Source: a virus | Length of the DNA stretch: 54,872 bases | Direction: 5' to 3' (one strand) | IMG/VR virus record: IMGVR_UViG_3300009285_002168 | Location: 1 to 54,872 of that record | Part shown: positions 1 through 54,872 of the stretch, piece after piece | How positions within the stretch are numbered: position 1 is the first letter of the stretch | Layout: the number at the start of each line of letters is the position of its first letter | Notes under the pieces: model-generated | Told to the model about the DNA's origin: nothing | The model's input: the letters and a program-made list of their open reading frames with translations, nothing else | The model's database searches: none | Program-made: the position numbers and the translations under genes

Positions 1-64
1 TCTCGTTGTCGTTCCACTTCGGCACCCACCAGTATTCCTGCTCCAGCGCTACCTGTACGTCCAC
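1..64 (-). CDS. Tail assembly gene, 5' end only (partial)
   Basis: A GTG start at 64 follows a strong AGGAGG ribosome site just upstream and just downstream of the tail-tube paralog. Only about 21 codons are visible before the window edge (MDVQVALEQEYWWVPKWNDN). Its position right after the tail-tube genes suggests a tail assembly chaperone or similar gene. Joining the window ends directly would put it out of frame with the partial gene at the right edge, so either sequence is missing or the two are different genes. The function is inferred from position alone. Confidence 0.5.
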   Translation of the reverse strand, partial: MDVQVALEQEYWWVPKWNDNE

Positions 65-77
65 CTCTTCCTCCTCG

Positions 78-674
78 CTACGCTATCCGGCCCACCGGGC
101 CCGATGACTCAAACTCGACCGACTCCTTGTCCACAGTCCCGACCGCCTTGGTCCAGCCCATGGACTTCCTGAGAGCCTTGACCCAGTAGCCGCCTGATGC
201 ATCCTCGTACAATTTCAGAAGCACCCAGTCGTCATCGGCCACGTGGTCGAACTCCGTGTCGATACGGAACCGGCTCACCGTCACCGTCGCACGGGTCCCC
301 AGGTCTGTCGGGTCAGCCCACGCCTCTCCGATGTTCTGGGTGTTCTCCTGCGTCCGCTCCAGGTTCACCGACCAGGCATAGATTTCCGCGGCCGTTTTGA
401 GGGTGACATAGTCGCCGCTCAACGTGAGCGCCGTCAGCCCCGTCGCAGTCATCTTGACACGCCCGGTGAACCAGTCCACGCCGCTGTCCTGCCACGCGCG
501 GTCGATAGTCCCGGTGCTCGGCGTGATGGCCGTGCTCGGGTCCCAGACGCGCTTTGCGACATCGTCGATCTGATAGATCATCGTTGCCCCGTCCTCCGTG
601 GTCGCCTCGCCGGAGAACGCCGTGGGCGTGTCGATGACGTAGATCGAACCCTCAGTCCCCTTCGTAACCGCCAT
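78..674 (-). CDS. Major tail tube-like protein, second paralog
   Basis: This 198-residue protein has a good ribosome site (CAGGAGGGTCTC before ATG). It shares the motif TQ-x-IGE-x-WADP, followed by a TVTVSRF-type strand, with the preceding 130-residue gene, which suggests two related tail-tube proteins. Rich in Thr, Val and Gly with alternating strands, it fits the beta-sandwich tube fold of siphoviral major tail proteins. It sits directly after the tail terminator and the first paralog. The larger copy may carry an extra surface domain. The assignment rests on position and internal similarity. Confidence 0.6.
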   Translation of the reverse strand: MAVTKGTEGSIYVIDTPTAFSGEATTEDGATMIYQIDDVAKRVWDPSTAITPSTGTIDRAWQDSGVDWFTGRVKMTATGLTALTLSGDYVTLKTAAEIYAWSVNLERTQENTQNIGEAWADPTDLGTRATVTVSRFRIDTEFDHVADDDWVLLKLYEDASGGYWVKALRKSMGWTKAVGTVDKESVEFESSGPVGRIA

Positions 675-686
675 GAGACCCTCCTG

Positions 687-1079
687 TTATGCCGTCCAGG
701 ACAGCGCGCCCTTGCCCTGGAGCTCGAAGGTCACCGTGTCGATGGGACCGACCGACTTGTTGATCGCCATGTTGGTGACCAGTGCGCCGGACCCTGCGAA
801 GTAGCTACTGCCGTCGACCCATGACTGGATCGCGGAGAGCTGCCCGTCGCCGGAGATGAACTCCGTCCGGAGCGCAGCCTGTGCCGTGTCTGCCGGGTCA
901 TGCTTGCAGCTCAGAGAGAGCGTCCACGCACGACCGGTCCCTATCGGGTCGGCCCAGCTCTCGCCGATCTCCTGCGTGTCCTCGCTCCCGAGTGTGATCG
1001 TGAGCGTGGCCGTTTGGAGCTCGTGAATCTGCACGGCCTCAATCATCACCTTGCCCACTTTGTATGTCTTGATCGCCAT
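687..1079 (-). CDS. Major tail tube-like protein, first paralog
   Basis: This 130-residue beta-rich protein starts at an ATG preceded by GGAGGG. It contains DTQEIGESWADPIGTGR, closely matching QNIGEAWADPTDLGTR in the next gene. It lies between the tail terminator and the second paralog, the usual slot for a phage tail-tube subunit. Residues such as GPIDTVTFELQGKG near the C-terminus resemble the last strand of a tube protein. Which paralog is the main tube subunit cannot be decided from sequence. Confidence 0.65.
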   Translation of the reverse strand: MAIKTYKVGKVMIEAVQIHELQTATLTITLGSEDTQEIGESWADPIGTGRAWTLSLSCKHDPADTAQAALRTEFISGDGQLSAIQSWVDGSSYFAGSGALVTNMAINKSVGPIDTVTFELQGKGALSWTA

Positions 1080-1091
1080 CTTTACCCTCCT

Positions 1092-1535
1092 CTATGGGTC
1101 CGTGTGATCGTACAGGTATTCTACCTCGTACTCGCAATCGAAAATCGAATAGTTGTCGAGCGCACCCTTGTCAGTCACCACTCGCGTAGCCGTGATCGTC
1201 ACCACGAGCGCATTCAACGCCGTCGCCCTCAGCCCAAACTCCGCTTCGATGTTCTTGATGAGGTCCGTCCGCTGCTGCCGGGTATTCCCAGCGGCATCGT
1301 AGCAGTAGCACGTCAGGACCAGCGTCAAGATGGAATGCATGTCCTCAGTCGCGCTCTCGAACAGCACGTGCGGTTCCTTCCGCTCGTCCGTGTCAACAGG
1401 GAAGCACGCCGGGAACTTGGATGCGTCAAGCTCCTCCCAGTGAACGAGCCGCTCGCTCACGTAGGCCAGGGACGTGACGTTCGCAATCGCGCTGAGAACC
1501 GCATCCATAATCCGCTTGCGCTTGCTGTCAGCCAT
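1092..1535 (-). CDS. Tail terminator / tail completion protein
   Basis: This 147-residue protein begins with a helix (KRKRIMDAVLSAIANV) and then alternating strands, with a central segment about measuring values (HSILTLVLTCYCYD). That layout is typical of siphoviral tail terminator proteins, which cap the tube and join it to the neck. It lies one base beyond the HK97 gp10-like gene and 12 bases before the tail tube gene, the standard order. No diagnostic motif is visible, so the call depends on length, secondary-structure pattern and synteny. Confidence 0.55.
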   Translation of the reverse strand: MADSKRKRIMDAVLSAIANVTSLAYVSERLVHWEELDASKFPACFPVDTDERKEPHVLFESATEDMHSILTLVLTCYCYDAAGNTRQQRTDLIKNIEAEFGLRATALNALVVTITATRVVTDKGALDNYSIFDCEYEVEYLYDHTDP

Positions 1536-1536
1536 T

Positions 1537-2007
1537 TCAGACCAGCCTCAGGAGCTGCTTCTTCAGGTACGCCACCGCTGCATCCGCCTGCATCTGGACT
1601 ATCTCCTTCTGCTTGTCGCGGATAGCCGTGGACAGAAACGGCCGCGCCGGCATGGTCCCAAACACAGCCTTCGACTGCCACGCCATGAACGGATTCCGCC
1701 CACCACCAGACCGGAAGCTCCTCTGTGCTCGGGTCCTGCCTCCCAGCTCGTGAATCCGAGCGTACACTACGTTGCTTCCCACGAGCGCCCGCACCTTCGT
1801 CCCCTCGACCTCCACCGCCGTGGCTATGGACCGCCGCAAGCGCCCCGTCACCACACCGAGTCTCACCGGCCTCGGGCCCGTGAGGTAGTCCGTCTGCGAC
1901 GTCCTCTGAACCAGCATGGCAGCCCGCTGTAACGCCCTCGCCATCTCCGGGAGCATGTAGCGCCCCGCCTGGTTCAGTCGCTCTCCGAACTCGGCAAACG
2001 TCATCAT
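1537..2007 (-). CDS. HK97 gp10-like head-tail joining protein
   Basis: The 156-residue product starts at ATG 2007, overlapping the previous stop (ATGA). It has the signature VVYARIHELGG in its second half and an RPFLSTAIRD segment near the end, both typical of the HK97-gp10 / minor tail Z-like family, which completes the neck-tail joint. It is basic and helical at the N-terminus. Position between the head-tail connector and the tail terminator agrees. Longer upstream starts exist but would overlap the connector gene deeply. Confidence 0.7.
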   Translation of the reverse strand: MMTFAEFGERLNQAGRYMLPEMARALQRAAMLVQRTSQTDYLTGPRPVRLGVVTGRLRRSIATAVEVEGTKVRALVGSNVVYARIHELGGRTRAQRSFRSGGGRNPFMAWQSKAVFGTMPARPFLSTAIRDKQKEIVQMQADAAVAYLKKQLLRLV

Positions 2008-2588
2008 AGCAAGGCCACCCTTCGATAGGTCCTGAAAATGTCCGCAACGTTCTGCGGCAGCGACTCCGTGTAGCTCACCGTCCTTCCCTCGGTGCTGATA
2101 CTCCGCACGCCAACCCGCTTCTCCCGGAACCGCTTGTACCACTCCATCGTCAGCTCCATGACGGCCATCTCCAGATCGTAGGGCACCGTCGCATAGCCCT
2201 CGTTGTCCATGAGCTTGACCACCCTCGGGCCGGAGACGAACACCGTCGTCGTCAGCACGATCATCCCCATGTCTCCATAGACCTGGTAGGCATCGGAGTC
2301 GATCTCCGTGTCTGTCCCGAACACGTACTCCGTGTCCGCGAACAGACCGCTCATGGCGTTGATAGGAGCCTGTCTCGTCAGTAACGTCACGCCGTCGCCT
2401 GGCCCGTCGTAGTAGTCCGTCCGGTTGCGCGCCAGAAGCAGGCGTCCCGTATCGCTGTTCGCTCTCCAGCTCGCGGCGTTGATGATGCCCTCAACGTACG
2501 ACTTCTCCGAATCCGCGGCGCCGAGATACGTCTGCACCGTCGTCCAGGTCCCGCCGTTGATCAGGCAGTTTGTCGTGTCCAGAGCCAT
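2004..2588 (-). CDS. Head-tail connector (gp6-like adaptor)
   Basis: This 194-residue protein begins with a helical region typical of phage connectors: YLGAADSEKSYVEGIINAAS, then a mid segment naming a variable loop, then PYDLEMAVMELTMEWYKRFREKR, which resembles the C-terminal helices of gp6/gp15-type adaptors. These proteins form the ring between portal and tail. It follows a small gene and the capsid block and overlaps the gp10-like gene by 4 bases. The call is from motif pattern plus synteny. Confidence 0.6.
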   Translation of the reverse strand: MALDTTNCLINGGTWTTVQTYLGAADSEKSYVEGIINAASWRANSDTGRLLLARNRTDYYDGPGDGVTLLTRQAPINAMSGLFADTEYVFGTDTEIDSDAYQVYGDMGMIVLTTTVFVSGPRVVKLMDNEGYATVPYDLEMAVMELTMEWYKRFREKRVGVRSISTEGRTVSYTESLPQNVADIFRTYRRVALL

Positions 2589-2600
2589 GCCGCGTTCCTA

Positions 2601-2786
2601 TCAGCCCTTGCCGTACACGGAGCGGACCATCTTGTCCCGAGCAGGCAGTGACGTTTTCTTCTTCGGCTGTTCCTCCGCTCCGCTCAGCGCGCGCCGCAAC
2701 TCAGGGTACTTGGCCAGCTCCACCACGTCGCCGGGATAGAATATCTTCCCGTCGGCGTGGATTCTCCGGTCTATCCTCACTCGCAT
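2601..2786 (-). CDS. Small head-region protein
   Basis: The product has 61 residues from ATG 2786, chosen because AAGGAG lies 7 bases upstream. An alternative ATG at 2843 lacks a good site. The sequence HADGKIFYPGDVVEL resembles short beta hairpin modules found in small proteins encoded between capsid and connector genes. The C-terminus is Lys-rich. A possible head-completion or connector accessory; function not established. Confidence 0.55.
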   Translation of the reverse strand: MRVRIDRRIHADGKIFYPGDVVELAKYPELRRALSGAEEQPKKKTSLPARDKMVRSVYGKG

Positions 2787-2844
2787 TCCATCGCTCCTTC
2801 TGCCGAAAGGGTCGGCGCGGACCACGAGCATCCGCGCCCCCATG

Positions 2845-3435
2845 CTACGCGTTCACGTACTGGATCGTCACGTAGTCGATGGACTTCGGCTGCGTTCCAG
2901 TGTTCGGGTGCCACACCTTCATGGGGTAGCCCTTGGCCGCCCCGAAAAAGATACCCGGGTCCTGTTCCTTGGTGCTCTGGCTGTTCGCGGTCAGGAGATA
3001 CGCGAAGTGGCCCGTATCGCTGTAGATGCCGAAATTGTACACAGCGGCGCCTGCCAGCGCGTCGTTGGTCAGTGCCGTGTCCAGCACCGCCGTGAAGTTG
3101 CTGACCCACCAGTTGCTGATCGAAGCGTAGTGGAAGGTCCCATCGTCCAGCACCAGTGCGACATAGTCGCCCGATGCCAGGAGGTTTGCGGTCGGGCCGG
3201 GCTGTCCGACGAAGACGCAGGTGGTCGCCCCGCTGGCCACCGCTGCGCTCAGCGTCGTCGTGCCGAGAACCGTCATGAAGTACAGGCTCTCCGCCACACC
3301 ACACGTCGCGCCGAATGCCAAGATGGCTACGCGCCCCCCGGCCACGCCGTCGATGTTGTGCTGGATCGCCACCTGAGACGTCCCCGCGCTGTAGCCCTTC
3401 GACCCTACGGCCTTCAGATAAACGTTTGCTCCCAT
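2845..3435 (-). CDS. Virion protein of unknown function, possible capsid decoration
   Basis: This 196-residue protein, rich in Gly, Ala, Thr and Val, is encoded just after the major capsid protein. It has repeated beta-strand signatures and no charged clusters, typical of a structural protein. Its location suggests a decoration or head fibre role, but no family motif is recognised. It is not similar by eye to the tail-tube paralogs downstream. Confidence 0.5.
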   Translation of the reverse strand: MGANVYLKAVGSKGYSAGTSQVAIQHNIDGVAGGRVAILAFGATCGVAESLYFMTVLGTTTLSAAVASGATTCVFVGQPGPTANLLASGDYVALVLDDGTFHYASISNWWVSNFTAVLDTALTNDALAGAAVYNFGIYSDTGHFAYLLTANSQSTKEQDPGIFFGAAKGYPMKVWHPNTGTQPKSIDYVTIQYVNA

Positions 3436-3506
3436 GTCATGCTCCTTCCGGCCGACGGCGCTCGGAGCCGAGCAGCACCTCTCGGTGCCTCCGTCGGCCT
3501 ATTTGG

Positions 3507-4775
3507 TTAGCTCGCCGCGGTCACAAGCCGGGCGAACGCTGCCGGAACTCCGACCTCGAACCCCTGCCTCAGCCGTGCCCTGAGGAAGATGCGGTCGTAC
3601 TGCATCGTGGATTCCGTGTTGTCGAAAACACGGAACTCGAATCCCACGCGGTCGCCGTGGAGGATGTGCTTCGGGTTGCCGAAGACGATGAACGCCGTTG
3701 ACACCGCGCTCTCGCTGATGTCCGGCATCGCGTCACTCGTCGTGAACGGGTAGCCGAAGATCGTCGCCGGCTTCCCCTCGCTCGGCCGGTACAGCTCGTA
3801 TCCTCCGATTGCGTTCTTCCACGACATCAGCACGTCGAGCACCGTCTCGTGCATGATGAGTCGCGCTCCGTTGCGCTTCCCCTTCGTGGTCAGCTTCGCG
3901 ATGAGGTCCCGAATATCGTCAGGCTCCACATCGGAGAAGCCGGTCTTCCCGCTGGACATGACCAGCTGGTTGACGCTCGTCTGGAACAGCACCCCATCGA
4001 AGGGCGCCGCATTCGCGGCCAGACACTGCTTGTCGAACTCCGTTCCCCACGCCTCTCCGAACAGGTCTCGGAAATAGGCACCGATGGGAACCAGCGAGTC
4101 CTCCTGGAGCTCCTCGGAGATCGCGATCCAGCCCGCGGCCGTCTTGGCGTTGAGCGTGATCTGCCCGAAGGTCGGGTTCTTCTCCGTCTTGGCCGTCGCC
4201 TCGTTCGTCGGCCACGTGTAGCTCAGCCCGGTCGCTTCCGAGGGCCATATGATGGTTCGGTTGCGCATCGGGACGTTGCGGACCAGCGGCATCATCGCGC
4301 TGGAATCCGCCGCTACCCTGAGCACCTCGGAGGCGTACTCCGTCGGGATCAGGTACGAGCCCGTGGTAGTGTCGCCCCGAAGCGGCGTCCCCAGATCGGA
4401 CTTGAAGGCCCAGTCCTTCTCGCTCTTCCACTCCTCGGTCGTAACCTCGCGATTGGGCAAGCACCCCATCTCGCTGAGCGTCTTCTGATCCCGGTCCATC
4501 ATGGCCTTGATCATCCGACCGATCCCGTACGCCTTGGCCATGGGCGGTTCCGTGGCCTTCCACTTGTCCTTGACCATGAAGCGGATCGACTCCATTTCCT
4601 TGATGAGCGCCGCGTTCTTGGCCTCGATATCCACGAGCTTCGCGGCCCCCTCGGTGCGCTGCTTGGCCTCCTCGGCCAGCTTTGCGTCCTGCGCGTCGAG
4701 CGCTTCGTCATGCTGCCCGAGAAGCGAGGCGAGCGTCGCCCCGTCCTTCACGTCAGCCGCTTTCAGTTTTCCCAT
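3507..4775 (-). CDS. Major capsid protein, HK97 fold
   Basis: This 422-residue protein has an N-terminal charged coiled-coil segment (about residues 20-70) like the HK97 delta scaffolding domain, removed by the protease encoded just upstream. The mature part carries hallmark features: SYLIPTEYASEVL, MPLVRNVPM, then WPSEATGLSYTWPTNE, a GWIAISEEL motif, and a C-terminal segment ending in RIFLRARLRQGFEVGVP. Length fits the family (about 380-430 with delta domain). It is preceded by the prohead protease and followed by connector genes. Confidence 0.92.
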   Translation of the reverse strand: MGKLKAADVKDGATLASLLGQHDEALDAQDAKLAEEAKQRTEGAAKLVDIEAKNAALIKEMESIRFMVKDKWKATEPPMAKAYGIGRMIKAMMDRDQKTLSEMGCLPNREVTTEEWKSEKDWAFKSDLGTPLRGDTTTGSYLIPTEYASEVLRVAADSSAMMPLVRNVPMRNRTIIWPSEATGLSYTWPTNEATAKTEKNPTFGQITLNAKTAAGWIAISEELQEDSLVPIGAYFRDLFGEAWGTEFDKQCLAANAAPFDGVLFQTSVNQLVMSSGKTGFSDVEPDDIRDLIAKLTTKGKRNGARLIMHETVLDVLMSWKNAIGGYELYRPSEGKPATIFGYPFTTSDAMPDISESAVSTAFIVFGNPKHILHGDRVGFEFRVFDNTESTMQYDRIFLRARLRQGFEVGVPAAFARLVTAAS

Positions 4776-4802
4776 CGTTCACTCCTTCGCTCTTGTCTAG
4801 GT

Positions 4803-5714
4803 TCACTTCGCGATCAACTCATCGAGCGCCCTGGTCTCCGGCTTCTCGATTGCCCTGGTCTCCGGCTGCGTCTCTCGCTCAGCGAACAATCCGTCTATGT
4901 AGCTCGGGCTCTTGCCCGCAAGCTCCCTCTGCTCGCCCATCTCTTCCAACGCCTGCTTGAGCGCGACGATCTCAGCGCGCAACTCGCTGACGGCTTCGAG
5001 CACGCGCTCATCGTCGGCCTTGGGAGCCGGCGGCTCCTCCGGGACGACTTCCGTTTCCTCCTCCGGCTCTCCGGGCATCACGAACGCTTTCCCAGCCGAC
5101 CGATTCAGCTCGGCGGCAACCATGGTCGCGTTGACGTTCGACGGGATGTTGCAGATCGAGAACTCCATCAGCTCCTGCTTCCGGTAGATCAACCTGGTCC
5201 CATCGTCCTTGCCCTTCGCGTCCTTGTCCTCCGCGCCCTGCCCGGGAAGCTCGATCTTGATCGGCCGGAAACCCACGCTCCCGGTCTTGATGATGCCGCT
5301 TTCGACCTTCGACGCCACGAGAAGCGCTGTCTGATCCGAGCCAGAGGCGTCGAACACGACCTTGCCCACGAGCTGACCATCAGCGATCTTCACGCCGCGG
5401 CTCACCCCGATTGCCGGTTCCCACCATTCGTGCGACCACAGCACCACCGGATTTTTCCGGTAGTTGGCGAGCTGCCACCCCACAGGATCTATCCGCTCGT
5501 CATCGCGGTCCTTGGAGTAGTCGCTCAGGACCCAGGGATACTCCCCGGTCGCGCCGTCCTTCATCTCCGCGACACCGAACAGCGTCAGATAGATGTCTAG
5601 CACGCCCTCAGCGCTCGCGTGCTTTTTGAGAAGCTCTTCAAGCTCCTCGTCGTCCATCGCCTGAAAGTCGAAACCGCCGCTCCCTGTTTTTAGCCGAATC
5701 AGTCTCGTGCTCAT
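4803..5714 (-). CDS. Prohead protease with C-terminal scaffold-like extension
   Basis: This 303-residue HK97-type (S78) prohead protease starts at ATG 5714. Residues 62-105 hold DRDDERIDPVGW and the catalytic His in VLWSHEWW (about 95). The catalytic Ser is in KTGSVGFRPI (about 146), and FSICNIPSN follows as in the family. From about residue 215 the protein becomes acidic, Pro-rich and coiled-coil (ELRAEIVALKQALEEMGEQ), which may act as internal scaffold. It directly precedes the capsid gene. Confidence 0.9.
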   Translation of the reverse strand: MSTRLIRLKTGSGGFDFQAMDDEELEELLKKHASAEGVLDIYLTLFGVAEMKDGATGEYPWVLSDYSKDRDDERIDPVGWQLANYRKNPVVLWSHEWWEPAIGVSRGVKIADGQLVGKVVFDASGSDQTALLVASKVESGIIKTGSVGFRPIKIELPGQGAEDKDAKGKDDGTRLIYRKQELMEFSICNIPSNVNATMVAAELNRSAGKAFVMPGEPEEETEVVPEEPPAPKADDERVLEAVSELRAEIVALKQALEEMGEQRELAGKSPSYIDGLFAERETQPETRAIEKPETRALDELIAK

Positions 5715-5724
5715 CGTCCCTCCC

Positions 5725-6261
5725 TTACGCCGCGTCCTCGACATCTACTCTGCTTCGCGTCTCTCCGTCAAGCACGTCGACAAGCATGAGTAGCTCCTGG
5801 ACATCCCTTCGATCACGGGCCCCGATATCGTGCACTGCCCTTGCCCGCATCCTCGGCCGCCGCGACTCGATCTGCCCAGCGCACACTACGCCAAGACACA
5901 GTCCCCCGGCCACCCTCGGCAGCCGACTCCTGATCTCCGCATCGAGGATGATCTCTCTCACCGCAGCCCGGACAATACCTCGCGCAACCATCCTCTGCCG
6001 CGCCTGGCGTAGATCGGCCCTGGTGACGGCAACTTCTTGACGTTTCTCCTCCCGAGCCGACACGTACTGGAAGCCACCGCCGTAGACTACCACTACGGCC
6101 GGCGCAGAAACCACCGTCACCGTCCCGGTAGCGGCCATCGTCTGCTCGGCCTGCGCCAGGTCTCCGGTCACGGAGAGCTGTTGCTGAAGCTCTCCACCGA
6201 CTGGACCCATGACGACGGGACTGAGACCGTCTATGTATGCGCCGCCGTAGCGATCACTCAT
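5725..6261 (-). CDS. Unknown protein between neck fibre and protease genes
   Basis: This 178-residue ORF overlaps the repeat-fibre gene by 8 bases and ends 10 bases before the protease start. The N-terminal half is Gly/Val-rich (TGTVTVVSAPAVVVVYGGGF); the C-terminal half is strongly basic and Arg-rich with a helical look (ARGIVRAAVREIILDAEIRSR). No domain is recognised. The overlap and lack of an alternative ORF support it as real. It might be a small capsid accessory protein. Confidence 0.55.
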   Translation of the reverse strand: MSDRYGGAYIDGLSPVVMGPVGGELQQQLSVTGDLAQAEQTMAATGTVTVVSAPAVVVVYGGGFQYVSAREEKRQEVAVTRADLRQARQRMVARGIVRAAVREIILDAEIRSRLPRVAGGLCLGVVCAGQIESRRPRMRARAVHDIGARDRRDVQELLMLVDVLDGETRSRVDVEDAA

Positions 6262-7417
6262 TCGTCACCACCAGGAGATAGCGCGCGTCCGTCGAGGCAG
6301 CGGTGAACTTGAACATGACCATGTCCGCGTTCAAGTCAGCCGCCGCGAGGTCGATACCGTAGGTTCCCTCTCCGATCTCGTCCACGGTGTTCGCGCAGGA
6401 CGCAAAGGAAGCACCGTCGAGCGAGCGCTCCGCGGTGATGCTCGACCCCAGCCCAGTCTTCGGCGTGACGTGGTCCGTGCTATCGTAGACGCAGAACATG
6501 AACGCAGCGTGCGCCGTGTTCTTCTTGATCCCTGCCGGGAGAAGATCGGTCTTGACCTTGACCGCGTCTACCACCGTATCGACCGTCGCGAGCAGGCTGG
6601 CCTGAGCGACACCAGCCACTGTAGCAGCGATCCCGTCCGCAACGGTATCGACGACGGCAAGCAAGCTCGCTTGGGCCAGTTGATCGACCACCGTATCCAC
6701 TACCGCAAGAAGGCTTGCCTGAGCTCCGTTCGCCGCGATCCCATCAACTACCGTATCGACTACAGAAAGGAGGCTTGCCTGCGCGACTCCTGCAACGGTG
6801 GCTGCAATCTCATCGACGACCGTATCCACCACGGCAAGCAAACTCGCCTGGGCCGTGCCCGCAGCGATCCCGTCCACTACCGTGTCCACGACAGCGAGTA
6901 GACTGGCTTGTGCCACGCCCGCCACGCTGGACGCGATGCCGTCAACGACGGTGTCTACTACCGCGAGCAAGCTCGCCTGGGCTGCCGCATCCACCACCGA
7001 GTCTACCACGGCAAGGAGACTCGCCTGCGCTACCCCAACCGTCTGATCGTACACGCTCTGTACTGTCGCCCCCGTGCTGTACTTCCGATCCCACTCCGCC
7101 GCCGTGATGACCATGAAGTCCTCGAAGAACGGGAGGAAGATCGTGTTGTACTGGAACGTCACGCGGAGCATCCCGAGCGCGCCGAGGTCACCGGCCGTCA
7201 GCTCCAGAGACCAGTACCCGGCGTTGCTCCCGATGACTGCGAGATCGTTGTCTCCTCCGCTGGCCGTCAACGTGACCGCGCTGCCCGCGACCCCCTTGAT
7301 GAGCCCACAGGTTACCGAGGCTACAGTCATCGAGGTAATCAGCGTGAGACCATCCGCGTCGTCGATGGTGGGGCCAACCGGGACGCTTACCGCTGTGTTG
7401 TATCGCAGTTCTCTCAT
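6254..7417 (-). CDS. Neck/head fibre protein with eight internal repeats
   Basis: This 387-residue protein has three parts. Residues 1-115 form a beta-rich domain resembling the N-terminal domain of BppU-like baseplate or fibre proteins. The middle (about 125-285) holds eight copies of AQASLLAVVDTVVD, each followed by a variable linker such as GIAATVAGV, likely a coiled-coil or triple-helix shaft. The C-terminus is again globular (SSITAERSLDGASF). Between portal and capsid genes it may form neck whiskers or a head fibre. Confidence 0.65.
   Translation of the reverse strand: MRELRYNTAVSVPVGPTIDDADGLTLITSMTVASVTCGLIKGVAGSAVTLTASGGDNDLAVIGSNAGYWSLELTAGDLGALGMLRVTFQYNTIFLPFFEDFMVITAAEWDRKYSTGATVQSVYDQTVGVAQASLLAVVDSVVDAAAQASLLAVVDTVVDGIASSVAGVAQASLLAVVDTVVDGIAAGTAQASLLAVVDTVVDEIAATVAGVAQASLLSVVDTVVDGIAANGAQASLLAVVDTVVDQLAQASLLAVVDTVADGIAATVAGVAQASLLATVDTVVDAVKVKTDLLPAGIKKNTAHAAFMFCVYDSTDHVTPKTGLGSSITAERSLDGASFASCANTVDEIGEGTYGIDLAAADLNADMVMFKFTAASTDARYLLVVTNE
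6586..7040 (-). repeat. Tandem coding repeats inside the fibre gene
   Basis: Eight in-frame copies of a unit encoding AQASLLAVVDTVVD, alternating short and long linkers, so the period is irregular (about 48, 60 or 69 bases). Codons differ between copies while the peptide is conserved, indicating selection on the protein and old duplications rather than recent slippage. Confidence 0.85.
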
Positions 7418-8382
7418 TGCCTGTGCAACCTCTCGTAGTGCGCCATCGCCACGGTGATGCTCAGACCACCAGCGGCGGCGTACTCATGCGCACCGATGTC
7501 CCATGGGCTCGTCCTGGCTGTCCCGGTGATGTCGTCGCTGTAGAGTCCGGCCCCTGGATCGTCCGTGCCATTCCCCACGCAACACGGAGCCGTGGTGTAG
7601 TCTTTGAGCGTGAAGTCCCCGTTGGCGTAGTCCGTGAAGACCTTGTTCCAGTCCGTGGCCTCTGCGGTGAAGTCCTGCCCGTTCGTCCCATCACCGTCGT
7701 CCGTGGCGCAGTAGTCGATGGTAACCGTCGCTCCGGTAGTATCAAAATCGTCGGCGTTGTTGAAGACCGCGCAGTTTTTCACGCTGTGTGTTCCGGCGTC
7801 AAACTCAAATCCGTCCGTAACACCTCCGGACTTCGTGCAATTGAAAATGTACGACGTGGCCGCTGCGAATGCATACACTCCGCGGTTGTTCCCGCTGAAG
7901 ATACAGTTCCATATGTATGCTGTCTCGTCTGCGTCCGCAAGCACGACGCCGTAGCTTGATTGCATCCGACAATTACTCACACGCAACCAAGCACCAGCCG
8001 CAATGTTCGCTACGTTCACCCCATACTTTGTGTCGTTGGCTGTTATCTGAAGACCATCAATCCAGACATGGTTGTCGTAGACATTGAGAGCGTACGAGGC
8101 TCCCCCGTTAAGGATGTATCGCCCGGTGTCCCACCCGGACGCTTTCGCACGGTTCGCGGAGTTGGTCAGTATCTTGAGGTAGCACGTATCGCTAGTTGTG
8201 AATCCGTTCACCGTCACCGCCGTCGTGTCTGCCCCTGCCGACCAGTCACCCTCAATGGATATGGTCAGTATTCCGCCCATCGTCACAAGGTTTGCATTGG
8301 CTGTCACTTCTCCCGTGATGGCATCTTGCAGAGTCGTGTACGTTCCTCCGCTCGGTTTGACGGTGACGGTCTTGTCAGCCAA
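7414..8382 (-). CDS. Right-handed beta-helix protein (pectate lyase-like fold)
   Basis: This 322-residue protein has a TTG start at 8382, two bases after the previous stop. After an N-terminal GGTYTTLQDAI motif, common at the start of phage beta-helix proteins, it has recurring rungs such as DGLQITAN, NCRMQSSYGV, NCIFSGNNRGV, NCTKSGGV and NCAVFNNAD. It ends with WDIGAHEY, often seen in these folds. Such proteins bind or cleave polysaccharides. Its place upstream of the capsid genes suggests a head or neck appendage. No catalytic residues can be assigned. Confidence 0.75.
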   Translation of the reverse strand: MADKTVTVKPSGGTYTTLQDAITGEVTANANLVTMGGILTISIEGDWSAGADTTAVTVNGFTTSDTCYLKILTNSANRAKASGWDTGRYILNGGASYALNVYDNHVWIDGLQITANDTKYGVNVANIAAGAWLRVSNCRMQSSYGVVLADADETAYIWNCIFSGNNRGVYAFAAATSYIFNCTKSGGVTDGFEFDAGTHSVKNCAVFNNADDFDTTGATVTIDYCATDDGDGTNGQDFTAEATDWNKVFTDYANGDFTLKDYTTAPCCVGNGTDDPGAGLYSDDITGTARTSPWDIGAHEYAAAGGLSITVAMAHYERLHRQ

Positions 8383-8384
8383 GT

Positions 8385-8819
8385 TTACATCCCCGAATCC
8401 CGCAAGGCCGCTGGGCGCTTCGGCATCCCCGAGGGGCTGTAGACGAAAGGGCCGTCAACCCCCGCGTCCGCAATCACGTCGCTCCACGCGATGGTCGAGT
8501 AGCTCAGGTTCCCCCCGCCGTCCACGAGCCTGACGCGCACCCCCGCGATCCACGTCGCCCGGCGCGGGAAGGTGATGAGCATGGACGTGCCCGAGGTCGA
8601 GCCCACCAGCGTCAGCACACCGACGTCCTGCGGGTCCACGAGCGAACCCGCGTATATGTAGACTTCATACGCGATGGTGTCTCGGGGGAGCAACGGAGCC
8701 CCGCTCGCGTCCAACGTCACCGCGTCCCACTCCAGTGTGGCCGAGGTCTTGTAGATCACTTCCTGCCCACACGCCCCCAGCGCCACAAGCAGGAACAGCC
8801 CCGCAAGTAGCTTCCTCAC
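8385..8819 (-). CDS. Predicted lipoprotein with a fibronectin-like domain
   Basis: The 144-residue product starts at GTG 8819, overlapping the previous stop (GTGA). Residues 1-20 form a lipoprotein signal peptide (MRKLLAGLFLLVALGACG) with lipobox LGAC. The remainder is beta-rich with a fibronectin-III look (YEVYIYAGSL, TWIAGVRVRLVDGGGNLSY). A lipoprotein made within the head operon would act in the host envelope, possibly for superinfection exclusion, but that is inference. A longer upstream start would read through the small membrane gene. Confidence 0.6.
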   Translation of the reverse strand: MRKLLAGLFLLVALGACGQEVIYKTSATLEWDAVTLDASGAPLLPRDTIAYEVYIYAGSLVDPQDVGVLTLVGSTSGTSMLITFPRRATWIAGVRVRLVDGGGNLSYSTIAWSDVIADAGVDGPFVYSPSGMPKRPAALRDSGM

Positions 8820-8989
8820 GGCTTCGCCTTCTCCGGGATCATGCTCAGCACGAGCTGCACCGCCCCAATCAGCAGCGCGCCCGCCGTCGGCCACCATGTA
8901 ACGTGCGCCCCCAGCGCCTCCAGGAGCCCCGTCACCGCGCCGATTGCCCAGGGAAGAACTTTGCCGACGACCGCTTTCCAATTCTTCAT
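8816..8989 (-). CDS. Small two-helix membrane protein
   Basis: The 57-residue product starts at ATG 8989. Two hydrophobic stretches (VLPWAIGAVTGLLEALGA and AGALLIGAVQLVLSMI) suggest two membrane spans with a short C-terminal KAKP tail. Size and layout are compatible with a small holin-like or envelope protein. It overlaps the downstream lipoprotein gene by 4 bases, so the two are probably translated together in the host membrane. Confidence 0.5.
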   Translation of the reverse strand: MKNWKAVVGKVLPWAIGAVTGLLEALGAHVTWWPTAGALLIGAVQLVLSMIPEKAKP

Positions 8990-9003
8990 CTCGCTCTCCC
9001 TTC

Positions 9004-9408
9004 CTACTTCACTACCGTGTACGTCATCGTATTCGCCGACACCGCTGCTCCGGCCGAAATGGCTACCGCGTTCATGTTCAGATCGCACCCCGCGGTGCCC
9101 ACCGTGCCGTCCAGCACCACCGTAGTCCCATCCGCCTCCAAAGCCCGGAACCACGTGGCTGTGTCCCCGCCCACCGCGGAGGCATCCGGGGTCAGCGCCG
9201 CGAACGTAATCACTCCGTCCACCACGCTGGTCTCGGCCACTGCGGCAAACCGCAGCTCCGCAAGCTTCGTCTGCCCGCTCACGGCCGTGTCCGCTGTAGC
9301 AGGCTGGCTCCCCGAGTAGAGCCGCAGGTACCCACTCGCCAGCGCATCGGCTATCACCTGCGCCTGCGCCGTCGCGATTGCATTCGTCAGGTTCAGGTTA
9401 CTGGCCAT
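9004..9408 (-). CDS. Conserved siphophage structural protein (unknown role)
   Basis: This 134-residue protein begins MASNLNLTNAIATAQAQVI and continues with ASGYLRLYSGSQPATADTAV, a pattern I recognise from a widespread but uncharacterised protein of siphoviral head/neck operons. It is small, beta-rich and uncharged, consistent with a virion component. It overlaps the end of the portal-MuF gene by 11 bases. Confidence 0.6.
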   Translation of the reverse strand: MASNLNLTNAIATAQAQVIADALASGYLRLYSGSQPATADTAVSGQTKLAELRFAAVAETSVVDGVITFAALTPDASAVGGDTATWFRALEADGTTVVLDGTVGTAGCDLNMNAVAISAGAAVSANTMTYTVVK

Positions 9409-11764
9409 CCGGTTCCTCCTCGTTCACTTCCGTGATCCGCACCTTGGCTATGCTCCCCTTCTCGTCGCGCGTGATCGCCATGTCGCGCACCCGAGCGTGT
9501 TTCAAGACATGGATTTTCAGTGGCGCAAGCTGTTCGACTTCCGCGGCCCGCGTCACTTCTGGCGCCTCGTGAGCCTGGTGCGTCTTCGCCTCTGGGAAAA
9601 CGGGCAGGCCAAGGCACCGACAGTTGCAAATTTCCTCGGGCGGCCCCTCCGGATCGTTGGGATACAGGAGCCCGTTTCGGAACTTCTCGCCGATCTTCAC
9701 CTTGTCCCCGTCGATCATGTGAGAGGGGCGCACCTTCTCGTCCTGAGCCGAGAGCCACTCCGTCTCCTCGAAACCCTCCGATTTGAACGAAGCATACCGG
9801 CTGTCACCGATAATCCCGCCAAGCTCCGTGCGCGCGATGGTTTTCGCCCGCCCCTTGCCGACGTCGTAGACGTGCCGGATGTCGTCGGCCATCTGGTCTA
9901 TCGTCCGACCCTCTCGCTGCCCGGTCTCGATAGCATCCCGCAGTTGCTTCCGCACGGTATTCGTGATGTCCGCAAGGGTCCCCTGGTTAACTCTCCGGTC
10001 CAGGTACTTCGGAGCATCCGTGTCGTAGATGTCGAAAGCATCGGCCCTATCGAGCAGCCCCGCGTCCCTCAGCAGTTGCTCGACGTCCTTGCCGGTCTGG
10101 TCCATGGTCTTCCCGAAGTCTTCGCCGCTCAGAGCCTTCAACTTCGCGAGTTGATCTTTCCAGTAGCTCGCCCCGAACTGGCCGTCGAACGTCTGGATGT
10201 CCGGCGTCTTCAACGTCTTCCCGCCAACCAGCTCTTCCAGAATGCGGCTCCGCTGCGCGAAGAGCCACGCCTGTAGCGCCTTGGTGTAGTGGCGCTCTAC
10301 CCTGTCGCGCCAAGCGATCATGGCTTTCCAGTGCGCGTCCCGATACTCCGCAGGCCAGGACCGCACCACGTGGCCGTTCCCTCCGGGGCTCTTGCCCCCT
10401 TCGGCAAGCTCCCGAACCTGCTCCAGTGACAGCCCGAGAAGCGCCTGAGCCGGCACGAGCGTCGGTCGCGGGGTCACGTTGCGCTCTCCGGCCGTCTTCG
10501 GAGTCTCCTCCTCGGTCGCGCCGTTGCTGCCGGCAGGGGCCATCGAGAACGGAATCCACCATACCTTCCCCCAGGGGACAGGCTTCATCCCGCGCCTCTC
10601 GCGGTACTCGTCTATCGTCAGCGCTCCGGCCCGGACCTCTTCAAGCTCTCGCTTAGTAACTGCCTCATCGTCTTCCTTCAACTCGGCGATCTCGGACAGA
10701 TCGAACCGGCCCGTCATCGAAAGGCCGAAGCGCCCAAAGAAGTCCGTCCTCAGCTTGTCCTCATACGCCTTGGTCTTGGGGGTCAGTGTCAGTGTCCAGA
10801 ACTGCTTCAACTGCTCCTGGAGGTCCTTCCCGGAAAACGCGGTGGCGTCCTCCTTGATCCCAATCGCTCCGAGCGGCACACCATAGCGCGCGAGGATCAT
10901 CGCCCGCGTGAACTTCCTCAGCGGGATGTAGTCCATCTCCTGGGGTGTCCTCTGGATCGACTGGTACTTCGTCCCGCTGCCCAGCACCGAGATGCGGTGC
11001 CGCCGGCTCATCCCCTTGTGCTCGTCCTCCCACATCTGCCGGTACAGCTTCGCCTGATCCATGGTCAGCGACTGATCCGATGACAGCACACCGCTCGGCG
11101 TCGAGTCGTTCTCGAACATCTTCCGCGTCGAGCGCGCCGCGTTCCAATCCGCAATCGCTTCCTCGCTCAAAGCCAGAAGCGGACTGACCCCTCGCCACTC
11201 GTCCCACGGATTCCAATCGCGGAAATGGATGATCTGGTCTGGCATGTAGGGAATCTTTTCGCGTTTGTACTCGTATTCCCACATCATGATCTTCGTGCCC
11301 TCGGGGTTCAGGTGGTGCTTAAACCGCGACGGGTTGGGTGTCCAGATCTCCTGCGGGAAAGCACGGGCACTCCCGGCGAAGTCGCGCTCGAAGACCCAGA
11401 TGGCCTCCCCGCGCGTGGACATCCAGCTCTCGGTGGCCTCCCACAGCTCGTAACGCGAAGCGTTCGCGTTCACGTCGCTGAAGAGCTTCCACACTGGCCC
11501 GGAGACGACCTCGGTCTCCCCCTGGTATAGCCTGAACGGCGCCCGGGCCAGGTTCGATGCAAGCGCAGTCACGGCGATGTTGACCCACGGCTGTTGCCGC
11601 ATCGGGTCCGTCATGACAGAGCCCTCGGTCGAATCCTCGTCAAGCGCCAGCTTCATGAACCGCACGAACCAGTCAGGATCGTATGAGGTTTTCCCCGCGA
11701 TACCGCTGGCGATACGATTTATGACCGCGTGCCGAATCGAATCCAGGAACCGCTGCTTAGCCAT
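9398..11764 (-). CDS. Portal protein fused to MuF-like minor head protein
   Basis: This 788-residue protein combines two modules. Residues 1-420 match HK97-type portal proteins: DPDWFVRFMK, NPSRFKHHLNPEG, IIHFRDWNPWDEWRGVSPL, then the crown and stem helices. From about 560 on lies a Mu gpF-like minor head domain: GQREGRTIDQMADDIRHVYDV, RAKTIARTELGGIIGDSRY and ICNCRCLGLPVF, the latter with conserved Cys. The portal forms the DNA entry ring; MuF-type proteins are often injected or structural. The fusion is complete with no internal stop. Confidence 0.9.
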   Translation of the reverse strand: MAKQRFLDSIRHAVINRIASGIAGKTSYDPDWFVRFMKLALDEDSTEGSVMTDPMRQQPWVNIAVTALASNLARAPFRLYQGETEVVSGPVWKLFSDVNANASRYELWEATESWMSTRGEAIWVFERDFAGSARAFPQEIWTPNPSRFKHHLNPEGTKIMMWEYEYKREKIPYMPDQIIHFRDWNPWDEWRGVSPLLALSEEAIADWNAARSTRKMFENDSTPSGVLSSDQSLTMDQAKLYRQMWEDEHKGMSRRHRISVLGSGTKYQSIQRTPQEMDYIPLRKFTRAMILARYGVPLGAIGIKEDATAFSGKDLQEQLKQFWTLTLTPKTKAYEDKLRTDFFGRFGLSMTGRFDLSEIAELKEDDEAVTKRELEEVRAGALTIDEYRERRGMKPVPWGKVWWIPFSMAPAGSNGATEEETPKTAGERNVTPRPTLVPAQALLGLSLEQVRELAEGGKSPGGNGHVVRSWPAEYRDAHWKAMIAWRDRVERHYTKALQAWLFAQRSRILEELVGGKTLKTPDIQTFDGQFGASYWKDQLAKLKALSGEDFGKTMDQTGKDVEQLLRDAGLLDRADAFDIYDTDAPKYLDRRVNQGTLADITNTVRKQLRDAIETGQREGRTIDQMADDIRHVYDVGKGRAKTIARTELGGIIGDSRYASFKSEGFEETEWLSAQDEKVRPSHMIDGDKVKIGEKFRNGLLYPNDPEGPPEEICNCRCLGLPVFPEAKTHQAHEAPEVTRAAEVEQLAPLKIHVLKHARVRDMAITRDEKGSIAKVRITEVNEEEPDGQ

Positions 11765-11779
11765 GCTGGCCCCCGCTGC

Positions 11780-11854
11780 CTACCCAATTATGGGTGGGTA
11801 CGCCGCCGGCTGAGGTTCCGACATTTTCTCGAACAGAACTTGCCTCGATGACAT
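11780..11854 (-). CDS. Possible 24-residue leader-type ORF between terminase and portal
   Basis: ATG 11854 follows ACGGAG and the frame ends in TAG 16 bases before the portal start. The peptide is MSSRQVLFEKMSEPQPAAYP plus four residues. A small stem (TACCCA pairing with TGGGTA) overlaps its end. No homology is known; it could be a translational leader for the portal gene or chance. Confidence 0.25.
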   Translation of the reverse strand: MSSRQVLFEKMSEPQPAAYPPIIG

Positions 11855-11892
11855 ATACTCCGTCTCTGATCCTGCTCCCGAGGGTCAGTCGC

Positions 11893-13122
11893 TCAGCCAC
11901 GGCTCAACACCTTTTCGCTCTCATCCCGCTCGCCGGTGTAGAGGATGATCCCGCGCGAGGCATGCGAGAACGTCCCGTACCGCCCGCTGTCGATCAAGTG
12001 ATCGTTCTCCTTGATGATCCGCCCCACCTCGTCCTTCCGGTAGTCGTAGATTTCCGCGATCCAGCCACGGCAGCGACGGTGAACGCGGAACAGCCCCTTC
12101 TCCATCTTCGCGCTCAGCCAGTCGAGACCGGACTCGACGCTGTTGTTCGCCTTCAGCGCGCCGATCTCCTGGAGCCGCTCTCCGCCGGACGGGTCCCCGT
12201 AGGCAGCGTACTGGTACGCCTTCCACTTCCGTCGCATGGCCTCTCCAAACGTGCTCGTCGTCGCGTGAAACATGGCGAGCTCGTCCAGGAACCACACCTC
12301 CTCGCCCCTCCAGCCGATGAGCACCGCGGCCATGTTCAGGCCGAAGTCCAGCCCAACCGTGAACTGCTCGAAGTCCGTCGGCACCTCGTCCACGATCATG
12401 CTGTCCTCGAAGTGGTTCAGGATCATGCCCTCCGGCCGCACCCACTCCCCGTCGCGGAGCCGTCTCCGGTCCCGCTCGGGCAGGTTGTCGAGGATGTCAT
12501 GCATGTAGTTCGGAGGCAGGTTGGCCAGGTTGTCCACCGGGTTCAACGACAGCGCCCCCCACAGATCTGGCGTCTCCAGCGGCTTGCCGCTCTTTGGATC
12601 GACCTTCTCGATGAACAGCTTGTGTGCCCAGTGCATCGGCGACGGCGGGTTGCAGTCGAAATACGCCACGCACCGCATGCCCTCTATGTGCTGCGCCAGC
12701 CGGGTGAGCCCGAGGATCACGGCATCGTAGCTGATCTGCGACACCTCGTTGAAAAGTAGGCTCGCATATTCGTGACCGAGGAGCTTCTCAATCCGCTCCT
12801 TGTCATCAAACCCGCCAACCCAAATCTCTGACCCATTCGGGAAGCGCACCATCGGTTCTGAGTGGTTCAGGTGCGCCCCCTCGACGTTCCTAAGTAGCGG
12901 TAAGAGGGTCTCCAACCAGAGACTCGTCCTGGCATGCGACAGGTACAGCCGCGCCATGAGATGCCTGCTCCCTGGGTATTTCAGCGCACGCTTGAGGATC
13001 GCCAGCGTCAGGACGAGCGTCTTGCCGCTCCGGGTCCCCCCGTGAAGCAGCACCCCGAGGTGCCCGTTGCCGAGCAGTTTCACTGCCTCTGCCTGGCGCT
13101 TTGTCAGAGTCAGCGTCTTCAC
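11893..13122 (-). CDS. terL: Terminase large subunit
   Basis: This 409-residue packaging motor has an ATPase domain with Walker A GGTRSGKT (residues 28-35), Walker B LLFNE (about 122-126, catalytic Glu) and a coupling segment around YFDCNPPSPMHW. The C-terminal nuclease domain starts with TVGLDFGLNMAA (about 255-266, metal-binding Asp) and continues with AYGDPSGGERL. Length and motifs fit the PBSX/T4-type family. It overlaps the preceding small subunit by 4 bases. Confidence 0.93.
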   Translation of the reverse strand: MKTLTLTKRQAEAVKLLGNGHLGVLLHGGTRSGKTLVLTLAILKRALKYPGSRHLMARLYLSHARTSLWLETLLPLLRNVEGAHLNHSEPMVRFPNGSEIWVGGFDDKERIEKLLGHEYASLLFNEVSQISYDAVILGLTRLAQHIEGMRCVAYFDCNPPSPMHWAHKLFIEKVDPKSGKPLETPDLWGALSLNPVDNLANLPPNYMHDILDNLPERDRRRLRDGEWVRPEGMILNHFEDSMIVDEVPTDFEQFTVGLDFGLNMAAVLIGWRGEEVWFLDELAMFHATTSTFGEAMRRKWKAYQYAAYGDPSGGERLQEIGALKANNSVESGLDWLSAKMEKGLFRVHRRCRGWIAEIYDYRKDEVGRIIKENDHLIDSGRYGTFSHASRGIILYTGERDESEKVLSRG

Positions 13123-13493
13123 AGCTTGTCGAATCCTTCCGGGAACATGATCGTCAACGCCCCGCCGTCCGCCCCGGTGATCTCGTGGCGCTGCATCGGC
13201 AGGCCGAAACCGTACTCCAGGAAGAGCCTCGCAGCCGGCGCACTCCCGTGGATACCCTGATTGAAGAGCGTCACCGCGAGCACCCGCAGACGCTCGACGT
13301 GCTGCTGTTTGCCCTCCACGGTGATCTTCACCCGCTCCATGGCGATCTCTTGGAACACCTCGGTGACGAACCGCTTGCCCTTCGAGGCGCCGGCTGGATT
13401 CCCCGAGAAGCCCTTCAGTAGCCGCCCCTTTGCATCGCGCTTCGGCTTGGTAGCGTTCAGCGGTGTCTTCAACGGCAGGTCTGCTTTGCCCAA
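13119..13493 (-). CDS. Small terminase-like protein (DUF5681 family)
   Basis: This 124-residue protein has a TTG start at 13493 preceded by GAAGGGA. The N-terminal motif KRDAKGRLLKGFSGNPAGASKG is the DUF5681 signature often encoded just before large terminases. The remainder is helical and fits a small terminase DNA-recognition subunit. It is the first gene after the terminator at 13533-13576 and overlaps the large subunit start by 4 bases. Confidence 0.65.
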   Translation of the reverse strand: MGKADLPLKTPLNATKPKRDAKGRLLKGFSGNPAGASKGKRFVTEVFQEIAMERVKITVEGKQQHVERLRVLAVTLFNQGIHGSAPAARLFLEYGFGLPMQRHEITGADGGALTIMFPEGFDKL

Positions 13494-13532
13494 ATCTTGC
13501 TTCCCTTCATGCTACCACGATTCCGAGCTCCC

Positions 13533-13576
13533 AAAACAGAAAGGCCGAGGGCCACGGTTTCCCGCGATCCTCGGCC
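13533..13576 (-). terminator. Rho-independent terminator upstream of the packaging genes
   Basis: On the - strand, GGCCGAGG pairs with CCTCGGCC (8 bp), enclosing an inner stem CGCGG/CCGTG closed by a GAAA tetraloop, then TTTCTGTTTT. This is a textbook intrinsic terminator. It lies between repeat array A and the small terminase, so it should end transcription from the DUF115 and repeat region before the late operon, or attenuate it. Confidence 0.8.
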
Positions 13577-13679
13577 TCCGTCTTCGGTTGGCTCGGCTAT
13601 GTCGTCACTGATCTCTCGGTCGATTCGCTCGGTTTATCCGTCGCTCCCCCGCCGCTCCCTGAACCTTACACCCTCGGGT

Positions 13680-13856
13680 CTACGCTGTCAAGAGGATAGT
13701 TCGCTCGCCGAGCATGGGTGTCTCGGGTTGACTGGCTCGCTCGCTGTCAATGGGTGTCTCACCGACCTTGGCTCGCTCAACCTTCTTGGGTGTCTCTTGA
13801 GAGATGGCGCGCTCCTGCCGTGTGGGTGTCTCGGCTTCGATGGCTCGCTCGTTCAT
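13680..13856 (-). CDS. ORF of the ETP/ERA repeat, array A
   Basis: A 58-codon frame in the same phase as the other repeat ORFs, starting at the in-frame ATG in MNERAIEAETP and ending ERTILLTA. Units follow ETPxxxERAxxx. It would be continuous with the C-terminus of the 13893-14255 gene if not for one TAG at 13893-13895. No good ribosome site precedes the ATG, so it may be a decayed C-terminal extension rather than an independent gene. Confidence 0.35.
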   Translation of the reverse strand: MNERAIEAETPTRQERAISQETPKKVERAKVGETPIDSERASQPETPMLGERTILLTA

Positions 13857-13904
13857 CGTGGGTTTCTCTTCGTCCCTGGCTCGCTCGCCAACCTATGGTG
13901 TCTC
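13697..13904 (-). repeat. 18-bp-periodic ETP/ERA repeat array A
   Basis: Twelve half-units at exact 18-base spacing (+ strand): constant 10-mers TGGCTCGCTC and TGGGTGTCTC alternate, separated by 8-base spacers that all differ. The edges are degenerate (TAGTTCGCTC at the left, ATGGTGTCTC at the right). On the - strand the array reads ETPxxxERAxxx in the frame of the upstream gene, whose last three residues are ETP. Confidence 0.92.
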
Positions 13905-14255
13905 GGGCGTAATCTCCGCTGGATTCTTACTCCACCAACAGATTGTTTTTCCCTTCTCATCCACCCGTCCGATCCACCTGACGTTCCACCAGTCACACAT
14001 CGTAGGGCAATACATTACCCCCGGCGCAGGATAGGGAGAGTAATGCTCTGCTGGATACAATCCCACCCCGCAAAACGCACACTCCTCTCCGTTCGCATCC
14101 TTGTGGACTGAATACATATCCCTGCCAAGATCGAACCCGACGACCATCCCTTTTTCCTTGCCGTTCACATCCAACACCAGCCGATGATCGGCCGTTGGCC
14201 GGAACAGAAGCACCGTGCCCCTATGCTCAGTTACGACCCCCGCTTCGTTCTCCAT
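13893..14255 (-). CDS. Small protein ending in the first ETP of repeat array A
   Basis: This 120-residue protein has a cysteine-rich middle (ECAFCGVGLYPAEH then MYCPTMCDWW), suggesting a zinc site. The last residues are EITPETP, where ETP is the first unit of array A, and a TAG falls in the following variable codons. This suggests the repeat was once appended in frame to its C-terminus. Function unknown. A 30-base gap separates it from the upstream zinc-ribbon gene. Confidence 0.6.
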   Translation of the reverse strand: MENEAGVVTEHRGTVLLFRPTADHRLVLDVNGKEKGMVVGFDLGRDMYSVHKDANGEECAFCGVGLYPAEHYSPYPAPGVMYCPTMCDWWNVRWIGRVDEKGKTICWWSKNPAEITPETP

Positions 14256-14285
14256 AAGCCCATCCTTCCCCTCACATCGTCTGGA

Positions 14286-14513
14286 TCACTCTATGCTGTC
14301 CAGCCACAGAGACGCTAGGCGGCGTATACTCTCGCGATGAATCGCCTCCATGCAAACAGGACATAGGGTCGGTTCCTGCGAGGTCCTTTCGCCCATGAGA
14401 CAGTACCACACGCCACAGCACCGGCAGAGGTAGCGATAGACGAACGGGTCCGAACCGACGGAGTACTCCCCCGCGACCGTCTCCCCCTCGCTCCACGTGC
14501 TTTGGTTGGACAC
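14286..14513 (-). CDS. Zinc-ribbon-like small protein
   Basis: This 75-residue protein has a GTG start at 14513, one base after the previous stop. Two Cys pairs (CRCCGVWYC and CPVC) could bind one zinc ion. The C-terminus is helical. It could be a small DNA-associated or regulatory protein; no family recognised. Confidence 0.6.
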   Translation of the reverse strand: MSNQSTWSEGETVAGEYSVGSDPFVYRYLCRCCGVWYCLMGERTSQEPTLCPVCMEAIHRESIRRLASLWLDSIE

Positions 14514-14514
14514 T

Positions 14515-14715
14515 CTACCCCTCCCCGGGTTGGATCGCGCACTTGCGGATATCGACCTTCTGGTACTTCACCACCACCCGGTTGTGGACGGTGAACACCA
14601 AGCCGACTTCCCCATAGTCCGTCTCCTTCAACCGCTCCAGCAGCTCGTCCACCAGCGTCAGGATCACCGCATCGCTCGTGGTGGCCGGCAATGTCCGCGA
14701 CCTATCAGATTCCAT
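14515..14715 (-). CDS. Small protein of unknown function
   Basis: The 66-residue product starts at ATG 14715, overlapping the previous gene by 11 bases. It is predicted alpha then beta (VILTLVDELLERLKETDYGEVGLVFTVHNRVVVKYQKVD). The hairpin-like C-terminal half resembles small DNA-mimic or antirestriction-size proteins, but nothing specific is recognised. Confidence 0.6.
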   Translation of the reverse strand: MESDRSRTLPATTSDAVILTLVDELLERLKETDYGEVGLVFTVHNRVVVKYQKVDIRKCAIQPGEG

Positions 14716-15067
14716 GGTCTGCCCCCCTTCCCGTCCCTCGATCTGCTTCCTCCGGCTCTCGCGGAATGGCGCCGGTCTGCCCTTTCGGCGGGGCCTTGCC
14801 GGGTGGGCCATGGAGCACGGTCTCCACAAACTCCTCCGCGAAGGTCTCAAGCTCCGCCGCCTTCCCCAGCTTCTCCGCGAACGCCTGCCCCGCAAACATG
14901 TGGAGCATCGTCAGCTTCAGTGCCCCTGGCACCCCGGCCGCGTACCGCTCCAGCGCCTCGACCGGCATCTTGAAGTGCTTCCGAAATCTCGTGCCGCCAG
15001 TGGCCCGGAGCGCCATACACGCCTTCTCGATCTCGACCATCTCAGCACGGAGTCTCGGCACGGTCAC
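14705..15067 (-). CDS. Helical protein of unknown function after DUF115
   Basis: The product has 120 residues from GTG 15067, which overlaps the stop of the DUF115 gene (GTGA). It is strongly helical with AQ-rich and Glu-rich stretches (KLGKAAELETFAEEFVETV) and a Lys/Pro tail. Its tight coupling suggests a role with the DUF115 protein. Confidence 0.6.
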   Translation of the reverse strand: MTVPRLRAEMVEIEKACMALRATGGTRFRKHFKMPVEALERYAAGVPGALKLTMLHMFAGQAFAEKLGKAAELETFAEEFVETVLHGPPGKAPPKGQTGAIPREPEEADRGTGRGADHGI

Positions 15068-16329
15068 GGCATGCTCTTGTGAAGCCGCTCGAACCACGCC
15101 AGGTTGGCCTCTACGTCGATGGCCTCCTGCGCGGTGTCCTGATTGACCTTCAGCATGTACTTCGTCAGCGCCTCCCGCCAGCGCTCCGGCTCCCCGAGGT
15201 CCGCGAACCGTACTCCACCCTTCTTGAACCGCACACAGTAGTTGCCCACCCGCACCAGGTAGCGCTCGCAGGCAAGCATCTGCTCCTCGTTCGTCCTGCG
15301 CATGGTCTCGGGTATCTGCCCGCCCGATGCGATCATCTCCTCCGGGGCGATGTAGGGAACCTCGCTGATCGTACTATGCGGTGTCGCGCTGATCAACTGC
15401 ATCGGCTCATCCCGGTGGCATTCCAGCCGAGCCACGCAGAACATCGCGCGCTTGTAGAACAGGTTCATAGCGGTCGACGGATAGCCGTTCTCGCTCATGA
15501 CGATGGGCTGACTTTCGGGAGGAGGCGCCGTGATCCCCTCTTGCACCCACTCCCCAGCTTCCCAGTGCCAACCACGAAACCGATAGCGTGCGGGAAGCCC
15601 ACCGTCACCATCGCGCGTGAAGCCGAAATTGTGCCCGAGCATGAAGATCGGATTGTACCCGATGGCCCGCCCGATACCAAGCTCGGCGGCCGGTGAACAC
15701 GCGAAGGGGAGTAGTGCCATCTTGATGAAGTCGTAGGCTGTCGGCCAGATGCTCCAGTAGAGCGGGATCGCGGGATCGCGCGGCAGGTAGTAGTACGACT
15801 TCTGCGGCCACTTGGAGATCAGGTCCGGGTGCGTCCCTGGGTAGGCCGCCTGAACCGTCCCCGGAGCATCCTCCCACCACCCAGGGGGCACCTTGTCGAT
15901 TTCCTCCCAGTTGCATCGCACGTCGCTGTAGACGATGTGCGTCGGCCGCACACCGAAGCGCGCGAGCGTCTGCGCGTGGGACGAGCTGCAAATCAGCCCG
16001 CCTTTCCAGTCCTTCAGCATCGGCAGCACTTCGTCCAGCCCGGGGCCAGAACCCAGGATTACGGCTGGTCCCTTCTGCGTGTCCTCCAGGTCCTTCAGAT
16101 CGAAACCACGTCGGCCTCTCCACCCCGGGTCGTCATCGGCGTCCTGGAAGTCGAGCCAGATCTGCTTGTGGTTCCAGAACGAATGCCGGATCTCATCCGG
16201 CATGATCGCCGAGACGGTCGCCTGGTTGTAGTGCCTGGAGGGGTAGAAGAGATCGAACTCCGATGCCGCCTTCTTCGGCTCCACCGAGTCAACTGCCGGT
16301 TCTATACCAACTCCTTCGGTAATGCTCAT
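15064..16329 (-). CDS. DUF115 / MAF-type protein
   Basis: This 421-residue protein has a Rossmann-like motif GPAVILGSGPGLDEVLPMLK (about residues 87-106), followed by SSHAQTLARFGVRPTHIVYSD, matching the DUF115 family (MptE-like / motility accessory factor). Members take part in flagellin glycosylation with nonulosonic acids or act as pterin pyrophosphokinases, and phages often carry one near the terminase. Later segments (LGHNFGFTRDG) are also typical. It overlaps the nucleotidyltransferase-like gene by 41 bases, hinting at joint function. Substrate unknown. Confidence 0.75.
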   Translation of the reverse strand: MSITEGVGIEPAVDSVEPKKAASEFDLFYPSRHYNQATVSAIMPDEIRHSFWNHKQIWLDFQDADDDPGWRGRRGFDLKDLEDTQKGPAVILGSGPGLDEVLPMLKDWKGGLICSSSHAQTLARFGVRPTHIVYSDVRCNWEEIDKVPPGWWEDAPGTVQAAYPGTHPDLISKWPQKSYYYLPRDPAIPLYWSIWPTAYDFIKMALLPFACSPAAELGIGRAIGYNPIFMLGHNFGFTRDGDGGLPARYRFRGWHWEAGEWVQEGITAPPPESQPIVMSENGYPSTAMNLFYKRAMFCVARLECHRDEPMQLISATPHSTISEVPYIAPEEMIASGGQIPETMRRTNEEQMLACERYLVRVGNYCVRFKKGGVRFADLGEPERWREALTKYMLKVNQDTAQEAIDVEANLAWFERLHKSMP

Positions 16330-17137
16330 ATGCCTCGATTCCTCCTATGTGCTTCTCGAACAAGTGCTCCGCCAACTCCCACTCCCATTCGTAGTCGATG
16401 TGCACCTCTTGCCACGGCTCGACCTCGAACCGCCAGGGGTGCATGTCCATGTACTGCGGGAGCTGGAGCGCCGCTCCCACGTGAGACGCCTCGTAGAACC
16501 GCGGTGTCATCGCGCAAAACGTGTTCATGGTCGTCCAGTTTTCCGCGTACCGCAGATTGCCCGTTTGTTCTATCCGGTAGTGATGCAACGCCCGGTCTCC
16601 GATAGACCCGTAGAACGTCCCTTCCGTCCGCGCGAACGACGTCATGAACTCGACACCCGTAACCGCGTCCGGGTTGGGCGAGGCGAGCTTCTTCGCGAAC
16701 TCCTCGACGAGCCGATCCAGGTCGCCGGGCATCCTCAGCGGGCTCACCACGAAGTCCGTCATCAGGATGTTGATGTTCCGCAAACGGCTCTTTGCCCACT
16801 CGTAGCCGTACCGGCAAGGGAAGCTCCCCGAGTCCTGCGTCGGGTGGTTCATGGTCTCCGGCCGCACTATCACTGTCAGTCGGTCCATCACTCCGGGGCA
16901 CCCCGGCTCCATGGCGCGCAGGGTCTTGAGAATCGCATCCTCATGCTCTGGCGTCTCCCCTACGAGGATAGACTGCGAGATGTGCTTTGACGCCCATGAC
17001 TGGATCGCCCACCACTCGTCGAGCGTCCTCCCGCACAAGAGCCGCGTGAGTTTGTCCGGGAGGCGCTCAGCCGGATTTCTATGCCCGTCCCGCGTCGGCG
17101 CGACCCTCACCACCATCATCTCTTTCCCTTGATTCAT
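16289..17137 (-). CDS. Cytidylyltransferase-like (GT-A fold) protein
   Basis: This 282-residue protein has an N-terminal pattern (APTRDGHRNPAERLPDKL, then LLCGRTLDEWW, then ILVGETPEHED) that follows the order P-x-R ... LP-x-K ... GkpL ... V-D-x-pE of sugar-nucleotide cytidylyltransferases. The end, EVHIDYEWEWELAEHLFEK, resembles the C-terminal motif of CMP-sialic/pseudaminic synthetases. The classical ARGGSK loop is altered, so activity is uncertain. It overlaps the DUF115 gene and follows the sugar transporter genes, supporting a sugar-nucleotide role. Confidence 0.5.
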   Translation of the reverse strand: MNQGKEMMVVRVAPTRDGHRNPAERLPDKLTRLLCGRTLDEWWAIQSWASKHISQSILVGETPEHEDAILKTLRAMEPGCPGVMDRLTVIVRPETMNHPTQDSGSFPCRYGYEWAKSRLRNINILMTDFVVSPLRMPGDLDRLVEEFAKKLASPNPDAVTGVEFMTSFARTEGTFYGSIGDRALHHYRIEQTGNLRYAENWTTMNTFCAMTPRFYEASHVGAALQLPQYMDMHPWRFEVEPWQEVHIDYEWEWELAEHLFEKHIGGIEAYEHYRRSWYRTGS

Positions 17138-17162
17138 CTCGTCGTCCTTTCTCCTGTTGCCT

Positions 17163-17978
17163 TCACAGCTTCACTCCCTCACCGCCAGTGAACCACCGAT
17201 AGCCCACCGCGAAAACGCCCAGCATCGGCAGGAGCATCGCCGTCGCGATGGCCATCTTAAGCCCGTACCCGTGAGGCTTCCACATCGCCGGAGACATGAT
17301 CGTGCTCATCAGCCCGACGATGAGCGTTTGCTTCCGCTCGTCCGGCATCACCAACGATTGCCACAGATAGTCCTGCAAGGCGCCGAGACCCGTGAACGTC
17401 AGGACCAGCGCTATCACCGATCCGCTCATGGGCAACACGATGCTCCAGAGGATGCGCCACTCGCCGGCTCCCGCTATCCGCGCGTCGTCGAAATAGTCCC
17501 CGCCGATCCTGAGTAGATGCGCCCGCGAGTAGAGAATCCCAAGCGGGGATACCGCCAGCGGAAGCACCGCCGCTACCACTCCTGTCCCAAGCCCTATCAG
17601 CCGCAACGTGAGAAACCTCGGGATCACGAAAATCATCATGGGCACTATCGCCCCGAACATCGTCATCCCGACGACCACCCGGTGCCCCAGGAATTTGTGA
17701 GCCAGCGCGTAGCCAGCGGCCACCGCCGTAACCGTCGCGCTGGATACAGACAAGACCGTGACCAGGAGCGTCATCGCGGCCCACCCTGGGATGAGCATCC
17801 CCTCCGTCCAGATGATTCGGTAGTTGTCGAACGTCAACGATCCAGGAGCGATAGACGGGGGGATCCTCATCGTACCTATTCCGCCTGCCTGGAAACTCCC
17901 GAGCACCATGACACCAGTCGGCAGGAGTAGCACGACTGCGAAAAGCACCACGAAGGCAATCCCGATTATCCGACCCAC
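17163..17978 (-). CDS. ABC sugar transporter permease (MalG-like)
   Basis: The product has 271 residues from GTG 17978, which overlaps the end of the other permease by 13 bases. An N-terminal membrane helix (IIGIAFVVLFAVVLLLPTG) is followed by five further spans. The coupling motif is present as DDARIAGAGEWRILWSIVLP, a slightly altered EAA loop. MalG-type subunits pair with a MalF-type subunit to form the channel. The third subunit needed, an ATPase, is not encoded in the window, so a host ATPase would be required. Confidence 0.85.
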   Translation of the reverse strand: MGRIIGIAFVVLFAVVLLLPTGVMVLGSFQAGGIGTMRIPPSIAPGSLTFDNYRIIWTEGMLIPGWAAMTLLVTVLSVSSATVTAVAAGYALAHKFLGHRVVVGMTMFGAIVPMMIFVIPRFLTLRLIGLGTGVVAAVLPLAVSPLGILYSRAHLLRIGGDYFDDARIAGAGEWRILWSIVLPMSGSVIALVLTFTGLGALQDYLWQSLVMPDERKQTLIVGLMSTIMSPAMWKPHGYGLKMAIATAMLLPMLGVFAVGYRWFTGGEGVKL

Positions 17979-18814
17979 TTCCTCACCCTCTGTACCACTC
18001 CCGCAATCGCCATGACCACTCCGAGTAGGACCACGCTCTGCGCCGCGGCCATCCCGTATCGCTGGCGCGTGAAAGCTGACTCCCATGCCGCGTAGATCGC
18101 CGTGGCCGTGGCCCCATCGGGCCCTCCTCGGGTCAGGACCCACGGCGTCTCCCACATGGTGAAGCCGGACGCGAGCCCCGAGAGAGCCATCAACGCAACC
18201 GCTCCCGATACCCACGGCAGATCGACGTACCGCCAAACCTGCGACGCCGATGCCCCATCCAACCGCGCCGCTTCCCGCAGCTCCTTCGGCACCCCTTCAA
18301 GCGCGCTCCCCAGCACCACTACTACCGTTCCGACAATCGCCAGTTGTACCGTACATCCGATCACGAATATCGCCGGCCAACGCTCCGTCAGCCACCGCAC
18401 CGGCGCAAGCCCAAGACCCCCCATCACAGCGTTTGCCAACCCTCCGCTCGCGAACACCATGAGCCACATCTGCGAGATGATGATCCCGGCAGATATGCTC
18501 GGGAGGTACATCGCGGCGCGTACGATCCCTCTGATCTGCTTGGGCATCCCCGAGGTCGGGAACGCCACAGCCGCGCCAAGTCCTACCCCGAGCACGATAG
18601 AGAGAGCGCTGTAGATGAGGCTGTTGACGAGTGCCGTCGTCCAGTGCGGGTCTCGGAACATTTCCACGTAGTTCCGCAGACCGATCCAGGACGAGGTAAG
18701 GAGCGAGCTGTCTTGAAACGAAAGAGCCGCGACACCGGCAAGCGGCGCTACCCACAAAAGCAGTAGCAGTAGCGCCGCTGGGGCGACCATGGCGAGGTGC
18801 GCCGGTCGTGTCAT
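17966..18814 (-). CDS. ABC sugar transporter permease (MalF-like)
   Basis: The product has 282 residues from ATG 18814, overlapping the binding-protein stop (ATGA). The first span is MVAPAALLLLLLWVAPLAG; the periplasmic SFQDSSLLTSSWIGLRNYVE is typical of the family. The EAA coupling loop is clear (LREAARLDGASASQVWRYVD then LP). It ends with a basic tail. Its length and six spans match carbohydrate CUT1-type permeases. Confidence 0.88.
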   Translation of the reverse strand: MTRPAHLAMVAPAALLLLLLWVAPLAGVAALSFQDSSLLTSSWIGLRNYVEMFRDPHWTTALVNSLIYSALSIVLGVGLGAAVAFPTSGMPKQIRGIVRAAMYLPSISAGIIISQMWLMVFASGGLANAVMGGLGLAPVRWLTERWPAIFVIGCTVQLAIVGTVVVVLGSALEGVPKELREAARLDGASASQVWRYVDLPWVSGAVALMALSGLASGFTMWETPWVLTRGGPDGATATAIYAAWESAFTRQRYGMAAAQSVVLLGVVMAIAGVVQRVRKWVG

Positions 18815-20157
18815 TTTCCGGCCAGAATCTCGTTGACACGCTTCTCGTACGTGGCGAGTGCCGCCTCCGGCGTGGTCTTTCCGTTGTACAACTCGACGAG
18901 TCGCGGGAAGAGCTCGCCCCGGATTGCAGAGTATCCGGATAGCGTGTAGCCCACGTCCATGATCCCCGCTTTCTGCACGATCTCGTTGACCACCTTCCAC
19001 GCCGCCACGTCCTCGGCGCTTCCGTTCGGTACCTCCGCCACCCCTCGTATCGTCGGCCAACTGCCACCTATCGAGGCCATCGTCTCATCCTGGTAGGCAC
19101 GGTCACCGAGAGCCGCCGCGAGCTGGCCCGCAAAGCTATCGAGCCTGCCGTTGCCGCTCTCCCCCACCACCGCAGTCGATCCGGCGCCGAGGGTCGGGAC
19201 CGCCGGCACACCCGGGCCGCGAGGGAAGGGGTACATCACCCAGCGGAAAGCCTTCGCGATCATCTTCTGATCGAGCGCCCCTTTCATGAACGCCGCCACC
19301 CAGTCCGGTCGGATCGGCATGGCCGCCACGATCCCGCGCTGCCAGAGCTCCAGCGCCGCATCGTCCCACAGTTCCGCGCTGTCCATCGGCGCGTATCCCT
19401 TCTGGACGAGCGCTTGGAGAAACCGCAGCGTCGCCACTCCCTGCGCGCTGTTGATCGCTGTCCGCGTGTAGTCCCCTCCGACGAACACCTGCGCACCGAA
19501 TGAGCCGAACCAGTTCATCCACAGGTAATCCGCGGAGGCGCTCTTGGCGAAGAGCGCTGTCCCCCACTTGCCGGGGAGCTTCGCCTTGACCGCCTCGCAC
19601 ATGGCCAGGAAAGCATCAATCGTCCAGTCCTTCGCGTCAGGCAGTTTGTAGCCCGCCGCGTCGAGCAGATCGAGATTGAGCGCGATCCCCTGGAGCGGAA
19701 CGACACCCGGCACACCGAGCAGCAGCCCTCCGCGCTGCCACGGTACGAGATCAAAGTAACCCTTCACGTCCACGTACGGCGTGAGGTCCATCGCCTTCCA
19801 CCCCGCCGTTCGGATCATGAACCGCGAGGCCCTCCCAGTGAAATCGTTGTAGACGTTCGGGTACGCCCCGGCCGCAACCAGCGTGTCCATGCTGATCGTT
19901 GTACCGTCGGCCAGGTTCAGATTGAGCCAGCGCACCGCCAGCTCCACCGGCTTCGACCGCTCGATCAGGCGAGCGATGGCCGTGTCGTATTGCGGCCCTT
20001 TGCCGCCCAGTAGAGTCAGCGTCACCCGCTCGGGTTCCGGCCCCTTCTCCTTCTTGGTCAGATACAGCTTCCCGTTTTCCACATTGGGCGACGCCCAGGC
20101 CAGGCCAGCGACAACCATCGCCAACAGAAACCACACCGCGCTCTTCACACTCCTCAC
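18811..20157 (-). CDS. ABC sugar-binding protein (solute-binding family 1)
   Basis: The product has 448 residues from GTG 20157, chosen because GGAGGAGG lies 5 bases upstream. A signal peptide occupies about residues 1-22 (SAVWFLLAMVVAGLAWA), without a lipobox, so it is likely secreted or periplasmic. The mature part has the fold of family 1 carbohydrate-binding proteins: ALNLDLLDAAGYKLPDAKDW, WMNWFGSFGA, a hinge near AAMPIRPDW, and a C-terminal helical EVVNEI segment. It heads a three-gene operon with both permeases. Substrate unknown. Confidence 0.85.
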   Translation of the reverse strand: MRSVKSAVWFLLAMVVAGLAWASPNVENGKLYLTKKEKGPEPERVTLTLLGGKGPQYDTAIARLIERSKPVELAVRWLNLNLADGTTISMDTLVAAGAYPNVYNDFTGRASRFMIRTAGWKAMDLTPYVDVKGYFDLVPWQRGGLLLGVPGVVPLQGIALNLDLLDAAGYKLPDAKDWTIDAFLAMCEAVKAKLPGKWGTALFAKSASADYLWMNWFGSFGAQVFVGGDYTRTAINSAQGVATLRFLQALVQKGYAPMDSAELWDDAALELWQRGIVAAMPIRPDWVAAFMKGALDQKMIAKAFRWVMYPFPRGPGVPAVPTLGAGSTAVVGESGNGRLDSFAGQLAAALGDRAYQDETMASIGGSWPTIRGVAEVPNGSAEDVAAWKVVNEIVQKAGIMDVGYTLSGYSAIRGELFPRLVELYNGKTTPEAALATYEKRVNEILAGK

Positions 20158-20364
20158 GCTATCCTCCTCCTCGGCCACGCGCCGAGTCTATCGAGACTAC
20201 CCTCTCACGGAGTAGCCGACGAACCGAGTTGTCTTTCTTGATCCAGCTTGTCTCTGAAACGGGAAGTTGCCCTACTGTGGATTGAGCCGAGAGATGAGAC
20301 TGTACCGATGCTGTCCGTCAATTCACGCTCCGTCTACGGTCGCGCTATCGTCGCTTCGTCCTTA

Positions 20365-20448
20365 CTATAGCCCGGGGCGTGTCTTCGTGTCCAGTGGGTT
20401 TCCGCTTTGCCCCGGCTTGAACGGTCTTCCGACTACTCTCTTTTCCAT
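20365..20448 (-). pseudogene. Truncated DUF5681-type gene remnant
   Basis: A 27-codon frame from ATG 20448 begins MEKRVVGRPFKPGQSGNP, the DUF5681 signature also present in the small terminase-like gene at 13119-13493, then stops (TAG) after TKTRPGL. No continuation is seen in other frames. It looks like a fossil of a small terminase-like gene carried with the island. Confidence 0.55.
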
Positions 20449-20517
20449 GCTGTACCCCCGCTGTTTCCAGCGCCCCCCCTTGGTTTCCCGATGTTCTCGC
20501 CACAATACTACACACCC

Positions 20518-20551
20518 GTATAGTATGCCATCTTTTCGCGATATGCTATAC
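20518..20551 (+). promoter_or_regulatory. Inverted-repeat operator with extended -10 of ASCH gene
   Basis: Arms GTATAGTAT (20518-20526) and ATGCTATAC (20543-20551) form an 8/9 inverted repeat. The right arm overlaps TGC-TATACT (20544-20552), an extended -10 box. Only 7 bases separate it from the ATG at 20560, so the mRNA is predicted to be leaderless. The left arm contains TACTAT on the - strand, so it could drive the transporter operon too. No good -35 is seen. Confidence 0.5.
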
Positions 20552-20559
20552 TGTGTCGC

Positions 20560-20859
20560 ATGAAATCTCTTTGGTTCAAGGCCCGCTACGTCCCATCAAT
20601 TCTGACAGGTGAGAAACGCGACACGGCCCGTCAATCGGTGCGCGTACGCGTAGGAGAGGTCGTGCAATTCTCCGTGGGCCCGCGACAACCGTTTGCCATC
20701 GCTCGCATCACTGCTATCCGTGTCTGCCCGTCGGATCGGGCAATACAGGCCGACGCCTGCTACTCCGATATCTCATCTCTTACTCTCATCGAATTTGAGT
20801 TGCTGCAATCTTCCACTCAGTGTCAGCAAATCCTCTCGCACCATGATCTGAGTGCGTAA
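20560..20859 (+). CDS. ASCH-domain-like protein
   Basis: This 99-residue protein begins MKSLWFKARYVPSILTGEKR, then TARQSVRVRVGEVVQFSVG, matching the start of ASCH (PUA-like) domains: hydrophobic strand, IL-x-GeK-R-x-T-x-R, and v-Gd-v. ASCH proteins bind RNA or modified nucleosides. It is the only convincing + strand gene, and its 3' end overlaps the convergent acetyltransferase-like gene by 87 bases. The transcript appears leaderless. Confidence 0.55.
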   Translation: MKSLWFKARYVPSILTGEKRDTARQSVRVRVGEVVQFSVGPRQPFAIARITAIRVCPSDRAIQADACYSDISSLTLIEFELLQSSTQCQQILSHHDLSA

Positions 20860-21225
20860 CCTTCGGCCCTGTTTAGGTCGTCCCACTTTTCGATAGCCCA
20901 GTTTCTCGAACCACGACACCGTGTCTTCCAAAGCCCGTATCCAATTTACCTCTAACCACCGCACTATCCATGCCCCAAGGCCGCTGTGCCGACATTGAGG
21001 CAACACATTCAGCACCAACAGCGTATTGCGTCGCGGATTCACTAGCGCGACTGCCGCGTCGTCGCCGCCGACACGAAAAAAAAACAGCCCGCCGTTACTG
21101 GCGTTTCGCATAACAGTTTCTCTCCCAACAAAAGTCGGATGCTTACCTCGATCCAAAAGGCGCTTGAATCTATCGTACTCGGCGCTTGAGCCGACTACGA
21201 CTTGCGGATGTGACGCTTCCCGCAT
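20773..21225 (-). CDS. GNAT-like acetyltransferase
   Basis: The product has 150 residues from ATG 21225 (GTG 21234 is also possible). The core pattern AVALVNPRRNTLLVLNVLPQCRHSGLGAWIVRWLEVNW resembles the acetyl-CoA loop and following helix of GNAT proteins (R/Q-x-x-G-x-G/A), and SWFEKLGYRKVG matches the typical FYxKxGF end strand. It overlaps the ParB-like gene by 31 bases; phage ParB-like and GNAT genes are often adjacent. Substrate unknown. Confidence 0.6.
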   Translation of the reverse strand: MREASHPQVVVGSSAEYDRFKRLLDRGKHPTFVGRETVMRNASNGGLFFFRVGGDDAAVALVNPRRNTLLVLNVLPQCRHSGLGAWIVRWLEVNWIRALEDTVSWFEKLGYRKVGRPKQGRRLRTQIMVREDLLTLSGRLQQLKFDESKR

Positions 21226-21749
21226 TTGGGGCACACACAGGATCCGATAGTCGTCTGAGATGAGTCATGATCCAGCTCTGCGGGTATCTCCATAATCGCC
21301 AGACTATCGCGTAAGCGTCCATCGAACTCCACAAGCGATTGGATGAGACTGTCATCTAGATAGATGCCATCCAGATCGATCATCTCCGTCAGATACGGCG
21401 CCAACAGACTCGCCTCAGGATCACCATGAATCGTATTCAGATTCACCGCGATACGTTGCGTTTGCTTTTTTGTCAGAGCAACGACAACTGCCGGTATCTC
21501 TTGCAAACCCAACTCTTGCGCCGCAAGAAAGCGATGATTCCCGCTGATTACCTCATAGCGGCCTGAACGCGCCCGTCTTACGAGAATCGGCACCAAAAAT
21601 CCATCTCTTTGGATCGACGTTTTCAGTGCCGTCATCTGCTTCTCGGTCAGATACTGCGGGTTGCGTCGCAAGAGATCGCACGATGTCACCGGAATCAACC
21701 GATATTCTCGCGTTCTTTCTCGTTGTTTATGAATCGCTGTCTTACTCAT
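21195..21749 (-). CDS. ParB-like protein with C-terminal zinc ribbon (copy 1)
   Basis: This 184-residue protein has the ParB/Srx-like nuclease domain: NPQYLTEKQMTALKTSIQRD, FLVPILVRRARSGRYEVISG, then NHRFLAAQELG (the GxHR motif as SGNHR). The C-terminus carries CVCPKCGKRHIRK, a zinc-ribbon half-site. The region is less GC-rich than most of the genome. It is translationally coupled to a 36-codon ORF upstream and to the GNAT gene downstream. Confidence 0.75.
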   Translation of the reverse strand: MSKTAIHKQRERTREYRLIPVTSCDLLRRNPQYLTEKQMTALKTSIQRDGFLVPILVRRARSGRYEVISGNHRFLAAQELGLQEIPAVVVALTKKQTQRIAVNLNTIHGDPEASLLAPYLTEMIDLDGIYLDDSLIQSLVEFDGRLRDSLAIMEIPAELDHDSSQTTIGSCVCPKCGKRHIRKS

Positions 21750-21856
21750 CGTCGCGATCTCCCTTCGGGCTCGATCTTTTCCAGAGGAAGCGCCTCGGTG
21801 TAGCCATGGCAGGTCACCGCGATTGCCTTTCGCGCTTTCGCGTGTCCGGTACGCAT
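21746..21856 (-). CDS. 36-residue ORF coupled to ParB-like gene 1
   Basis: It starts at ATG 21856 and its stop overlaps the ParB start (ATGA). The peptide is basic (MRTGHAKARKAIAVT...) with no recognisable domain. It fills the only gap in an otherwise continuous chain of overlapping genes, which supports it. Confidence 0.45.
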   Translation of the reverse strand: MRTGHAKARKAIAVTCHGYTEALPLEKIEPEGRSRR

Positions 21857-21857
21857 G

Positions 21858-22175
21858 CTATCCCTTCCTGCCGAACCACCGCTTCCGCGTCGGCTTCACC
21901 GGTACCTCGGCAAGCGCCTTCTCCCATGCCTTGACGAACCGCTCGCGCTCCATCATCGCGGCCGCGAAGTCCTCCCCAAAGAGAAACGTCCAGCTCTTCC
22001 CGAGGTGGGCGATGATAAGATCGTCCACCATGAAACCCCAGTCCTCCGTCTGCCCCTTGTGCTGGTCGTCGATTGAGCGCATGTCGCAAATGCCAGTCAC
22101 CCGCCGGATCGTCGCCGACACAGCGAGGATGCTCGACCCGCCCCGCGTCCCACGTACCTCATGCAGTATCACCAC
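21858..22175 (-). CDS. Protein of unknown function
   Basis: The product has about 105 residues from GTG 22175, after AGGAGGTAG. It has a mixed alpha/beta look: MVILHEVRGTRGGSSILAV, then KSWTFLFGEDFAAAMMERER. No family is recognised. The previous gene stops within 2 bases of the start. Confidence 0.55.
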   Translation of the reverse strand: MVILHEVRGTRGGSSILAVSATIRRVTGICDMRSIDDQHKGQTEDWGFMVDDLIIAHLGKSWTFLFGEDFAAAMMERERFVKAWEKALAEVPVKPTRKRWFGRKG

Positions 22176-22176
22176 C

Positions 22177-22488
22177 CTACCTCCTCCCAAGCCAGTTCAC
22201 GAGCCGATCCTTATCGTCGGTTCCTTCGATCTGGATGATCTTCGCCTGCCCGTACTCCAGCCACCGAATCTGCCACACGGGTATCTCGCCCGGCACCTTG
22301 ATCTCGCGCACGTCCACGAGGTAGCGCTCCGTGTTCGGCGCCCCGGCCTCCGCGAGTAGATGCCCGACAAGAAAGCCCACGGCGCCAGCGGCGCAGACGG
22401 ACACGATGACGAACGTGATCGCCCACCAGAACGGGATGTCCCGCTTGCCCATCTTCGGTTGCGCCGTGTGCACCATCGTGGTCGCCAT
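22177..22488 (-). CDS. Membrane-anchored protein of unknown function
   Basis: This 103-residue protein has one predicted span (FWWAITFVIVSVCAAGAVGFL, about residues 20-40), then a soluble beta-rich domain (RYLVDVREIKVPGEIPVWQI, RWLEYGQAKIIQIEG). The start ATG 22488 overlaps the previous stop by one base. Possibly an envelope-associated modifier. Confidence 0.6.
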   Translation of the reverse strand: MATTMVHTAQPKMGKRDIPFWWAITFVIVSVCAAGAVGFLVGHLLAEAGAPNTERYLVDVREIKVPGEIPVWQIRWLEYGQAKIIQIEGTDDKDRLVNWLGRR

Positions 22489-22637
22489 CAGCTCGCCTTG
22501 CCTTTGGGTATCATCGCAGCTTTCACGAGCCCATCAAGCCGACGGACGATCTCGCACAGCCGCCGAACCTGGCGAGCCGAGACATACGCCGGGGCCTTCT
22601 CGGCACGCAGCACGTCTACCTCTTCATCGTGTTCCAT
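22488..22637 (-). CDS. Small helical protein
   Basis: The product has 49 residues from ATG 22637, overlapping the ParB-like copy 2 by 14 bases. The sequence VSARQVRRLCEIVRRLDGLV is a helical basic motif. Possibly a DNA-associated accessory; unknown. Confidence 0.5.
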   Translation of the reverse strand: MEHDEEVDVLRAEKAPAYVSARQVRRLCEIVRRLDGLVKAAMIPKGKAS

Positions 22638-23448
22638 GCTTCGCCTTCTTCTGCCACTTCCCCTTTGCGGGCCGCACCGGCCGCACTGCCGCAAGCTGCC
22701 CGCCGATCTTCTGGAGGTCCGCCTTCAACGCCATGAGGTCCCCGCCCAGGCGCAGCTTCAACACGAGCGTCGTCCCGTCATAGACGTAGATGCCGAACCG
22801 CCCGTTCCACTCCGCCATCACCTCGCTCGGGTACTTCGCCGCGGCGTCATCATTCGATTCCCGCGATGCATCGTAAACCTGGCGAGAGCTCCACTTCTTG
22901 GCCACCGCTTCCTTGGCAATCCCGCGCGCCTTCTTCGGGTCCGCCATGGACATGCGGATGACGTGAGCTTCCGGCAAAGCGTCGATGTCCTTCGCGTCCG
23001 CACCCGCCTCGATCATCCGCTCACGGGACGCCACGTAGCGGTACTTCTCGTGGACCCAGTCGTAGGACTTGTTCAGAAGGTCCGCCGCCTCGCGCTGCGT
23101 CAGCCCGGGCAACTCCTTCCGCATCTCCTCGATGGCCTCCACGATCTCCACGGCCGAAAGCTGCCGTCTCTGGATGTTCTCCGTTAACCGCAGGATCGGG
23201 ACCTCCCGCTCGGGCACGTCCACGATGATGCAAGGGGCGATCTTCTGTCCGGCGTGGATGAGCGCCGCTAGTCTGCGGTGCCCGGCGATGCAGACGAACT
23301 TCCCATCATCCCGCCGGACTACGATGGGCTGAAGCAGCCCGTACTGCGACACCGACTTGGTCAGGTCGCGCACCTCCTCGTCTTCCCCCGGCCGCCGGAT
23401 GATCTTCCCGGCCCCGATCATGCTGACGGCGATCTCGCGGAACTTCAC
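22624..23448 (-). CDS. ParB-like protein with KorB-type helix-turn-helix (copy 2)
   Basis: The product has 274 residues from GTG 23448 (GTGA overlap). The ParB core motif is VCIAGHRRLAALIHAG, with RLTENIQRRQLSAVE following, as in ParB/Spo0J proteins. A helix-turn-helix follows (LTQREAADLLNKSYDWVHEK). The C-terminus is basic. No ParA is encoded in the window, so partition is doubtful; DNA silencing, nuclease or transcription roles are possible. Confidence 0.75.
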   Translation of the reverse strand: MKFREIAVSMIGAGKIIRRPGEDEEVRDLTKSVSQYGLLQPIVVRRDDGKFVCIAGHRRLAALIHAGQKIAPCIIVDVPEREVPILRLTENIQRRQLSAVEIVEAIEEMRKELPGLTQREAADLLNKSYDWVHEKYRYVASRERMIEAGADAKDIDALPEAHVIRMSMADPKKARGIAKEAVAKKWSSRQVYDASRESNDDAAAKYPSEVMAEWNGRFGIYVYDGTTLVLKLRLGGDLMALKADLQKIGGQLAAVRPVRPAKGKWQKKAKHGTR

Positions 23449-23585
23449 GGGCGCACCGCCGGGACCACCACGTTCGACAGGAACCAGATCGCCACACAGA
23501 TCGCCACCAGGACCAGCGCGCAGACGAATTCGGCCCTCTGCGTGGGTGTCAGCGTCCTCTTCCACGAAATCAGCGGTTTCAACAC
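23445..23585 (-). CDS. Single-span membrane peptide upstream of ParB copy 2
   Basis: The product has 46 residues from GTG 23585, preceded by AGGAGGT at good spacing. One span (FVCALVLVAICVAIWFL) is flanked by a basic N-terminus. It overlaps the ParB start (GTGA). A small envelope protein of unknown role. Confidence 0.55.
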   Translation of the reverse strand: MLKPLISWKRTLTPTQRAEFVCALVLVAICVAIWFLSNVVVPAVRP

Positions 23586-23613
23586 CTCGCACCTCCTGTA
23601 GATCTCGCTACGG

Positions 23614-23629
23614 GCTACAATACTGTAGC
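23614..23629. promoter_or_regulatory. 16-bp perfect-arm palindrome, candidate operator
   Basis: GCTACA-ATAC-TGTAGC has 6-bp inverted arms around a 4-base centre. It overlaps the end of the ribbon-helix-helix gene and lies 29 bases upstream of the GTG start at 23585. It could be an operator for a neighbouring dimeric regulator such as the ribbon-helix-helix protein. This is unproven. Confidence 0.35.
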
Positions 23630-23848
23630 TGCAACGTCCTCTTCCCCATCCGCACGGGTTCGCCTACCTTTCCGCTCCTCTCCGCCCTCCTTGTCGCGGA
23701 TCGGGTACCGCTTCATGCACTGCCTGGTCGCATGCACCAACAGGCTCGACAGGCTCCGGTCGTCGCGCCTGGCGTAGTCCTCCACCTCGCGCCAGAACGC
23801 TGGGTCGGCCGTGATGGACCGCTTCCGCGCGTCTCTCATCCGGGTCAT
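23615..23848 (-). CDS. Ribbon-helix-helix-like protein
   Basis: The product has 77 residues from ATG 23848, overlapping the previous stop (ATGA). The core KRSITADPAFWREVEDYARR, then SLSSLLVHATRQCMKR, fits a strand followed by two helices, as in CopG/Arc-like dimers. The acidic-basic tail is disordered. A DNA-binding regulator is likely. Confidence 0.55.
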   Translation of the reverse strand: MTRMRDARKRSITADPAFWREVEDYARRDDRSLSSLLVHATRQCMKRYPIRDKEGGEERKGRRTRADGEEDVAATVL

Positions 23849-24093
23849 CGGCTCGGAGCCGACGGATTGCACGGCCCACCGTGCCGATCTGCCTTCAGTT
23901 TTGACCCTTCGAGCGCGGTCTCGTCGTACCACTTCCACTCATGGGGCCTCCCGTCCTTGTCGAGCTTCTGGTCGAAAACGCCGTACGTGTTGCAGCCCGT
24001 CATGTACTGCGTCCGGGCCATGACTATCCCCGAAAACGGACTCCATCTGTCCTGGACCTTCTCTCCGACCGAGAACGCAAATTCGCTTACCAT
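23845..24093 (-). CDS. Small beta-rich protein of unknown function
   Basis: The product has 82 residues from ATG 24093, preceded by GGAGAGAGG. It contains FSVGEKVQDRWSPFSGIVM, then CNTYGVFDQKLDKDG, which looks like a small SH3-like or KOW-like barrel. The C-terminal end is basic. Function unknown. Confidence 0.55.
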   Translation of the reverse strand: MVSEFAFSVGEKVQDRWSPFSGIVMARTQYMTGCNTYGVFDQKLDKDGRPHEWKWYDETALEGSKLKADRHGGPCNPSAPSR

Positions 24094-24163
24094 TTCCTCT
24101 CTCCTTCCGCCGGCCAGATTGGCCGGCTGATTCTGTTGGCGATGGCTACTGCCTCGCCGTGCT

Positions 24164-24731
24164 TGGCTCGCTCGCAAGCCTTGGGTGTCTCGCACGTGAT
24201 GGCTCGCTCCTCCACTTTGGGTGTCTATCCGTTCTTGGCTCGCTCCTCGATCCTGGGTGTCTCGTCGGTACTGGCTCGCTCCTGGTTCGTGGGTATCTCG
24301 TTTTGCCTGGCTCGCTCTTCGCGAATGGATGTCTCGGCCCCCATGGCTCGCTCATGCCTCTTGGGTGTCTCATCTCTGATGGCTCGCTCGTAGGACATGA
24401 GTGTCTCCCCTACCCTGGCTCGCTCCCAACCGTTGGGTGTCTCACAGGCCACGGCTCGCTCCTCTCGACTGGGTGTCTCTGACTCCCTGGCTCGCTCTGT
24501 GCCGTTGGGTGTCTCCATCACGATGGCTCGCTCCTCGATCCTGGGTGTCTCCGGAATGTTGGCTCGCTCGTCACGACTGGGTGTCTCGTGGCTCCTGGCT
24601 CGCTCGTCCCGCCTGGGTGTCTCGCCAAAGGTGGCTCGCTCACTTGTTCTGGGTGTCTCATGGAAGATGGCGCGCTCCCCGACACTGGGTGTCTCGTTGA
24701 ACGTGGCTCGCTCGCCGAGCGTGGGTGTCTC
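24164..24731 (-). repeat. 18-bp-periodic ETP/ERA repeat array B (main array)
   Basis: Thirty-two half-units at perfect 18-base spacing alternate TGGCTCGCTC and TGGGTGTCTC (+ strand), separated by 8-base spacers. All spacers differ except CTCGATCC, which occurs twice, both times after TGGCTCGCTC. A few cores are mutated (TGGATGTCTC, TGAGTGTCTC, TGGGTGTCTA, CGGCTCGCTC, TGGCGCGCTC). The right end is TGGCTTTCAT, which holds the start codon of the repeat ORF. Confidence 0.95.
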
Positions 24732-24749
24732 GAGCGAAATGGCTTTCAT
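24225..24749 (-). CDS. Repeat protein (ETPxxxERAxxx)n
   Basis: The product has 174 residues from ATG 24749, one base after the stop of the IS110-like gene. After MKAISL, it is 12-residue repeats ETP-xxx-ERA-xxx, about 14 copies, with three variable residues in each half. It stops because a core base change turns a GAG codon into TAG; three more half-units lie beyond. The protein is charged, with Pro every 12 residues, and probably extended. It shares MKA-xxx-ETP with the start of the IS110-like gene. Function unknown; the repeat may act at DNA or RNA level instead. Confidence 0.6.
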   Translation of the reverse strand: MKAISLETPTLGERATFNETPSVGERAIFHETPRTSERATFGETPRRDERARSHETPSRDERANIPETPRIEERAIVMETPNGTERARESETPSREERAVACETPNGWERARVGETLMSYERAIRDETPKRHERAMGAETSIREERARQNEIPTNQERASTDETPRIEERAKNG

Positions 24750-24750
24750 C

Positions 24751-25683
24751 TCAGGCGCTGTGCTTCTTGTTCAGGTATTCCTCCTGGTACGACGGCCGCA
24801 CCTCCAGCCCCTCCAGCGTCCGCCACGCCACGTATAGATCGCGCAGGAAGCACTTGACCATGTAGCGGTTCGCTGCTTTATGTTGGTGCCCCGCCTTCGG
24901 CCGCTTCGGGTCCGTCGGGTTCTTGCTCGCCGTCCCCCAGTCGCTCGACTCCAGCCGGTGCTTCATGTCGTCGTAATACCTCCGGTAGGGGCTGTTCGAT
25001 TTCAGGAACGATGACCCGAGCACCCCGAGCATCTTCGCCTTCAAGAACGAGTTGAAGGGGCAAACGAACCCCTTCGCCTTCTTGTCCCCCCGGATCATGT
25101 CCTCTGTCGCGACGAGGGTCCGCTCTCCTCCCTTCTTTTTCCATACCTTGCCGTGGACCTGCCCTGGGTTCATCCCGCTGAACTGCCACATTTTGCTCAC
25201 GGTCGTGGCGATGTAGATGTTGAACTGAGTGATGATGACAGCGGTCATCATCTCGCCGACGCCCTTCACGTCGCGGAGGAAGTCGATCCAGAGCGGGTGC
25301 TTGCGGATCAGCCGACCAACCTCCAACTCCATCTCGTGCTCCAGTGCGAGGATGCTGTCTCGGCGCTTCAGGAGGATGACGAGCATTCCAGGGTCACGGT
25401 CGGGACGGCCCTTTTTTGCCTCGCCGTCCTTGGTCATCCCGAGCTGGCCGTCCAGTGCCGTGCGCTCCTCCTGGTAATCGTAAAAGCAGCGCGTGAAGAT
25501 GCGAAGCGATTCCATCTGCTCGGGGGTGAAGATGCGCTCAGGTGTTCTGGGTGTCTCCGGTGTCCTGGCTCGCTCGCTCGCGCTGGGTGTCTCTACTTGT
25601 ATGGCTCGCTCGCTCTCAATGGGTGTCTCAACTCCGTTGGCTCGCTCTTTCTGCGTGGGTGTCTCGTGATCCTTGGCTTTCAT
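24751..25683 (-). CDS. IS110-transposase-like protein with ETP/ERA repeat N-terminus
   Basis: This 310-residue protein has three parts. Residues 1-48 carry ETP/ERA repeats (MKAKDHETP...) continuous with array C. About 58-125 form a helical region (RIFTRCFYDYQEERTAL). About 130-300 resemble the IS110/IS116 C-terminal Transposase_20 domain: helix-hairpin-helix RDVKGVGEMMTAVII, then KMWQFSGMNPGQVHGK, KAKMLGVLGSSFLKSNSPYR and a C-terminal helix. The RuvC-like DEDD N-terminal domain of IS110 is absent. It is coupled to a ParB-like gene upstream and to the repeat ORF downstream. Mobility is not shown. Confidence 0.65.
   Translation of the reverse strand: MKAKDHETPTQKERANGVETPIESERAIQVETPSASERARTPETPRTPERIFTPEQMESLRIFTRCFYDYQEERTALDGQLGMTKDGEAKKGRPDRDPGMLVILLKRRDSILALEHEMELEVGRLIRKHPLWIDFLRDVKGVGEMMTAVIITQFNIYIATTVSKMWQFSGMNPGQVHGKVWKKKGGERTLVATEDMIRGDKKAKGFVCPFNSFLKAKMLGVLGSSFLKSNSPYRRYYDDMKHRLESSDWGTASKNPTDPKRPKAGHQHKAANRYMVKCFLRDLYVAWRTLEGLEVRPSYQEEYLNKKHSA
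25548..25683 (-). repeat. ETP/ERA repeat array C, encoding the N-terminus of the IS110-like protein
   Basis: Seven half-units at 18-base spacing plus the start unit TGGCTTTCAT (25674-25683), which contains the ATG. Spacers differ from those of arrays A, B and D. On the - strand the phase is exactly that of the other repeat ORFs, giving MKAKDHETPTQKERANG and so on. Confidence 0.92.
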
Positions 25684-25685
25684 CT

Positions 25686-26390
25686 TCACACCTTGACCTT
25701 CGCCACGATCTCGCGGATCGCCTCGGCCAACTCCGTGAGCACCGCGATGGACTTCGCGTCGTACTCGATAGAGCCGTAGGCCCGCAGCGCTTTCAGCAGC
25801 ATGTGCGCGTGTGCCATCGGCGGGCTCCCGTTCGCCGTCCTTGCAAAATGCTCCTGTTCGGCATCCGCCTTCTTCCCGTCCAGATGCTTCACAAGCTCCA
25901 CCGCCGCCGCGGACACGGCGATCTTGCTCCCGTCCTGGGTCGTCAGCGACCGGCCCTCCACGAGCGTCCGGCACCGCTCCACGTCCATGTCCAGAGCTTC
26001 CGCGATCCGCGGCCACGGCACATGATCCCGGCGCATCCCGAGCGCGAAGTGAGTCACGTCCTTCGGCGTCAGTTGCAGGCTCCCGCTGTTGGCGAAGTGC
26101 GCCGCGTCGATCCTCATGGCGATCTCGTCCGCATACTCGCGCAGCACCACCTCGGTTTCCGCGTCTTCCCCGAGCACGTCCAGGTATGCTCTGCACCGGT
26201 GGAAACCGTCGATGATCCGCAGGCTCGCCGCATCCACGATGATCGGCGTGTTGAACTTGCGCCCCGACTTCAACACCTCGCGGAGCTTGGTGACGTTCGT
26301 TGAGTCGAGTTTCCCCGCTTCATGGCGCGGCCACAAATGCCAATCCTGGATCAGCTCCAGCACCTTTACGGTCTTCGTCTTGTCTCCCAT
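25686..26390 (-). CDS. ParB-like protein (copy 3)
   Basis: The product has 234 residues from ATG 26390. A ParB/Srx core is present: NTPIIVDAASLRIIDGFHRCRAYLDVLG, with GFHR as the family motif. It is followed by a helix-turn-helix-like region (TPKDVTHFALGMRRDHVPWPRIAEALDM) and a helical C-terminus. It ends two bases before the IS110-like start, so the two are probably co-translated. A longer upstream frame would run into array D. Confidence 0.7.
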   Translation of the reverse strand: MGDKTKTVKVLELIQDWHLWPRHEAGKLDSTNVTKLREVLKSGRKFNTPIIVDAASLRIIDGFHRCRAYLDVLGEDAETEVVLREYADEIAMRIDAAHFANSGSLQLTPKDVTHFALGMRRDHVPWPRIAEALDMDVERCRTLVEGRSLTTQDGSKIAVSAAAVELVKHLDGKKADAEQEHFARTANGSPPMAHAHMLLKALRAYGSIEYDAKSIAVLTELAEAIREIVAKVKV

Positions 26391-26487
26391 CGGGAATCTC
26401 TCTTTCCGGCTCCGGACGGAGCCTGCGTGTTCCGGCGTCGTGGGACGCTCTCCCTTCTGCCCTTCTCTGAATTGTGGACTTGCTATC

Positions 26488-26640
26488 TTACTTTGGAAAT
26501 CGCTCAAATTCTGTGGGTGTCTCCCAATCCTTGGCTCGCTCCAACATGATGGGTGTCTCTCGCTCCTTGGCTCGCTCGCTTTTCTTGGGTATCTCGCCAG
26601 TGATGGCTCGCTCTTCGTGTCTGGGTGTCTCGCATACCAT
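26488..26640 (-). CDS. 50-residue ETP/ERA repeat ORF
   Basis: It starts at ATG 26640 (MVCETPRHEERA) and continues in the same ETP/ERA phase across array D, ending ERFPK. It lies between the helix-turn-helix gene and the ParB-like copy 3. The ATG sits in the position taken by TGGCTTTCAT in the other arrays. No clear ribosome site is visible, so expression is uncertain. Confidence 0.4.
   Translation of the reverse strand: MVCETPRHEERAITGEIPKKSERAKERETPIMLERAKDWETPTEFERFPK
26514..26631 (-). repeat. ETP/ERA repeat array D
   Basis: Seven half-units at exact 18-base spacing with alternating cores (one reads TGGGTATCTC) and unique spacers such as CAACATGA and GCCAGTGA. The next unit on the right is degenerate (TGGCCCGGTT). 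The orientation and reading phase match arrays A, B and C. Confidence 0.9.
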
Positions 26641-26651
26641 GGCCCGGTTCC

Positions 26652-26852
26652 CTACTTTCGCTGTTCGCCATACTTCCCCACGATGAGCCGCTCAACAACG
26701 GCCGCGTCGAAGTGCGCTACGAGCTGGCCCCGCGACTCCGGCAACGCCAGATTGCGGACCGATTTCATCTTCGACCTCCTGAACCATCGAAGCACGCTGG
26801 ACTTATCCATGCCGAGGCGCTCTGCCACGGCCTCCGCCGTCAGTAGATTCAT
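26652..26852 (-). CDS. MerR/Xis-like helix-turn-helix protein
   Basis: The product has 66 residues from ATG 26852, preceded by GGGAGG. The sequence NLLTAEAVAERLGMDKSSVLRWFRR is a winged-helix, excisionase-type recognition module (HTH_17). The remainder, ALPESRGQLVAHFDAAVVERLI, fits the wing. A clear promoter sits just upstream. A likely regulator of the accessory segment. Confidence 0.7.
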   Translation of the reverse strand: MNLLTAEAVAERLGMDKSSVLRWFRRSKMKSVRNLALPESRGQLVAHFDAAVVERLIVGKYGEQRK

Positions 26853-26870
26853 GACCAACCTCCCGACACT

Positions 26871-26900
26871 ATACTACCATACCTTACCGCACCGCGTCAA
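26871..26900 (-). promoter_or_regulatory. Promoter of the HTH and ParB/IS110 segment
   Basis: On the - strand, TTGACG (26895-26900) and TAGTAT (26871-26876) are separated by 18 bases, close to sigma-70 consensus. The ATG of the helix-turn-helix gene follows at 26852 after GGGAGG. It lies downstream of the 26916-27302 gene. Confidence 0.6.
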
Positions 26901-26915
26901 GCCCGTGGTCTCGGC

Positions 26916-27302
26916 CTACCCCGCGTCAGCCGTGGTCTCGATCCCGTCATCCTCATGCATCTCACCCAGCGTTCCCTGCTTCGCCTCGGCGCTCTCCGTA
27001 GCCAGAATCCTCCTACCCTCCTTGGAGAACAGGAATGCCGTCACCACCGGTTTCTCCGGCGCCAGCCGCATCGACGTCTCGATCTCGACCCGCGCCGCGC
27101 TCCGGTCATCGGTCGGCTTCAGTTTCAACTTGACGTTGTAGATACGCGTGATCCCCGGACTCGTGCTATCGTCTGTGATGTTCTGGAGAATCCGCTCCAG
27201 GTCCCGAGCGAACACATCCCGCAACGTCCCCTGCCCGAGCGTCGCCAACTCCACAGGCTGGCCCGCCGCAATCTCGATGCCATCGGCCTTCTTCTTTCTC
27301 AT
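26916..27302 (-). CDS. Unknown protein, mixed alpha/beta
   Basis: The product has 128 residues from ATG 27302, after GGAGGAGATAG. It contains GTLRDVFARDLERILQNI, then RIYNVKLKLKPTDDRSAARVEIETS, like a small nucleic-acid-associated or substrate-binding fold. The acidic tail is disordered. The adjacent RuvC-like gene stops 2 bases upstream of the start. No family recognised. Confidence 0.55.
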   Translation of the reverse strand: MRKKKADGIEIAAGQPVELATLGQGTLRDVFARDLERILQNITDDSTSPGITRIYNVKLKLKPTDDRSAARVEIETSMRLAPEKPVVTAFLFSKEGRRILATESAEAKQGTLGEMHEDDGIETTADAG

Positions 27303-27303
27303 A

Positions 27304-27942
27304 CTATCTCCTCCCGTTGATTGTCGAATGCCACACCGCAAGCAGCGCGTCCCGCAGCTTCTTCCCTCCCTCCGTGAGTTTCGCCGTCTCGTTCAGCGCC
27401 GACTCGGCGGCCGCGCAGATCAGCCGCGCCTCAGCTTCATGCGTGCTCTCCGCCCGAAACCCGAACCATCGCTCGACCTCGGCCAAGTACTTCTGCTCCC
27501 GCGCCTTCGCTCCCTTCCCGGCGACAATTCCAAATCGGTTGATCGTCAGCGCCCGCCACGTCCCAACCGGCACCTCGATGACCGGCCAGTGCCTCGCGAG
27601 CACCGCGCGTACGATCCCCCCGACCTCCGCCTGGAGAGTCAGTGCATTGCCCACCGCACCGAATGCATAACCCTCAACGAGCGCCACGTCGACGCGCCCG
27701 GTAGCCCACCGGATGACGTGACCGATCTCCTCCTCGAACGTGTCCATGAACGCCGAGAGCCGGTCTGCTTTGCCCTCTTCTCCGGCGACCTTCACGCGCC
27801 GCACCTCGGTGTCCTTATCCCGCGTCGCCACGATGGCCGTCCCGCGCAGCGATGGGTCAACCCCGACGTAGCCGAGAACCTTCCGCCCCATGACCACCAA
27901 ACCTGCTCCTTCCCCTTGCTCGGCGCGGCTCGCAATTCTCAT
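27304..27942 (-). CDS. ruvC: RuvC-like Holliday junction resolvase
   Basis: The product has 212 residues from ATG 27942 (ATGA overlap), or 195 from ATG 27891. RNase H-fold motifs are in order: GYVGVDPSLRGTAIV (first Asp), VALVEGYAFGAVGNAL (Glu), and THEAEARLICAAA at the C-terminal acidic position. Members cut branched DNA, supporting recombination or packaging. It is a separate gene, while the IS110-like protein lacks a RuvC-like domain. Confidence 0.75.
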   Translation of the reverse strand: MRIASRAEQGEGAGLVVMGRKVLGYVGVDPSLRGTAIVATRDKDTEVRRVKVAGEEGKADRLSAFMDTFEEEIGHVIRWATGRVDVALVEGYAFGAVGNALTLQAEVGGIVRAVLARHWPVIEVPVGTWRALTINRFGIVAGKGAKAREQKYLAEVERWFGFRAESTHEAEARLICAAAESALNETAKLTEGGKKLRDALLAVWHSTINGRR

Positions 27943-28139
27943 TCGTCTCTCGCCGGTCCGATGGTGTCGTACTCCTCGATGCGGTACTCATCATAGCCGG
28001 AAAACGCAGTACCCCACCGAACCCTTGCCGCAACGTTCTTCTCGTCCACGTACCGCTGCGCGCTCGGCTTGTGGAGGAACACGACTTCAATCTCGTAGTC
28101 GCTGTACCTACCAGACGTGATAACGTAAACCTTCATCAT
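27939..28139 (-). CDS. Small alpha/beta protein
   Basis: The product has 66 residues from ATG 28139, after AGAGGGGG. It starts with a strand (KVYVITSGRYSDYEIEVVFL) and a helical second half (PSAQRYVDEKN). It resembles a family of short phage proteins with a YxITxGxYSDY start. Function unknown. Confidence 0.6.
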   Translation of the reverse strand: MMKVYVITSGRYSDYEIEVVFLHKPSAQRYVDEKNVAARVRWGTAFSGYDEYRIEEYDTIGPARDE

Positions 28140-28148
28140 CTCCCCCTC

Positions 28149-28247
28149 TTACAGAATCGCGCCTACGATCCGCATCGCCTTCTCCTCGGCCATACCGGCC
28201 ATCGGCCCCACCAGTGAAACCACCGAAACGGAGCCAGAAACATCCAT
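28149..28247 (-). CDS. Possible 32-residue ORF
   Basis: It starts at ATG 28247, downstream of GAGGATCC. The peptide is hydrophobic and helical at its C-terminus (MAEEKAMRIVGAIL). It overlaps a competing Trp/Arg-rich frame on the same strand, and no homolog is known, so it is weakly supported. Confidence 0.35.
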   Translation of the reverse strand: MDVSGSVSVVSLVGPMAGMAEEKAMRIVGAIL

Positions 28248-28257
28248 CGCCGGATCC

Positions 28258-28374
28258 TCATCGCTCCCTCCTCACGACCAGCGCCCACCACAGCCGCACC
28301 CCCTCAATCCAGTAGGCCGGATGCCGCTTCGCCTGCCGCACGAGCTGGCGCCACCACGGGCTCTCGTACTTCAT
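28258..28374 (-). CDS. 38-residue Trp/Arg-rich protein
   Basis: It starts at ATG 28374 with ATGA-type coupling to the previous gene. The peptide is basic and aromatic (MKYESPWWRQLVRQAKRHPA, ending VVRRER). It could associate with membranes or nucleic acid. No family. Confidence 0.5.
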   Translation of the reverse strand: MKYESPWWRQLVRQAKRHPAYWIEGVRLWWALVVRRER

Positions 28375-28655
28375 CGCTCCTCCCTTCTGAGCGCTTCCCG
28401 GTAGGCCGGAAGCATGATTGCCGCCGGTATGGTGATGCTCGCATACTCACTCGCCAGCGCGTGATCCTCCACCCGCTCCCGCAGGCGGCGCAGGGCCGCC
28501 AGGTCCTCGACGGACACCACTTCAATCTTCTGCCACATGCTTGGGTACTCGCCACAATGATCGCACGACCACCGGCCCACGACGTCCTCCGCCATGTTCG
28601 TCGGCCGCACTACCTCGCCGCAGTAGACACATTTCCAATACGTCTCACCGGCCAT
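28371..28655 (-). CDS. Zinc-ribbon protein
   Basis: This 94-residue protein has two CxxC pairs (WKCVYCGEVV and WSCDHCGEYP) likely binding zinc, followed by a coiled-coil helix (DLAALRRLRERVEDH). The start overlaps the previous gene. Function unknown. Confidence 0.65.
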   Translation of the reverse strand: MAGETYWKCVYCGEVVRPTNMAEDVVGRWSCDHCGEYPSMWQKIEVVSVEDLAALRRLRERVEDHALASEYASITIPAAIMLPAYREALRREER

Positions 28656-28857
28656 CCTTCCCTCCCTTCACCGGCTTGCAGATCGTCGCCTTGTGCAGCA
28701 TCCGGGACTCAGCGCCCATTCGGCACTGCACCGATTTGATCGAGCAGTCGCCGCCGAGGTATAGATAACGAATGGGCTCGTGCTCCACCCCGTGGTCGCA
28801 CGTCGGGCAGATCCGCGGGTGAGACCCCGCATGGTCACAAATCACCCTATGCATCAC
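28645..28857 (-). CDS. Cys/His-rich small protein
   Basis: The product has 70 residues from GTG 28857 (or ATG 28854). It contains ICDHAGSHPRICPTCDHGVEH, suggesting a zinc site, and a basic C-terminus. The start overlaps the previous stop. Unknown function. Confidence 0.6.
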   Translation of the reverse strand: MMHRVICDHAGSHPRICPTCDHGVEHEPIRYLYLGGDCSIKSVQCRMGAESRMLHKATICKPVKGGKDGR

Positions 28858-29101
28858 GGACCTCCCCGGTGCGAACCACCGCCGTCCTCGCGCGAAGCCG
28901 CCGTTCCGCGATCAGTGTCGCTTCCTCCACTGACCTCTCTACAGCCCATCCTTCCCAGGGGCGAGATGGGCCCTCTGGATTGTACCTGACGCGCGCCGTG
29001 GACCACCACAGCCGACCACGGGTTTGCACCGTATACCACAGCTCGTCACCCCGCCGGTGCTCGATCACTCGCCACCGGATCACCCGCTCACGTCGTGCCA
29101 C
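28847..29101 (-). CDS. Basic protein of unknown function
   Basis: The product has 84 residues from GTG 29101, overlapping the previous gene by 14 bases. Predicted strands (IRWRVIEHRRGDELWYTVQT, then RVRYNPEGPS) followed by a helix (VEEATLIAERRL). No motif recognised. Confidence 0.5.
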   Translation of the reverse strand: MARRERVIRWRVIEHRRGDELWYTVQTRGRLWWSTARVRYNPEGPSRPWEGWAVERSVEEATLIAERRLRARTAVVRTGEVRDA

Positions 29102-29525
29102 GGCGAGCCCTCTTTTCTGCCCAGTCGGTGCTCCGAGGTGCCTCCTTGCGCATCTCCTCGATGGCCTTCTCCAGGGCCGCACAGCAGCCGTCGTAGACAT
29201 TCAGCCTCGCGGTCTCCTCGCCTCGTGCAGCCTCCCGCATGGCCTGCAATTCGTCGTGCGTCTTGCCGCGACGCTCGGACTTGGAAAGGTGCGTGCCGTA
29301 GCCCTTGGGCTTGGGGACGGGGAGGCGCGGGAGCTTGGGAACCACACCAGCGCCCGCCGCGAGCATGGACACGAGCATGACGGTTGCGGCTACGTGAGAG
29401 CGCGGAGATTCGCCGGTAGCAGGAGCGCCCGGCCACGGTGTGGCCTGCGTCAGGGTATCGGCGTTTCCGATCACGAGCACACGCCTTGGGGTGGCGGTAG
29501 CGGGCATGTTCTCAGGTCCCATCAT
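29088..29525 (-). CDS. Protein with a central Ala/Pro-rich region
   Basis: The product has 145 residues. The N-terminus is disordered and Pro-rich; a short hydrophobic segment (HVAATVMLVSMLAAGAGV) may be a membrane span; the second half is charged and helical (SKSERRGKTHDELQAMREAARG). It overlaps the zinc-ribbon gene by 14 bases. Unknown. Confidence 0.5.
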   Translation of the reverse strand: MMGPENMPATATPRRVLVIGNADTLTQATPWPGAPATGESPRSHVAATVMLVSMLAAGAGVVPKLPRLPVPKPKGYGTHLSKSERRGKTHDELQAMREAARGEETARLNVYDGCCAALEKAIEEMRKEAPRSTDWAEKRARRGTT

Positions 29526-29697
29526 CGTCCTCCTCGTCTTCCTCCACGTACGGGCGCTCTTCCAGCGGCTTCCCGCAGTAGCAGCAGAAGCGCATATCGT
29601 TGTCGGATGGCATGTCGGTGCTCAGCACGAAAGCGTGCTTGCATGAGGTCTCCCACGTACCGTCATAGTCCTCGGTCCAGAGGCATGTCTCAGACAT
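29512..29697 (-). CDS. Zinc-ribbon protein
   Basis: The product has 61 residues from ATG 29697. It contains FCCYCGKPLEERPY and an upstream CKH, so a small zinc fold is likely. The tail is very acidic (EEDEEDDDGT). It overlaps the previous gene by 8 bases. Confidence 0.6.
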   Translation of the reverse strand: MSETCLWTEDYDGTWETSCKHAFVLSTDMPSDNDMRFCCYCGKPLEERPYVEEDEEDDDGT

Positions 29698-30004
29698 TGC
29701 GTTTCTCCTTCGTTGGGATGTACCCGTTCGGACTGTAGTATTTGGCGAAGGTTCGCGCGGCCCTGGCCTTGCGCTCAGCGTGTGCGTCGGCCATCGCCTG
29801 ATCGGACATGAAGCACCAGTGCGTGATTCCCCGCTCCTTGATGTCCTTCGAGGACATGCGCCCAAACTGGAGATAGCCGGACCGGTTCCAGCGTCCGGCA
29901 ATCGCCGCGTCCTCCTCGTTCATGTGCCGGGTATCCACAGCGCCACCGTGATCGACGGCGCGCGTCTCCAAGTACAGCAGCAAGGACAACTCAGTTTTGG
30001 TCAT
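29690..30004 (-). CDS. Protein of unknown function
   Basis: The product has 104 residues with a possible winged-helix look: ELSLLLYLETRAVDHGGAVD, then ITHWCFMSDQAMADAHAERKA. The start is coupled (ATGA). No family recognised. It sits between zinc-ribbon genes. Confidence 0.55.
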   Translation of the reverse strand: MTKTELSLLLYLETRAVDHGGAVDTRHMNEEDAAIAGRWNRSGYLQFGRMSSKDIKERGITHWCFMSDQAMADAHAERKARAARTFAKYYSPNGYIPTKEKRNV

Positions 30005-30333
30005 GGCTTCTCTCCTTCCAGCTTCGCGAGGCGGGCACGTATGCGGTCACGAGCGTCAGTATGGCCACGCCATCCCAATCCTCTGCATGCCCCCCGTGAC
30101 CAAGCTGCAAGCCACCGATGCACCAACGCCACGAGTCGATAGATCACGCGATGCTGCCGCGCGATGGTCGCCTCCGCCCCCCGGAGCGCCAGAAGCAGGG
30201 CGGCGCGGTCAGCCTCGGCGTCCCTGAGATGCACCGCCACGATCACGGGATACTGCTCGACCCACGATGAGGTAGCCGGTGCGCTGCGCCTGTCCATCCG
30301 CTCCTCGATTGCCCGGCGCTCCTCGGCGGTCAT
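30001..30333 (-). CDS. Helical protein of unknown function
   Basis: The product has 110 residues from ATG 30333, coupled to the previous gene. It is nearly all helical: EERRAIEERMDRRS, then LRDAEADRAALLLALRGAEA, a possible coiled coil, then basic RDRIRARLAKL. Unknown. Confidence 0.55.
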   Translation of the reverse strand: MTAEERRAIEERMDRRSAPATSSWVEQYPVIVAVHLRDAEADRAALLLALRGAEATIARQHRVIYRLVALVHRWLAAWSRGACRGLGWRGHTDARDRIRARLAKLEGEKP

Positions 30334-30608
30334 GGGGTGGGCTCCTCGAGCCCGCGCCCGCACGCCACGTACTCGGCGAGCTCGCATAGGAGAGCGCGAG
30401 CCGCATCCCACCGCGCCGTTTCGCCCGGGTAGATTCCAAGCTTGCCCAGCACCGTCGCCAACGGCTCTCCCTGCGATCTCACCTCGGCCGCGCGCTCCTT
30501 GATCTGCGCCAACTTCAGGCCGCAACTCGCGAAGTTATACTCGGCAAACATGCGGAGCGTATGCTCCTGCGCCTCCTGGTATGCGTAGAAAGCATCGGTA
30601 GCAGTCAT
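30330..30608 (-). CDS. Helical protein of unknown function
   Basis: The product has 92 residues from ATG 30608, after GAGGAGTC. It contains TDAFYAYQEAQEHTLRMFAE, then LKLAQIKERAAEVRSQGEPL; helical, no motif. Coupled to the small zinc protein upstream. Confidence 0.55.
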   Translation of the reverse strand: MTATDAFYAYQEAQEHTLRMFAEYNFASCGLKLAQIKERAAEVRSQGEPLATVLGKLGIYPGETARWDAARALLCELAEYVACGRGLEEPTP

Positions 30609-30748
30609 GACTCCTCCTTGCTCGTGCTTACCTTCGTGGGCTTCTTCTTCGGGCACTCGATGTGCCAGCGACTGCCAACAGCTTGACACCACTCTTCTCC
30701 GCGCTTGATCGGCTTGCCGCAAATCACGCAGATTCTCGGTTGTCTCAC
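30605..30748 (-). CDS. 47-residue zinc-ribbon protein
   Basis: It starts at GTG 30748 overlapping the previous stop. RICVICGKPIKRGEEWCQAV followed by HIECP forms a compact C-x2-C...C...C zinc site. The tail is Lys/Ser-rich. A possible transcription-related mini-protein. Confidence 0.6.
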   Translation of the reverse strand: MRQPRICVICGKPIKRGEEWCQAVGSRWHIECPKKKPTKVSTSKEES

Positions 30749-30954
30749 TTTCCCTCCTCCTTCTTTCTTTCCGTCGCTTCCTTCGCGCGGGCGATCATGT
30801 AGTCCCATGCCCTGATAGCGGCGATCCGCGAGCTCGCTCGTGGGCCGACTCGGCAGGCGAGTTTCGTGCAGCATACCCACCACTGGCGAAATGCCACCGC
30901 ACGATAGAGCATGGGCTCGGCAGTGCACAGGCACGGCACCGGCTTGCGTCTCAC
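30745..30954 (-). CDS. Cys-rich basic small protein
   Basis: The product has 69 residues from GTG 30954 (GTGA). Several Cys (PCLCTAEP, WWVCCTKLACR) and a C-terminal basic helix (MIARAKEATERKKEE). Unknown function. Confidence 0.55.
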   Translation of the reverse strand: MRRKPVPCLCTAEPMLYRAVAFRQWWVCCTKLACRVGPRASSRIAAIRAWDYMIARAKEATERKKEEGK

Positions 30955-31283
30955 GTCCCTTCCTCCTTGCGAGTCCAGTACGACCACAGGCCCCCGGCAT
31001 GCGGCTCCCACTTATCGCGCTCATACGCGAAGATGTAGTTCGACTCGTGCACACCGATGAGCCCGGGCGTGAGTAGCCAGCCGCCGAACTCGTAGTCCCA
31101 GTACGGCGCGCTCCCGAGCACGAAAGACATCTCGGGCCGCATCGCCATGATCAGCCTGTCGCCGACCTCGAAGCGGCATGGCGGTCGCTCCCCCGGCGCG
31201 ATGTCCTCGCCGTTCTCATTGCCCGCCTGGACGCGCCGCAGTTCCGGCAGTCGCGATACCAAGGTCTCCCGTGTGTCGGTCAT
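30951..31283 (-). CDS. Unknown protein, possibly beta-barrel
   Basis: The product has 110 residues from ATG 31283, coupled to the previous stop. The sequence CRFEVGDRLIMAMRPEMSFV, then GWLLTPGLIGVHESNYIFAY, suggests a compact beta fold. No family recognised. Confidence 0.55.
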   Translation of the reverse strand: MTDTRETLVSRLPELRRVQAGNENGEDIAPGERPPCRFEVGDRLIMAMRPEMSFVLGSAPYWDYEFGGWLLTPGLIGVHESNYIFAYERDKWEPHAGGLWSYWTRKEEGT

Positions 31284-31504
31284 GAGTCCTCCTCCTCGCT
31301 CTCGGCCGTAAAGGACTGCGGCCCCGTCGGCAACACAGTATCCCACCGGAATCCCAGCTCAGCGCCAACGATCATCCACGCATCATTGGCCCGTTCCTGT
31401 GGTGATCTCGGTGGACTCCCGCCTACGATTATGTACGGCACCGACTCGCACGCACGGAGTATCCGCTCCAATTGGGCATCGGTCAGCACATACTCGCGCC
31501 TCAT
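31280..31504 (-). CDS. Small helical protein
   Basis: This 74-residue protein begins MRREYVLTDAQLERILRACE, then acidic C-terminal ESEEEDS. Coupled at both ends. Unknown. Confidence 0.55.
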   Translation of the reverse strand: MRREYVLTDAQLERILRACESVPYIIVGGSPPRSPQERANDAWMIVGAELGFRWDTVLPTGPQSFTAESEEEDS

Positions 31505-32055
31505 CTCGTCTCCTCCTTCGGCTCGAGCTGCATCGGCTCTACTCGGTCGGCCAGAATCCAGCCGTTCCGGCTATGCTGGACGTTGTGTTTCGTGAGTGTC
31601 TGGTGATCATAGCGACCCATCCCCTCGGCCTTACCGGAGTACCACCACACCATCTCTCCGTGAGTAGGACTCCAGGCAGGCCCCACAGCCTTCCGCTCGG
31701 CCCGCACCGGGTCGGCGTCCATCCCATCGGCGATCTCGATCTCATGTGAGCGATCCGCGATGGGATGCGCCGCCACACGCACCGCCTCGCGGTCGATGGG
31801 ATCGTACTCGGTCGGCTTCGTCGAGTGCGGGTAATGCTCGCGGACGTTCCCGAACTCCTCGACCATCGCGATTATGTCCCGCGAGTACTCCCCACGGGTA
31901 AAAAGGACGAACGAGCCGTCACTGCCTTGCAGCCATGTGACCGCTGTCCCGTATCCAATTACCTTCTGGTACTCGTCCCAGTAGGCGAAGGCAGCGTCTA
32001 ACAGGACCTGACCAAGGTCTCGTAGCCTGCCCTCTGGCCATACATTCGCAGTCAT
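31501..32055 (-). CDS. Unknown protein sharing a PTEYDPIDR motif with its neighbour
   Basis: The product has 184 residues from ATG 32055, preceded by GGGGAGG. It contains PTEYDPIDREAVRVAA, the same motif (and an identical 26-base DNA stretch) found in the adjacent coiled-coil gene. The C-terminus includes MVWWYSGKAEGMGRYDHQTL, like a small beta domain. Function unknown. Confidence 0.6.
   Translation of the reverse strand: MTANVWPEGRLRDLGQVLLDAAFAYWDEYQKVIGYGTAVTWLQGSDGSFVLFTRGEYSRDIIAMVEEFGNVREHYPHSTKPTEYDPIDREAVRVAAHPIADRSHEIEIADGMDADPVRAERKAVGPAWSPTHGEMVWWYSGKAEGMGRYDHQTLTKHNVQHSRNGWILADRVEPMQLEPKEETR
31790..31815 (-). repeat. 26-bp direct repeat, copy 1
   Basis: Identical over 26 bases to 32272-32297; it lies in the coding region of two adjacent genes and encodes PTEYDPIDR in both. 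Neighbouring bases differ, so it marks a recent exchange or a selected motif. Confidence 0.8.
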
Positions 32056-32957
32056 TTCCCCTCCTCCCCGCTCGTCGAGTCGTACGCCACGGCGGCGGTC
32101 GTCACCGGACGCGGGTAGCGGGCACGGAGGTCGTTCAGGTCGGTCTCCAACAAAACTCCCTCCATCGCATCCACCGCATCGCAAGCCTCGTGATAGCCCG
32201 CGGCACGAGCCGTGTTCAACTCCATGCGGATAGCGAGCAATGAGGGCGCTGCGGACAACTCCTTTCGCAGCCGGTCGATGGGATCGTACTCGGTCGGATA
32301 GATCGGGACCACCCTCTGCACTATGTCGGCAAGGTGTTGCAGGGCAGCACGGGCCGCGTCCCGCTCCTTGCGCATCCCGTCCAGCGCGCCCTTGTCCTGA
32401 GCGGCCTGGTCGGCAAACGCGCCCCGAAGCCGCTCGGCCTCGGCGTTCGCCTCGTCCCGTTGCTCTGTGACCTTGTCGATCAGGAAGTTGTAACTATCAG
32501 GATGATTGCACACGGCACGCAGTTCCTTCTCCAGGAGCCCCGCCCTCCGCCGCTCCCACTGCCAGCGACGACGGAGGCGGCGAATTGTGGCCCCTGCCCG
32601 GCGCCAGTTCACAAACCACGTCGTGGGTTTGTACGCATCGAGCGCAGCATCACGCTCGAAGATGAGTTGCTCGGCCTCGGCTCTGGCGACATCTCTTTCT
32701 GCCTCAGCCGCGTGCACATACCCCATGAGCCGCTTGTGGATGTCTATGTTCATCTCCGCGAGCCTATCCGCCTTGGCGCAGGCGATACGCTCGTTCCTTT
32801 CGGCCTGCATCACCTGGCGCTCGGCTATCGTCGTCTGCTCGCGCCACCGGCTCGCATCGGCAACGATCCGGTCGATGATCGCGACGAACGGTGCAACCCA
32901 CACATCCGGCCGATACTCCTCCACCAGCTCGCGCTCCTCAACAGTCAACGGGTCCAT
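32052..32957 (-). CDS. Coiled-coil protein
   Basis: The product has 301 residues from ATG 32957, after GGGGAGG. It is nearly all helical with long heptad-like stretches (ERDVARAEAEQLIFERDAAL, then EQRDEANAEAERLRGAFADQ). It carries PTEYDPIDR near residue 235, shared with the next gene. Possibly a scaffold for host or DNA interactions; unknown. Confidence 0.6.
   Translation of the reverse strand: MDPLTVEERELVEEYRPDVWVAPFVAIIDRIVADASRWREQTTIAERQVMQAERNERIACAKADRLAEMNIDIHKRLMGYVHAAEAERDVARAEAEQLIFERDAALDAYKPTTWFVNWRRAGATIRRLRRRWQWERRRAGLLEKELRAVCNHPDSYNFLIDKVTEQRDEANAEAERLRGAFADQAAQDKGALDGMRKERDAARAALQHLADIVQRVVPIYPTEYDPIDRLRKELSAAPSLLAIRMELNTARAAGYHEACDAVDAMEGVLLETDLNDLRARYPRPVTTAAVAYDSTSGEEGK
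32272..32297 (-). repeat. 26-bp direct repeat, copy 2
   Basis: Second exact copy of the 26-base sequence, encoding PTEYDPIDR near residue 225-235 of the coiled-coil protein. See the copy at 31790-31815. Confidence 0.8.
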
Positions 32958-32958
32958 C

Positions 32959-33405
32959 TCAACCTCCCCAGACACAGAGAGCCAACCACGTTTTCATGGT
33001 CTTGATTCGACTGACATGTGGCTGTGATATCTTGTACTGTCGAGCTATCTCCACCCCGGAAGCACTACTCCTCCTTATCTCCTTCACTTGTTCTGCTACA
33101 AGTTTCGAGTTGCCTTGCTGTTCTCCCTTAGCCTGGCGCCCCTTGGAATTCCTGTCCATTATGTTGTCATAGTTAGTACCCAAAAACAGGTGATACGGAT
33201 TCACACACGCCGGGTTATCACATCGGTGTAACACACACAGTCCAGGTGGTATCTCCCCAAAACACTCACGCCAAATAACTCTGTGGACTCTCTCCTGCTT
33301 CCCGTAAATCCTCATCACGGGATATCCCCACTCGTTTCTTGCTCTATTGATCACCTCAAGACAACCCAATTTTGTCTCGATAATCTCAAGAAGCTTTAGG
33401 TTCAT
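32959..33405 (-). CDS. HNH homing-type endonuclease with C-terminal HTH
   Basis: The product has 148 residues from ATG 33405, preceded by GGTGGGGG. HNH core: RVHRVIWRECFGEIPPGLCV, then LHRCDNPACVNPYHLFLG with conserved Cys, His and Asn, then DNIMDRNSKGRQAKGEQQGN. The C-terminus has a helix-turn-helix (GVEIARQYKISQPHVSRIK). Codon use is less GC-rich than that of the neighbours, indicating transfer. A longer frame to 33525 would read through the inverted repeat. Confidence 0.8.
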   Translation of the reverse strand: MNLKLLEIIETKLGCLEVINRARNEWGYPVMRIYGKQERVHRVIWRECFGEIPPGLCVLHRCDNPACVNPYHLFLGTNYDNIMDRNSKGRQAKGEQQGNSKLVAEQVKEIRRSSASGVEIARQYKISQPHVSRIKTMKTWLALCVWGG

Positions 33406-33421
33406 ATCGCACCCCCACCAA

Positions 33422-33493
33422 AGATTACGGGGCACCCCCCTCTGGCCTGACAGCCGCGCGAGCGAACGCGCCGAGAAGGATGCCCCGTGATCT
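33422..33493 (-). promoter_or_regulatory. Long imperfect inverted repeat upstream of the HNH gene
   Basis: AGATTACGGGGCA (33422-33434) and TGCCCCGTGATCT (33481-33493) match 12 of 13 as an inverted repeat with a 46-base loop holding an inner GC-rich palindrome (CGCGCGAGCGAACGCGCC). It lies in the 162-base gap before the HNH gene. It may be an RNA hairpin, an endonuclease recognition region or an attenuator. Confidence 0.55.
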
Positions 33494-33567
33494 TCCGCTC
33501 TGCTCGTGGCTCTGTCAGTAGCCATACCTTCACCATAATCGCGTTTTTGCCGATCGCATAGAGGCTT

Positions 33568-34050
33568 TCACGTCCCCGTCACCACATACCGCACCTGCCC
33601 CAGCGTCACCCCCAGATCGTCCGCCGCCTCCTGCATCGTCCGGCCCCCGCGGTATAGCTCCACGGCCTTCACCTTCTGCTCCACCGTCAGCCCTGGTGGC
33701 CTCCCGATCAGCTTCGACCTCGGCCGCCCGTGGTTCCCACTCTGCCGCCGCTGGAGCCGCCCCCTGATCGTGTCCAGGAACCTCCCGATCTGCATCGGCT
33801 CATCCAAGTCGATCTCCTGCCCGATCTCCCACGCCGTCATCGGTGTCCCGTCCAGCCCACACGCCAGCCGCACCATCGCCCCGATCTCCTTGTCGGTGTA
33901 CTCCAGCACCACCACCGGCCGCTCGGGAGGCAGCGAAGGCAGCTCGTTCCGCGGCGGCGCCCCCGGCCTCCCTCCCTGCCTCCTCACCTGCGGCGCAGGC
34001 TCTTCGCACATCGAAAGGCACACCATGTCCGGATACCTCGTACCCGTCAT
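33568..34050 (-). CDS. HTH protein, resolvase-type
   Basis: This 160-residue protein has a C-terminal helix-turn-helix (PPGLTVEQKVKAVELYRGGR then TMQEAADDLGVTLGQVRYV), similar to Hin/resolvase-type DNA-binding ends. The upstream half contains IGAMVRLACGLDGTPMTAWE. It overlaps the previous gene by 4 bases. A putative regulator. Confidence 0.6.
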   Translation of the reverse strand: MTGTRYPDMVCLSMCEEPAPQVRRQGGRPGAPPRNELPSLPPERPVVVLEYTDKEIGAMVRLACGLDGTPMTAWEIGQEIDLDEPMQIGRFLDTIRGRLQRRQSGNHGRPRSKLIGRPPGLTVEQKVKAVELYRGGRTMQEAADDLGVTLGQVRYVVTGT

Positions 34051-34610
34051 CTCGGCACCTCCGCCAAGCGCAGCCGTTCGCTCGCGGCGCGTTCGATCTG
34101 TGAGCGCGCTTGCCTTGCCGAGTGAGGTTCGCCCCAGAGGTATGCCCCGATCTCGGCGTCTGTTCTACCATCGGCGATCATCTTCCGCGTCGCTTTATCG
34201 GTCAGTTCCTTCGCATACTTCGCGGTGAATACCACCCCGTAGTCCTGCGCCCGCATCCACGGCGCCTCCTCGCGGACCATGCGCCCCATCGGCAACGCGC
34301 TCTCCGCGTTGGCATGCCACCGCGCGTTGTGCACCCCGCCGACACCGTTGATCGCGATGTCACCGAGCCCGCCGCCGTTCGGCCCGTGCACATCGGCGCC
34401 GTCCACCTGTTCCTTCCGAGCGACGCTCAGTATCATCCCGGTGTCGTAGCAGAACCCCAGAAGCCTCAACGCCTGCGAGCCGCAACCCATGCACAGCGCA
34501 CACCGGCGCACATCCCCGTTGGGGTTCCACCCCGTCACAAGCTGCAACGCGATCCGCAAACCATCACCGACGATCTCCTTCCCGCACGCATCACACGTCG
34601 TATGATTCAT
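34047..34610 (-). CDS. Zinc-ribbon protein with C-terminal helix
   Basis: This 187-residue protein begins with a zinc ribbon (TTCDACGKEIVGDGL and CALCMGCGSQAL). The middle is Gly-rich (VHGPNGGGLGDIAINGVGGV). The end is helical and charged (SARQARSQIERAASERL). Unknown role. Confidence 0.6.
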   Translation of the reverse strand: MNHTTCDACGKEIVGDGLRIALQLVTGWNPNGDVRRCALCMGCGSQALRLLGFCYDTGMILSVARKEQVDGADVHGPNGGGLGDIAINGVGGVHNARWHANAESALPMGRMVREEAPWMRAQDYGVVFTAKYAKELTDKATRKMIADGRTDAEIGAYLWGEPHSARQARSQIERAASERLRLAEVPR

Positions 34611-34620
34611 CCCTCCTCCT

Positions 34621-35124
34621 TCATTGAAACCACTCCTTCACACCCCTGGCGATCTCCCGCTCCTCTTCTTTCTCCTTCCGAACCTGTTCCTTCGCCGCGT
34701 CGTCCTTCGCCTTCAGCCGACCGAACACGAGCGCGAGTGCCTGGCCCGCATTCTCGTGCGATAACCACCGGTCCATGAGAGCGCCGTCGACAGGAGACCA
34801 TGCGTCTATCTGCTCCTGCGTGACCGGCGGCTGCTTCTCCACTGTGCCAGCTATCAACAGTTGCTTCGGCACCCCCACGGGAAGAGCGTGCCCTGCCGCG
34901 AGCTCCAGCTTGTCGCACACCTCGACGTGAAGGTCCGTGAGTGCTTTGTTGTCCGGCGCCCCGTAGGCCACCGATCTACTGTCCCGAAGCATCGGCCAGA
35001 GCACGTCCAGGTATGCGGGTGACCGCTTCGACAGCCACTCTTCCGCCGCCATCTTCACCGTCATCCGTTGCCAGAGACCGAAGTGCCCCTCACTCGCTGA
35101 GAGGAAGCCCTTCACCGTCATCAC
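34621..35124 (-). CDS. Protein of unknown function downstream of the replication gene
   Basis: The product has 167 residues from GTG 35124 or ATG 35121. Helical; C-terminus KRE-rich (KDDAAKEQVRKEKEEEREIA). A coupled start with the replication-initiator-like gene suggests a helper. No family. Confidence 0.6.
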   Translation of the reverse strand: MMTVKGFLSASEGHFGLWQRMTVKMAAEEWLSKRSPAYLDVLWPMLRDSRSVAYGAPDNKALTDLHVEVCDKLELAAGHALPVGVPKQLLIAGTVEKQPPVTQEQIDAWSPVDGALMDRWLSHENAGQALALVFGRLKAKDDAAKEQVRKEKEEEREIARGVKEWFQ

Positions 35125-35972
35125 TTCATCCCCATCGTAGCCCAGTGCATCTGCTCTGCCGTCAACGGCCGATTCGCCTGCTCGATGCTCTCCAGCACCG
35201 CCACGATCCGCGAAGCATGGCAGAGAAGCGAAGAAGGCGTGTAGGGTTGCTGCCGCCAGAAGTCGGCATCTCTCTGCCGTACCCCGATGACTGTCCCCTC
35301 GTGCAGCGCCCAGGCACCGTCCAGAAAGTCAAGCAAGTACTTCTCGGCCCCGCCGTTCGCTTGGAGCTTCCCCCAGCCGATCAGCTTCCAGACGGCGGCC
35401 ACTTCCTTCCCGCTCGCCGCCCAGTGCCCGCCGCGCTCCGTGGTGAGGTCGCCGATCTGCTTGGATAGGCTGATCTCCTCCGGTGAGTGCTTCGGTGCCT
35501 TTCGCGCCGGAGCCGGAGGCGACGGGAGATGTTGTCCATTGGAGGAGTTGTCCATTGGAGGAGTTGTAGTAGAAGATTGGCCCTGTAGGGCTAATGGATC
35601 GGCCTCAGAGGGCTGTGAACCTTGGCCCCGTAGGGCTGATGCATCTTCCACGACCACGACCTCGATGCCAGTTTCATCGGCGAGAGCATACCACAATGTC
35701 CGGTTCCACGACTGGGGGGAATGGCTCGCGGCTACGATGATCCCATCCTCACGGAGCCCGTCCAGCGCGCTTCGTATCTGTTTCTCGGTCAGGAATGGGA
35801 GTTGTACTTGCCAGGATTTCTTCGACCCGTAGGTCCAGGTCTTCCCGTCGATCTGATTGCGGCCGGTCGCGGCGTTGGACCTGATCCACTGCCGCAGCTT
35901 TTCGTATACGATTGCCTTGTGGAGTCCGTGCTTGACCGCGAACTCCTCGTCGAAATAGTGGGTCCAGGCCAT
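35121..35972 (-). CDS. Replication initiator / DnaD-like winged-helix protein
   Basis: The product has 283 residues. The N-terminal part (WTHYFDEEFAVKHGLHKAIVYEKL, then LTEKQIRSALDGLREDGIIV) is a winged-helix of the phage replisome-organiser type. A Pro/Ser-rich linker (residues 130-165) precedes a C-terminal helical region (YLLDFLDGAWALHEGTVIGV). Such proteins bind origins and recruit host helicase loaders. A promoter and inverted repeats lie in the 220-base gap upstream. Confidence 0.6.
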   Translation of the reverse strand: MAWTHYFDEEFAVKHGLHKAIVYEKLRQWIRSNAATGRNQIDGKTWTYGSKKSWQVQLPFLTEKQIRSALDGLREDGIIVAASHSPQSWNRTLWYALADETGIEVVVVEDASALRGQGSQPSEADPLALQGQSSTTTPPMDNSSNGQHLPSPPAPARKAPKHSPEEISLSKQIGDLTTERGGHWAASGKEVAAVWKLIGWGKLQANGGAEKYLLDFLDGAWALHEGTVIGVRQRDADFWRQQPYTPSSLLCHASRIVAVLESIEQANRPLTAEQMHWATMGMK

Positions 35973-36003
35973 GTGGGCCTCCGAAAACGCAGCGGGGGCG
36001 ATC

Positions 36004-36072
36004 CGCCTGGGTCTGGACGTCGGCGGCTACGGGTGCCGAACCCCAGGCGAACCACCCCCACTGTCCGTAGCC
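36004..36072 (-). promoter_or_regulatory. Clustered inverted repeats upstream of the replication gene
   Basis: CGCCTGGG (36004-36011) pairs with CCCAGGCG (36042-36049), and GGCTACGG (36025-36032) pairs with CCGTAGCC (36065-36072), so the two hairpins interleave and can exclude each other. This could be a 5' leader control element or part of an origin. Located between the promoter at 36106-36134 and the replication gene. Confidence 0.45.
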
Positions 36073-36081
36073 ATCTGTATG

Positions 36082-36156
36082 TCAGCGTCCAGGCTGACGG
36101 AGGGTAGTATACCACATCCCGCCGAGAGTGTACAGCGGGACGGCGAGCCAGGTCAC
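36082..36156 (-). CDS. Possible 24-residue leader peptide
   Basis: GTG 36156 is preceded by AAGGAG at a good spacing, and the frame ends TGA after 24 codons (MTWLAVPLYTLGGMWYTTLR plus four). Overlapping the -10/-35 region, it could only be translated from an upstream transcript. Hydrophobic; possibly chance. Confidence 0.3.
   Translation of the reverse strand: MTWLAVPLYTLGGMWYTTLRQPGR
36106..36134 (-). promoter_or_regulatory. Promoter of the replication operon
   Basis: - strand TGTACA (36129-36134) and TATACT (36106-36111) are separated by 17 bases, a good sigma-70 match (-35 4/6, -10 5/6). It lies about 134 bases upstream of the replication initiator-like ATG at 35972. Confidence 0.5.
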
Positions 36157-36193
36157 GCGATCTCCTTCCGGGCTAGACGCGCAGTGTCAAGCG

Positions 36194-36394
36194 TTACCAC
36201 AACTCACCCTGCTCTTCCTCCGTCTCCGCTACCGGCTCATGCCGCGGCGTCCACTCGTCGCACACCCACCCCTCGTCGCTGTCCATCTGCCCGTGCGTCC
36301 GTACCGCCCCCTCGACGTACAGCGCACAGTCCTTCGCCCACTCGCACCGCCGCCCCGCGCACGGCTCCATCGTCGCCGTCGTTTTGCCCATCAT
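36194..36394 (-). CDS. Cys-rich small protein
   Basis: The product has 66 residues from ATG 36394. CAGRRCEWAKDCALY and later VCDEWTPRHEP suggest a zinc-binding Cys cluster. Acidic C-terminus (EEEQGELW). Preceding gene coupled (ATGA). Confidence 0.55.
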   Translation of the reverse strand: MMGKTTATMEPCAGRRCEWAKDCALYVEGAVRTHGQMDSDEGWVCDEWTPRHEPVAETEEEQGELW

Positions 36395-36576
36395 CGCACC
36401 TCCTTGAACAGCGGGAGATCGTCGCCGACCTCCTCCTCGATCTTGTCCGGCAGCCTCACCCCTCCGCGATACGCCGCCCCGTGGTGGGCGCCACCGCAGA
36501 TGCAGTGGCACTCCTTCCCACGGGCCTTGTGACAAGAGCTGTCGCACCGTCTCCTACCCGACCTCAGGACGGTCAT
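36391..36576 (-). CDS. Cys/His-rich small protein
   Basis: The product has 61 residues from ATG 36576. Contains DSSCHKARGKECHCICGGAH, a compact zinc site, then RLPDKIEEEVGDDL. Coupled to the neighbours on both sides. Confidence 0.55.
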   Translation of the reverse strand: MTVLRSGRRRCDSSCHKARGKECHCICGGAHHGAAYRGGVRLPDKIEEEVGDDLPLFKEVR

Positions 36577-36767
36577 TTCACCGGCTTGTCCCGGGTCAGA
36601 TCGCGCGTCGCCACGATCAACTTCCCAGGGTCCTCCGGGTCCTCGTGGTAGTAGAGCGGCGTCCCGGGTTTCACCTTCGCCTTCCGCTGCCACATCTCCG
36701 GGAGCATCGCGGTCACCCGGCCGATACTGTATTTCCTCGCTCTGCCTTCACACGTCAAAACGATCAT
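36573..36767 (-). CDS. Small beta-rich protein
   Basis: The product has 64 residues (MIVLTCEGRARKYSIGRVTA, ending KPVK). Looks like a compact strand-rich protein. It overlaps the HNH/NinB-like gene stop (ATGA). Unknown. Confidence 0.5.
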   Translation of the reverse strand: MIVLTCEGRARKYSIGRVTAMLPEMWQRKAKVKPGTPLYYHEDPEDPGKLIVATRDLTRDKPVK

Positions 36768-37594
36768 CTCTTCTCTCCTCTCTCCGCGCCCATTTTCCGG
36801 TGCGCATACTCTATCCGTTTCCGCATCTGGGGATACTGCTCAAGCAGCGGTCCCCATCCCGCTACATGCTGACTCTCTCCTCCGAGCCGATGACAGTCGG
36901 TGCACCCGTGGATCAGGTTCCATCCCGAGTCGGGCCCTCCCGCGCCCTTGCTGACGATGTGCATGACTTCCCCGCCACCGCGAACATACCGCCCGTCCTC
37001 CCACTTCGTGTCCTTCCCGCAGAACTCGCACACCGGATGCCTCACCCGGTATTCGTCCACCGTCCGGTAGGTTTCGGACAACGGCCACTGATTCTTTTCC
37101 AACCACTCCTGCCACTCGACGTACGCCGAGTAGATCGGCAGACCCTGGTCCGCGCACAGCCCGATCACCTTCTCGCAGTAGGCCGCGAACTCAACCGTCG
37201 AGAGCGTGGCGGAGCTCACCGGCTCCGAGTCCGCGAACTCGATCAGCTCCCACGTCCGCCCCGCCTGCTTGACGAGCTTTTTCCTCATGACCGGCTCGTG
37301 CTCTAAGAACGCGGCTTTGAGGATCTCGTGCATACCACCCCGCGTCTCGCGCGCCTCCTGCGCGAGAGCCTCGACAAACCGCCAGTAGAAGCGGTTCTGC
37401 GCCGGCGTCCGCTCCGGGTACCAGAAGCGCAGCTCCGCGTCGATCCACACCGGCTCTCCCGTTTTCTTCTCGCGCTCGTTCTTGGTCTCGATGAAGTTGC
37501 GCGCTCTGGCGAGGTCCGTCCCGGCGATCTGAAACTTGATCGCGTTCGGTTCCCCGATTCGGACGTGCAAGAGTTTGAGCCGCGTCGTCTTCAT
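36764..37594 (-). CDS. NinB-like plus HNH nuclease
   Basis: The product has 276 residues from ATG 37594. The N-terminal region (RTPAQNRFYWRFVEALAQEA then HEILKAAFLEHEPVM) resembles NinB-like recombination modulators. The C-terminal region has an HNH-type module: CEFCGKDTKWEDGRYVRG, MHIVSKGAGGPDSGWNLIHG, CTDCHRLGG, with Cys pairs and His. It could process recombination intermediates. Coupled to the next and previous genes. Confidence 0.6.
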   Translation of the reverse strand: MKTTRLKLLHVRIGEPNAIKFQIAGTDLARARNFIETKNEREKKTGEPVWIDAELRFWYPERTPAQNRFYWRFVEALAQEARETRGGMHEILKAAFLEHEPVMRKKLVKQAGRTWELIEFADSEPVSSATLSTVEFAAYCEKVIGLCADQGLPIYSAYVEWQEWLEKNQWPLSETYRTVDEYRVRHPVCEFCGKDTKWEDGRYVRGGGEVMHIVSKGAGGPDSGWNLIHGCTDCHRLGGESQHVAGWGPLLEQYPQMRKRIEYAHRKMGAERGEKR

Positions 37595-37752
37595 AGACCA
37601 GCGACAACCGCGAGCCACACGGTCAACGCGAGCGCGACGCAGGCCGCGCAGAGCGCGATTATGGTCAGTGGTCGAACTAAGGGGTCCTCCAATCCTCGAT
37701 GCTCTTCTCTCCTTGCTCGCCGAATGATTCGCAATCCGATTGCCTTGTTCAT
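37591..37752 (-). CDS. Single-span membrane peptide
   Basis: The product has 53 residues from ATG 37752 (ATGA coupled). A basic N-terminal half is followed by one span (TIIALCAACVALALTVWLAV). Unknown role. Confidence 0.5.
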   Translation of the reverse strand: MNKAIGLRIIRRARREEHRGLEDPLVRPLTIIALCAACVALALTVWLAVVAGL

Positions 37753-37868
37753 AGCCGGTGCTCTATGAGAATCGTAGCGAGGATCGTGACGCACACGACT
37801 ACCGTCGCGATGTTGACCACCATCACAAGCCCAAAGACCACATCCCAAAAATCCACCTTCTCTTTCAC
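37749..37868 (-). CDS. Single-span membrane peptide
   Basis: The product has 39 residues from GTG 37868 (GTGA with the exonuclease). One span (VVFGLVMVVNIATVVVCVTI) and a short tail. The pair of tiny membrane proteins next to it suggests an envelope role. Confidence 0.5.
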   Translation of the reverse strand: MKEKVDFWDVVFGLVMVVNIATVVVCVTILATILIEHRL

Positions 37869-38437
37869 AGCCTCTCCTCCTTCCACAGATAGACCGTGAG
37901 CGTCGCCTCCCAGACCGCGCCTGCCTGCTCCGCCTCTGTCGGGCTCAGCGCAGCCATCTTGTATCGCCCATCCTTCCCCAGGTACAGCGCCCGCAATCCG
38001 TATCGCCTCGACTGCTGGAACGTCACGTTGTAGGCCCCGAGCTGTATTCGGTGCCATCGAGCTGGCGATCCGGTTTTCAAGTCCACGATGACCCGATGCC
38101 CGTTCACTCTCCCGCGTCGATCCAGCGTCCCGGCGTACACCCCGGGCCGGAAGACAATCTCCTCGGTAGCTTCCCACTCGACCTCGTTCTCGGCGAGGAA
38201 CGACTCGTAGGCGCGAACGCACCCAACCCACTCCGGCTCCACGAGGTCCCACGCGAGGTCGTGCTTGTCCAGAAGCTCCGACGCCTCGTGGACATACCTC
38301 CCGCGGGCCGCGTAGATCGCCGGGCCATAGTAGGGCTCGCGCACCCCGGTAGCCTCCAGGATGCGCGACACAGACGAGAGCACCACGCCCCCGTCCGTCG
38401 TGTACGTGTGGGTCAGCTTGTCGAGCGTGACCGTCAC
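37865..38437 (-). CDS. PD-(D/E)XK exonuclease
   Basis: The product has 190 residues from GTG 38437 (GTGA). Contains LSSVSRILEATGVREPYY, then FRPGVYAGTLDRRG (Asp) and IVDLKTG (D-x-K), the RecB/Cas4-like nuclease active site. It is coupled to the coiled-coil gene of the ERF block and likely provides the 5' exonuclease that feeds ERF. Confidence 0.75.
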   Translation of the reverse strand: MTVTLDKLTHTYTTDGGVVLSSVSRILEATGVREPYYGPAIYAARGRYVHEASELLDKHDLAWDLVEPEWVGCVRAYESFLAENEVEWEATEEIVFRPGVYAGTLDRRGRVNGHRVIVDLKTGSPARWHRIQLGAYNVTFQQSRRYGLRALYLGKDGRYKMAALSPTEAEQAGAVWEATLTVYLWKEERL

Positions 38438-39105
38438 TTTTTCACCACCGGGCGCTTGACCGAGAAGAAGCGGAGACCGTTGACCTTCGCGTCCCCCTTC
38501 ATCGCGATCCCGTATTTCCGCGCCTTCTGCTCGTCGAGCGTCTTGAACTCGTCGGGGATGGCAGCGAAGTCCAGAACCTCGTATCCGCCCCACTCCTCGC
38601 GATACGTCACGTTCTTGTTCTTCGGCGCGACTGGGAGGTAAATCAGCGGGACAGCAGAGGGCGCGTCAAGCACGGCCATGGCCCCGGCCTCGTCGCCCTT
38701 CTTCTCCAGCTTCGCGGCAAGCTTCAACCGCTCCTTGTCCTCACGCTCCTGTGCCTCACGGCGCAGCTTCGCCTCGGCCTCCAGACGGATGTTTTCCTGC
38801 GCGGTGTCCCGAGCCGTAATCTTCTTCTTTCCAGCCTTCTCCGCCTCGACCAGCGGTCTGGTCAGATCGGACTCGGCCTTGCAGATGGCCTTATGCGCTG
38901 CGTCTGCCTTTTTCTTCATGTCCGCGTGGTGCTCGACGATCTTCGTAAGCAGCACCTTCACGGTCTGCACCGCTTTGACCATATTATCGTAGGACGCCTG
39001 GTCGGTGATCTCCATCGCGTCGATGTATGCCTGGATACCCTTCGCGTCCTCGGCCAGCGTCACCGGCCGAGCGATCTCGATGACCTCGTGGATGTCCTCG
39101 TTCAC
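38434..39105 (-). CDS. Coiled-coil protein of the recombination operon
   Basis: The product has 223 residues from GTG 39105. Long helices (KTLQ-type region DMKKKADAAHKAICKAESDL, then EAEAKLRREAQEREDKERLK), with a C-terminal beta-rich part (KNVTYREEWGGYEVLDFAAI). Often found beside ERF-type annealing proteins. Possibly a partner or Gam-like factor; not proven. Confidence 0.6.
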   Translation of the reverse strand: MNEDIHEVIEIARPVTLAEDAKGIQAYIDAMEITDQASYDNMVKAVQTVKVLLTKIVEHHADMKKKADAAHKAICKAESDLTRPLVEAEKAGKKKITARDTAQENIRLEAEAKLRREAQEREDKERLKLAAKLEKKGDEAGAMAVLDAPSAVPLIYLPVAPKNKNVTYREEWGGYEVLDFAAIPDEFKTLDEQKARKYGIAMKGDAKVNGLRFFSVKRPVVKK

Positions 39106-39371
39106 GGTCTCTCCTCCTTGACCTTGGTGATCTCGTCGAGCTCCTTCCGGGCAGCGACCCGGTAGGATTCGAGCTTCCCTTTTGCGGCCATCGTGACGAC
39201 GCGCGCGATGCCATCTTGGCAATCATTCACAAGCCCCTCGATCTCCGCCAGCACCTCCGGCTTGGTGTCCACGAACGTGGCACTCGTCTTGAATCCGAGG
39301 TTACAATTGAGAAGGTTGACAACATCCCCGATCACCTTCTTCTTCTCCAGGTACTGCTCGTATGCACTCAT
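39102..39371 (-). CDS. Small protein of the recombination operon
   Basis: The product has 89 residues (MSAYEQYLEKKKVIGDVVNL, then GLVNDCQDGIARVVTMAAKG). Mostly helical. Coupled between ERF and the coiled-coil gene. Unknown. Confidence 0.55.
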   Translation of the reverse strand: MSAYEQYLEKKKVIGDVVNLLNCNLGFKTSATFVDTKPEVLAEIEGLVNDCQDGIARVVTMAAKGKLESYRVAARKELDEITKVKEERP

Positions 39372-40411
39372 GCCGCCCCCTCCTTCTTCGTCGTCTGCTC
39401 CTTGGCTCCGGCGAACTTCACAAGCTCCGCCTTCACCTCATCCCTGAACGCGATCAGGAACTCGTCGTTCGTCGCGTTCAGCCTCGTCCTCGACGCCTGC
39501 TTCTCGCAGTACGCCTTTGATGCGATGTGCGCCTCGTACGCATCCCGCAACAGCCAGTAGGTCTCGATCCCGGCGGGACGCATCGTCTTGAACACCGGGT
39601 CGTCAGGAAGCTTCCGCTCTCCCTTCGGCTTCTCTGCCTTCGTCTCCGGCTTTCCCTTGGGCTGGGCGCTCTCTGCCTTCGGAGCTGCCGCGGCCGTTCC
39701 CCCTTCGGCCTTCGGCTGCTCGCTCACTTTCGGCGGGTGCTTCTCCTCCGTGTCGAGTACCGTCTTCTGTTCCGAACTCGACGGCTTATCTTCCGGCGTC
39801 GTCTTGCTGTTCGCGTCGTCGTCCTCATCCGCCGTCATGATTCCGAACCCGTCACAGAACGCGTAGCGCTTGGCGTAGGTAAGCGCGCTCCCCACCCGCT
39901 GCGGCGCAGTCATGTAGGAATCGGTTTCGATGGGCATGATGAGTCTCGTGCTCTCAGAGTGTCCGGCCACGTGATGGATCGACATGATCGCCGTGACGTG
40001 AGCCTGTCCCTGCTCGGTCTCCACGGAGTAGGCGAAACCGTGCTTGTTCAGAAGCTCCTTCACCTGAACGACGATGGATTCTAGCGGGGCGTACCGATAG
40101 CGGACCTTGCCCTGCCTGTCCATCACGGCCTTCGTCTTCGTGATGGTCGGCATCTCACTCTGGAATACGGCCAACGCGGCGTGGTACTGTTCCTTCGCCC
40201 ACTCCGCTTTCAACTCGCGGCGCATCGCAAGCAACCGCTCGATGGTCTCCACCGGCAGCTTGCTCTTGACCGCCTGCGCGATCAGGTCCCCTGGATTGAT
40301 CGCCAGCTCCTTGGCCCCCACTACCGCAGGGACCATCGACTCCTCGTCCGCCGTGATCGGCATCTGCACCGCCTCGCCCGTCACCACGGCTGTTCGCTTC
40401 GTCTTCGCCAT
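39368..40411 (-). CDS. ERF-type single-strand annealing protein
   Basis: The product has 347 residues from ATG 40411. The ERF domain is clear: LAVFQSEMPTITKTKAVM, RYRYAPLESIVVQVKELLNK, HGFAYSVETEQ, then TAPQRVGSALTYAKRYAFCD. The middle linker is Pro/Lys/Glu-rich, disordered. The C-terminal helical part likely binds partners. It has its own promoter upstream and precedes the exonuclease genes, a classic recombination module. Confidence 0.85.
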   Translation of the reverse strand: MAKTKRTAVVTGEAVQMPITADEESMVPAVVGAKELAINPGDLIAQAVKSKLPVETIERLLAMRRELKAEWAKEQYHAALAVFQSEMPTITKTKAVMDRQGKVRYRYAPLESIVVQVKELLNKHGFAYSVETEQGQAHVTAIMSIHHVAGHSESTRLIMPIETDSYMTAPQRVGSALTYAKRYAFCDGFGIMTADEDDDANSKTTPEDKPSSSEQKTVLDTEEKHPPKVSEQPKAEGGTAAAAPKAESAQPKGKPETKAEKPKGERKLPDDPVFKTMRPAGIETYWLLRDAYEAHIASKAYCEKQASRTRLNATNDEFLIAFRDEVKAELVKFAGAKEQTTKKEGAA

Positions 40412-40440
40412 GCATCCTCCTCGATCTTGGCTTGTCAGGA

Positions 40441-40469
40441 AGTGTACACGATTTCACAAAATGTTTCAA
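40441..40469 (-). promoter_or_regulatory. Promoter of the ERF recombination operon
   Basis: - strand TTGAAA (40464-40469) and TACACT (40441-40446) are separated by exactly 17 bases. A GAGGAGG ribosome site precedes the ATG at 40411. This makes a good sigma-70 promoter and lets the ERF module be expressed independently of the first early promoter. Confidence 0.7.
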
Positions 40470-40840
40470 GTCTCTTCTATAGTATCCCCCTCTCCGCGCC
40501 TCGCGATGGGCACCTCCGTGAGCTTCACAATCTCCCGCAGATAGTTGAACGCTCCCATAATGCGTCGCTCTGGAACCACGTCGGTCGTCCAGAAGTCGAA
40601 GCCCCTCTTCACTTCCTGCCGTCCGCTGGGAGCCCACCTGTTCCCGACCACGAGCTGTTGCACGCTCCACTGGATGTAGCCGTAGTCAGCCCCGCACCGG
40701 AGGCACCGCCACCAGAGCCCGTAGGGGAGCATGACGTCCGCGACTACGACGATGGTTTTCGCAGTCTCCTCCGTGAGCTTCCCCGCGACCGACCGAATCT
40801 CCCGACTGGGAGACGAACAAAACGGACATCGCTCGTACAT
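40466..40840 (-). CDS. Zinc-ribbon protein
   Basis: The product has 124 residues from ATG 40840. CPFCSSPSREI then CLRCGADYGYI make two CxxC halves of a zinc ribbon. The C-terminal half is helical (RRIMGAFNYLREIVKLTEVP). Unknown. Confidence 0.6.
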   Translation of the reverse strand: MYERCPFCSSPSREIRSVAGKLTEETAKTIVVVADVMLPYGLWWRCLRCGADYGYIQWSVQQLVVGNRWAPSGRQEVKRGFDFWTTDVVPERRIMGAFNYLREIVKLTEVPIARRGEGDTIEET

Positions 40841-41199
40841 CACGCCTCCTCGTATTCTCTCTCCGCCTTGCTCGGCGGGTCTGCCGCGTAGTCCTCGGTG
40901 ATCGCCCATCCGCCGTGCCAGATCTCCATCCTCAGGTCGTTGTCCCACCGTGGGAACGATCCGAACGCGCACGCGTGGAGCTGCGCCAGGATCTCCGTCC
41001 GGCATTCCTTGATGAGCACCGCAACGTCTCCCAAACTCAGACATCCCGGGATCATGAGCACCACGACCCCGATCACCTGGGGCCGGGAGTCGTATCCCTT
41101 GACGCCATGGTACTCGTAGGCGCCGATCCCCATGTCCTCGATGCAGTGATCCTCGATCACCCTCCCCGCGAGGAGCAGATCGAGCGCGTCATCCTTCAC
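40840..41199 (-). CDS. Protein of unknown function
   Basis: The product has 119 residues from GTG 41199. Alpha/beta, with GVVVLMIPGCLSLGDVAVLI in the middle. The end is acidic. Coupled to the previous gene. No family. Confidence 0.5.
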   Translation of the reverse strand: MKDDALDLLLAGRVIEDHCIEDMGIGAYEYHGVKGYDSRPQVIGVVVLMIPGCLSLGDVAVLIKECRTEILAQLHACAFGSFPRWDNDLRMEIWHGGWAITEDYAADPPSKAEREYEEA

Positions 41200-41453
41200 G
41201 GAGCCGCCTCCTTCTGGACCTCGGCCACGTAGTCCACCCCGGTCGGCGGCGCGTGCCCCGGCGCCTTCTTCGCCTCCCGCTTCTTCGGCAGCACGATCAC
41301 CCGATTCTGCGCGTAGGCGAGGAATAGCCCGGTCAGAGCCGCGAGCACATCCTCCTCGCCGTTATCGCGGAGGATCCCCTTGTCCTTGGCCCTCGCCGCT
41401 GCCTGCTTGATCGCCGTGTCATCGACGTAGATCGTCAGTCTGTGCATGAGCAT
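41196..41453 (-). CDS. Ribbon-helix-helix-like small protein
   Basis: The product has 85 residues from ATG 41453. Begins MLMHRLTIYVDDTAIKQAAA, a strand then helix with AALTGLFLAYAQNRVIVLPK, loosely matching RHH/Arc-type folds. Acts possibly as a repressor; weak evidence. Confidence 0.5.
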   Translation of the reverse strand: MLMHRLTIYVDDTAIKQAAARAKDKGILRDNGEEDVLAALTGLFLAYAQNRVIVLPKKREAKKAPGHAPPTGVDYVAEVQKEAAP

Positions 41454-41464
41454 CTTAAACCCCC

Positions 41465-41815
41465 TTAGAATGACTTGTCGCGCTTCGTCCACTCCGGCTT
41501 GAACTCCACGTGCTCCGCGATCACATAGACCTTGGAGCAGGGGGTGCCGTCAGGGCCTTCCCACCGATCCTGTCTGAGGTATCCGACCACCCGCACCCCG
41601 CGCCCCTTCTTGAGGTGCTCGTTGCAGATCTCCGCGGGCTTCGCGAAAACCGTCACGTCGAAGTAGGACACCTCCTTCTGGTACTCCTCTCCCCGCTTGA
41701 ACGAACGGTTATTGGCGACGGAGAAGGAGCACACCGCCGTTCCCTTGGGGGTGTACTTCAGCTCCGGGTCCCTGGTCAGATTCCCCTCGATCAGCACCGA
41801 ATTGAGACTGTTCAT
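41465..41815 (-). CDS. ssb: Single-stranded DNA-binding protein
   Basis: The product has 116 residues from ATG 41815. OB-fold motifs in order: NSVLIEGNLTRDPELKYTPK, GTAVCSFSVANNRSF, SYFDVTVFAKPAEIC, then GRGVRVVGYLRQDRWE. It binds single-stranded DNA in replication and recombination. It is short, with a poor acidic tail, so it may not recruit host partners. Confidence 0.9.
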   Translation of the reverse strand: MNSLNSVLIEGNLTRDPELKYTPKGTAVCSFSVANNRSFKRGEEYQKEVSYFDVTVFAKPAEICNEHLKKGRGVRVVGYLRQDRWEGPDGTPCSKVYVIAEHVEFKPEWTKRDKSF

Positions 41816-41863
41816 GTTTTCTCCCCATCCGAAAACTCGGCGAGCGCTCTCGGCCCGCCGTCA

Positions 41864-41934
41864 AGCCAGGAGCCGGAATCGGACCGGCGTCCGCCGATTA
41901 CAGATCGGCCGCTCTACCGTTGAGCTACCCTGGC
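41864..41934 (-). tRNA. tRNA-Thr-like gene (anticodon TGT)
   Basis: 71 bases, no CCA encoded. Acceptor GCCAGGG pairs with TCCTGGC (last pair G-T); D-arm GCTC/GAGC with GG in the loop; anticodon stem GCCGA/TCGGC; loop TCTGTAA; variable GGAC; T-stem GCCGG/CCGGC with loop TCCGATT. Positions 33 and 55, normally U, read as C. This may be a true tRNA with unusual loops, a decaying copy, or one with altered decoding. It sits between the SSB gene and a 60-residue gene. Confidence 0.7.
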
Positions 41935-41939
41935 TATCG

Positions 41940-42122
41940 TCAGTCGAGCAGCCCGGCGATCCTCTGCGCCGTCTCCTTGTCCGGCACGTAGGCTATCGTC
42001 GCGCCATCGGAATCCACGACGCGATACCATGACGTAAGAAACACCTCCGCTTCCTCCCGCGTGAGGTTGGATAGTTTCGGGTCCTCGACCCGGACGTGCC
42101 CATTTTTTGCTGCTTCGGTCAT
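41940..42122 (-). CDS. Small protein of unknown function
   Basis: The product has 60 residues, starting ATGA-coupled at 42122 (MTEAAKNGHVRVEDPKLSNL). Ends five bases before the tRNA-like gene. Helical; unknown. Confidence 0.5.
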   Translation of the reverse strand: MTEAAKNGHVRVEDPKLSNLTREEAEVFLTSWYRVVDSDGATIAYVPDKETAQRIAGLLD

Positions 42123-42328
42123 CGTCCCTCCTCCTTCGGCGCCGCCAGCAGGATTTCCTCATCCCAAAACCGGAGGAGCCAGAGCCCGGTTGACCGGACC
42201 ACGATGTCATCGACGTTCTCCCCCAGGATGTCACACCATGCGTCCTGCACCTCCTGCGCCGTTACCTCCTCGCCGATGTCTCCGCCGAGGTACTCGCACC
42301 CGCGGTTGTTCAGGATGTAGGTTTTCAT
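42119..42328 (-). CDS. Small protein of unknown function
   Basis: The product has 69 residues from ATG 42328 (MKTYILNNRGCEYLGGDIGE). Alpha/beta; coupled to the zinc-ribbon gene upstream. Unknown. Confidence 0.5.
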   Translation of the reverse strand: MKTYILNNRGCEYLGGDIGEEVTAQEVQDAWCDILGENVDDIVVRSTGLWLLRFWDEEILLAAPKEEGR

Positions 42329-42837
42329 CGCCCCACCTTCTCCAGTGCCTTCATCCGCGCCGAGTGAACCTTCATGCTCTTCGCGTGCCTCCACGCGGCC
42401 TTGTCTTCCGTGATCGCTTCCCACAGCGAACGCGCCAACCACTCGGCCGTCGTCAAGTTGATGCCGTGCCGCACCACCAGCCGCTGCCACGCGGCATCCC
42501 TCGCGATCCGGTACTCCGCCGCGCGCGCGATGGCCTTCTCCAGGTTCGGCGGCGTTAGGATCGCGAGCCCTCGGTCGAGGTCGAGCTTGATGTCCGCGCT
42601 CATGCGCACGCCGTGATTCTTCCCGCCGCACGAGCAGTTGCAGTAATGATCCTTGGCGGCCGTGCAGAGCGTGTTGCATGGAGTCTCGCTGCGCTCTTTG
42701 TGGATGTGGTTGTCCTGCTTGACCTTGCCCATGTAGGACAGTCGCCCGCCGCAGAAACACTCCGCATCTGCCGCCTGTCTCCCCTCCGTCACCATTGGGC
42801 TCAGGCAGTCGCCGCACTTGTAGTAGTGTCGGTCCAT
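42325..42837 (-). CDS. Zinc-ribbon protein of unknown function
   Basis: About 170 residues from ATG 42837, after GAGGAGG. N-terminal Cys pairs (YYKCGDCLSPM and CFCGGRLSYM) and a second cluster (YCNCSCGGKNHGV). The C-terminal part is helical (NLEKAIARAAEYRIARDAAW). A likely nucleic-acid-linked protein. Confidence 0.6.
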   Translation of the reverse strand: MDRHYYKCGDCLSPMVTEGRQAADAECFCGGRLSYMGKVKQDNHIHKERSETPCNTLCTAAKDHYCNCSCGGKNHGVRMSADIKLDLDRGLAILTPPNLEKAIARAAEYRIARDAAWQRLVVRHGINLTTAEWLARSLWEAITEDKAAWRHAKSMKVHSARMKALEKVGR

Positions 42838-43016
42838 CACCGGTCCTCCTCGGCCAGCACGTAGGCCGCTTCCTGCGGTTCATACGACTGCTCGAACAGC
42901 GCCATGAGATCAGCTCCGAGCGCTGCGTCGATCTCCACTATCCCGATGTGCCGCAGCCAGCGCCGCACCGCGCAGAACCATGCCGACCAGTCGTCGCGCT
43001 TCCTTGCCATGGTCAT
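42837..43016 (-). CDS. Small helical protein
   Basis: The product has 59 residues from ATG 43016 (MTMARKRDDWSAWFCAVRRW). Coupled at both ends. Unknown. Confidence 0.5.
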   Translation of the reverse strand: MTMARKRDDWSAWFCAVRRWLRHIGIVEIDAALGADLMALFEQSYEPQEAAYVLAEEDR

Positions 43017-43198
43017 CCTCCTTGCCCGATAGAGAGAATCTGGTGGTATGCCTGGGCTACCGTATCCACCTCTGGAAACACGGCCATCGTTTTGCCCCAT
43101 GACTCACGGCACCACGCGAGCCGTCCCATGTAGCGCATGAGCCGTAGCGTTTGCCGACCGTTTCCAAGGTCGACCACTGCTTTTCGTATGGTCTTCAT
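43013..43198 (-). CDS. Small basic protein
   Basis: The product has 61 residues from ATG 43198, overlapping the previous stop. Contains TLRLMRYMGRLAWCRESWGK. Unknown. Confidence 0.5.
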   Translation of the reverse strand: MKTIRKAVVDLGNGRQTLRLMRYMGRLAWCRESWGKTMAVFPEVDTVAQAYHQILSIGQGG

Positions 43199-43422
43199 TT
43201 CGCATCCGCCAGTCCGCGCACGACGGCAGCGATCTGCTCCACGCTTCCCCACGAATCCGGCAGCTCGATCCCGGCCTCGCCGATGGACACGATGTCCGCA
43301 GCCGTGATCGTGCGGCGCTCCTCGCGGCTCTGGGATGCAAGCGCGCCCTCCAGCCCGCGAGCGATCTGCTCGACCACCACGTCCGACACCGCCCTCGTCC
43401 GTCCGTCGATCTGTAGGTACAT
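43195..43422 (-). CDS. Small helical protein
   Basis: The product has 75 residues from ATG 43422, after GAGGAGG. DVVVEQIARGLEGALASQSR, then DIVSIGEAGIELPDSWGSVE. Unknown. Confidence 0.5.
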   Translation of the reverse strand: MYLQIDGRTRAVSDVVVEQIARGLEGALASQSREERRTITAADIVSIGEAGIELPDSWGSVEQIAAVVRGLADAK

Positions 43423-43433
43423 GGTCTTCCTCC

Positions 43434-43733
43434 TCATCCCTTCTTCGGCGCTTTGGCCACCAACCGGCGCACGATATCCTCGGCGCTGCCTTTCTCCTCA
43501 TCGCTGGACACCGAGGCGAAGTCCGCGTGCTCTGCCGTCCACCCCAGATACTGGAGAGCATGGCGGATACGGCAGCGTCTGGCCTCGGCGTGCTTTTTCC
43601 AGTAGTCGCCGGAGTTGGAGTCGAGCCACCACATGCCGGTGTCGTAGTCGCGCACTGTGGTCACCCAACCGTCGCCGCTGCGGTATAGGGACACGTCCCC
43701 GCGTGCCTTGCGAAGAGCTTCCGTGATCGTCAT
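43434..43733 (-). CDS. Protein of unknown function
   Basis: The product has 99 residues from ATG 43733, overlapping the previous stop. Mixed fold with EALRKARGDVSLYRSGDGWV and a helical C-terminus (DEEKGSAEDIVRRLVAKAPK). Unknown. Confidence 0.55.
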   Translation of the reverse strand: MTITEALRKARGDVSLYRSGDGWVTTVRDYDTGMWWLDSNSGDYWKKHAEARRCRIRHALQYLGWTAEHADFASVSSDEEKGSAEDIVRRLVAKAPKKG

Positions 43734-43939
43734 GACTTTGCCTTCCTGCCGGCATCCCACGCCAGCACCGTCCTGGGGCGCCCGGCAACGTAGGCTGGCC
43801 GTCGAGCCCACTCGGCGTCCGTCGCGAGTTCCCGGTACTGCCTCGCGCACTGCTCGCGCCTTACCGTGTCGCCGAAGCTGTCGAACGCCTTCGCGCGCTC
43901 GCGCTTGGTGGCCTCGGCCTTGATCTGTTTGTCGGTCAT
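43730..43939 (-). CDS. Small helical basic protein
   Basis: The product has 69 residues from ATG 43939 (ATGA). Helical and basic (KAEATKRERAKAFDSFGDTV). Unknown. Confidence 0.5.
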   Translation of the reverse strand: MTDKQIKAEATKRERAKAFDSFGDTVRREQCARQYRELATDAEWARRPAYVAGRPRTVLAWDAGRKAKS

Positions 43940-44073
43940 ATCCTCTCCTCCTCCCGCACGAAGTGCCGGAGGACCCACCACACGATGCGCCCGTGCTGCC
44001 CCCAGAGTCGGAGCCAGAACGGCCGGATCATTCCGGTTTTCCAAAAAATCGCAGTCCACAGATTCACTGTCAT
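43936..44073 (-). CDS. 45-residue aromatic, basic peptide
   Basis: It starts at ATG 44073 with an excellent ribosome site (GAGGAGGATAGT). Rich in Trp and Arg, ending VREEERI; possibly membrane-associated. Coupled to the next gene (ATGA). Confidence 0.5.
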   Translation of the reverse strand: MTVNLWTAIFWKTGMIRPFWLRLWGQHGRIVWWVLRHFVREEERI

Positions 44074-44091
44074 ACTATCCTCCTCGCCTCG

Positions 44092-44271
44092 TCAGATCAC
44101 CGTGCTCCCGAACCGGAAACCGCGCTTGTCGATCAGGTATTTGCAGGCATCCTGGGCGCTCTGGCTCAGCGCGGCCCGCGGGAGGTAGATGATTTTCCCG
44201 CGATAGTCTACCAGAAGATTCCGCAATAGCTTCCTCGCCTCTTTCGTGGTCATCCGCTCGTCAGTTGTCAT
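44092..44271 (-). CDS. First early gene, small protein
   Basis: The product has 59 residues from ATG 44271, after GGAGGA, directly downstream of the promoter at 44290-44318. Contains MTTKEARKLLRNLLVDYRGK, helical. First gene of the leftward early operon; unknown. Confidence 0.6.
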   Translation of the reverse strand: MTTDERMTTKEARKLLRNLLVDYRGKIIYLPRAALSQSAQDACKYLIDKRGFRFGSTVI

Positions 44272-44289
44272 TCTGTCCTCCATAATATA

Positions 44290-44318
44290 ATAGTACATTC
44301 TTTCTAACAGTTTGTCAA
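44290..44318 (-). promoter_or_regulatory. Main early promoter
   Basis: - strand TTGACA (44313-44318) and TACTAT (44290-44295) are separated by exactly 17 bases, in an AT-rich stretch. The first early gene starts 19 bases from the -10. This is the best promoter in the window and marks the start of the leftward early operon, right beside the end of the late operon. Confidence 0.8.
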
Positions 44319-44424
44319 TAGGGTTGCAAGCACTTTATAATAGAAGGAAACGCACAGTCCAGGAGGGCCAAAGGCGGCCCGTGGGCGGGTTTGGGCTGGT
44401 TGGGAGACGGGGAAGCTACCGGAC

Positions 44425-44457
44425 GCGCCTACGGCTACAGTTTTGTGGCTGTGGCGC
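44425..44457. other. Long hairpin between late-operon end and early promoter
   Basis: GCGCC (44425-44429) and ACGGCTACA (44431-44439) pair with TGTGGCTGT (44444-44452) and GGCGC (44453-44457), giving a 14-bp stem with one bulged base, some G-T pairs and a four-base loop. No U-tract follows on the - strand, so it is not a standard intrinsic terminator. A second stem GGGCC/GGCCC lies nearby. May separate late and early transcription or serve as a packaging or origin site. Confidence 0.45.
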
Positions 44458-44515
44458 CATCCTGAGAGGGGTTGCGGCTATCGGTTTGTATCCGAAGAGG
44501 CTTTCGGCGGGAAAA

Positions 44516-44974
44516 TCAGCTTCCGGAGGGTATCAGAGCGTGGAAAATCCACCCGATGACGCCGCCGGCGAGCGCACATGCTCCTCCGATGAGCAGGGTC
44601 CTGGCCGGGAATCGGCCGATGATCCGGGAGAGGTTGGTGATCTGCTTGCGGTACTCCGTGCTCTCCGCCTCGAGCCCGGCGATCCTGGCGAGCAGCGGGC
44701 GCGCCGCGTCAGCCGCCGCTCCCTCTACCGCCACCCGTAGCCGCTCGGCGAAGTCGCGCTCGAGCTGCGTCACCTGCTCGACGCACTTCGCTTCGAGCGC
44801 CGTCAGCTCCTGCTCGCAAATCCGCAACGGCACCATCGGCTCGCTCACGGACGGCTCCGGCAACATCGGCGCCAGACTCTCGGCCCGCAGCGGCCAACAC
44901 GTCGCCAGGAGAATCATCGGCCAGATCGCGAGCCGCAGCATCACGCGCCGCAGCCCCGGCCACTTTCGCATCAT
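44516..44974 (-). CDS. Spanin-like membrane protein with coiled coil
   Basis: The product has 152 residues from ATG 44974, after GGAGGG. A basic N-terminus is followed by a signal-anchor-like stretch (MLRLAIWPMILLATCW), then a coiled coil (QELTALEAKCVEQVTQLERD and beyond) and a C-terminal span (TLLIGGACALAGGVIGWIFH). Layout fits a Rz-like spanin or holin-associated protein, last in the late operon. Overlaps the preceding frame extensively. Confidence 0.55.
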   Translation of the reverse strand: MMRKWPGLRRVMLRLAIWPMILLATCWPLRAESLAPMLPEPSVSEPMVPLRICEQELTALEAKCVEQVTQLERDFAERLRVAVEGAAADAARPLLARIAGLEAESTEYRKQITNLSRIIGRFPARTLLIGGACALAGGVIGWIFHALIPSGS

Positions 44975-45122
44975 CGTTCCCTCCACGTTTCAGTACTACC
45001 GCCGCGGCCCCGAAGACCGCGACGGCCGCCCCTGCCACCACCTCCCATGCGTCGGGGAGGACGACCATCACCACGCCCGCCACAAGCGCGAGCGCGATGG
45101 CCACAAGCGTAGCTCGTCTCAT
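44709..45122 (-). CDS. Small membrane protein overlapping the spanin-like gene
   Basis: ATG 45122 overlaps the previous stop (ATGA). The first about 50 residues contain two spans (LVAIALALVAGVVMVVLPDA and VVAGAAVAVFGAAAVVL); the rest is Ala/Arg/Asp-rich and overlaps the spanin-like gene by 266 bases. Only the N-terminal part looks natural, so the true end may be misjudged. If real, it is a paired lysis accessory, analogous to Rz/Rz1. Confidence 0.4.
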   Translation of the reverse strand: MRRATLVAIALALVAGVVMVVLPDAWEVVAGAAVAVFGAAAVVLKRGGNDDAKVAGAAARDAAARDLADDSPGDVLAAAGRESGADVAGAVRERADGAVADLRAGADGARSEVRRAGDAARARLRRAATGGGRGSGG

Positions 45123-45493
45123 GCCTTCGGCCTCGTGATCCACGACTTGTCGGGATTGATCGTCACGCCGAAGAGCTTCTCCGGGAGGATTGTCTTGGCG
45201 AGCTGATAGAGGATGCTCGCGGCCCCGGCGTGCTTGATCCCGCTCCCGATCCATGTGCGCCAGTCGAACGGCCTCACGTCCACCACGGCGAGAGCGAACG
45301 CCAGCACCGCAACGAGCAGTGCATAGGCTCCGTTGCCGAGACGCTTGACCTTGCCCTTCTTCGGCACCGGCCTGTCAACGGCACGCACGATCAGGAGCAC
45401 GAGGATCAGCCCCAGCACGAGCGCCATGTTGACGCCCGGGAAGAGCGCGCCGAGCTTGTCCACCACCGTCTTGATCCAGTCAAGGATTTCCAT
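45119..45493 (-). CDS. Membrane protein, holin-like
   Basis: The product has 124 residues from ATG 45493, after GGAGGG. Three candidate spans (MALVLGLILVLLIVRA, YALLVAVLAFALAVVDV, SGIKHAGAASILYQLAKTIL). It follows the M23 peptidase and precedes the small membrane genes, which matches a lysis cassette. Holin assignment is by position. Confidence 0.55.
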   Translation of the reverse strand: MEILDWIKTVVDKLGALFPGVNMALVLGLILVLLIVRAVDRPVPKKGKVKRLGNGAYALLVAVLAFALAVVDVRPFDWRTWIGSGIKHAGAASILYQLAKTILPEKLFGVTINPDKSWITRPKA

Positions 45494-45504
45494 TGGTCCC
45501 TCCA

Positions 45505-46266
45505 TCACATCCCGTCAAAGGTAAGCGCCGAGCTGTACCACGTCGCATTCCGCCCGGCGTGCGCATCCCATCGCAGTGCCCGGAACCGGTTGCACCAAAG
45601 CAATCCCTTGTCCCGCCTCTCCCGCTCGTAGTCGTGCCAGATCGCCTCGTCGGTTTCCTCGGCGAAGCGCTTGTGTCGGCGGTACTCCCCAACCACTTCC
45701 GCGCGACTGTATTCCACCCCTACCGCTTGGCCGAATCGCGCCACGAGGATCTCGTCCAAAAGCGCGGACTTCGTGCCGACGCTCACGACCTCGGTATGAG
45801 TATGCCTGGCATCCTTGCCGGCCCCGAGCCCGTAGCACCCGGCCTGCCCGATCCGTATGCCGCGGAGAAGCCCTTGGTCCTGACGGGTAGCACGCAACGC
45901 CACCTCGTCGATATCCCCTGCGCGCGGATCCATGTGTGCGATCCGCACCTCGAAGCCCCACTGCTCCGAGATCAACCGGAGTAACAAGCCGTAGATGAGC
46001 CCTCCGTCGTCATAGAGCACCACGCGGTCGGCATCGAACGGCACGAAGACCTCCCCGGCAGCACGGTCCGTGCCGAGATGGAAGCGTGCGTAGCCCCAGG
46101 TCAAGCCGCCGTTCGCACAGCGATACCCCTCCCCGAGAGCGAAGACGCAAGGCGTACCGTCCGGCGATGCCGAGAACGGCGCGCCCGGGCGGAACTTCAC
46201 CCCGCCGAAGGAGTAGTCATGCACGGGATCGTAAGCCTTCCGGAAATCCTCCACCGTGCCGATCAT
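45505..46266 (-). CDS. M23-like metallopeptidase (candidate endolysin)
   Basis: The product has 253 residues from ATG 46266, overlapping the previous stop. Zinc motifs: HLGTD (residues 63-67, H-x-G-x-D) and HTHTE (155-159, H-x-H). The segment between includes FVPFDADRVVLYDDGG, the strand leading to the active site in lysostaphin-type peptidases, and RIGQAGCYGLGAG. It likely cuts peptide bridges in peptidoglycan, either as endolysin or virion enzyme. It sits beside the holin-like genes. Confidence 0.75.
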   Translation of the reverse strand: MIGTVEDFRKAYDPVHDYSFGGVKFRPGAPFSASPDGTPCVFALGEGYRCANGGLTWGYARFHLGTDRAAGEVFVPFDADRVVLYDDGGLIYGLLLRLISEQWGFEVRIAHMDPRAGDIDEVALRATRQDQGLLRGIRIGQAGCYGLGAGKDARHTHTEVVSVGTKSALLDEILVARFGQAVGVEYSRAEVVGEYRRHKRFAEETDEAIWHDYERERRDKGLLWCNRFRALRWDAHAGRNATWYSSALTFDGM

Positions 46267-46601
46267 GGCCCCACCGCCGGGGGCGCACGGCCCGTCGTCA
46301 AGTAGAGCACGATCCCTGCGATGAACACGACCCAGGGGAGCGCCGTCGCGAGGATGCCACGGAAGCTCCGTAGATATGCGCTCACCACCTCCTGCGCGAT
46401 CTGCTTCATATCCGTTGTCATGACAGCTCCCTCCTCGATCTTCGTGATCCGAGCTTCTGCCCCGCGGTGCGGCGCTTCGTCCCCCGTTCGCCATGTCTCC
46501 GACCGCGCGAGCGTGGTCTCTGCTATCCCGAGGCGCGTCTCAAGGCCGCCCATCGTCGCCTCGTGGTCGTGGTGCCGCTTGTCTGCCGCCGGATCGCTCA
46601 T
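46263..46601 (-). CDS. Membrane protein with N-terminal coiled coil
   Basis: The product has 112 residues from ATG 46601, after AAGGGA. A coiled-coil region (LETRLGIAETTLARSE) precedes a C-terminal span (ILATALPWVVFIAGIVLYL). The overall layout resembles XhlA-type lysis or anchoring proteins. Coupled to the peptidase start. Confidence 0.55.
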   Translation of the reverse strand: MSDPAADKRHHDHEATMGGLETRLGIAETTLARSETWRTGDEAPHRGAEARITKIEEGAVMTTDMKQIAQEVVSAYLRSFRGILATALPWVVFIAGIVLYLTTGRAPPAVGP

Positions 46602-46654
46602 ACTGTTCCCTTTCCGTTCCGTAAGATGCCAAGCCTGTTGCCGTTGCCGTTCAT
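46598..46654 (-). CDS. Possible 18-residue leader ORF
   Basis: ATG 46654 follows ACAGGAGACAGC, and its stop overlaps the next start (GTATGA). The peptide is MNGNGNRLGILRNGKGTV. It may couple translation of the membrane gene. Weak. Confidence 0.35.
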   Translation of the reverse strand: MNGNGNRLGILRNGKGTV

Positions 46655-46665
46655 GCTGTCTCCTG

Positions 46666-47037
46666 TCATCCGCCCATGTAGTACTCAGTAACGAAAATCA
46701 AAATCTCGAAAATACCGGAGTTCTCGGCGAGAACATCGAACCGGAAGCTACTATCAACCCGGACTATGTATGAACTGTGGACGGGGACATTGGCTACCTG
46801 CGTACGTATTGATGTCCGATTTACGGTCAATCCATATTGTCGAATGATGACGTAGTGGTTGGCTGCATTCGATGTGACCACGAAGTATCCCGATATCGCT
46901 TTCGTCCCGACAGGCAAACCTGCTACAGTTACCGTTGTCGTTGTCGGCGATGATGCCGGGTCAAAATTTGCGGCGAGAATTGGCGTCACGAGGCTCTGCG
47001 GCGGTCCAAGGTTGCATGCGTCGTAGGGAGTTGCCAT
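46666..47037 (-). CDS. Virion-like beta-rich protein
   Basis: The product has 123 residues from ATG 47037, with AGGAGG upstream. Strand-rich with GLPVGTKAISGYFVVTSNAA and VDSSFRFDVLAENSG, which fits a structural decoration or tail accessory. Unknown. Confidence 0.55.
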   Translation of the reverse strand: MATPYDACNLGPPQSLVTPILAANFDPASSPTTTTVTVAGLPVGTKAISGYFVVTSNAANHYVIIRQYGLTVNRTSIRTQVANVPVHSSYIVRVDSSFRFDVLAENSGIFEILIFVTEYYMGG

Positions 47038-47553
47038 CTACCCTCCTATACCTGGAACGGCGTTCAGGCAGGCGAAGTCGCCGAAACGTTCCCGAGCCGC
47101 CTTGTCATACGCTTTCGCTGCTTCCTGTTCGGTGGCAAAGTAGCCGAGATGGTTCTGCTTCCCGTTCTTGTTGATGTAGGCACGCCACCGCCTCACGCGC
47201 TTGTCGTGGGGGAAGTAGACGACTCCCTTGAAACAGGAAGTTGTGATGCTGCATGTCTTCTTCATGTTCCATGCGTTTCGGTGCTTGTCGGCCACGCGGA
47301 GATTAGCGCGACGATTGTCGAGTGTGTCGTGGTTCGCGTGGTCGGCAAGAAAGCTCTTCGGAACGTCAAGAATGAATGCCGACAGTTCTCGCTGCTTCCC
47401 ATCGATAGTTCCCATAGCACGTTGCCCTGTGCCGTGGTCGTAGAGGCCCCACCGAACGCCCTTGAACCGTTCGTAATCCTCAGGGTCAACTCTGGTCCAC
47501 GCTATGCGCTGGCCTTTGTAGTAGACTGGTAGTTCCATGGTCAATTGTACCAT
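47038..47553 (-). CDS. HNH-AP2 homing-type endonuclease
   Basis: The product has 171 residues from ATG 47553. An HNH-like core (FLADHANHDTLDNRRANLRV, then ADKHRNAWNMKK) precedes an AP2 DNA-binding domain (FKGVVYFPHDKRVRRWRAYI, then NHLGYFATEQEAAKAYDKAA). Such genes are mobile and often free-standing in phages. It sits between the tailspike and a virion protein; no clear ribosome site is seen. Confidence 0.75.
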   Translation of the reverse strand: MVQLTMELPVYYKGQRIAWTRVDPEDYERFKGVRWGLYDHGTGQRAMGTIDGKQRELSAFILDVPKSFLADHANHDTLDNRRANLRVADKHRNAWNMKKTCSITTSCFKGVVYFPHDKRVRRWRAYINKNGKQNHLGYFATEQEAAKAYDKAARERFGDFACLNAVPGIGG

Positions 47554-47560
47554 ACAATCA

Positions 47561-49849
47561 TCATGTTTGGAAAGGCCGCTGCCAGGAGTTGTTCTCGGCG
47601 CGGGTTCCTGTACCGGCATCGGAGTAGTTGGAGCTATGCTCATTGTGTGTTCCATCCGGCCTCACGCGGATGTCGTCCACCTGGAAGTACTCGTTCAGTG
47701 CTGCCGCCGCCGCCGCCGCTATCGCCACCTCCACCCCTGTCGCGCTCGCACCGAGCGTCCGCGTCACACTCACGAGCTGCCAGGCGTCGTACGTGTTCGC
47801 CGCCGCCTGCGTGGTCGCCGCCGAGTCCTCGTCGTCCAGCTCGAAGGTGATCTCGCTCCCGAGGATGCCGCTCGCGCTCGGGATGTATACCCACGCCGAG
47901 AGAGTGTATGAGCACCCGGCGACAAGCCCGGCCATGTCCGCAGCCGCGGCGTCGGTGTGATTGTGGAACCTGGTCCTCGCCGCGGTCCCGGCCGCGTTGG
48001 TCTTGACGAACTTGTAGCCGTAGGTCCCGGCGTGCGCGAAAGTAGCGTCCCGCGCAAAAGTGCAGTTGTCGTTGTTGTCGTCCGTCTCCCCCGTGAGGTA
48101 GGGAGGAGTCGCGCTCTCGCAGTTGCCGCGGTCGATCAGGTTGCCGTTGTCGCGACAGGAGTTGCCGATAACAGTTACGCCGTCAGGAGGAGATGCCGCA
48201 GAAAGAACTATCGCGGACCCCTTGACTGTATTCGGTCCAGTTGCGTAAACATCTCTGATTGAGTTCTGTTCGATGAGGCAGTTGTCTGCATTCGCAAGAT
48301 AGATCCCAACCCCGCATTGGCTCAGTCCATCATCAACGTCATGTACATCGCTGATTGTGTTCCCGACAATCTTAACGCCTGTCCCAGTGTTCTGAACGTA
48401 GACAACCCACATGATGAGCGAACTGTAGAGAGGCCCGATACTATTGTTTGAAACGATGGTGTCAGAACACGACGAAATGTTAATAGCTCCAGTGATTGGG
48501 AGCAGTACGGTTCCGGTGGATCGAATCGAATTGCCAAAACACCGGCTGTTCGTGGTTGCTGTCAAGCGAATGGGAAAGGATCGACAATCCACAAAGTCGC
48601 AGTTCTGGACATACCCGGAGTCACAAGTCCCAAGGTCCAATCCTCCGTCGTAACCGTCTACAATAGAGCATCTCTCCATCCCGCTGTTGTCAGCAGCCGA
48701 TATCACAACCAGTGCAACCTCGTTCGTATCCGCCGCGTCCCGCGTCACCGTCAGATCGCGGATCGTCACGTTCTCAAGGTGCGCCCCGCTCGTGCCGATG
48801 GCAGAGATCGCATAGAAGTTGCCGTTCTTCTTGAGGATGCTCGCCGCGCCCTCGCCACCCAAGGAGATGTTGCTCCCAAGCGACACCGTCGCCGCCAGAT
48901 TGTACGTCCCCCTCCGGAGAAGGATCGCACCTCCGCCGTACGTACCCACGAGGTAATCATTGGCGGCCTGGATCTGTACATCGTCCGCCGTGCCGTCGCA
49001 GTAATAGTCCGCTGCTCCCGGGTCGTACTGCGACGCTACGACCGCATAGGGAAAGGACTTGACACCACCGGGACATCCACGGGCGATGAAGCGCGACAGT
49101 GCGTTAGAATCAAACACCCAATTCTGATACAGTTCCTGCAAAGCAATCGTAGTCTGCCCAAGGCTATTCACTCCTCTCGATTCTTGAACGTCTTTGCACA
49201 CGCACACCGAGTCGATGTACTCCTTCTGCCCTACACCACCAACCTGGAGCGTGTACACCTCTCCAGGACAAATCCAGTGCCACGTCCCCGGCATGTCTAT
49301 CGTGTAGATGTGCCGCTTGGCCCGATGAAACTTCCACGAGTAGTCCGCGATCTGCCTCACCTGAGCCGCCGTCACGATGTAGTTGTTCGCCAGCTCAAAC
49401 AGCCGCTCCCCGTCCACCGCGATCCGCTCGTAATCGCTGAACGCATCGTGGAGCAACCCCAGCTTCCCGCTCAGCCGCGCCACGAGTCGGCCGCGAATCG
49501 AGCAGTGCGTGATGGTCTTCGATACCCCAGTGGCGTTGGTGAGCTTGATGATCGCGCCGTCGGCATGAGTCGTCGTGTCGAATACCGTCTCGGTCAATTC
49601 CCCGCCGACACCCCCGCTCGTCGTGGTCAGGTGGATCAGGTCCGCTTCGAGGATGCCGATGATCTCCGTGTCCTGCGCGTTGAAGTGGACCTTCGTGGTT
49701 TCCGCGGCCGGTGGAGTGTAGGGAAGGCCCGGCACTATAGGCGGCCGAGGAGGAGTAGGATGCGTAGGCGGAACGAGGCCAGGAGGAAGAGGCGGTGCGG
49801 CCGGTACTATCGGCGCCCCACCGCCGCCAGCCCACGATGAGCGCCTCAT
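47561..49849 (-). CDS. Tailspike with pectate-lyase-like beta helix and C-terminal carbohydrate-binding domain
   Basis: The product has 762 residues from ATG 49849 (ATGA). The N-terminal about 270 residues include a Pro-rich linker and a tail-attachment part (HWICPGEVYTLQVGGVGQKE). The middle shows Pectate_lyase_3-type signatures: DDVQIQAANDYLVGTYGGGA, ILLRRGTYNLAATVSLG and beta-helix rungs with NSIRS, NTISD and NSCRD. The C-terminal about 170 residues (YTLSAWVYIPSASG) resemble a carbohydrate-binding beta sandwich. It likely cleaves host surface polysaccharide. Confidence 0.75.
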   Translation of the reverse strand: MRRSSWAGGGGAPIVPAAPPLPPGLVPPTHPTPPRPPIVPGLPYTPPAAETTKVHFNAQDTEIIGILEADLIHLTTTSGGVGGELTETVFDTTTHADGAIIKLTNATGVSKTITHCSIRGRLVARLSGKLGLLHDAFSDYERIAVDGERLFELANNYIVTAAQVRQIADYSWKFHRAKRHIYTIDMPGTWHWICPGEVYTLQVGGVGQKEYIDSVCVCKDVQESRGVNSLGQTTIALQELYQNWVFDSNALSRFIARGCPGGVKSFPYAVVASQYDPGAADYYCDGTADDVQIQAANDYLVGTYGGGAILLRRGTYNLAATVSLGSNISLGGEGAASILKKNGNFYAISAIGTSGAHLENVTIRDLTVTRDAADTNEVALVVISAADNSGMERCSIVDGYDGGLDLGTCDSGYVQNCDFVDCRSFPIRLTATTNSRCFGNSIRSTGTVLLPITGAINISSCSDTIVSNNSIGPLYSSLIMWVVYVQNTGTGVKIVGNTISDVHDVDDGLSQCGVGIYLANADNCLIEQNSIRDVYATGPNTVKGSAIVLSAASPPDGVTVIGNSCRDNGNLIDRGNCESATPPYLTGETDDNNDNCTFARDATFAHAGTYGYKFVKTNAAGTAARTRFHNHTDAAAADMAGLVAGCSYTLSAWVYIPSASGILGSEITFELDDEDSAATTQAAANTYDAWQLVSVTRTLGASATGVEVAIAAAAAAALNEYFQVDDIRVRPDGTHNEHSSNYSDAGTGTRAENNSWQRPFQT

Positions 49850-52020
49850 ACCTGCACCTCGCCGTACTTCGCCAGAAACTCCCCGTACGTCGCCACGTCC
49901 GGGAAGGTCCCGCCGTTCGCTACAGTCACCGCGATTGCCCCGCCGCTGTCCTTTGGGAACACCCCTGCCGCAACCCCAGACCAGACCAACCGCACGTAGT
50001 CGTCGATCAGAATCGCTATCCCGTGGATGACGATCCGGTTTGCCTGCCACGGTTCAATCACGCTCACCACTTGCTGCACCCCCGCGGAAAGCGTCTCGAT
50101 GGGAGACGGGTCGGCGTATGCCGCTTTGAGTCTGGAGCGAAACTTCAACGTCCCGGCCTCGTCCATCCCGATGTACCAGGCAAGCGTCCCGTCCGCGAGC
50201 TGCTTCAACTCGTCCCAGACCGTCGTCCTCTTTTCCAACCGTTGCCACGGATGCGTGATGTCCACGTCGTCGGCATCGAAGCCGCAGGTATCGTATGTCG
50301 AGTAGTCCGCGTCGTCCGCGCTCTCCGTCCCCGAAGCGCCGTCGTTGTCATTCAGCACGAACCACTGCGCCGCACGATCCGACTGGAGAAGCATGACGCA
50401 GTCCACCTTCACCGTCTCGCCGTTCACCACGTCGACCTCGATCCGTAGGCGATCCGACGTGCTGTCCGTGATGGTGTGTGACACCTCGTACTTCTTCCAC
50501 CCTTCCCCGCCGGCCAGCGAATACGCCGTAGTCGTGCTCGCGTTCACCCCGACCGAATCATGCTCGGCAAGCCGGATGTTCGATGCCGCAGCCGCCGCGG
50601 CTTTGAGGTAAACCGCGAAACTCCACGTCTCCCCCACGTTCAGCTTCTTCGTGCCGGTGAACGTGATGATCTGGTAGACCCGCTGTGTGCTCCCACTCGC
50701 GTTGGCAAGCTGCCCGCATGCACTCCCGATCAGCGCGTCCGCCTCCTTGGTGAGGGTCCCTCCGCTCGCCAACCAGGAGTTGCCTATGGTCGCGTTCTCG
50801 AAGCTGCTGTTGGCGGCGTAATTGTAGACCTCCGCCAGCGTCGCCAGCCGCGCGATGACGTGAAGGAGACTGCTCGCCTCCGTCGTCGGGTCCGAGAGCT
50901 TGTAGTCTTGGTAGTACCTGGACTTCCGTAACCGGCGCATGGCCATGCTCGCCACCTGGTCGATACACCCGATGAACACCCGAGACAGATTCCACGCGGA
51001 AGAGCGCCGGGCAAAAAGGTTCTCGTCCACGCGCCCGACGAACATCGGCTCGAAGTCATCCCCGTACCACGACTCCATAAGCACCGGGCATTTCTTCGTC
51101 ATGTATTTCTGCGCGCTCGTCCCGTTGTATACGCTGTTCGCCGGATCGAAAGCCGCGTACTGATCGTCCGCGAACTCTCCCTGGATCGAGAACAGCGACA
51201 ACGACAACGTGTTCGCCGCCTGGGAACTTCCGTCGATGGTTTCGGAGGCTCGGTGCAGGCTGTAGTCGGCAACGAAACTCGTCACGTTGCAGCGCGTTCT
51301 GCCGAGCGCGATGCCGTTCATCGGCCAGTACACTTCCTCATTCAATACAGCCCCGAAGTGAGCCGCCACCTCAGCGGCCGTTGCCGTGCGTGAGAGGAAG
51401 AGCCGGACACAGTCCACGTCCCAAGCCCCAGCCGTAGCGTTCGCCGATCTGATCTCGAAGAAGGGATACTCCTGCCCCTTGGCGTCTATCGCACCGGACC
51501 ATTCTTCATCCTGTAGAACCCCGTTGACGTACAGCGCGCTTCCTGCCGTGGAGCCCGTGGTGGAGTCGAAAGACAGCGTCACCCGAACCACAGTCGCGAT
51601 GTCCGTGTAGCTCGTACCGTCGTCGTACTGCTCGCTCTCGAGCGTACGCTCAGTCCCGCCGTCCTTCCACTTCGCGACGATCTTATCAGAGGCCGCCTGG
51701 TAGAACACCGTCAGGTAATTGTTGGCGTCGTAGTACCAGGAAAACAGCGGCTGGTCCGACGCCACGTCGAAAGCAAACCCTGCCATGGCGCGCACGTCCA
51801 CCACCATCTTCGTGGTCAAGGCCAACAGATACTTCCCATACCCGCCGCTTAGGTAGTGGCTCCCCGGACGGTTCGCCGCGGACGTAACCAGGGTGAACGT
51901 CGGCGCCCCCGCGACATGAGGGTACTCCAGTTGCCGGAAGTCGATGTAGAACCGGTCAGCCGCAGGAAACCCCGTTTTGAGATTCGACTTCCACCCGGAG
52001 CCGACCCACTTAATAGCCAC
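49846..52020 (-). CDS. Tail hub / distal tail protein with lectin and CBM-like inserts
   Basis: The product has 724 residues from GTG 52020, overlapping the tape measure stop. The N-terminal third contains a LamG/ConA-like domain (VDVRAMAGFAFDVASDQPLF, then NNYLTVFYQAASD and DVDCVRLFLSRTATAAEVAA). A middle part shows a hub-like region, then a CBM-like domain (NSSFENATIGNSWLASGG). The C-terminus resembles phage hub domains (RIVIHGIAILIDDYVRLVWS). It lies right after the tape measure, the Dit/Tal position. Confidence 0.6.
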   Translation of the reverse strand: MAIKWVGSGWKSNLKTGFPAADRFYIDFRQLEYPHVAGAPTFTLVTSAANRPGSHYLSGGYGKYLLALTTKMVVDVRAMAGFAFDVASDQPLFSWYYDANNYLTVFYQAASDKIVAKWKDGGTERTLESEQYDDGTSYTDIATVVRVTLSFDSTTGSTAGSALYVNGVLQDEEWSGAIDAKGQEYPFFEIRSANATAGAWDVDCVRLFLSRTATAAEVAAHFGAVLNEEVYWPMNGIALGRTRCNVTSFVADYSLHRASETIDGSSQAANTLSLSLFSIQGEFADDQYAAFDPANSVYNGTSAQKYMTKKCPVLMESWYGDDFEPMFVGRVDENLFARRSSAWNLSRVFIGCIDQVASMAMRRLRKSRYYQDYKLSDPTTEASSLLHVIARLATLAEVYNYAANSSFENATIGNSWLASGGTLTKEADALIGSACGQLANASGSTQRVYQIITFTGTKKLNVGETWSFAVYLKAAAAAASNIRLAEHDSVGVNASTTTAYSLAGGEGWKKYEVSHTITDSTSDRLRIEVDVVNGETVKVDCVMLLQSDRAAQWFVLNDNDGASGTESADDADYSTYDTCGFDADDVDITHPWQRLEKRTTVWDELKQLADGTLAWYIGMDEAGTLKFRSRLKAAYADPSPIETLSAGVQQVVSVIEPWQANRIVIHGIAILIDDYVRLVWSGVAAGVFPKDSGGAIAVTVANGGTFPDVATYGEFLAKYGEVQV

Positions 52021-54577
52021 GGTCGGCCTCTCGCACCGCGGACACCACGTACGAACGCAACTGCCCCTCGCTCGCGAAAGTCGGCCCGTTGAAGTTCACG
52101 GTCACCGACCGAGAGCCAAGAGCACTGCCGAGCGGACTCACCACCTCGGGCCCGGCCTCGCCTATCAAGGCGAGCGTCGGACCGAGCGCTACCCCTCCTC
52201 GCGCGAAGGCTCTCACCTTGGTCTTCTCCTCCGTCAGGTCGTCCGGTGCAGACGGGAACAACTCCCCGAACACCTCGGCGATCCTATGGCCGATATCAAG
52301 CAGGATGTCCTTGGCTCTGAGCACATCGCCCCAAGCACCGGTTCCGGCGAGGTAGTCCTGTATCGCGTCAACAAGAACCTGAGAAGCTGAGGCCATCGCC
52401 GATCCCGCGATGAGCCCATTCAGCACGGCCTGCCCGATCTTTTTGGTCAGCGCTTCCTCTACGCCAGCCCAGTCTCCCTCTGCTATCGCGCTTGCGAAAA
52501 CATCAACGAAGGAATCGGCCATGGCCTGGGCGGCGTCCGCCGCGGCTTCGGCAGCGTCCTCGAGCTCGTCCTTGAGCTTCTCCGCCGCGTCCTCAGCGGC
52601 CTGGAAAAGCTCCTGCTCATGGGCCGTCATTCCCCCGGTGATGTTCGCCCATATATCATGGAGCACGGTACTCAACGTCTCAAGGGTCCTATCGAATGCC
52701 GGAATCAAATCGCTCAGTATCGACTTGGCTGCCTTCAAGATGCCGGCGACCAACTGCCCCTGCGGCCCCATGAGCCCTATCAGGTCAATTGCCGCGTCCA
52801 TCACGTCGCCGTCCATCAGCGTCGACACCACTCCAAGCGCGTCCGGTATCATCGAGACTGCTGTCAGCATTCGCTCATACTCAGCCGCTGCGTCAGCTGT
52901 CCCCTGGACGATCAGCGGTCCTTGCTGAACCAACTCTCCGTTGTAGTCCACAATGTCGGCGATAGATTTGTCGATAGACTCGTAGGCTTTGTACATGGAC
53001 AGCACGTCGTTGGTCACGAGAGGCGACTGCTGCACCAATTCCCCGTTGTAGTCGACGATGTCCGCGATGGCTGTGGTCCAGCCCTTGAGATAGTCCACGG
53101 CTTCCTTCGCGCCGAGCGTCACGAGGGCCGCCTGAGGGACAAGCTCGCCGTAATAGTCCACGATGTCCGCAATTGCCGTAGTGTAGTGGGCGAGGTAATC
53201 GGTGGTGTTCGCTACCGTCTCCGAGATATCCTCTGTCTGGCTCACAGCACGGGAGTAGTCGGGGAACATATTCGGCACGTTCTCCGTCGGACTGTACCCA
53301 GAGTACTTCTTCCGCGCCTCTGCGATTCCTGCGGCAGACTCCAGAACCTTCAGTTGCTCCCGCAGACTCACGAGAACGAGATCCTCCATCCGCTGGTGGT
53401 CCGCGCTCCAATCGTTGATATCCTCGTAGTACTGGATCTTCTCCTTGAGAGCATCGATCTGTCCCTCGTCGAGCCTCGCATAGTCGGCCTCCAGAGTCCG
53501 GACTTCATCCGCTTCCTTGGCCTTCTGTTCGGCAATCAGCGCGTCTATCTCGACGCCAAGTTTTTGCCATGCTGCGATAATTCGATGTGTGGCTGCTATT
53601 GCATCTAGCGCTGCCTTCTGTTGCCAGAGTGCTGTTTCAATCTGGCCGAGATACTGCAATTCATGTTTGTATTGCTCTTCGCTATCATCCCACACTCGAA
53701 AGCCTTCGCGAAATGCTTTTGCTATGACGTCCTGACGTTGCGCTACGGCATCCAGTTGCGCCGCCAACTCTTCCGCGTCCTTGGTCGCGTTGGCAGTACC
53801 CGCAGTCTCCCAGGCGTTCTTCAAATCTTGTGTCGAACTGATAGTCCGGTTGGCTGCTGTGGTTATCGACAATAGCCAGTCTACGGTTGGAGCAGCGAAC
53901 TCAGCAAACTTCCTACCACCGATCTCTTTCAAGTCACCGATGGCATTCTTCAGCCGCTCCATGGCGCCAGCATTCGTTTTTCCCATCGCCTCGGCGGCGC
54001 CCCCGAACTCCTTCTTCAACTCCCTGAGGATAATGGTCTGCGCGCCGAACTGATCGTTCTGCTCCATGAGCGTTTTGATCTGCGTTTCCTGCTGATCGTT
54101 GAGCATGACACCCGCACGCCGAAGCGCAGTTACGCCCGCTATCGGGTCCTGGAGAGCTTTGCCGATCTGGAGCACGCTGGACTGGAGGTCCTGGCCCATG
54201 ACAGCCGATAGGTCCGCCGCCGCTTTCATCGCGTCGGGGAACGTCTCGCGGCCGACCTTGGTGAAGGTCAGCATGACCGCTTCGGCGTTCATCACCAACT
54301 CGTCGGCGTAGGTCGTGGTGTTCTGTATCTCACTGGCGAGGTCTGCCAGCCCTCGCGCCGTGATCCCCACCGCGCCGTTGGTGCTCTTAAGCACCGCCCC
54401 GATTTTGGCCGTCGCCTGCTCCTGCTCGAACCAGGCGGCCGTCAGGTCCACCACGACAGCCTTCAACGTGTTGAAAACCTGCTGCGCTGCCTTGAACGCA
54501 ACCACCGCCTGCCCGAGGCCCAGGACGGTCTTGGAGGTTTCGAGAATCAACGAAAGGTAAATGCCTTCACTCGTCAT
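52010..54577 (-). CDS. Tape measure protein
   Basis: The product has 855 residues from ATG 54577, overlapping the upstream gene stop. Long helices dominate (VTVFKAAQQVFNTL-like start, DQETQ region), and the C-terminus has GGVALGPTLALIGEAGPEVV, which is a known ending of tape measure proteins. Three copies of IADIVDYNGELVQQ occur around residues 460-560. It sets tail length and is injected with the DNA. Confidence 0.85.
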   Translation of the reverse strand: MTSEGIYLSLILETSKTVLGLGQAVVAFKAAQQVFNTLKAVVVDLTAAWFEQEQATAKIGAVLKSTNGAVGITARGLADLASEIQNTTTYADELVMNAEAVMLTFTKVGRETFPDAMKAAADLSAVMGQDLQSSVLQIGKALQDPIAGVTALRRAGVMLNDQQETQIKTLMEQNDQFGAQTIILRELKKEFGGAAEAMGKTNAGAMERLKNAIGDLKEIGGRKFAEFAAPTVDWLLSITTAANRTISSTQDLKNAWETAGTANATKDAEELAAQLDAVAQRQDVIAKAFREGFRVWDDSEEQYKHELQYLGQIETALWQQKAALDAIAATHRIIAAWQKLGVEIDALIAEQKAKEADEVRTLEADYARLDEGQIDALKEKIQYYEDINDWSADHQRMEDLVLVSLREQLKVLESAAGIAEARKKYSGYSPTENVPNMFPDYSRAVSQTEDISETVANTTDYLAHYTTAIADIVDYYGELVPQAALVTLGAKEAVDYLKGWTTAIADIVDYNGELVQQSPLVTNDVLSMYKAYESIDKSIADIVDYNGELVQQGPLIVQGTADAAAEYERMLTAVSMIPDALGVVSTLMDGDVMDAAIDLIGLMGPQGQLVAGILKAAKSILSDLIPAFDRTLETLSTVLHDIWANITGGMTAHEQELFQAAEDAAEKLKDELEDAAEAAADAAQAMADSFVDVFASAIAEGDWAGVEEALTKKIGQAVLNGLIAGSAMASASQVLVDAIQDYLAGTGAWGDVLRAKDILLDIGHRIAEVFGELFPSAPDDLTEEKTKVRAFARGGVALGPTLALIGEAGPEVVSPLGSALGSRSVTVNFNGPTFASEGQLRSYVVSAVREADRGY

Positions 54578-54872
54578 GTCGTTCCCTCAGCACCCGCTCC
54601 TCCGAATCCAGCGCGTTCAGCATGTCGGCCAGCTCGACCGGCTGTTCCAACCACCCGCCCGCGTAGGGAAGATGCCCACGCTGTGCCTGCCGCCATATCC
54701 TCAATAGCTCGATGTGCCACGGCGTCACATACCTCTGCGGACAGCAGTTGACCTGATACCGCCCGACGGACCACCACGGCCCGGAGTCGTGCCCTCGCTT
54801 CTGTCTCTGCGCATGGGTACAACTCGCGCACTCAAATTGCTCTCCCTTCCCGTCGAGGCCCTCGATCAGCCA
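54567..54872 (-). CDS. Tail assembly gene, 3' end only (partial)
   Basis: About 101 residues are visible from the window edge to the stop at 54567: WLIEGLDGKGEQFECASCTH... with Cys in FECASC and NCCP, ending LDSEERVLRERHDE. It overlaps the tape measure start by 11 bases, the usual place for the second tail assembly chaperone. Direct joining with the left edge is out of frame. Confidence 0.6.
   Translation of the reverse strand, partial: WLIEGLDGKGEQFECASCTHAQRQKRGHDSGPWWSVGRYQVNCCPQRYVTPWHIELLRIWRQAQRGHLPYAGGWLEQPVELADMLNALDSEERVLRERHDE

Follow-up and report, generated by a model that had tools for sequence, protein, structure and literature searches.

Nonulosonic acids are sialic-acid-like nine-carbon sugars, and NeuB is the synthase that makes them. 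In CUT1 sugar importers, the EAA loop of the permeases is the docking site of the ATPase. Cyanophage PstS is a known case of an ABC importer component that is carried by a phage and depends on partners from the host, but this is a binding protein alone, for phosphate, with no permeases and no linked pathway.

Among cellular systems, the RafEFG, MalXCD and SatABC importers of streptococci have no ATPase of their own and use MsmK (PMC4519317). SatABC (SAT2) of Streptococcus pneumoniae resembles the locus described here in having one substrate-binding protein (SBP), two MalF/MalG-like permeases and no ATPase gene, and is energised by MsmK as a shared CUT1 ATPase (PMC4519317), although the driving of sialic-acid uptake by MsmK is disputed (PMC3302838). 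SatABC/SAT2 is cellular and catabolic, however, whereas the genes described here are phage-encoded and tied to activation and transfer genes, and their permeases form a sequence group separate from the sampled cellular CUT1 permeases. On the transfer side, Maf enzymes attach nonulosonic acids to Ser/Thr residues of flagellin (PMC11339370).

Sugar modification by phages has also been described. Glycosyltransferases of mycobacteriophage Che8 and its relatives are thought to decorate the major capsid proteins (PMC11256854), and mycobacteriophage capsids are reported as glycosylated (cited in PMC11256854); that paper mentions neither an importer nor CMP-nonulosonic acid machinery. The epaA and epaB genes of Acinetobacter baumannii phages likewise act on a nonulosonic acid, but they modify the pseudaminic acid of the host capsule, and neither import nor a Maf-like transferase is mentioned in the abstract of that study (PMC12053666).

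The window analysed here, 54,872 bp long, corresponds to a complete virus record of IMG/VR, derived from a metagenome assembly. On its minus strand lie genes for a CUT1-type SBP (18811–20157), a MalF-like permease (17966–18814) and a MalG-like permease (17163–17978). All three match their Pfam families above the gathering cut-offs, the SBP matching SBP_bac_8 (42.4 bits, 9.5e-11) and the permeases BPD_transp_1 (28.7 and 34.3 bits). The SBP gene starts with GTG at 20157, preceded by a GGAGGAGG-type site, in a frame that is open to 20178; it overlaps the MalF gene by 4 bp, which in turn overlaps the MalG gene by 13 bp. The N-terminus of the SBP is Sec signal-like, with a hydrophobic helix and a signal-peptide-like stretch at its end. 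Both permeases carry an EAA loop, EAARLDGA...LP in the MalF-like protein, where it is conserved in 21 relatives, and ARIAGAG...LP in the MalG-like protein, in which alignment with the relatives reveals an Asp to Ala change. Two features of a CUT1 importer are present in the window, namely an SBP of the SBP_bac_1/8 cluster with an export signal and two BPD_transp_1 permeases with EAA loops. These results bear out the first-pass annotation, which had called the three genes intact, overlapping and normal in their motifs, with the qualification that the MalG loop is altered.

An AlphaFold2 (AF2) model of the SBP (pLDDT 89.7) has as its best PDB match a cyclic maltosyl-maltose binding protein (7bvt; Z 36.1 over 373 aa, 3.0 Å). 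The matches of this protein are general oligosaccharide binders, and none among them points to nonulosonic acid.

The grouping of the trio in one operon, as described in that annotation, holds, but the extent of the operon had been underestimated, two downstream sugar genes having been overlooked (16289–17137 and 15064–16329, both on the minus strand). The better-supported explanation for the presence of a transporter, judging from gene content, would lie in these two genes. The one nearer to the trio begins 25 bp downstream of MalG and encodes a diverged NeuA/PseF-like nucleotidyltransferase in the position of a CMP-sugar synthetase; the other overlaps it by 41 bp and encodes a Maf/MptE-like (PF01973) protein with a glycosyltransferase fold.

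Assignment of the NeuA-like protein of the window rests on its relatives, since it has no Pfam or NCBIfam match of its own. It matches the NeuA-like protein of L001, a related contig, by BLASTP (5e-10), and is 36% identical to the product of the same gene in a second contig, L010. In the L001 and L012 cassettes the corresponding proteins contain a Pfam CTP_transf_3 domain, the best NCBIfam match of the relatives scanned is PseF, the pseudaminic acid cytidylyltransferase (∼1e-26, below the equivalog cut-off), and the best PDB match of their profile is NeuA (6ifd, 1e-30). The canonical RGGSxRxPxKN loop retained in most relatives is absent from the window protein, in which the nucleotide-binding loop is altered and Arg25, Lys29 and Asp141 are retained. 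Because the change is common to the window and L010, the window copy looks like a variant rather than a decayed gene. The altered loop and the lack of a family match imply that its donor may differ, and the enzyme of the window and of L010 could perhaps make a nucleotide sugar other than a CMP-sugar. L001 also has an extra gene for a 397-aa protein between MalG and NeuA (12844–14037), which has no Pfam match at 0.001 and by eye resembles the uroporphyrinogen decarboxylase/methyltransferase family.

The Maf-like protein of the window matches Pfam MptE-like (PF01973) at 1.2e-11. Among solved structures, its AF2 model (mean pLDDT 89.7), for which 43 phage sequences were used, best matches the Magnetospirillum Maf glycosyltransferase (5mu5; Z 20.7 over 240 aa, 3.0 Å), to which the sequence profile also matches (8.7e-9). 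Further matches of the model are an archaeal HPPK (Z 13.0), SteA (Z 8.9) and the CMP-sialic-acid-dependent sialyltransferases ST8SiaIII and CstII (Z 8.6–8.7). A role as a pterin kinase, raised by the HPPK match, was set aside given the linkage of these genes to NeuA, NeuB and PseB. With Maf/PseD the protein thus shares both a Pfam domain (PF01973, DUF115) and a fold, and the phage genes, like those for Maf, neighbour NeuA/PseF-like genes and, in other phages, NeuB or PseB-PseC. The window protein is shorter, however (421 aa compared with the 632-residue chain of 5mu5), its gene lies beside phage packaging genes, and it has no match to NCBIfam PseD (FlagModPseD). The relative L164 reaches 31 bits against the PseD cut-off of 670, and we therefore use the name Maf-like and not PseD. 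From the modelled fold and the neighbouring genes, we infer that the protein is a transferase of nonulosonic acid to Ser/Thr residues of a protein.

The five genes occur in the identical order, SBP-MalF-MalG-NeuA-MptE, in 21 distinct phage contigs, the window included. A scan with the SBP gave the first relative, L001, which has all five genes, and profile scans of IMG/VR with MalG and, independently, with the MptE-like protein gave the others, whose cassette genes were annotated with HMMs built in this analysis. A scan of IMG/VR with the single MalF protein gave no matches, and alignment-based scans were required. The total, about 21 distinct cassettes among 2.9 million IMG/VR contigs, is a lower bound because the contigs were found by motif-based scans. 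The SBPs of the relatives are each 24–35% identical to that of the window, and two more contigs (L023 and L029) end within the cassette, at MalG. A search of 50,697 named phage records gave no match to either the SBP or the MptE-like protein, and the rarity in phages that the first reading had attributed to such transport genes is therefore real. Matches of MalF by tblastn to unannotated 'Listeria phage' and faecal 'Bacteriophage sp.' records were rejected, being below 60% identity (∼32% at best) and probably bacterial DNA.

Some contigs have other genes interposed between the cassette members. In L033 (2646–4447), the SBP and MalF genes are separated by genes that by eye resemble those for an aldo/keto reductase and a class III aminotransferase, which would fit a further modification of the imported sugar.

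The setting of the cassette is that of a tailed phage. The minus strand of the window encodes a large terminase and a portal, a head protease, the major head protein, connectors and a tape measure. Downstream of the cassette follow, on this strand, a DUF5681 protein where a small terminase would be expected (13119–13493; Pfam 3.7e-12), the large terminase subunit, TerL (11893–13122; PHROG 2, 1.5e-31) and a portal protein with a head morphogenesis C-terminal part (9398–11764; PHROG 2662, 1.9e-94). TerL, portal or both are recognised beside most cassettes, always on the same strand, and are either directly downstream of the cassette or placed so that the cassette lies between them. In three of the importer-bearing genomes (G002, G006 and G034) the two ends overlap exactly, by 114, 144 and 144 bp, so that these genomes are closed. 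The matches of TerL and portal point to unrelated phages, and a search of 296 spirochaete genomes gave only weak Maf-like matches, within larger open frames.

The window also contains repeat arrays of 36-nt period (13701–13907, 24128–24744, 25547–25678 and 26500–26595), located near ParB-like genes. Two 10-nt cores, TGGCTCGCTC and TGGGTGTCTC, alternate in these arrays, separated by 8-nt variable spacers, and the minus-strand codons read ERA/ETP. Conservation of the cores even at third codon positions makes a role at the DNA or RNA level possible, perhaps as centromere-like sites, a hexapeptide-repeat protein being the other possible reading. One array is overlapped by the gene for a 481-aa protein (24751–26196) that matches PHROG 4285, 'transposase', at 3.8e-38; together with the several ParB-like genes, this protein suggests that the phage may have an unusual mode of maintenance.

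Phylogenetic comparison separates the cassette MalG proteins from the sampled cellular sequences. All 21 form one phage-only clade (support 100/100), apart from 80 cellular CUT1 relatives from many phyla, and neither NeuA nor MptE is found in the fetched flanks of the cellular CUT1 loci. Four other phage contigs have permeases that fall outside the cassette clade and among the cellular sequences. Three of these (L068, L069 and L070, from IMG/VR) carry CUT1 permease pairs. The fourth, L011, has between its major head protein and a tape-measure-like protein (7935–13108) glycosyltransferase-like genes, an SBP-MalF-MalG trio without an ATPase, and a melibiase (PF02065); this trio is a sugar importer without an ATPase that was acquired independently.

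No ATPase gene accompanies the importer. None matching PF00005 is found in the whole 54.9-kb window, as the earlier annotation had noted, and none above the Pfam cut-off in the 40 records searched. A hidden ATPase was considered and found improbable, the only further matches being three below the cut-off, in frames of ∼311 aa; the two of these frames that were read resemble the clamp-loader AAA proteins of DNA polymerase, and the third is in G026. With three closed genomes among these 40 records, the missing ATPase is a property of the phages and not an artefact of fragmentary records. We agree, then, that an importer of this kind would need a shared host ATPase, the borrowing itself being a prediction. 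The EAA loops of both MalF and MalG are retained in 21 of 21 permease pairs, so that the phage permeases look coupled to an ATPase.

A further indication of function comes from records in which the importer is missing. NeuB was found in three of the 38 records searched (G018, G026 and G028), which are NeuA/MptE records that lack the importer and have their upstream side visible, and in none of the importer-bearing records. For this pattern Fisher's test gives p = 0.0005 by record and p = 0.004 by lineage, the NeuB side comprising three records of two lineages. These NeuB phages occupy two separate positions in the MptE tree, both within the importer-bearing clade. In G026, which is closed on itself by a 127-bp end overlap, and in its relative G028, several sugar genes including NeuB lie upstream of NeuA, NeuB at a distance of a few kb. 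In G018, NeuB lies between terminase and portal, where it is accompanied by genes for an aminotransferase, a short-chain dehydrogenase and a cytidylyltransferase. Most simply, the sugar that would be activated by NeuA and transferred by the Maf-like enzyme has two alternative sources, the importer and NeuB.

The sugar islands of G026 and G028 (L152 and L154) contain radical SAM proteins, a SIS-domain isomerase, an aminotransferase and a methyltransferase, with NeuB adjoining NeuA-MptE. Among more distant phages that have MptE only, NeuB was found in two of 20 further records, in one of which (G047) the Maf-like gene is beside PseB (1.7e-85), PseC (1.3e-54) and a weak PseI-like gene.

We conclude that the five genes probably constitute a glycosylation cassette by which the phage also provides for its own supply of sugar, and in which import is followed by NeuA-like activation and by Maf-like transfer to a protein, most likely of the virion. 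In the infected cell, the phage SBP would capture a sugar in the periplasm, and the MalF/MalG pair would dock through its EAA loops on a host CUT1-type ATPase (MsmK-, MalK- or UgpC-like). The imported ligand would be a nonulosonic acid or a closely related sugar, an identity that we infer from the neighbouring genes and not from the fold of the SBP. The NeuA-like enzyme would activate this sugar with CTP (in most relatives to a CMP-sugar), and its transfer to Ser/Thr residues would fall to the Maf-like enzyme; the copies in the window are predicted to have corresponding activities. A virion protein is the most likely acceptor, because the cassette adjoins the terminase and portal genes and is on their strand, and because the closed genomes have no integrase. 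The more specific proposal, that the phages' own permeases and a hijacked host ATPase bring in a sialic-acid-like sugar for the virions in replacement of synthesis by NeuB, we advance tentatively, rating its chances at somewhat below even. To our knowledge the combination of an ATPase-less importer with a phage glycosylation cassette, in place of NeuB, is undescribed, although the gene families are known; no description of such a cassette was found in the literature searched.

The same import, activation and transfer could instead serve an acceptor on the host surface or flagellum, resulting in receptor change, superinfection exclusion or lysogenic conversion. Known Maf enzymes do modify flagellin (PMC11339370, PMC4065374), and Acinetobacter prophages alter capsule pseudaminic acid (PMC12053666), whereas the cassette sits with packaging and head genes, and the window, like the closed genomes G002, G006 and G034, has neither a tyrosine integrase nor a resolvase. 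An integrase is present in only one of 27 records (G001). Lysogenic conversion by an integrating temperate phage does not fit these genomes, but it is possible to reconcile both their lack of integrases and the location of the cassette with modification of the host during lytic infection, and we regard a host acceptor, the strongest of the alternatives, as unlikely without being far-fetched. The roles first suggested for the transporter were feeding of the infected cell, alteration of the receptor and sensing. As the trio is always followed by NeuA-like and Maf-like genes, and NeuB is found where the trio is missing, sugar supply for glycosylation is better supported than any of these, with a receptor change still possible as its consequence.

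Feeding would require that the importer supply sugar carbon to the infected cell and that the two downstream genes be unrelated passengers. The SBP and permeases do belong to a family of CUT1 sugar importers, and the separate phage L011 combines such a trio with an α-galactosidase-like gene, but a five-gene order that is fixed in 21 distinct contigs across deep divergence, with NeuB present where the importer is missing, makes a nutritional function improbable. It is more doubtful still that the SBP and permeases have lost transport and, with no ATPase involved, function in sensing, in exclusion or as a decoy; the lack of an ATPase gene in the phage and the Asp to Ala change in the MalG loop of the window would suit such a role, but the EAA loops are retained in both permeases of all 21 cassettes and the modelled SBP has the full CUT1 fold. 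The trio also resembles cellular CUT1 operons and comes from a metagenome assembly, as would an assembly chimera, feared at the outset, or a contaminating host operon. Such an origin can be dismissed almost entirely, since the same cassette is present in 20 other, independent contigs, three of which close exactly on themselves, the MalG clade is phage-only, and the GC and GC3 contents of the cassette are similar to those of the head genes in the window.

The preferred reading, of a glycosylation cassette with its own sugar supply, turns what had been noted as a transporter in a phage into a proposal for a pathway of nonulosonic acid import, activation and transfer. If it is correct, a virus would reprogramme membrane transport with only half a transporter of its own, the motor being that of the host, phages would have a route by which to coat themselves in sialic-acid-like sugars, and the PF01973 proteins of phages would gain a concrete proposed function.

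What the first reader, a model, noticed from the sequence alone, without database searches (positions are those of the whole stretch)
24164..24731. A 32-unit array of constant 10-mers and variable 8-nt spacers at perfect 18-base period
Seen directly: TGGCTCGCTC and TGGGTGTCTC alternate with no length drift; spacers are nearly all unique (only CTCGATCC occurs twice). Constant cores with hypervariable, length-fixed spacers are like a spacer store, yet the unit is far shorter than CRISPR repeats and there is no cas gene or reverse transcriptase. I know of no described element with this layout. Spacers could be copied targets, or codons under selection.
Basis: seen in the sequence. Interest (0 to 1): 0.92.

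Follow-up and report, generated by a model that had tools for sequence, protein, structure and literature searches.

The report
Phage TIGR guide-RNA array with TasA
The odd striped stretch of DNA is a phage-borne store of short guide RNAs of the recently described TIGR-Tas kind, sitting beside the small RNA-guided protein (TasA) and a ParB-like partner gene, so it is a real guide store, but a known type of one.

Summary
The array is real: 32 alternating 10-mers at an exact 18-base step, in a 54.9-kb tailed-phage contig. It is one of four such arrays in the window, all on the minus strand. Read on that strand, the true unit is 36 nt: edge repeat GAGCGAGCCA, 8-nt spacer, loop repeat GAGACACCCA, 8-nt spacer. 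This is the dual-repeat layout of TIGR-Tas systems (Faure et al. 2025, PMC12045711).

The gene directly upstream of the main array (24751-25545, minus) encodes a solo Tas protein. In the whole PDB its sequence matches only TasH and TasR, and its predicted fold matches those two best. Next to it lies a ParB-like gene, matching the published tasParB-tasA operon. The published Salicola phage CGphi29 TasH array (AAGCGAGCCA/AAGACAACCA) has almost the same repeats.

I catalogued 227 such arrays (1,987 units) in 123 loci, almost all from viral contigs. The exact pattern found no array in 84,980 cellular genomes. The "spacer store" idea is right in kind; "no described element" is not.

New details: units are gained and lost whole between related phages, arrays grow partly by unit duplication and divergence, and some arrays lie inside the tasA reading frame. 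Spacer targets remain unknown.

The parts
24153..24749 (-). Main dual-repeat TIGR array (the finding): 36-nt unit = edge GAGCGAGCCA + 8 nt + loop GAGACACCCA + 8 nt; begins with a 5'-truncated edge (ATGAAAGCCA, 24740-24749) and ends with a truncated edge (GAG)
   Evidence: layout as defined in PMC12045711
24751..25545 (-). tasA: solo Nop/IS110-like Tas protein, no nuclease domain recognised; the open frame continues upstream through the second array to an ATG at 25683
   Evidence: PHROG 4285; phmmer against PDB hits only TasH and TasR; profile hits TasR 1e-46, TasH 2e-41; AF2 pLDDT 86.9 and Foldseek top 11 all TasH/TasR
25535..25683 (-). Second TIGR array, between tasParB and tasA and in frame with tasA (ETPxxxERAxxx); truncated edges at both ends
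   Evidence: relative L144 has no array here
25686..26387 (-). tasParB: ParB-like gene operonic with tasA; homologues directly upstream of tasA in L043, L060, L107, L125, L128, L021
   Evidence: operon described in PMC12045711 sec. 44
26506..26649 (-). Third TIGR array, just upstream of tasParB
13689..13904 (-). Fourth TIGR array, 10 kb away, upstream of the terminase genes
24109..24127 (.). GC-rich hairpin (GCCGGCCAGATTGGCCGGC) just past the 3' end of the main array; no T-run on the array strand, so only a possible terminator
   Evidence: sequence

Best explanation
The array is a TIGR (tandem interspaced guide RNA) array of a phage TIGR-TasA system with an operonic TasParB. Its minus strand is transcribed with the phage genes into a long RNA, and TasA-dependent processing cuts this in the edge repeats into 36-nt tigRNAs (half edge, spacer A, loop, spacer B, half edge). 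A TasA dimer holds one tigRNA by the shared GAG...CCA ends of edge and loop repeats (the box D/box C equivalents). Spacers A and B pair with opposite strands of one about 16-bp DNA target. Having no nuclease domain, TasA most likely binds and bends targets rather than cutting them, perhaps together with TasParB, to bias maintenance of, or block, competing mobile DNA. Shown here: array anatomy, repeat similarity to a published TIGR array, Tas homology and fold, operon, strand linkage. Inferred: transcription, processing, DNA binding. Speculative: the biological role.
For: 36-nt dual-repeat units with 10-nt repeats and 8-nt spacers, truncated edge repeats at array ends, as defined in PMC12045711. 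TasA: phmmer over all PDB chains hits only TasH (2e-9) and TasR (7e-9); profile without the named-phage rows hits TasR 1.2e-46, TasH 1.9e-41, then IS621; AF2 model pLDDT 86.9, pTM 0.82, Foldseek top 11 all TasH/TasR, then IS110-family. The published Salicola phage CGphi29 TasH locus has an array AAGCGAGCCA-N8-AAGACAACCA-N8 and was a tblastn hit of the window protein. 83 of 123 array loci carry a tas gene in the DNA held; 161 arrays within 3 kb of tas lie on its strand, 1 on the other. Last base of edge and loop repeats covaries across 174 arrays, rho 0.86, as the paper reports for box C/D. tasParB-tasA operon in seven contigs as in the paper's section 44.
Against: No expression or small-RNA data. 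No DNA target found: spacer pairs in the TasR geometry are not enriched among held viral loci, and the window does not target itself. No U-rich terminator after the main array. Published TIGR arrays mostly have 9-nt spacers; 8 nt is reported for SpTIGR.
Confidence: 0.95

Rival explanations
1. It is an ordinary protein-coding tandem repeat (ETPxxxERAxxx, 6-residue period) and the DNA pattern follows from the protein.
For: The 174-aa ORF 24225-24749 and the 5' end of the tasA ORF read ETP/ERA repeats in one open frame.
Against: The cores are fixed at every codon position, including a fixed A at the first base of an otherwise variable codon. The array itself has an in-frame stop (TAGACACCCA). Relatives have 17/19/37-nt steps and non-open arrays, and the array at 13689-13904 is not coding.
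Confidence: 0.02
2. It is an array of DNA sites (iterons or a centromere) for a virus protein such as the neighbouring ParB-like proteins, and the 8-nt spacers are neutral filler.
For: Three ParB-like genes lie within 6 kb.
Against: Arrays keep the strand of the tas gene 161 to 1. Most array contigs match a Tas protein, but only a few held loci match TasParB. The published homologous arrays are processed to guide RNAs. Spacers are inherited as intact pairs between relatives.
Confidence: 0.02
3. A new CRISPR-like store with its own spacer-acquisition machinery.
For: In L073/L084 the trailing units are shared in order while the leading units all differ, as in CRISPR arrays.
Against: No Cas1/2-like gene noted; the effector is Tas. 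Repeat decay shows no general 5'-3' polarity over 96 arrays of at least 8 units. Within-array duplication with divergence explains part of the growth.
Confidence: 0.03

Closest known systems
TIGR-TasA with TasParB (Faure et al. 2025, PMC12045711, section on parB-like gene)
   Same: tasParB-tasA operon; dual-repeat arrays upstream, downstream and between the two genes; 10-nt edge and loop repeats; phage genome
   Different: Here a further array lies 10 kb away, and the intergenic array is in frame with the tasA coding sequence
SpTIGR-TasH of Salicola phage CGphi29
   Same: Almost the same repeats (AAGCGAGCCA/AAGACAACCA against GAGCGAGCCA/GAGACACCCA), 8-nt spacers, homologous Nop-type protein
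   Different: SpTasH has an N-terminal HNH nuclease; the window protein has none that Pfam recognises
IS110-family transposase (IS621) with bridge RNA
   Same: Related RNA-binding fold; weaker sequence and fold matches
   Different: No DEDD transposase domain; a guide array instead of one bridge RNA
CRISPR array
   Same: Constant repeats with variable spacers of fixed length
   Different: Two alternating 10-nt repeats, 8-nt split spacers, no Cas genes noted

Membership tests
TIGR-Tas | Two distinct alternating 8-12-nt repeats interspaced by short (8-12 nt) spacers, 36-nt unit | tested here: met
TIGR-Tas | Adjacent gene for a Nop-domain Tas protein | tested here: met
TIGR-Tas | Array starts and ends with truncated edge repeats | tested here: met
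   (ATGAAAGCCA start, GAG / GAGCG ends)
[quoted passage not shown]
   strong hairpin 24109-24127 without a T-run on the array strand
TIGR-Tas | Box C/D motifs shared and covarying between edge and loop repeats | tested here: met
   GAG...CCR in both; last base rho 0.86, 6 of 174 arrays discordant
TIGR-Tas | Processing into 36-nt tigRNAs bound by Tas | not testable with these tools
   needs small-RNA sequencing
TIGR-Tas | Tandem-spacer DNA targeting, one spacer per strand | tested here: inconclusive
   no enrichment of spacer A + gap + reverse-complement spacer B in held loci; natural targets are unknown for the family too
TasA-TasParB subtype | tasParB operonic with tasA and arrays around or between them | tested here: met
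TasH / TasR subtypes | N-terminal HNH or RuvC nuclease | tested here: not met
   no Pfam domain on window tasA; N-terminal extension is array-encoded
CRISPR array | Single 21-50-nt repeat with cas genes | tested here: not met
   two 10-nt repeats

The most novel reading that the evidence does not exclude
In some of these phages the guide array is part of the tasA coding sequence itself: just after the start codon in this window, in the middle of the gene in L003. If so, the effector mRNA is also the guide precursor, and guide processing destroys it, making TasA self-limiting. Array growth by unit duplication and divergence would then make guides without any acquisition machinery.
Probability: 0.15. 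Interest if true: 0.65.

Novelty: new member of a known kind. Interest (0 to 1): 0.5.

Why it matters
TIGR-Tas was described only in 2025, and its authors list the origin, maintenance and growth of TIGR arrays, and the natural targets, as open. This window gives a complete TasA-TasParB locus with four arrays. The search around it gives 227 dual-repeat arrays in 123 loci, almost all viral, with orthologous arrays in related phages. These indicate that spacer pairs are inherited as units, gained and lost whole, and partly made by duplication and divergence. That makes the array-growth question directly testable.

Tried and rejected
Protein-repeat reading: rejected (frames broken in relatives, fixed non-synonymous bases). 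ParB-site array: disfavoured (161:1 strand linkage to tas). Plasmid tblastn hits (Streptomyces, Aeromonas) look like amino-acid composition matches and were not pursued; both genome hits are lone chance matches without arrays. tblastn of the array-encoded ORF against named phages found nothing useful. The search for related loci with single TasA found nothing. Spacer targets: no excess over three other geometries in about 1.2 Mb of held loci, and no self-targets. Global 5'-3' decay of repeats: none. A plan to fetch 48 whole contigs for target search was dropped because held data showed no signal.

Full report
OBSERVATION. The array is as described: 32 ten-base cores at an exact 18-base step in 24164-24731, 31 spacers of 8 bases, one repeated. 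The pattern occurs 57 times in the window against 0.3 in shuffles. Three further arrays of the same unit exist, about 13689-13904, 25535-25683 and 26506-26649, all on the minus strand, like nearly all genes. The window is a viral contig with terminase, portal, tape-measure and Erf-type genes, a tailed phage.

ANATOMY. On the minus strand the unit is 36 nt: GAGCGAGCCA, 8 nt, GAGACACCCA, 8 nt. The two arrays around tasA open with a truncated copy (ATGAAAGCCA) and close with truncated GAG or GAGCG.

DISTRIBUTION. The exact pattern gave two lone matches in 84,980 cellular genomes, neither in an array. It gave 10 stretches in viral contigs, and a looser pattern at least 118. Over about 1,500 aligned copies the GAGCGAGCC core recurs every 36 nt, the second repeat is GAGNNNNCCR, and spacer columns carry almost no information. 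Each virus has its own second repeat, e.g. GAGAGTGCC, GAGAAAACC, GAGGGAACC. After removing duplicates there are 227 arrays and 1,987 units in 123 loci, 122 of them viral contigs or the window and one the Salicola phage record.

IDENTIFICATION. This layout is the dual-repeat TIGR array of Faure et al. 2025 (PMC12045711; [quoted passage not shown] The gene directly upstream, 24751-25545 minus, is a Tas protein. phmmer over the PDB hits only TasH (2e-9) and TasR (7e-9). A profile of 29 homologues, without the two named phages, hits TasR at 1.2e-46 and TasH at 1.9e-41, then IS621. The AF2 model (pLDDT 86.9, pTM 0.82) has TasH/TasR as its top 11 Foldseek matches, then IS110 transposases. Salicola phage CGphi29, the paper's TasH example, was found independently by tblastn with the window protein. 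It carries AAGCGAGCCA-N8-AAGACAACCA-N8. No nuclease domain is recognised in the window protein, so it is TasA-like. The ParB-like gene 25686-26387 matches the paper's tasParB; homologues sit directly upstream of tasA in other contigs, and the paper reports arrays upstream, downstream and between these genes.

LINKAGE. 83 of 123 array loci have a tas gene in the held stretch. Arrays within 3 kb lie on the tas strand 161 times and on the other strand once. The last base of the edge repeat covaries with that of the loop repeat (rho 0.86 over 174 arrays), as the paper reports for box C/D in a symmetric dimer.

ARRAY EVOLUTION. In L073/L084 (flanks 84-90% identical) six units are shared in order near the trailing end, with 0-3 differences in 16 letters, while the leading 23 and 9 units are unrelated apart from one shared half-spacer. 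L087/L118, L048/L091 and L096/L054 also share a few units in order. Across contigs, 26 unit pairs differ by at most 2 letters against none when spacer A and B are re-paired at random; 8 of these come from two stretches that are identical in sequence and probably the same virus, and 2 from two loci of one contig. So spacers are kept or replaced as whole pairs. Within arrays, 69 unit pairs differ by at most 5 of 16 letters against 12.0 (at most 21) in column-permuted controls, including a block copy in L081 (units 16-18 and 23-25). Duplication followed by divergence therefore contributes. Repeat decay shows no general polarity, so leader-end growth is suggested mainly by L073/L084.

CODING OVERLAP. 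In relative L144 tasA begins straight after tasParB (MKTVCCPDPDERFTPEMMESIR). In the window the array lies between MKAKDH and ERIFTPEQMESLR in the same frame. In L003 an array lies inside the tasA frame. 17 of 87 tas frames contain at least three repeats. The repeat cores themselves lack stops in that frame, so openness is weak evidence of translation.

MECHANISM. Transcription, processing and DNA pairing are inferred from the published homologues; TasA binding without cutting is an inference. Targets: none found, and no self-targeting.

VERDICT.

Noticed in passing
L073 9157-10381 and L084 7735-8311: Orthologous TIGR arrays share trailing units in order while leading units differ; the shared units tend to have decayed repeats, as in CRISPR arrays.
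   Followed up: partly
L081 array, units 16-18 and 23-25: Block duplication of three units followed by point divergence; array-wide excess of near-duplicate units (69 against 12 expected).
   Followed up: yes
L003 899-1990: A guide array lies in frame in the middle of the tasA gene, flanked by Cys-pair motifs (CMAC ... CKNC).
   Followed up: partly
L045/L135, L087, L118, L038, L022: Array repeats read in frame into the N-terminus of Tas as ERA/ESA repeats.
   Followed up: partly
window 21195-21749 and 22624-23451: Two further ParB_N-domain genes beside the TIGR locus, distinct from tasParB.
   Followed up: no
window 15064-16329: A gene matching MptE-like (PF01973) 6-hydroxymethylpterin diphosphokinase in a phage.
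   Followed up: no
window 41863-41935: tRNA-Thr (tgt) gene on the minus strand.
   Followed up: no

Follow-up and report, generated by a model that had tools for sequence, protein, structure and literature searches.

TIGR-TasA with TasParB, as described by Faure et al. 2025 (PMC12045711), consists of a solo Nop protein that is encoded in phages in an operon with a parB-like gene and is accompanied by dual-repeat arrays with 10-nt repeats, located upstream, downstream or sometimes between the genes. The same account reports 36-nt guides for other Tas proteins, assigns an N-terminal DEDD/RuvC catalytic domain to IS110 transposases, and lists the natural targets of TIGR, the role of TasA and the growth of the arrays as open questions. 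Two further systems are close to the locus analyzed here. SpTIGR of Salicola phage CGphi29, which is found by tblastn with the core of our protein (E 5e-8, 63% of the query), shares its 8-nt spacers, which total 16 nt (Faure et al. 2025, PMC12045711), but the TasH protein of SpTIGR carries an HNH nuclease, whereas none is seen in ours. The IS110 transposases IS621 and ISCro4 have the Nop-like RNA-binding part in common with it but possess the N-terminal catalytic domain that it lacks, and employ a bridge RNA instead of an array.

The window, that is, the entire 54,872-nt stretch of viral DNA under analysis, contains the same Nop protein, operonic parB-like gene and dual-repeat arrays as the TIGR-TasA/TasParB loci described by Faure et al. 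It differs from the TIGR-TasA described there in that arrays occupy tasA reading frames, here and in four other loci (L041, L196, L086 and L012), and in that a fourth array lies about 11 kb away. Three co-directional minus-strand open reading frames, ParB-like (26390-25686), IS110-like (25683-24751) and a repeat ORF (24749-24225), are separated by 2 and 1 bases, as the initial annotation had it. We consider it very probable that this trio is an RNA-guided system for binding DNA, carried by a phage and belonging to the TIGR-Tas kind (TIGR-TasA with TasParB). This kind of operon is already known from Faure et al. 2025 (PMC12045711); what is new here is the presence of arrays within tasA reading frames, the single recurrence of spacers within arrays, and the guide matches in a second element of the Acidobacteriaceae KBS 96 genome. 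The annotation had suggested that the trio forms a functional unit, and a check of gene neighbourhoods bears this out, the association being conserved among relatives: of 27 contigs with tas, 16 are matched by the ParB-like profile (E 0.01), each time on the same strand as tas and at most 653 nt from the Tas match; the other 11 have no ParB-like gene nearby. As to function, its proposal of DNA targeting, still a predicted activity, gains support from the TIGR-Tas membership indicated by phmmer, profile and Foldseek searches; array maintenance, the other proposal, finds none, the IS110-like protein being devoid of a transposase catalytic domain.

By sequence and fold, the IS110-like ORF (24751..25683, minus strand) is TasA, a solo Nop-domain effector with its core at 24751-25539. 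With phmmer, the protein matches TasH (2.4e-9) and TasR (7.5e-9), and in profile searches the E values are 3.2e-38 for TasH, 2.9e-37 for TasR and 9.1e-4 for IS621. The top 11 Foldseek matches of its structural model (pLDDT 81.1) are all TasR or TasH, and the VIA Z scores are 20.0 for TasH, 18.9 for TasR, 14.5 for IS621 and 8.0 for Nop5. The residues ahead of the Nop core are all array-coded, in keeping with the absence of a nuclease from TasA, and the catalytic domain characteristic of IS110 transposases is not found. A wider set of 162 loci, those left after 31 loci sharing at least 30% of sampled 40-mers were dropped, contains 104 tas ORFs in 102 loci. There was no Tas in PLSDB plasmids, and some searches for Tas relatives in viral contigs and in genome contigs gave no match; one contig (G026) was analyzed without its last 979 bases.

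The ParB-like gene, tasParB (25686..26390, minus strand), ends 2 nt upstream of tasA, and on its structural model (pLDDT 87.8) the protein has the ParB CTP-binding fold. Foldseek matches include the ParB N-domain (5k5d, E 7.8e-7) and ParB-CDP (6sdk, 7.1e-6), and the comparison with Myxococcus xanthus ParB-CDP yields a VIA Z of 11.6 and an rmsd of 1.9 over 92 residues; PHROG 1033 is matched at E 1.5e-4, and Pfam gave no match. The fold and an HTH region are shared with the ParB/Noc/KorB family, but the GERR-type motif of that family reads GFHR in TasParB. The ParB-like profile has no other match in the 30 contigs scanned, and its count is 15 of 26 distinct contigs once G029, a near-duplicate of G019, is removed (G029 is kept in the count of 16 of 27 and in that of 351 array units below, and dropped from 15 of 26 and later counts). 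In the 162 loci, TasParB lies near tas in 23, a 24th match being 2.0 kb from a tas ORF, and none was found in loci without tas.

The repeats of the window are dual-repeat TIGR arrays, with the edge repeat GAGCGAGCCA, the loop repeat GAGACACCCA and two 8-nt spacers in a 36-nt unit. This make-up (10+8+10+8 nt) holds in all 30 units and falls within the 8-12-nt repeats and 8-9-nt spacers of TIGR-Tas; across 30 contigs, 320 of 351 units have 8+8 spacers. Allowing for as many as 3 mismatches, the pattern GAGACACCCA-N8-GAGCGAGCCA has 28 matches in the window and none in 100 shuffles. Both repeats begin with GAG and end with CCA, as expected of the shared box motifs of TIGR-Tas, and in relatives the edge and loop box motifs often covary (together in G007, G008, G019 and G025, but not in G017, G018, G020, G024 and G028). 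The four arrays, of 4, 4, 16 and 6 units, are all on the minus strand. Array 1 (26496..26649) lies between the HTH gene and tasParB, with a repeat frame open for 50 aa; array 2 (25535..25683) places four in-frame units at the N-terminus of tasA, straight after the ATG (ATGAAAGCCA); array 3 (24146..24749) includes the repeat ORF and extends beyond it, the TAG stop of that ORF being a mutated repeat, TAGACACCCA; and array 4 (13697..13922, the upper bound partly inferred) has no adjacent tas and precedes the terminase large-subunit gene (11893-13122; PHROG 2, E 1.5e-31) by about 0.6 kb. TIGR-Tas arrays have truncated edge repeats at both ends, and here the starts are AAAGCCA in arrays 2 and 3 and GGGCCA in array 1, and arrays 1 and 2 end with GAGCG; array 3 has a degenerate end. 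An Rfam search of 13400-27400 gave no match. A Rho-independent terminator after the array is typical of TIGR-Tas without being a defining feature; past array 3 there is a GC hairpin (24109-24127) that lacks a minus-strand T run, and 23700-27400 contains no minus-strand terminator. Spacers recur singly within arrays, a statistical sign that they move singly. Covariation of spacers A and B (identity 2.11 versus 2.15 +/- 0.03 by rotation) and palindromic guides (A against the reverse complement of B, 2.07 versus 2.02 +/- 0.03) were considered and set aside, these differences being too small to read.

The array at the start of the IS110-like ORF is absent from the initial annotation. The ATG that precedes it, 2 nt after the tasParB stop and with AAGG seven bases on its 5' side, is the likely start of tasA; neither ATG nor GTG occurs between array 2 and the point where the Nop match begins, and Met57, just inside that match, may serve as an internal start. 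A tasA ORF of locus L012 (911-1984) contains nine units mid-gene, and in-frame arrays are also found in L041, where tasA is cut by the contig end, L196 and L086, bringing the tas ORFs that pass the array-in-frame test to only 5 of 104. Outside these five, array sequence is present near tasA in another frame in L151 (before the gene) and L192 (at its C-terminal end). In the relatives L020-L022, which are 55-58% identical, tasA begins where parB stops and no array intervenes, an empty site. The main text of Faure et al. 2025 (PMC12045711) uses none of the terms in-frame, in frame and open reading frame; loci with a guide array and an effector in one reading frame, together with the sign of single-spacer movement, bear on the questions raised there about targets, TasA and array growth.

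Several features of the locus could be read in other ways. PHROG 4285, which TasA matches at E 1e-38, carries the label transposase, Pfam Transposase_20 is touched by 6 of 8 relatives at E up to 0.1 (not by the protein of the window), and the fold resembles IS621, all of which would agree with the protein being a transposase, or a degenerate IS110 element, by which the repeats are spread or maintained. However, the profile matches to Tas are far better than that to IS621, the Z score is higher as well, and the alignment covers residues 67-300 of TasH (354 residues) and 119-313 of TasR (331 residues); because it begins past the N-terminal nuclease parts of these proteins, no catalytic domain is seen in TasA. 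Moreover, many phages carry an intact tas gene next to arrays, and a transposase appears extremely improbable. Nor is it at all likely that the repeats encode a true repetitive protein (ETPxxxERA), which would make the locus three protein genes. The arrays of the window do contain no stops in 60 spacers where 4.1 +/- 1.9 are expected (P 0.017), but relatives keep the nucleotides of the repeats while the frame accumulates shifts and stops (65 in 656 spacers versus 74 +/- 8 expected), so that no general selection against stops in arrays is seen; in addition, the array continues past the stop of the repeat ORF, which has no match in Pfam or PHROG. Because the repeats are kept as nucleotides and the same frame in relatives contains stops, we take the third ORF to be an array of guide RNAs rather than a family of proteins, and only the ParB-like and IS110-like members of the annotated trio of genes stand.

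The ParB CTP-binding fold of TasParB and its tight linkage to tasA would also suit an RNA-guided partition device in which guides pick parS-like sites on the phage's own genome. We give this reading little credence: in none of the three sets examined (29, 313 and 1565 units) did self-sites exceed the controls, with the proviso that contigs may be fragments. The guides of the window (29 units) match their own contig at 13/16 or better in 58 places, compared to 43-74 in 20 mispaired controls, and self-targeting by these guides was accordingly rejected. The 313 units with 8+8 spacers from 29 contigs gave no self-sites at one mismatch or less (mean 1.8 in 40 controls) and 20 at two mismatches (28.7 +/- 4.3), and 1565 exact 36-nt units, left after 56 repeated spacer pairs were collapsed (from 1621), gave no exact self-site and one with one mismatch (2.2 +/- 1.5).

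Targeting between TIGR phages was another candidate. Among the 313 units, cross matches reached 37 at one mismatch versus 25.6 +/- 5.6, and 2 exact versus 0.18. When the 1565 units were compared with 1.87 Mb of mostly TIGR-bearing DNA, there were 296 one-mismatch matches against 249 +/- 15 in the mispaired control (the largest of 100 being 285), but the other orientations gave 287, 239 and 269, so that 296 is not clearly higher; exact matches numbered 3 versus 7, 3, 7 and 4.1 in controls. Because the matches of the larger set are not clearly above the orientation controls, the early excess does not support such targeting.

A relative of the system of the window in a bacterial genome, a prophage of KBS 96, appears, from its guide matches, to aim guides at a rival mobile element of the same genome. 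Guide 2 of its six guides has one exact 16/16 match in the 6.7-Mb genome, about 0.04 exact matches being expected by chance from base composition for all six. The match lies in an excisionase-like gene (PHROG 66, 3.7e-6; Pfam HTH_17 above cut-off) of a second integrated element (6322-6332 kb) that also carries an integrase, a repressor, a head protease and a major head protein. In the gene next to it are the sites of guide 5, whose 2 mismatches fall at the outer end of spacer A, and of guide 6, with 3 mismatches (two synonymous, one Glu/Gln); all three sites show the predicted geometry with gap 0; guides 1, 3 and 4 have no close match in the 1.2-kb region (4-7 mismatches). Two of the other five guides fell within 3 mismatches in this region in 2 of 3000 shuffles, a figure to be read with the region having been picked after the matches were seen, and of 317 further 1.2-kb segments from the examined parts of the genome, none had even two guides. 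When the 10-kb element is taken as a whole, the figure from shuffles becomes 0.03 (0.0035 in a stricter form), rising to 0.21 and 0.03, respectively, when gaps of 0-2 are allowed. For the second target gene, Pfam gave no match and PHROG a single weak one, to a family of unknown function; its relatives were found in 1 of 237 genomes of the family, KBS 96 itself, in two places, and neither in IMG/VR nor in phage records. Exact guide 5 and guide 6 sequences in IMG/VR (14 and 13 stretches) have no relatives of the target genes and look like chance. Although a single lysogen, KBS 96, with a genome seemingly from an isolate, provides a concrete case of a candidate TIGR target, with three of six guides fitting two adjacent genes of the second element. 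Because the 36 kb surrounding the tasA of KBS 96 yielded no TasParB, a role of TasParB may not carry over to this case.

Taken together with the layout of the locus, these observations translate into a possible scheme. A single transcript from near 26.9 kb would span the HTH gene, array 1, tasParB, array 2 with tasA, and array 3. TasA would associate with RNA from the arrays, whose edge repeats would each be cut by a host RNase to release guides of 36 nt, every one containing two 8-nt spacers. Loaded with a single guide, a TasA dimer would then bind DNA that carries, on one strand, spacer A and after it the reverse-complemented spacer B. Bound TasA presumably would unwind and bend the DNA and, having no nuclease, act as a block that TasParB might help or spread. 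That the guides are directed at rival mobile elements and not at the genome of the phage itself is a plausible if tentative proposition, based on the lack of window self-matches above chance and the fit of three of six KBS 96 guides to neighbouring early genes. Cutting guides from array 2 RNA would destroy that tasA message, and therefore TasA would be limited once made; such a self-limiting message is conceivable but rather doubtful. The combined model is somewhat more speculative than its targeting component: TIGR-TasA would be a nuclease-free RNA-guided weapon that strikes the excisionase operon of competing integrated elements, be they prophages or satellites, but leaves alone the related gene that the phage itself carries, with single 8-nt spacers re-paired into new guides and, in some phages including that of the window, guides cut from the effector message acting as a brake.

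The run of genes begins with the small HTH ORF (26652..26858, minus strand), which is excisionase/regulator-like (PHROG 66, E 7.2e-4; Pfam HTH_17, E 4.9e-4, below the cut-off). As annotated, it is followed by the array ORF upstream of the trio (26640-26488, 50 aa). The promoter of its own that had been ascribed to it corresponds to one promoter-like site in a consensus scan (26900-26871, minus strand; 9/12 plus TG before the second hexamer), a weak site given that 0.5 are expected from shuffles. Relatives of the HTH ORF adjoin an array in one locus (L014) and lie about 1 kb from one in another (L009).

The three consecutive minus-strand ORFs of the initial annotation, ParB-like (26390-25686), IS110-like (25683-24751) and repeat ORF (24749-24225), were found in place, separated by 2 and 1 bases as claimed. 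The window repeat consists of GAGCGAGCCA alternating with GAGACACCCA, each followed by 8 variable bases, with 28 two-repeat matches across the window compared to none by chance. Thirty 36-nt units, each comprising an edge repeat, spacer A, a loop repeat and spacer B, form four arrays, on the minus strand throughout: one before the ParB-like gene, one lying in the IS110-like ORF at its 5' end, one that makes up the repeat ORF and extends past its end, and one at 13697-13922, 11 kb from the others and preceding the terminase large-subunit gene by about 0.6 kb. This is the layout of the dual-repeat TIGR arrays described by Faure et al. 2025 (PMC12045711).

The identity of the IS110-like protein is in accord with this assignment. 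Among solved structures, its core matched TasH (2.4e-9) and TasR (7.5e-9) by sequence alone, and a profile of eight relatives matched TasH at 3.2e-38, TasR at 2.9e-37 and the IS621 transposase at 9.1e-4. The predicted fold of the core (pLDDT 81.1) gave eleven Tas chains as the best Foldseek matches, with structural Z scores of 20.0 for TasH, 18.9 for TasR, 14.5 for IS621 and 8.0 for Nop5. Because no nuclease domain was seen ahead of the Nop core, we classify the protein as TasA. The ParB-like protein shows the CTP-binding fold of ParB. The locus is thus of a known kind, TIGR-TasA with TasParB, in which the position of the arrays is unusual. In the literature searched, outside bioRxiv, tasParB as a word was found only in Faure et al. 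2025 (PMC12045711); the other papers listed, judging by titles and abstracts, were reviews and passing mentions. PHROG 4285, labelled transposase, matches TasA of the window (1e-38) and of Acidobacteriaceae bacterium KBS 96 (1.4e-54), and perhaps represents misnamed Tas proteins.

The initial annotation proposed that the three genes form a functional unit, to be checked by gene neighbourhoods. A Tas match was detected in 27 of the 30 virus records searched, and the TasParB profile matched 16 of these 27 (15 of 26 distinct ones), every time on the tas strand and at most 653 nt from Tas, with no other match among the 30 contigs. In a wider set of 162 loci, found mostly through the repeats, 102 loci carried 104 tas ORFs; TasParB lay near tas in 23 loci, one more match was 2.0 kb away, and none was found in loci without tas. 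Accordingly, the ParB-Tas-array grouping is real but optional. Two other ParB_N genes in the window, at 22624-23592 and 21195-21749 (Pfam 1.4e-13 and 6.8e-16), showed no match to the TasParB profile.

The likely start codon of the window tasA has kept its place: it lies 2 nt past the end of tasParB and is preceded, at seven bases, by AAGG. Four in-frame array units lie between this codon and the Nop domain. Three related loci (L020-L022) have the same tasParB-tasA junction and no array there. The in-frame-array test was passed by 5 of the 104 tas ORFs, and several further ones are open upstream and have a later start codon. Locus L041 shows the window-type arrangement with its own upstream start, its tasA being truncated where the contig ends; in L196, 15 edge repeats are in frame, and neither ATG nor GTG occurs from the array to the domain; and L086 resembles L196 but contains ATGs within the array. 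In L012, nine units (1448-1763) are in frame mid-gene, splitting tasA into two halves, and the reading frame stays open over the whole of the ORF (911-1984); CMAC and CKNC stand on either side of the units, as though these occupied a zinc-ribbon loop. In many other loci, the array starts within about 20-50 nt of the end of tasA; the stop codon itself belongs to the first edge repeat (TAGCCA) in G002, G010 and KBS 96. Stops across arrays overall were not depleted (65 observed vs 74 +/- 8 expected); the window arrays contained 0 vs 4.1 expected (P 0.017). Cutting guides, the RNAs expected from single units, out of an in-frame array would presumably entail the loss of the tasA message that carries it.

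Single spacers recur within arrays far above chance, mostly keeping their A or B place. A comparison of 13,238 within-locus pairs from 1621 units of the 162 loci gave 13 identical whole units, and exact spacer repeats numbered 34 for A with A, 33 for B with B and 7 for A with B, where cross-contig rates predict about one per class. In 41 cases, one spacer was common and the partner differed. For 27 of these, the partner matched at no more than 4 of 8 positions, as is mostly the case with random spacers, and in only 3 of the 27 did the neighbour over the edge repeat match at 6/8 or more; the other 14 resemble diverged copies of one unit. In the window, the B spacer GGATCGAG occurs twice, in units at 24551 and 24263 with different partners.

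From the 8-nt 3' overhangs given by Faure et al. 2025 (PMC12045711), we infer that a target carries, on one strand, spacer A, then 0-2 bases and then the reverse complement of spacer B. With this layout, the window guides had no sites beyond chance in their own contig, 313 units scanned against their own contigs gave 0 self-sites with one mismatch or fewer (1.8 expected), and a scan of TIGR-bearing DNA yielded no convincing excess of guide matches.

A lead came from KBS 96, a named, non-metagenome genome, apparently of a cultured isolate, that carries a TIGR-TasA prophage (integrase at 128.8-130.0 kb, PHROG 1, 6.3e-38; tasA at 136.0-136.8 kb, followed by six units). Guide 2 matches the 6.7 Mb genome exactly at one place (6329962-6329977), and the other five guides match it exactly nowhere, with about 0.04 exact matches expected for all six from base composition. 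This site falls within an excisionase-like gene (PHROG 66, 3.7e-6; Pfam HTH_17) of a second integrated element (L237, G030:C1:6322001-6338000). Guide 5 fits the next gene of the operon except at two positions, which are at the outer end of spacer A, and guide 6 fits it with three mismatches, two synonymous and one Glu to Gln; the gap is 0 at all three sites. Other orientations or re-paired spacers gave no better than 3 mismatches in that region. For a 1.2-kb region, chosen after the matches had been seen, 2 shuffles out of 3000 put two of the other five guides within three mismatches; for the 10-kb element as a whole, the shuffle figure was 0.03 (0.0035 in a stricter form), or 0.21 and 0.03 with gaps of 0-2 allowed. 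The prophage has its own relative of the second target gene (58% identity over 124 residues), to which guide 5 has at least 5 and guide 6 at least 4 mismatches. Exact IMG/VR sites for guides 5 and 6 lie in loci without relatives of the target genes. Rival integrated elements are therefore a strong candidate, short of proof, for what the KBS 96 system is aimed at. This natural-target lead, which lies outside the window, is testable.

The second element, of about 10 kb, encodes an integrase, repressor, excisionase-like protein, head protease and major head protein, and is perhaps a small prophage or a satellite coding for capsid proteins. Its second target gene matched no Pfam family and, weakly, a PHROG of unknown function, and by eye looks like phage replication genes. 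Ordinary chromosomal genes flank the element, with those for a sulfatase, an outer-membrane receptor and a LacI regulator on its left side and those for a pseudouridine synthase, ScpB and ScpA on its right.

Arrays also occur far from tasA, at 13697-13922 in the window and about 1.0-1.2 kb in contig G003, and at 2.5 and 15.2 kb in contig G011, which has no Tas match, so that guides may act in trans. The same arrays are present in Dehalococcoidia/Dehalococcoidales MAG contigs (L091, L094, L095, L097, L099, L101, L103) and an Aenigmatarchaeota one (L098); tas had no match on the stretches covered for these eight or in the whole genomes of L091, L098, L099 and L103. Proviral fragments, binning errors or a more distant Tas could account for them. 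At 17163-20178, the window encodes two ABC-transporter permeases (Pfam BPD_transp_1) and an extracellular solute-binding protein (SBP_bac_8) consecutively, which represent either unusual phage cargo or host DNA.
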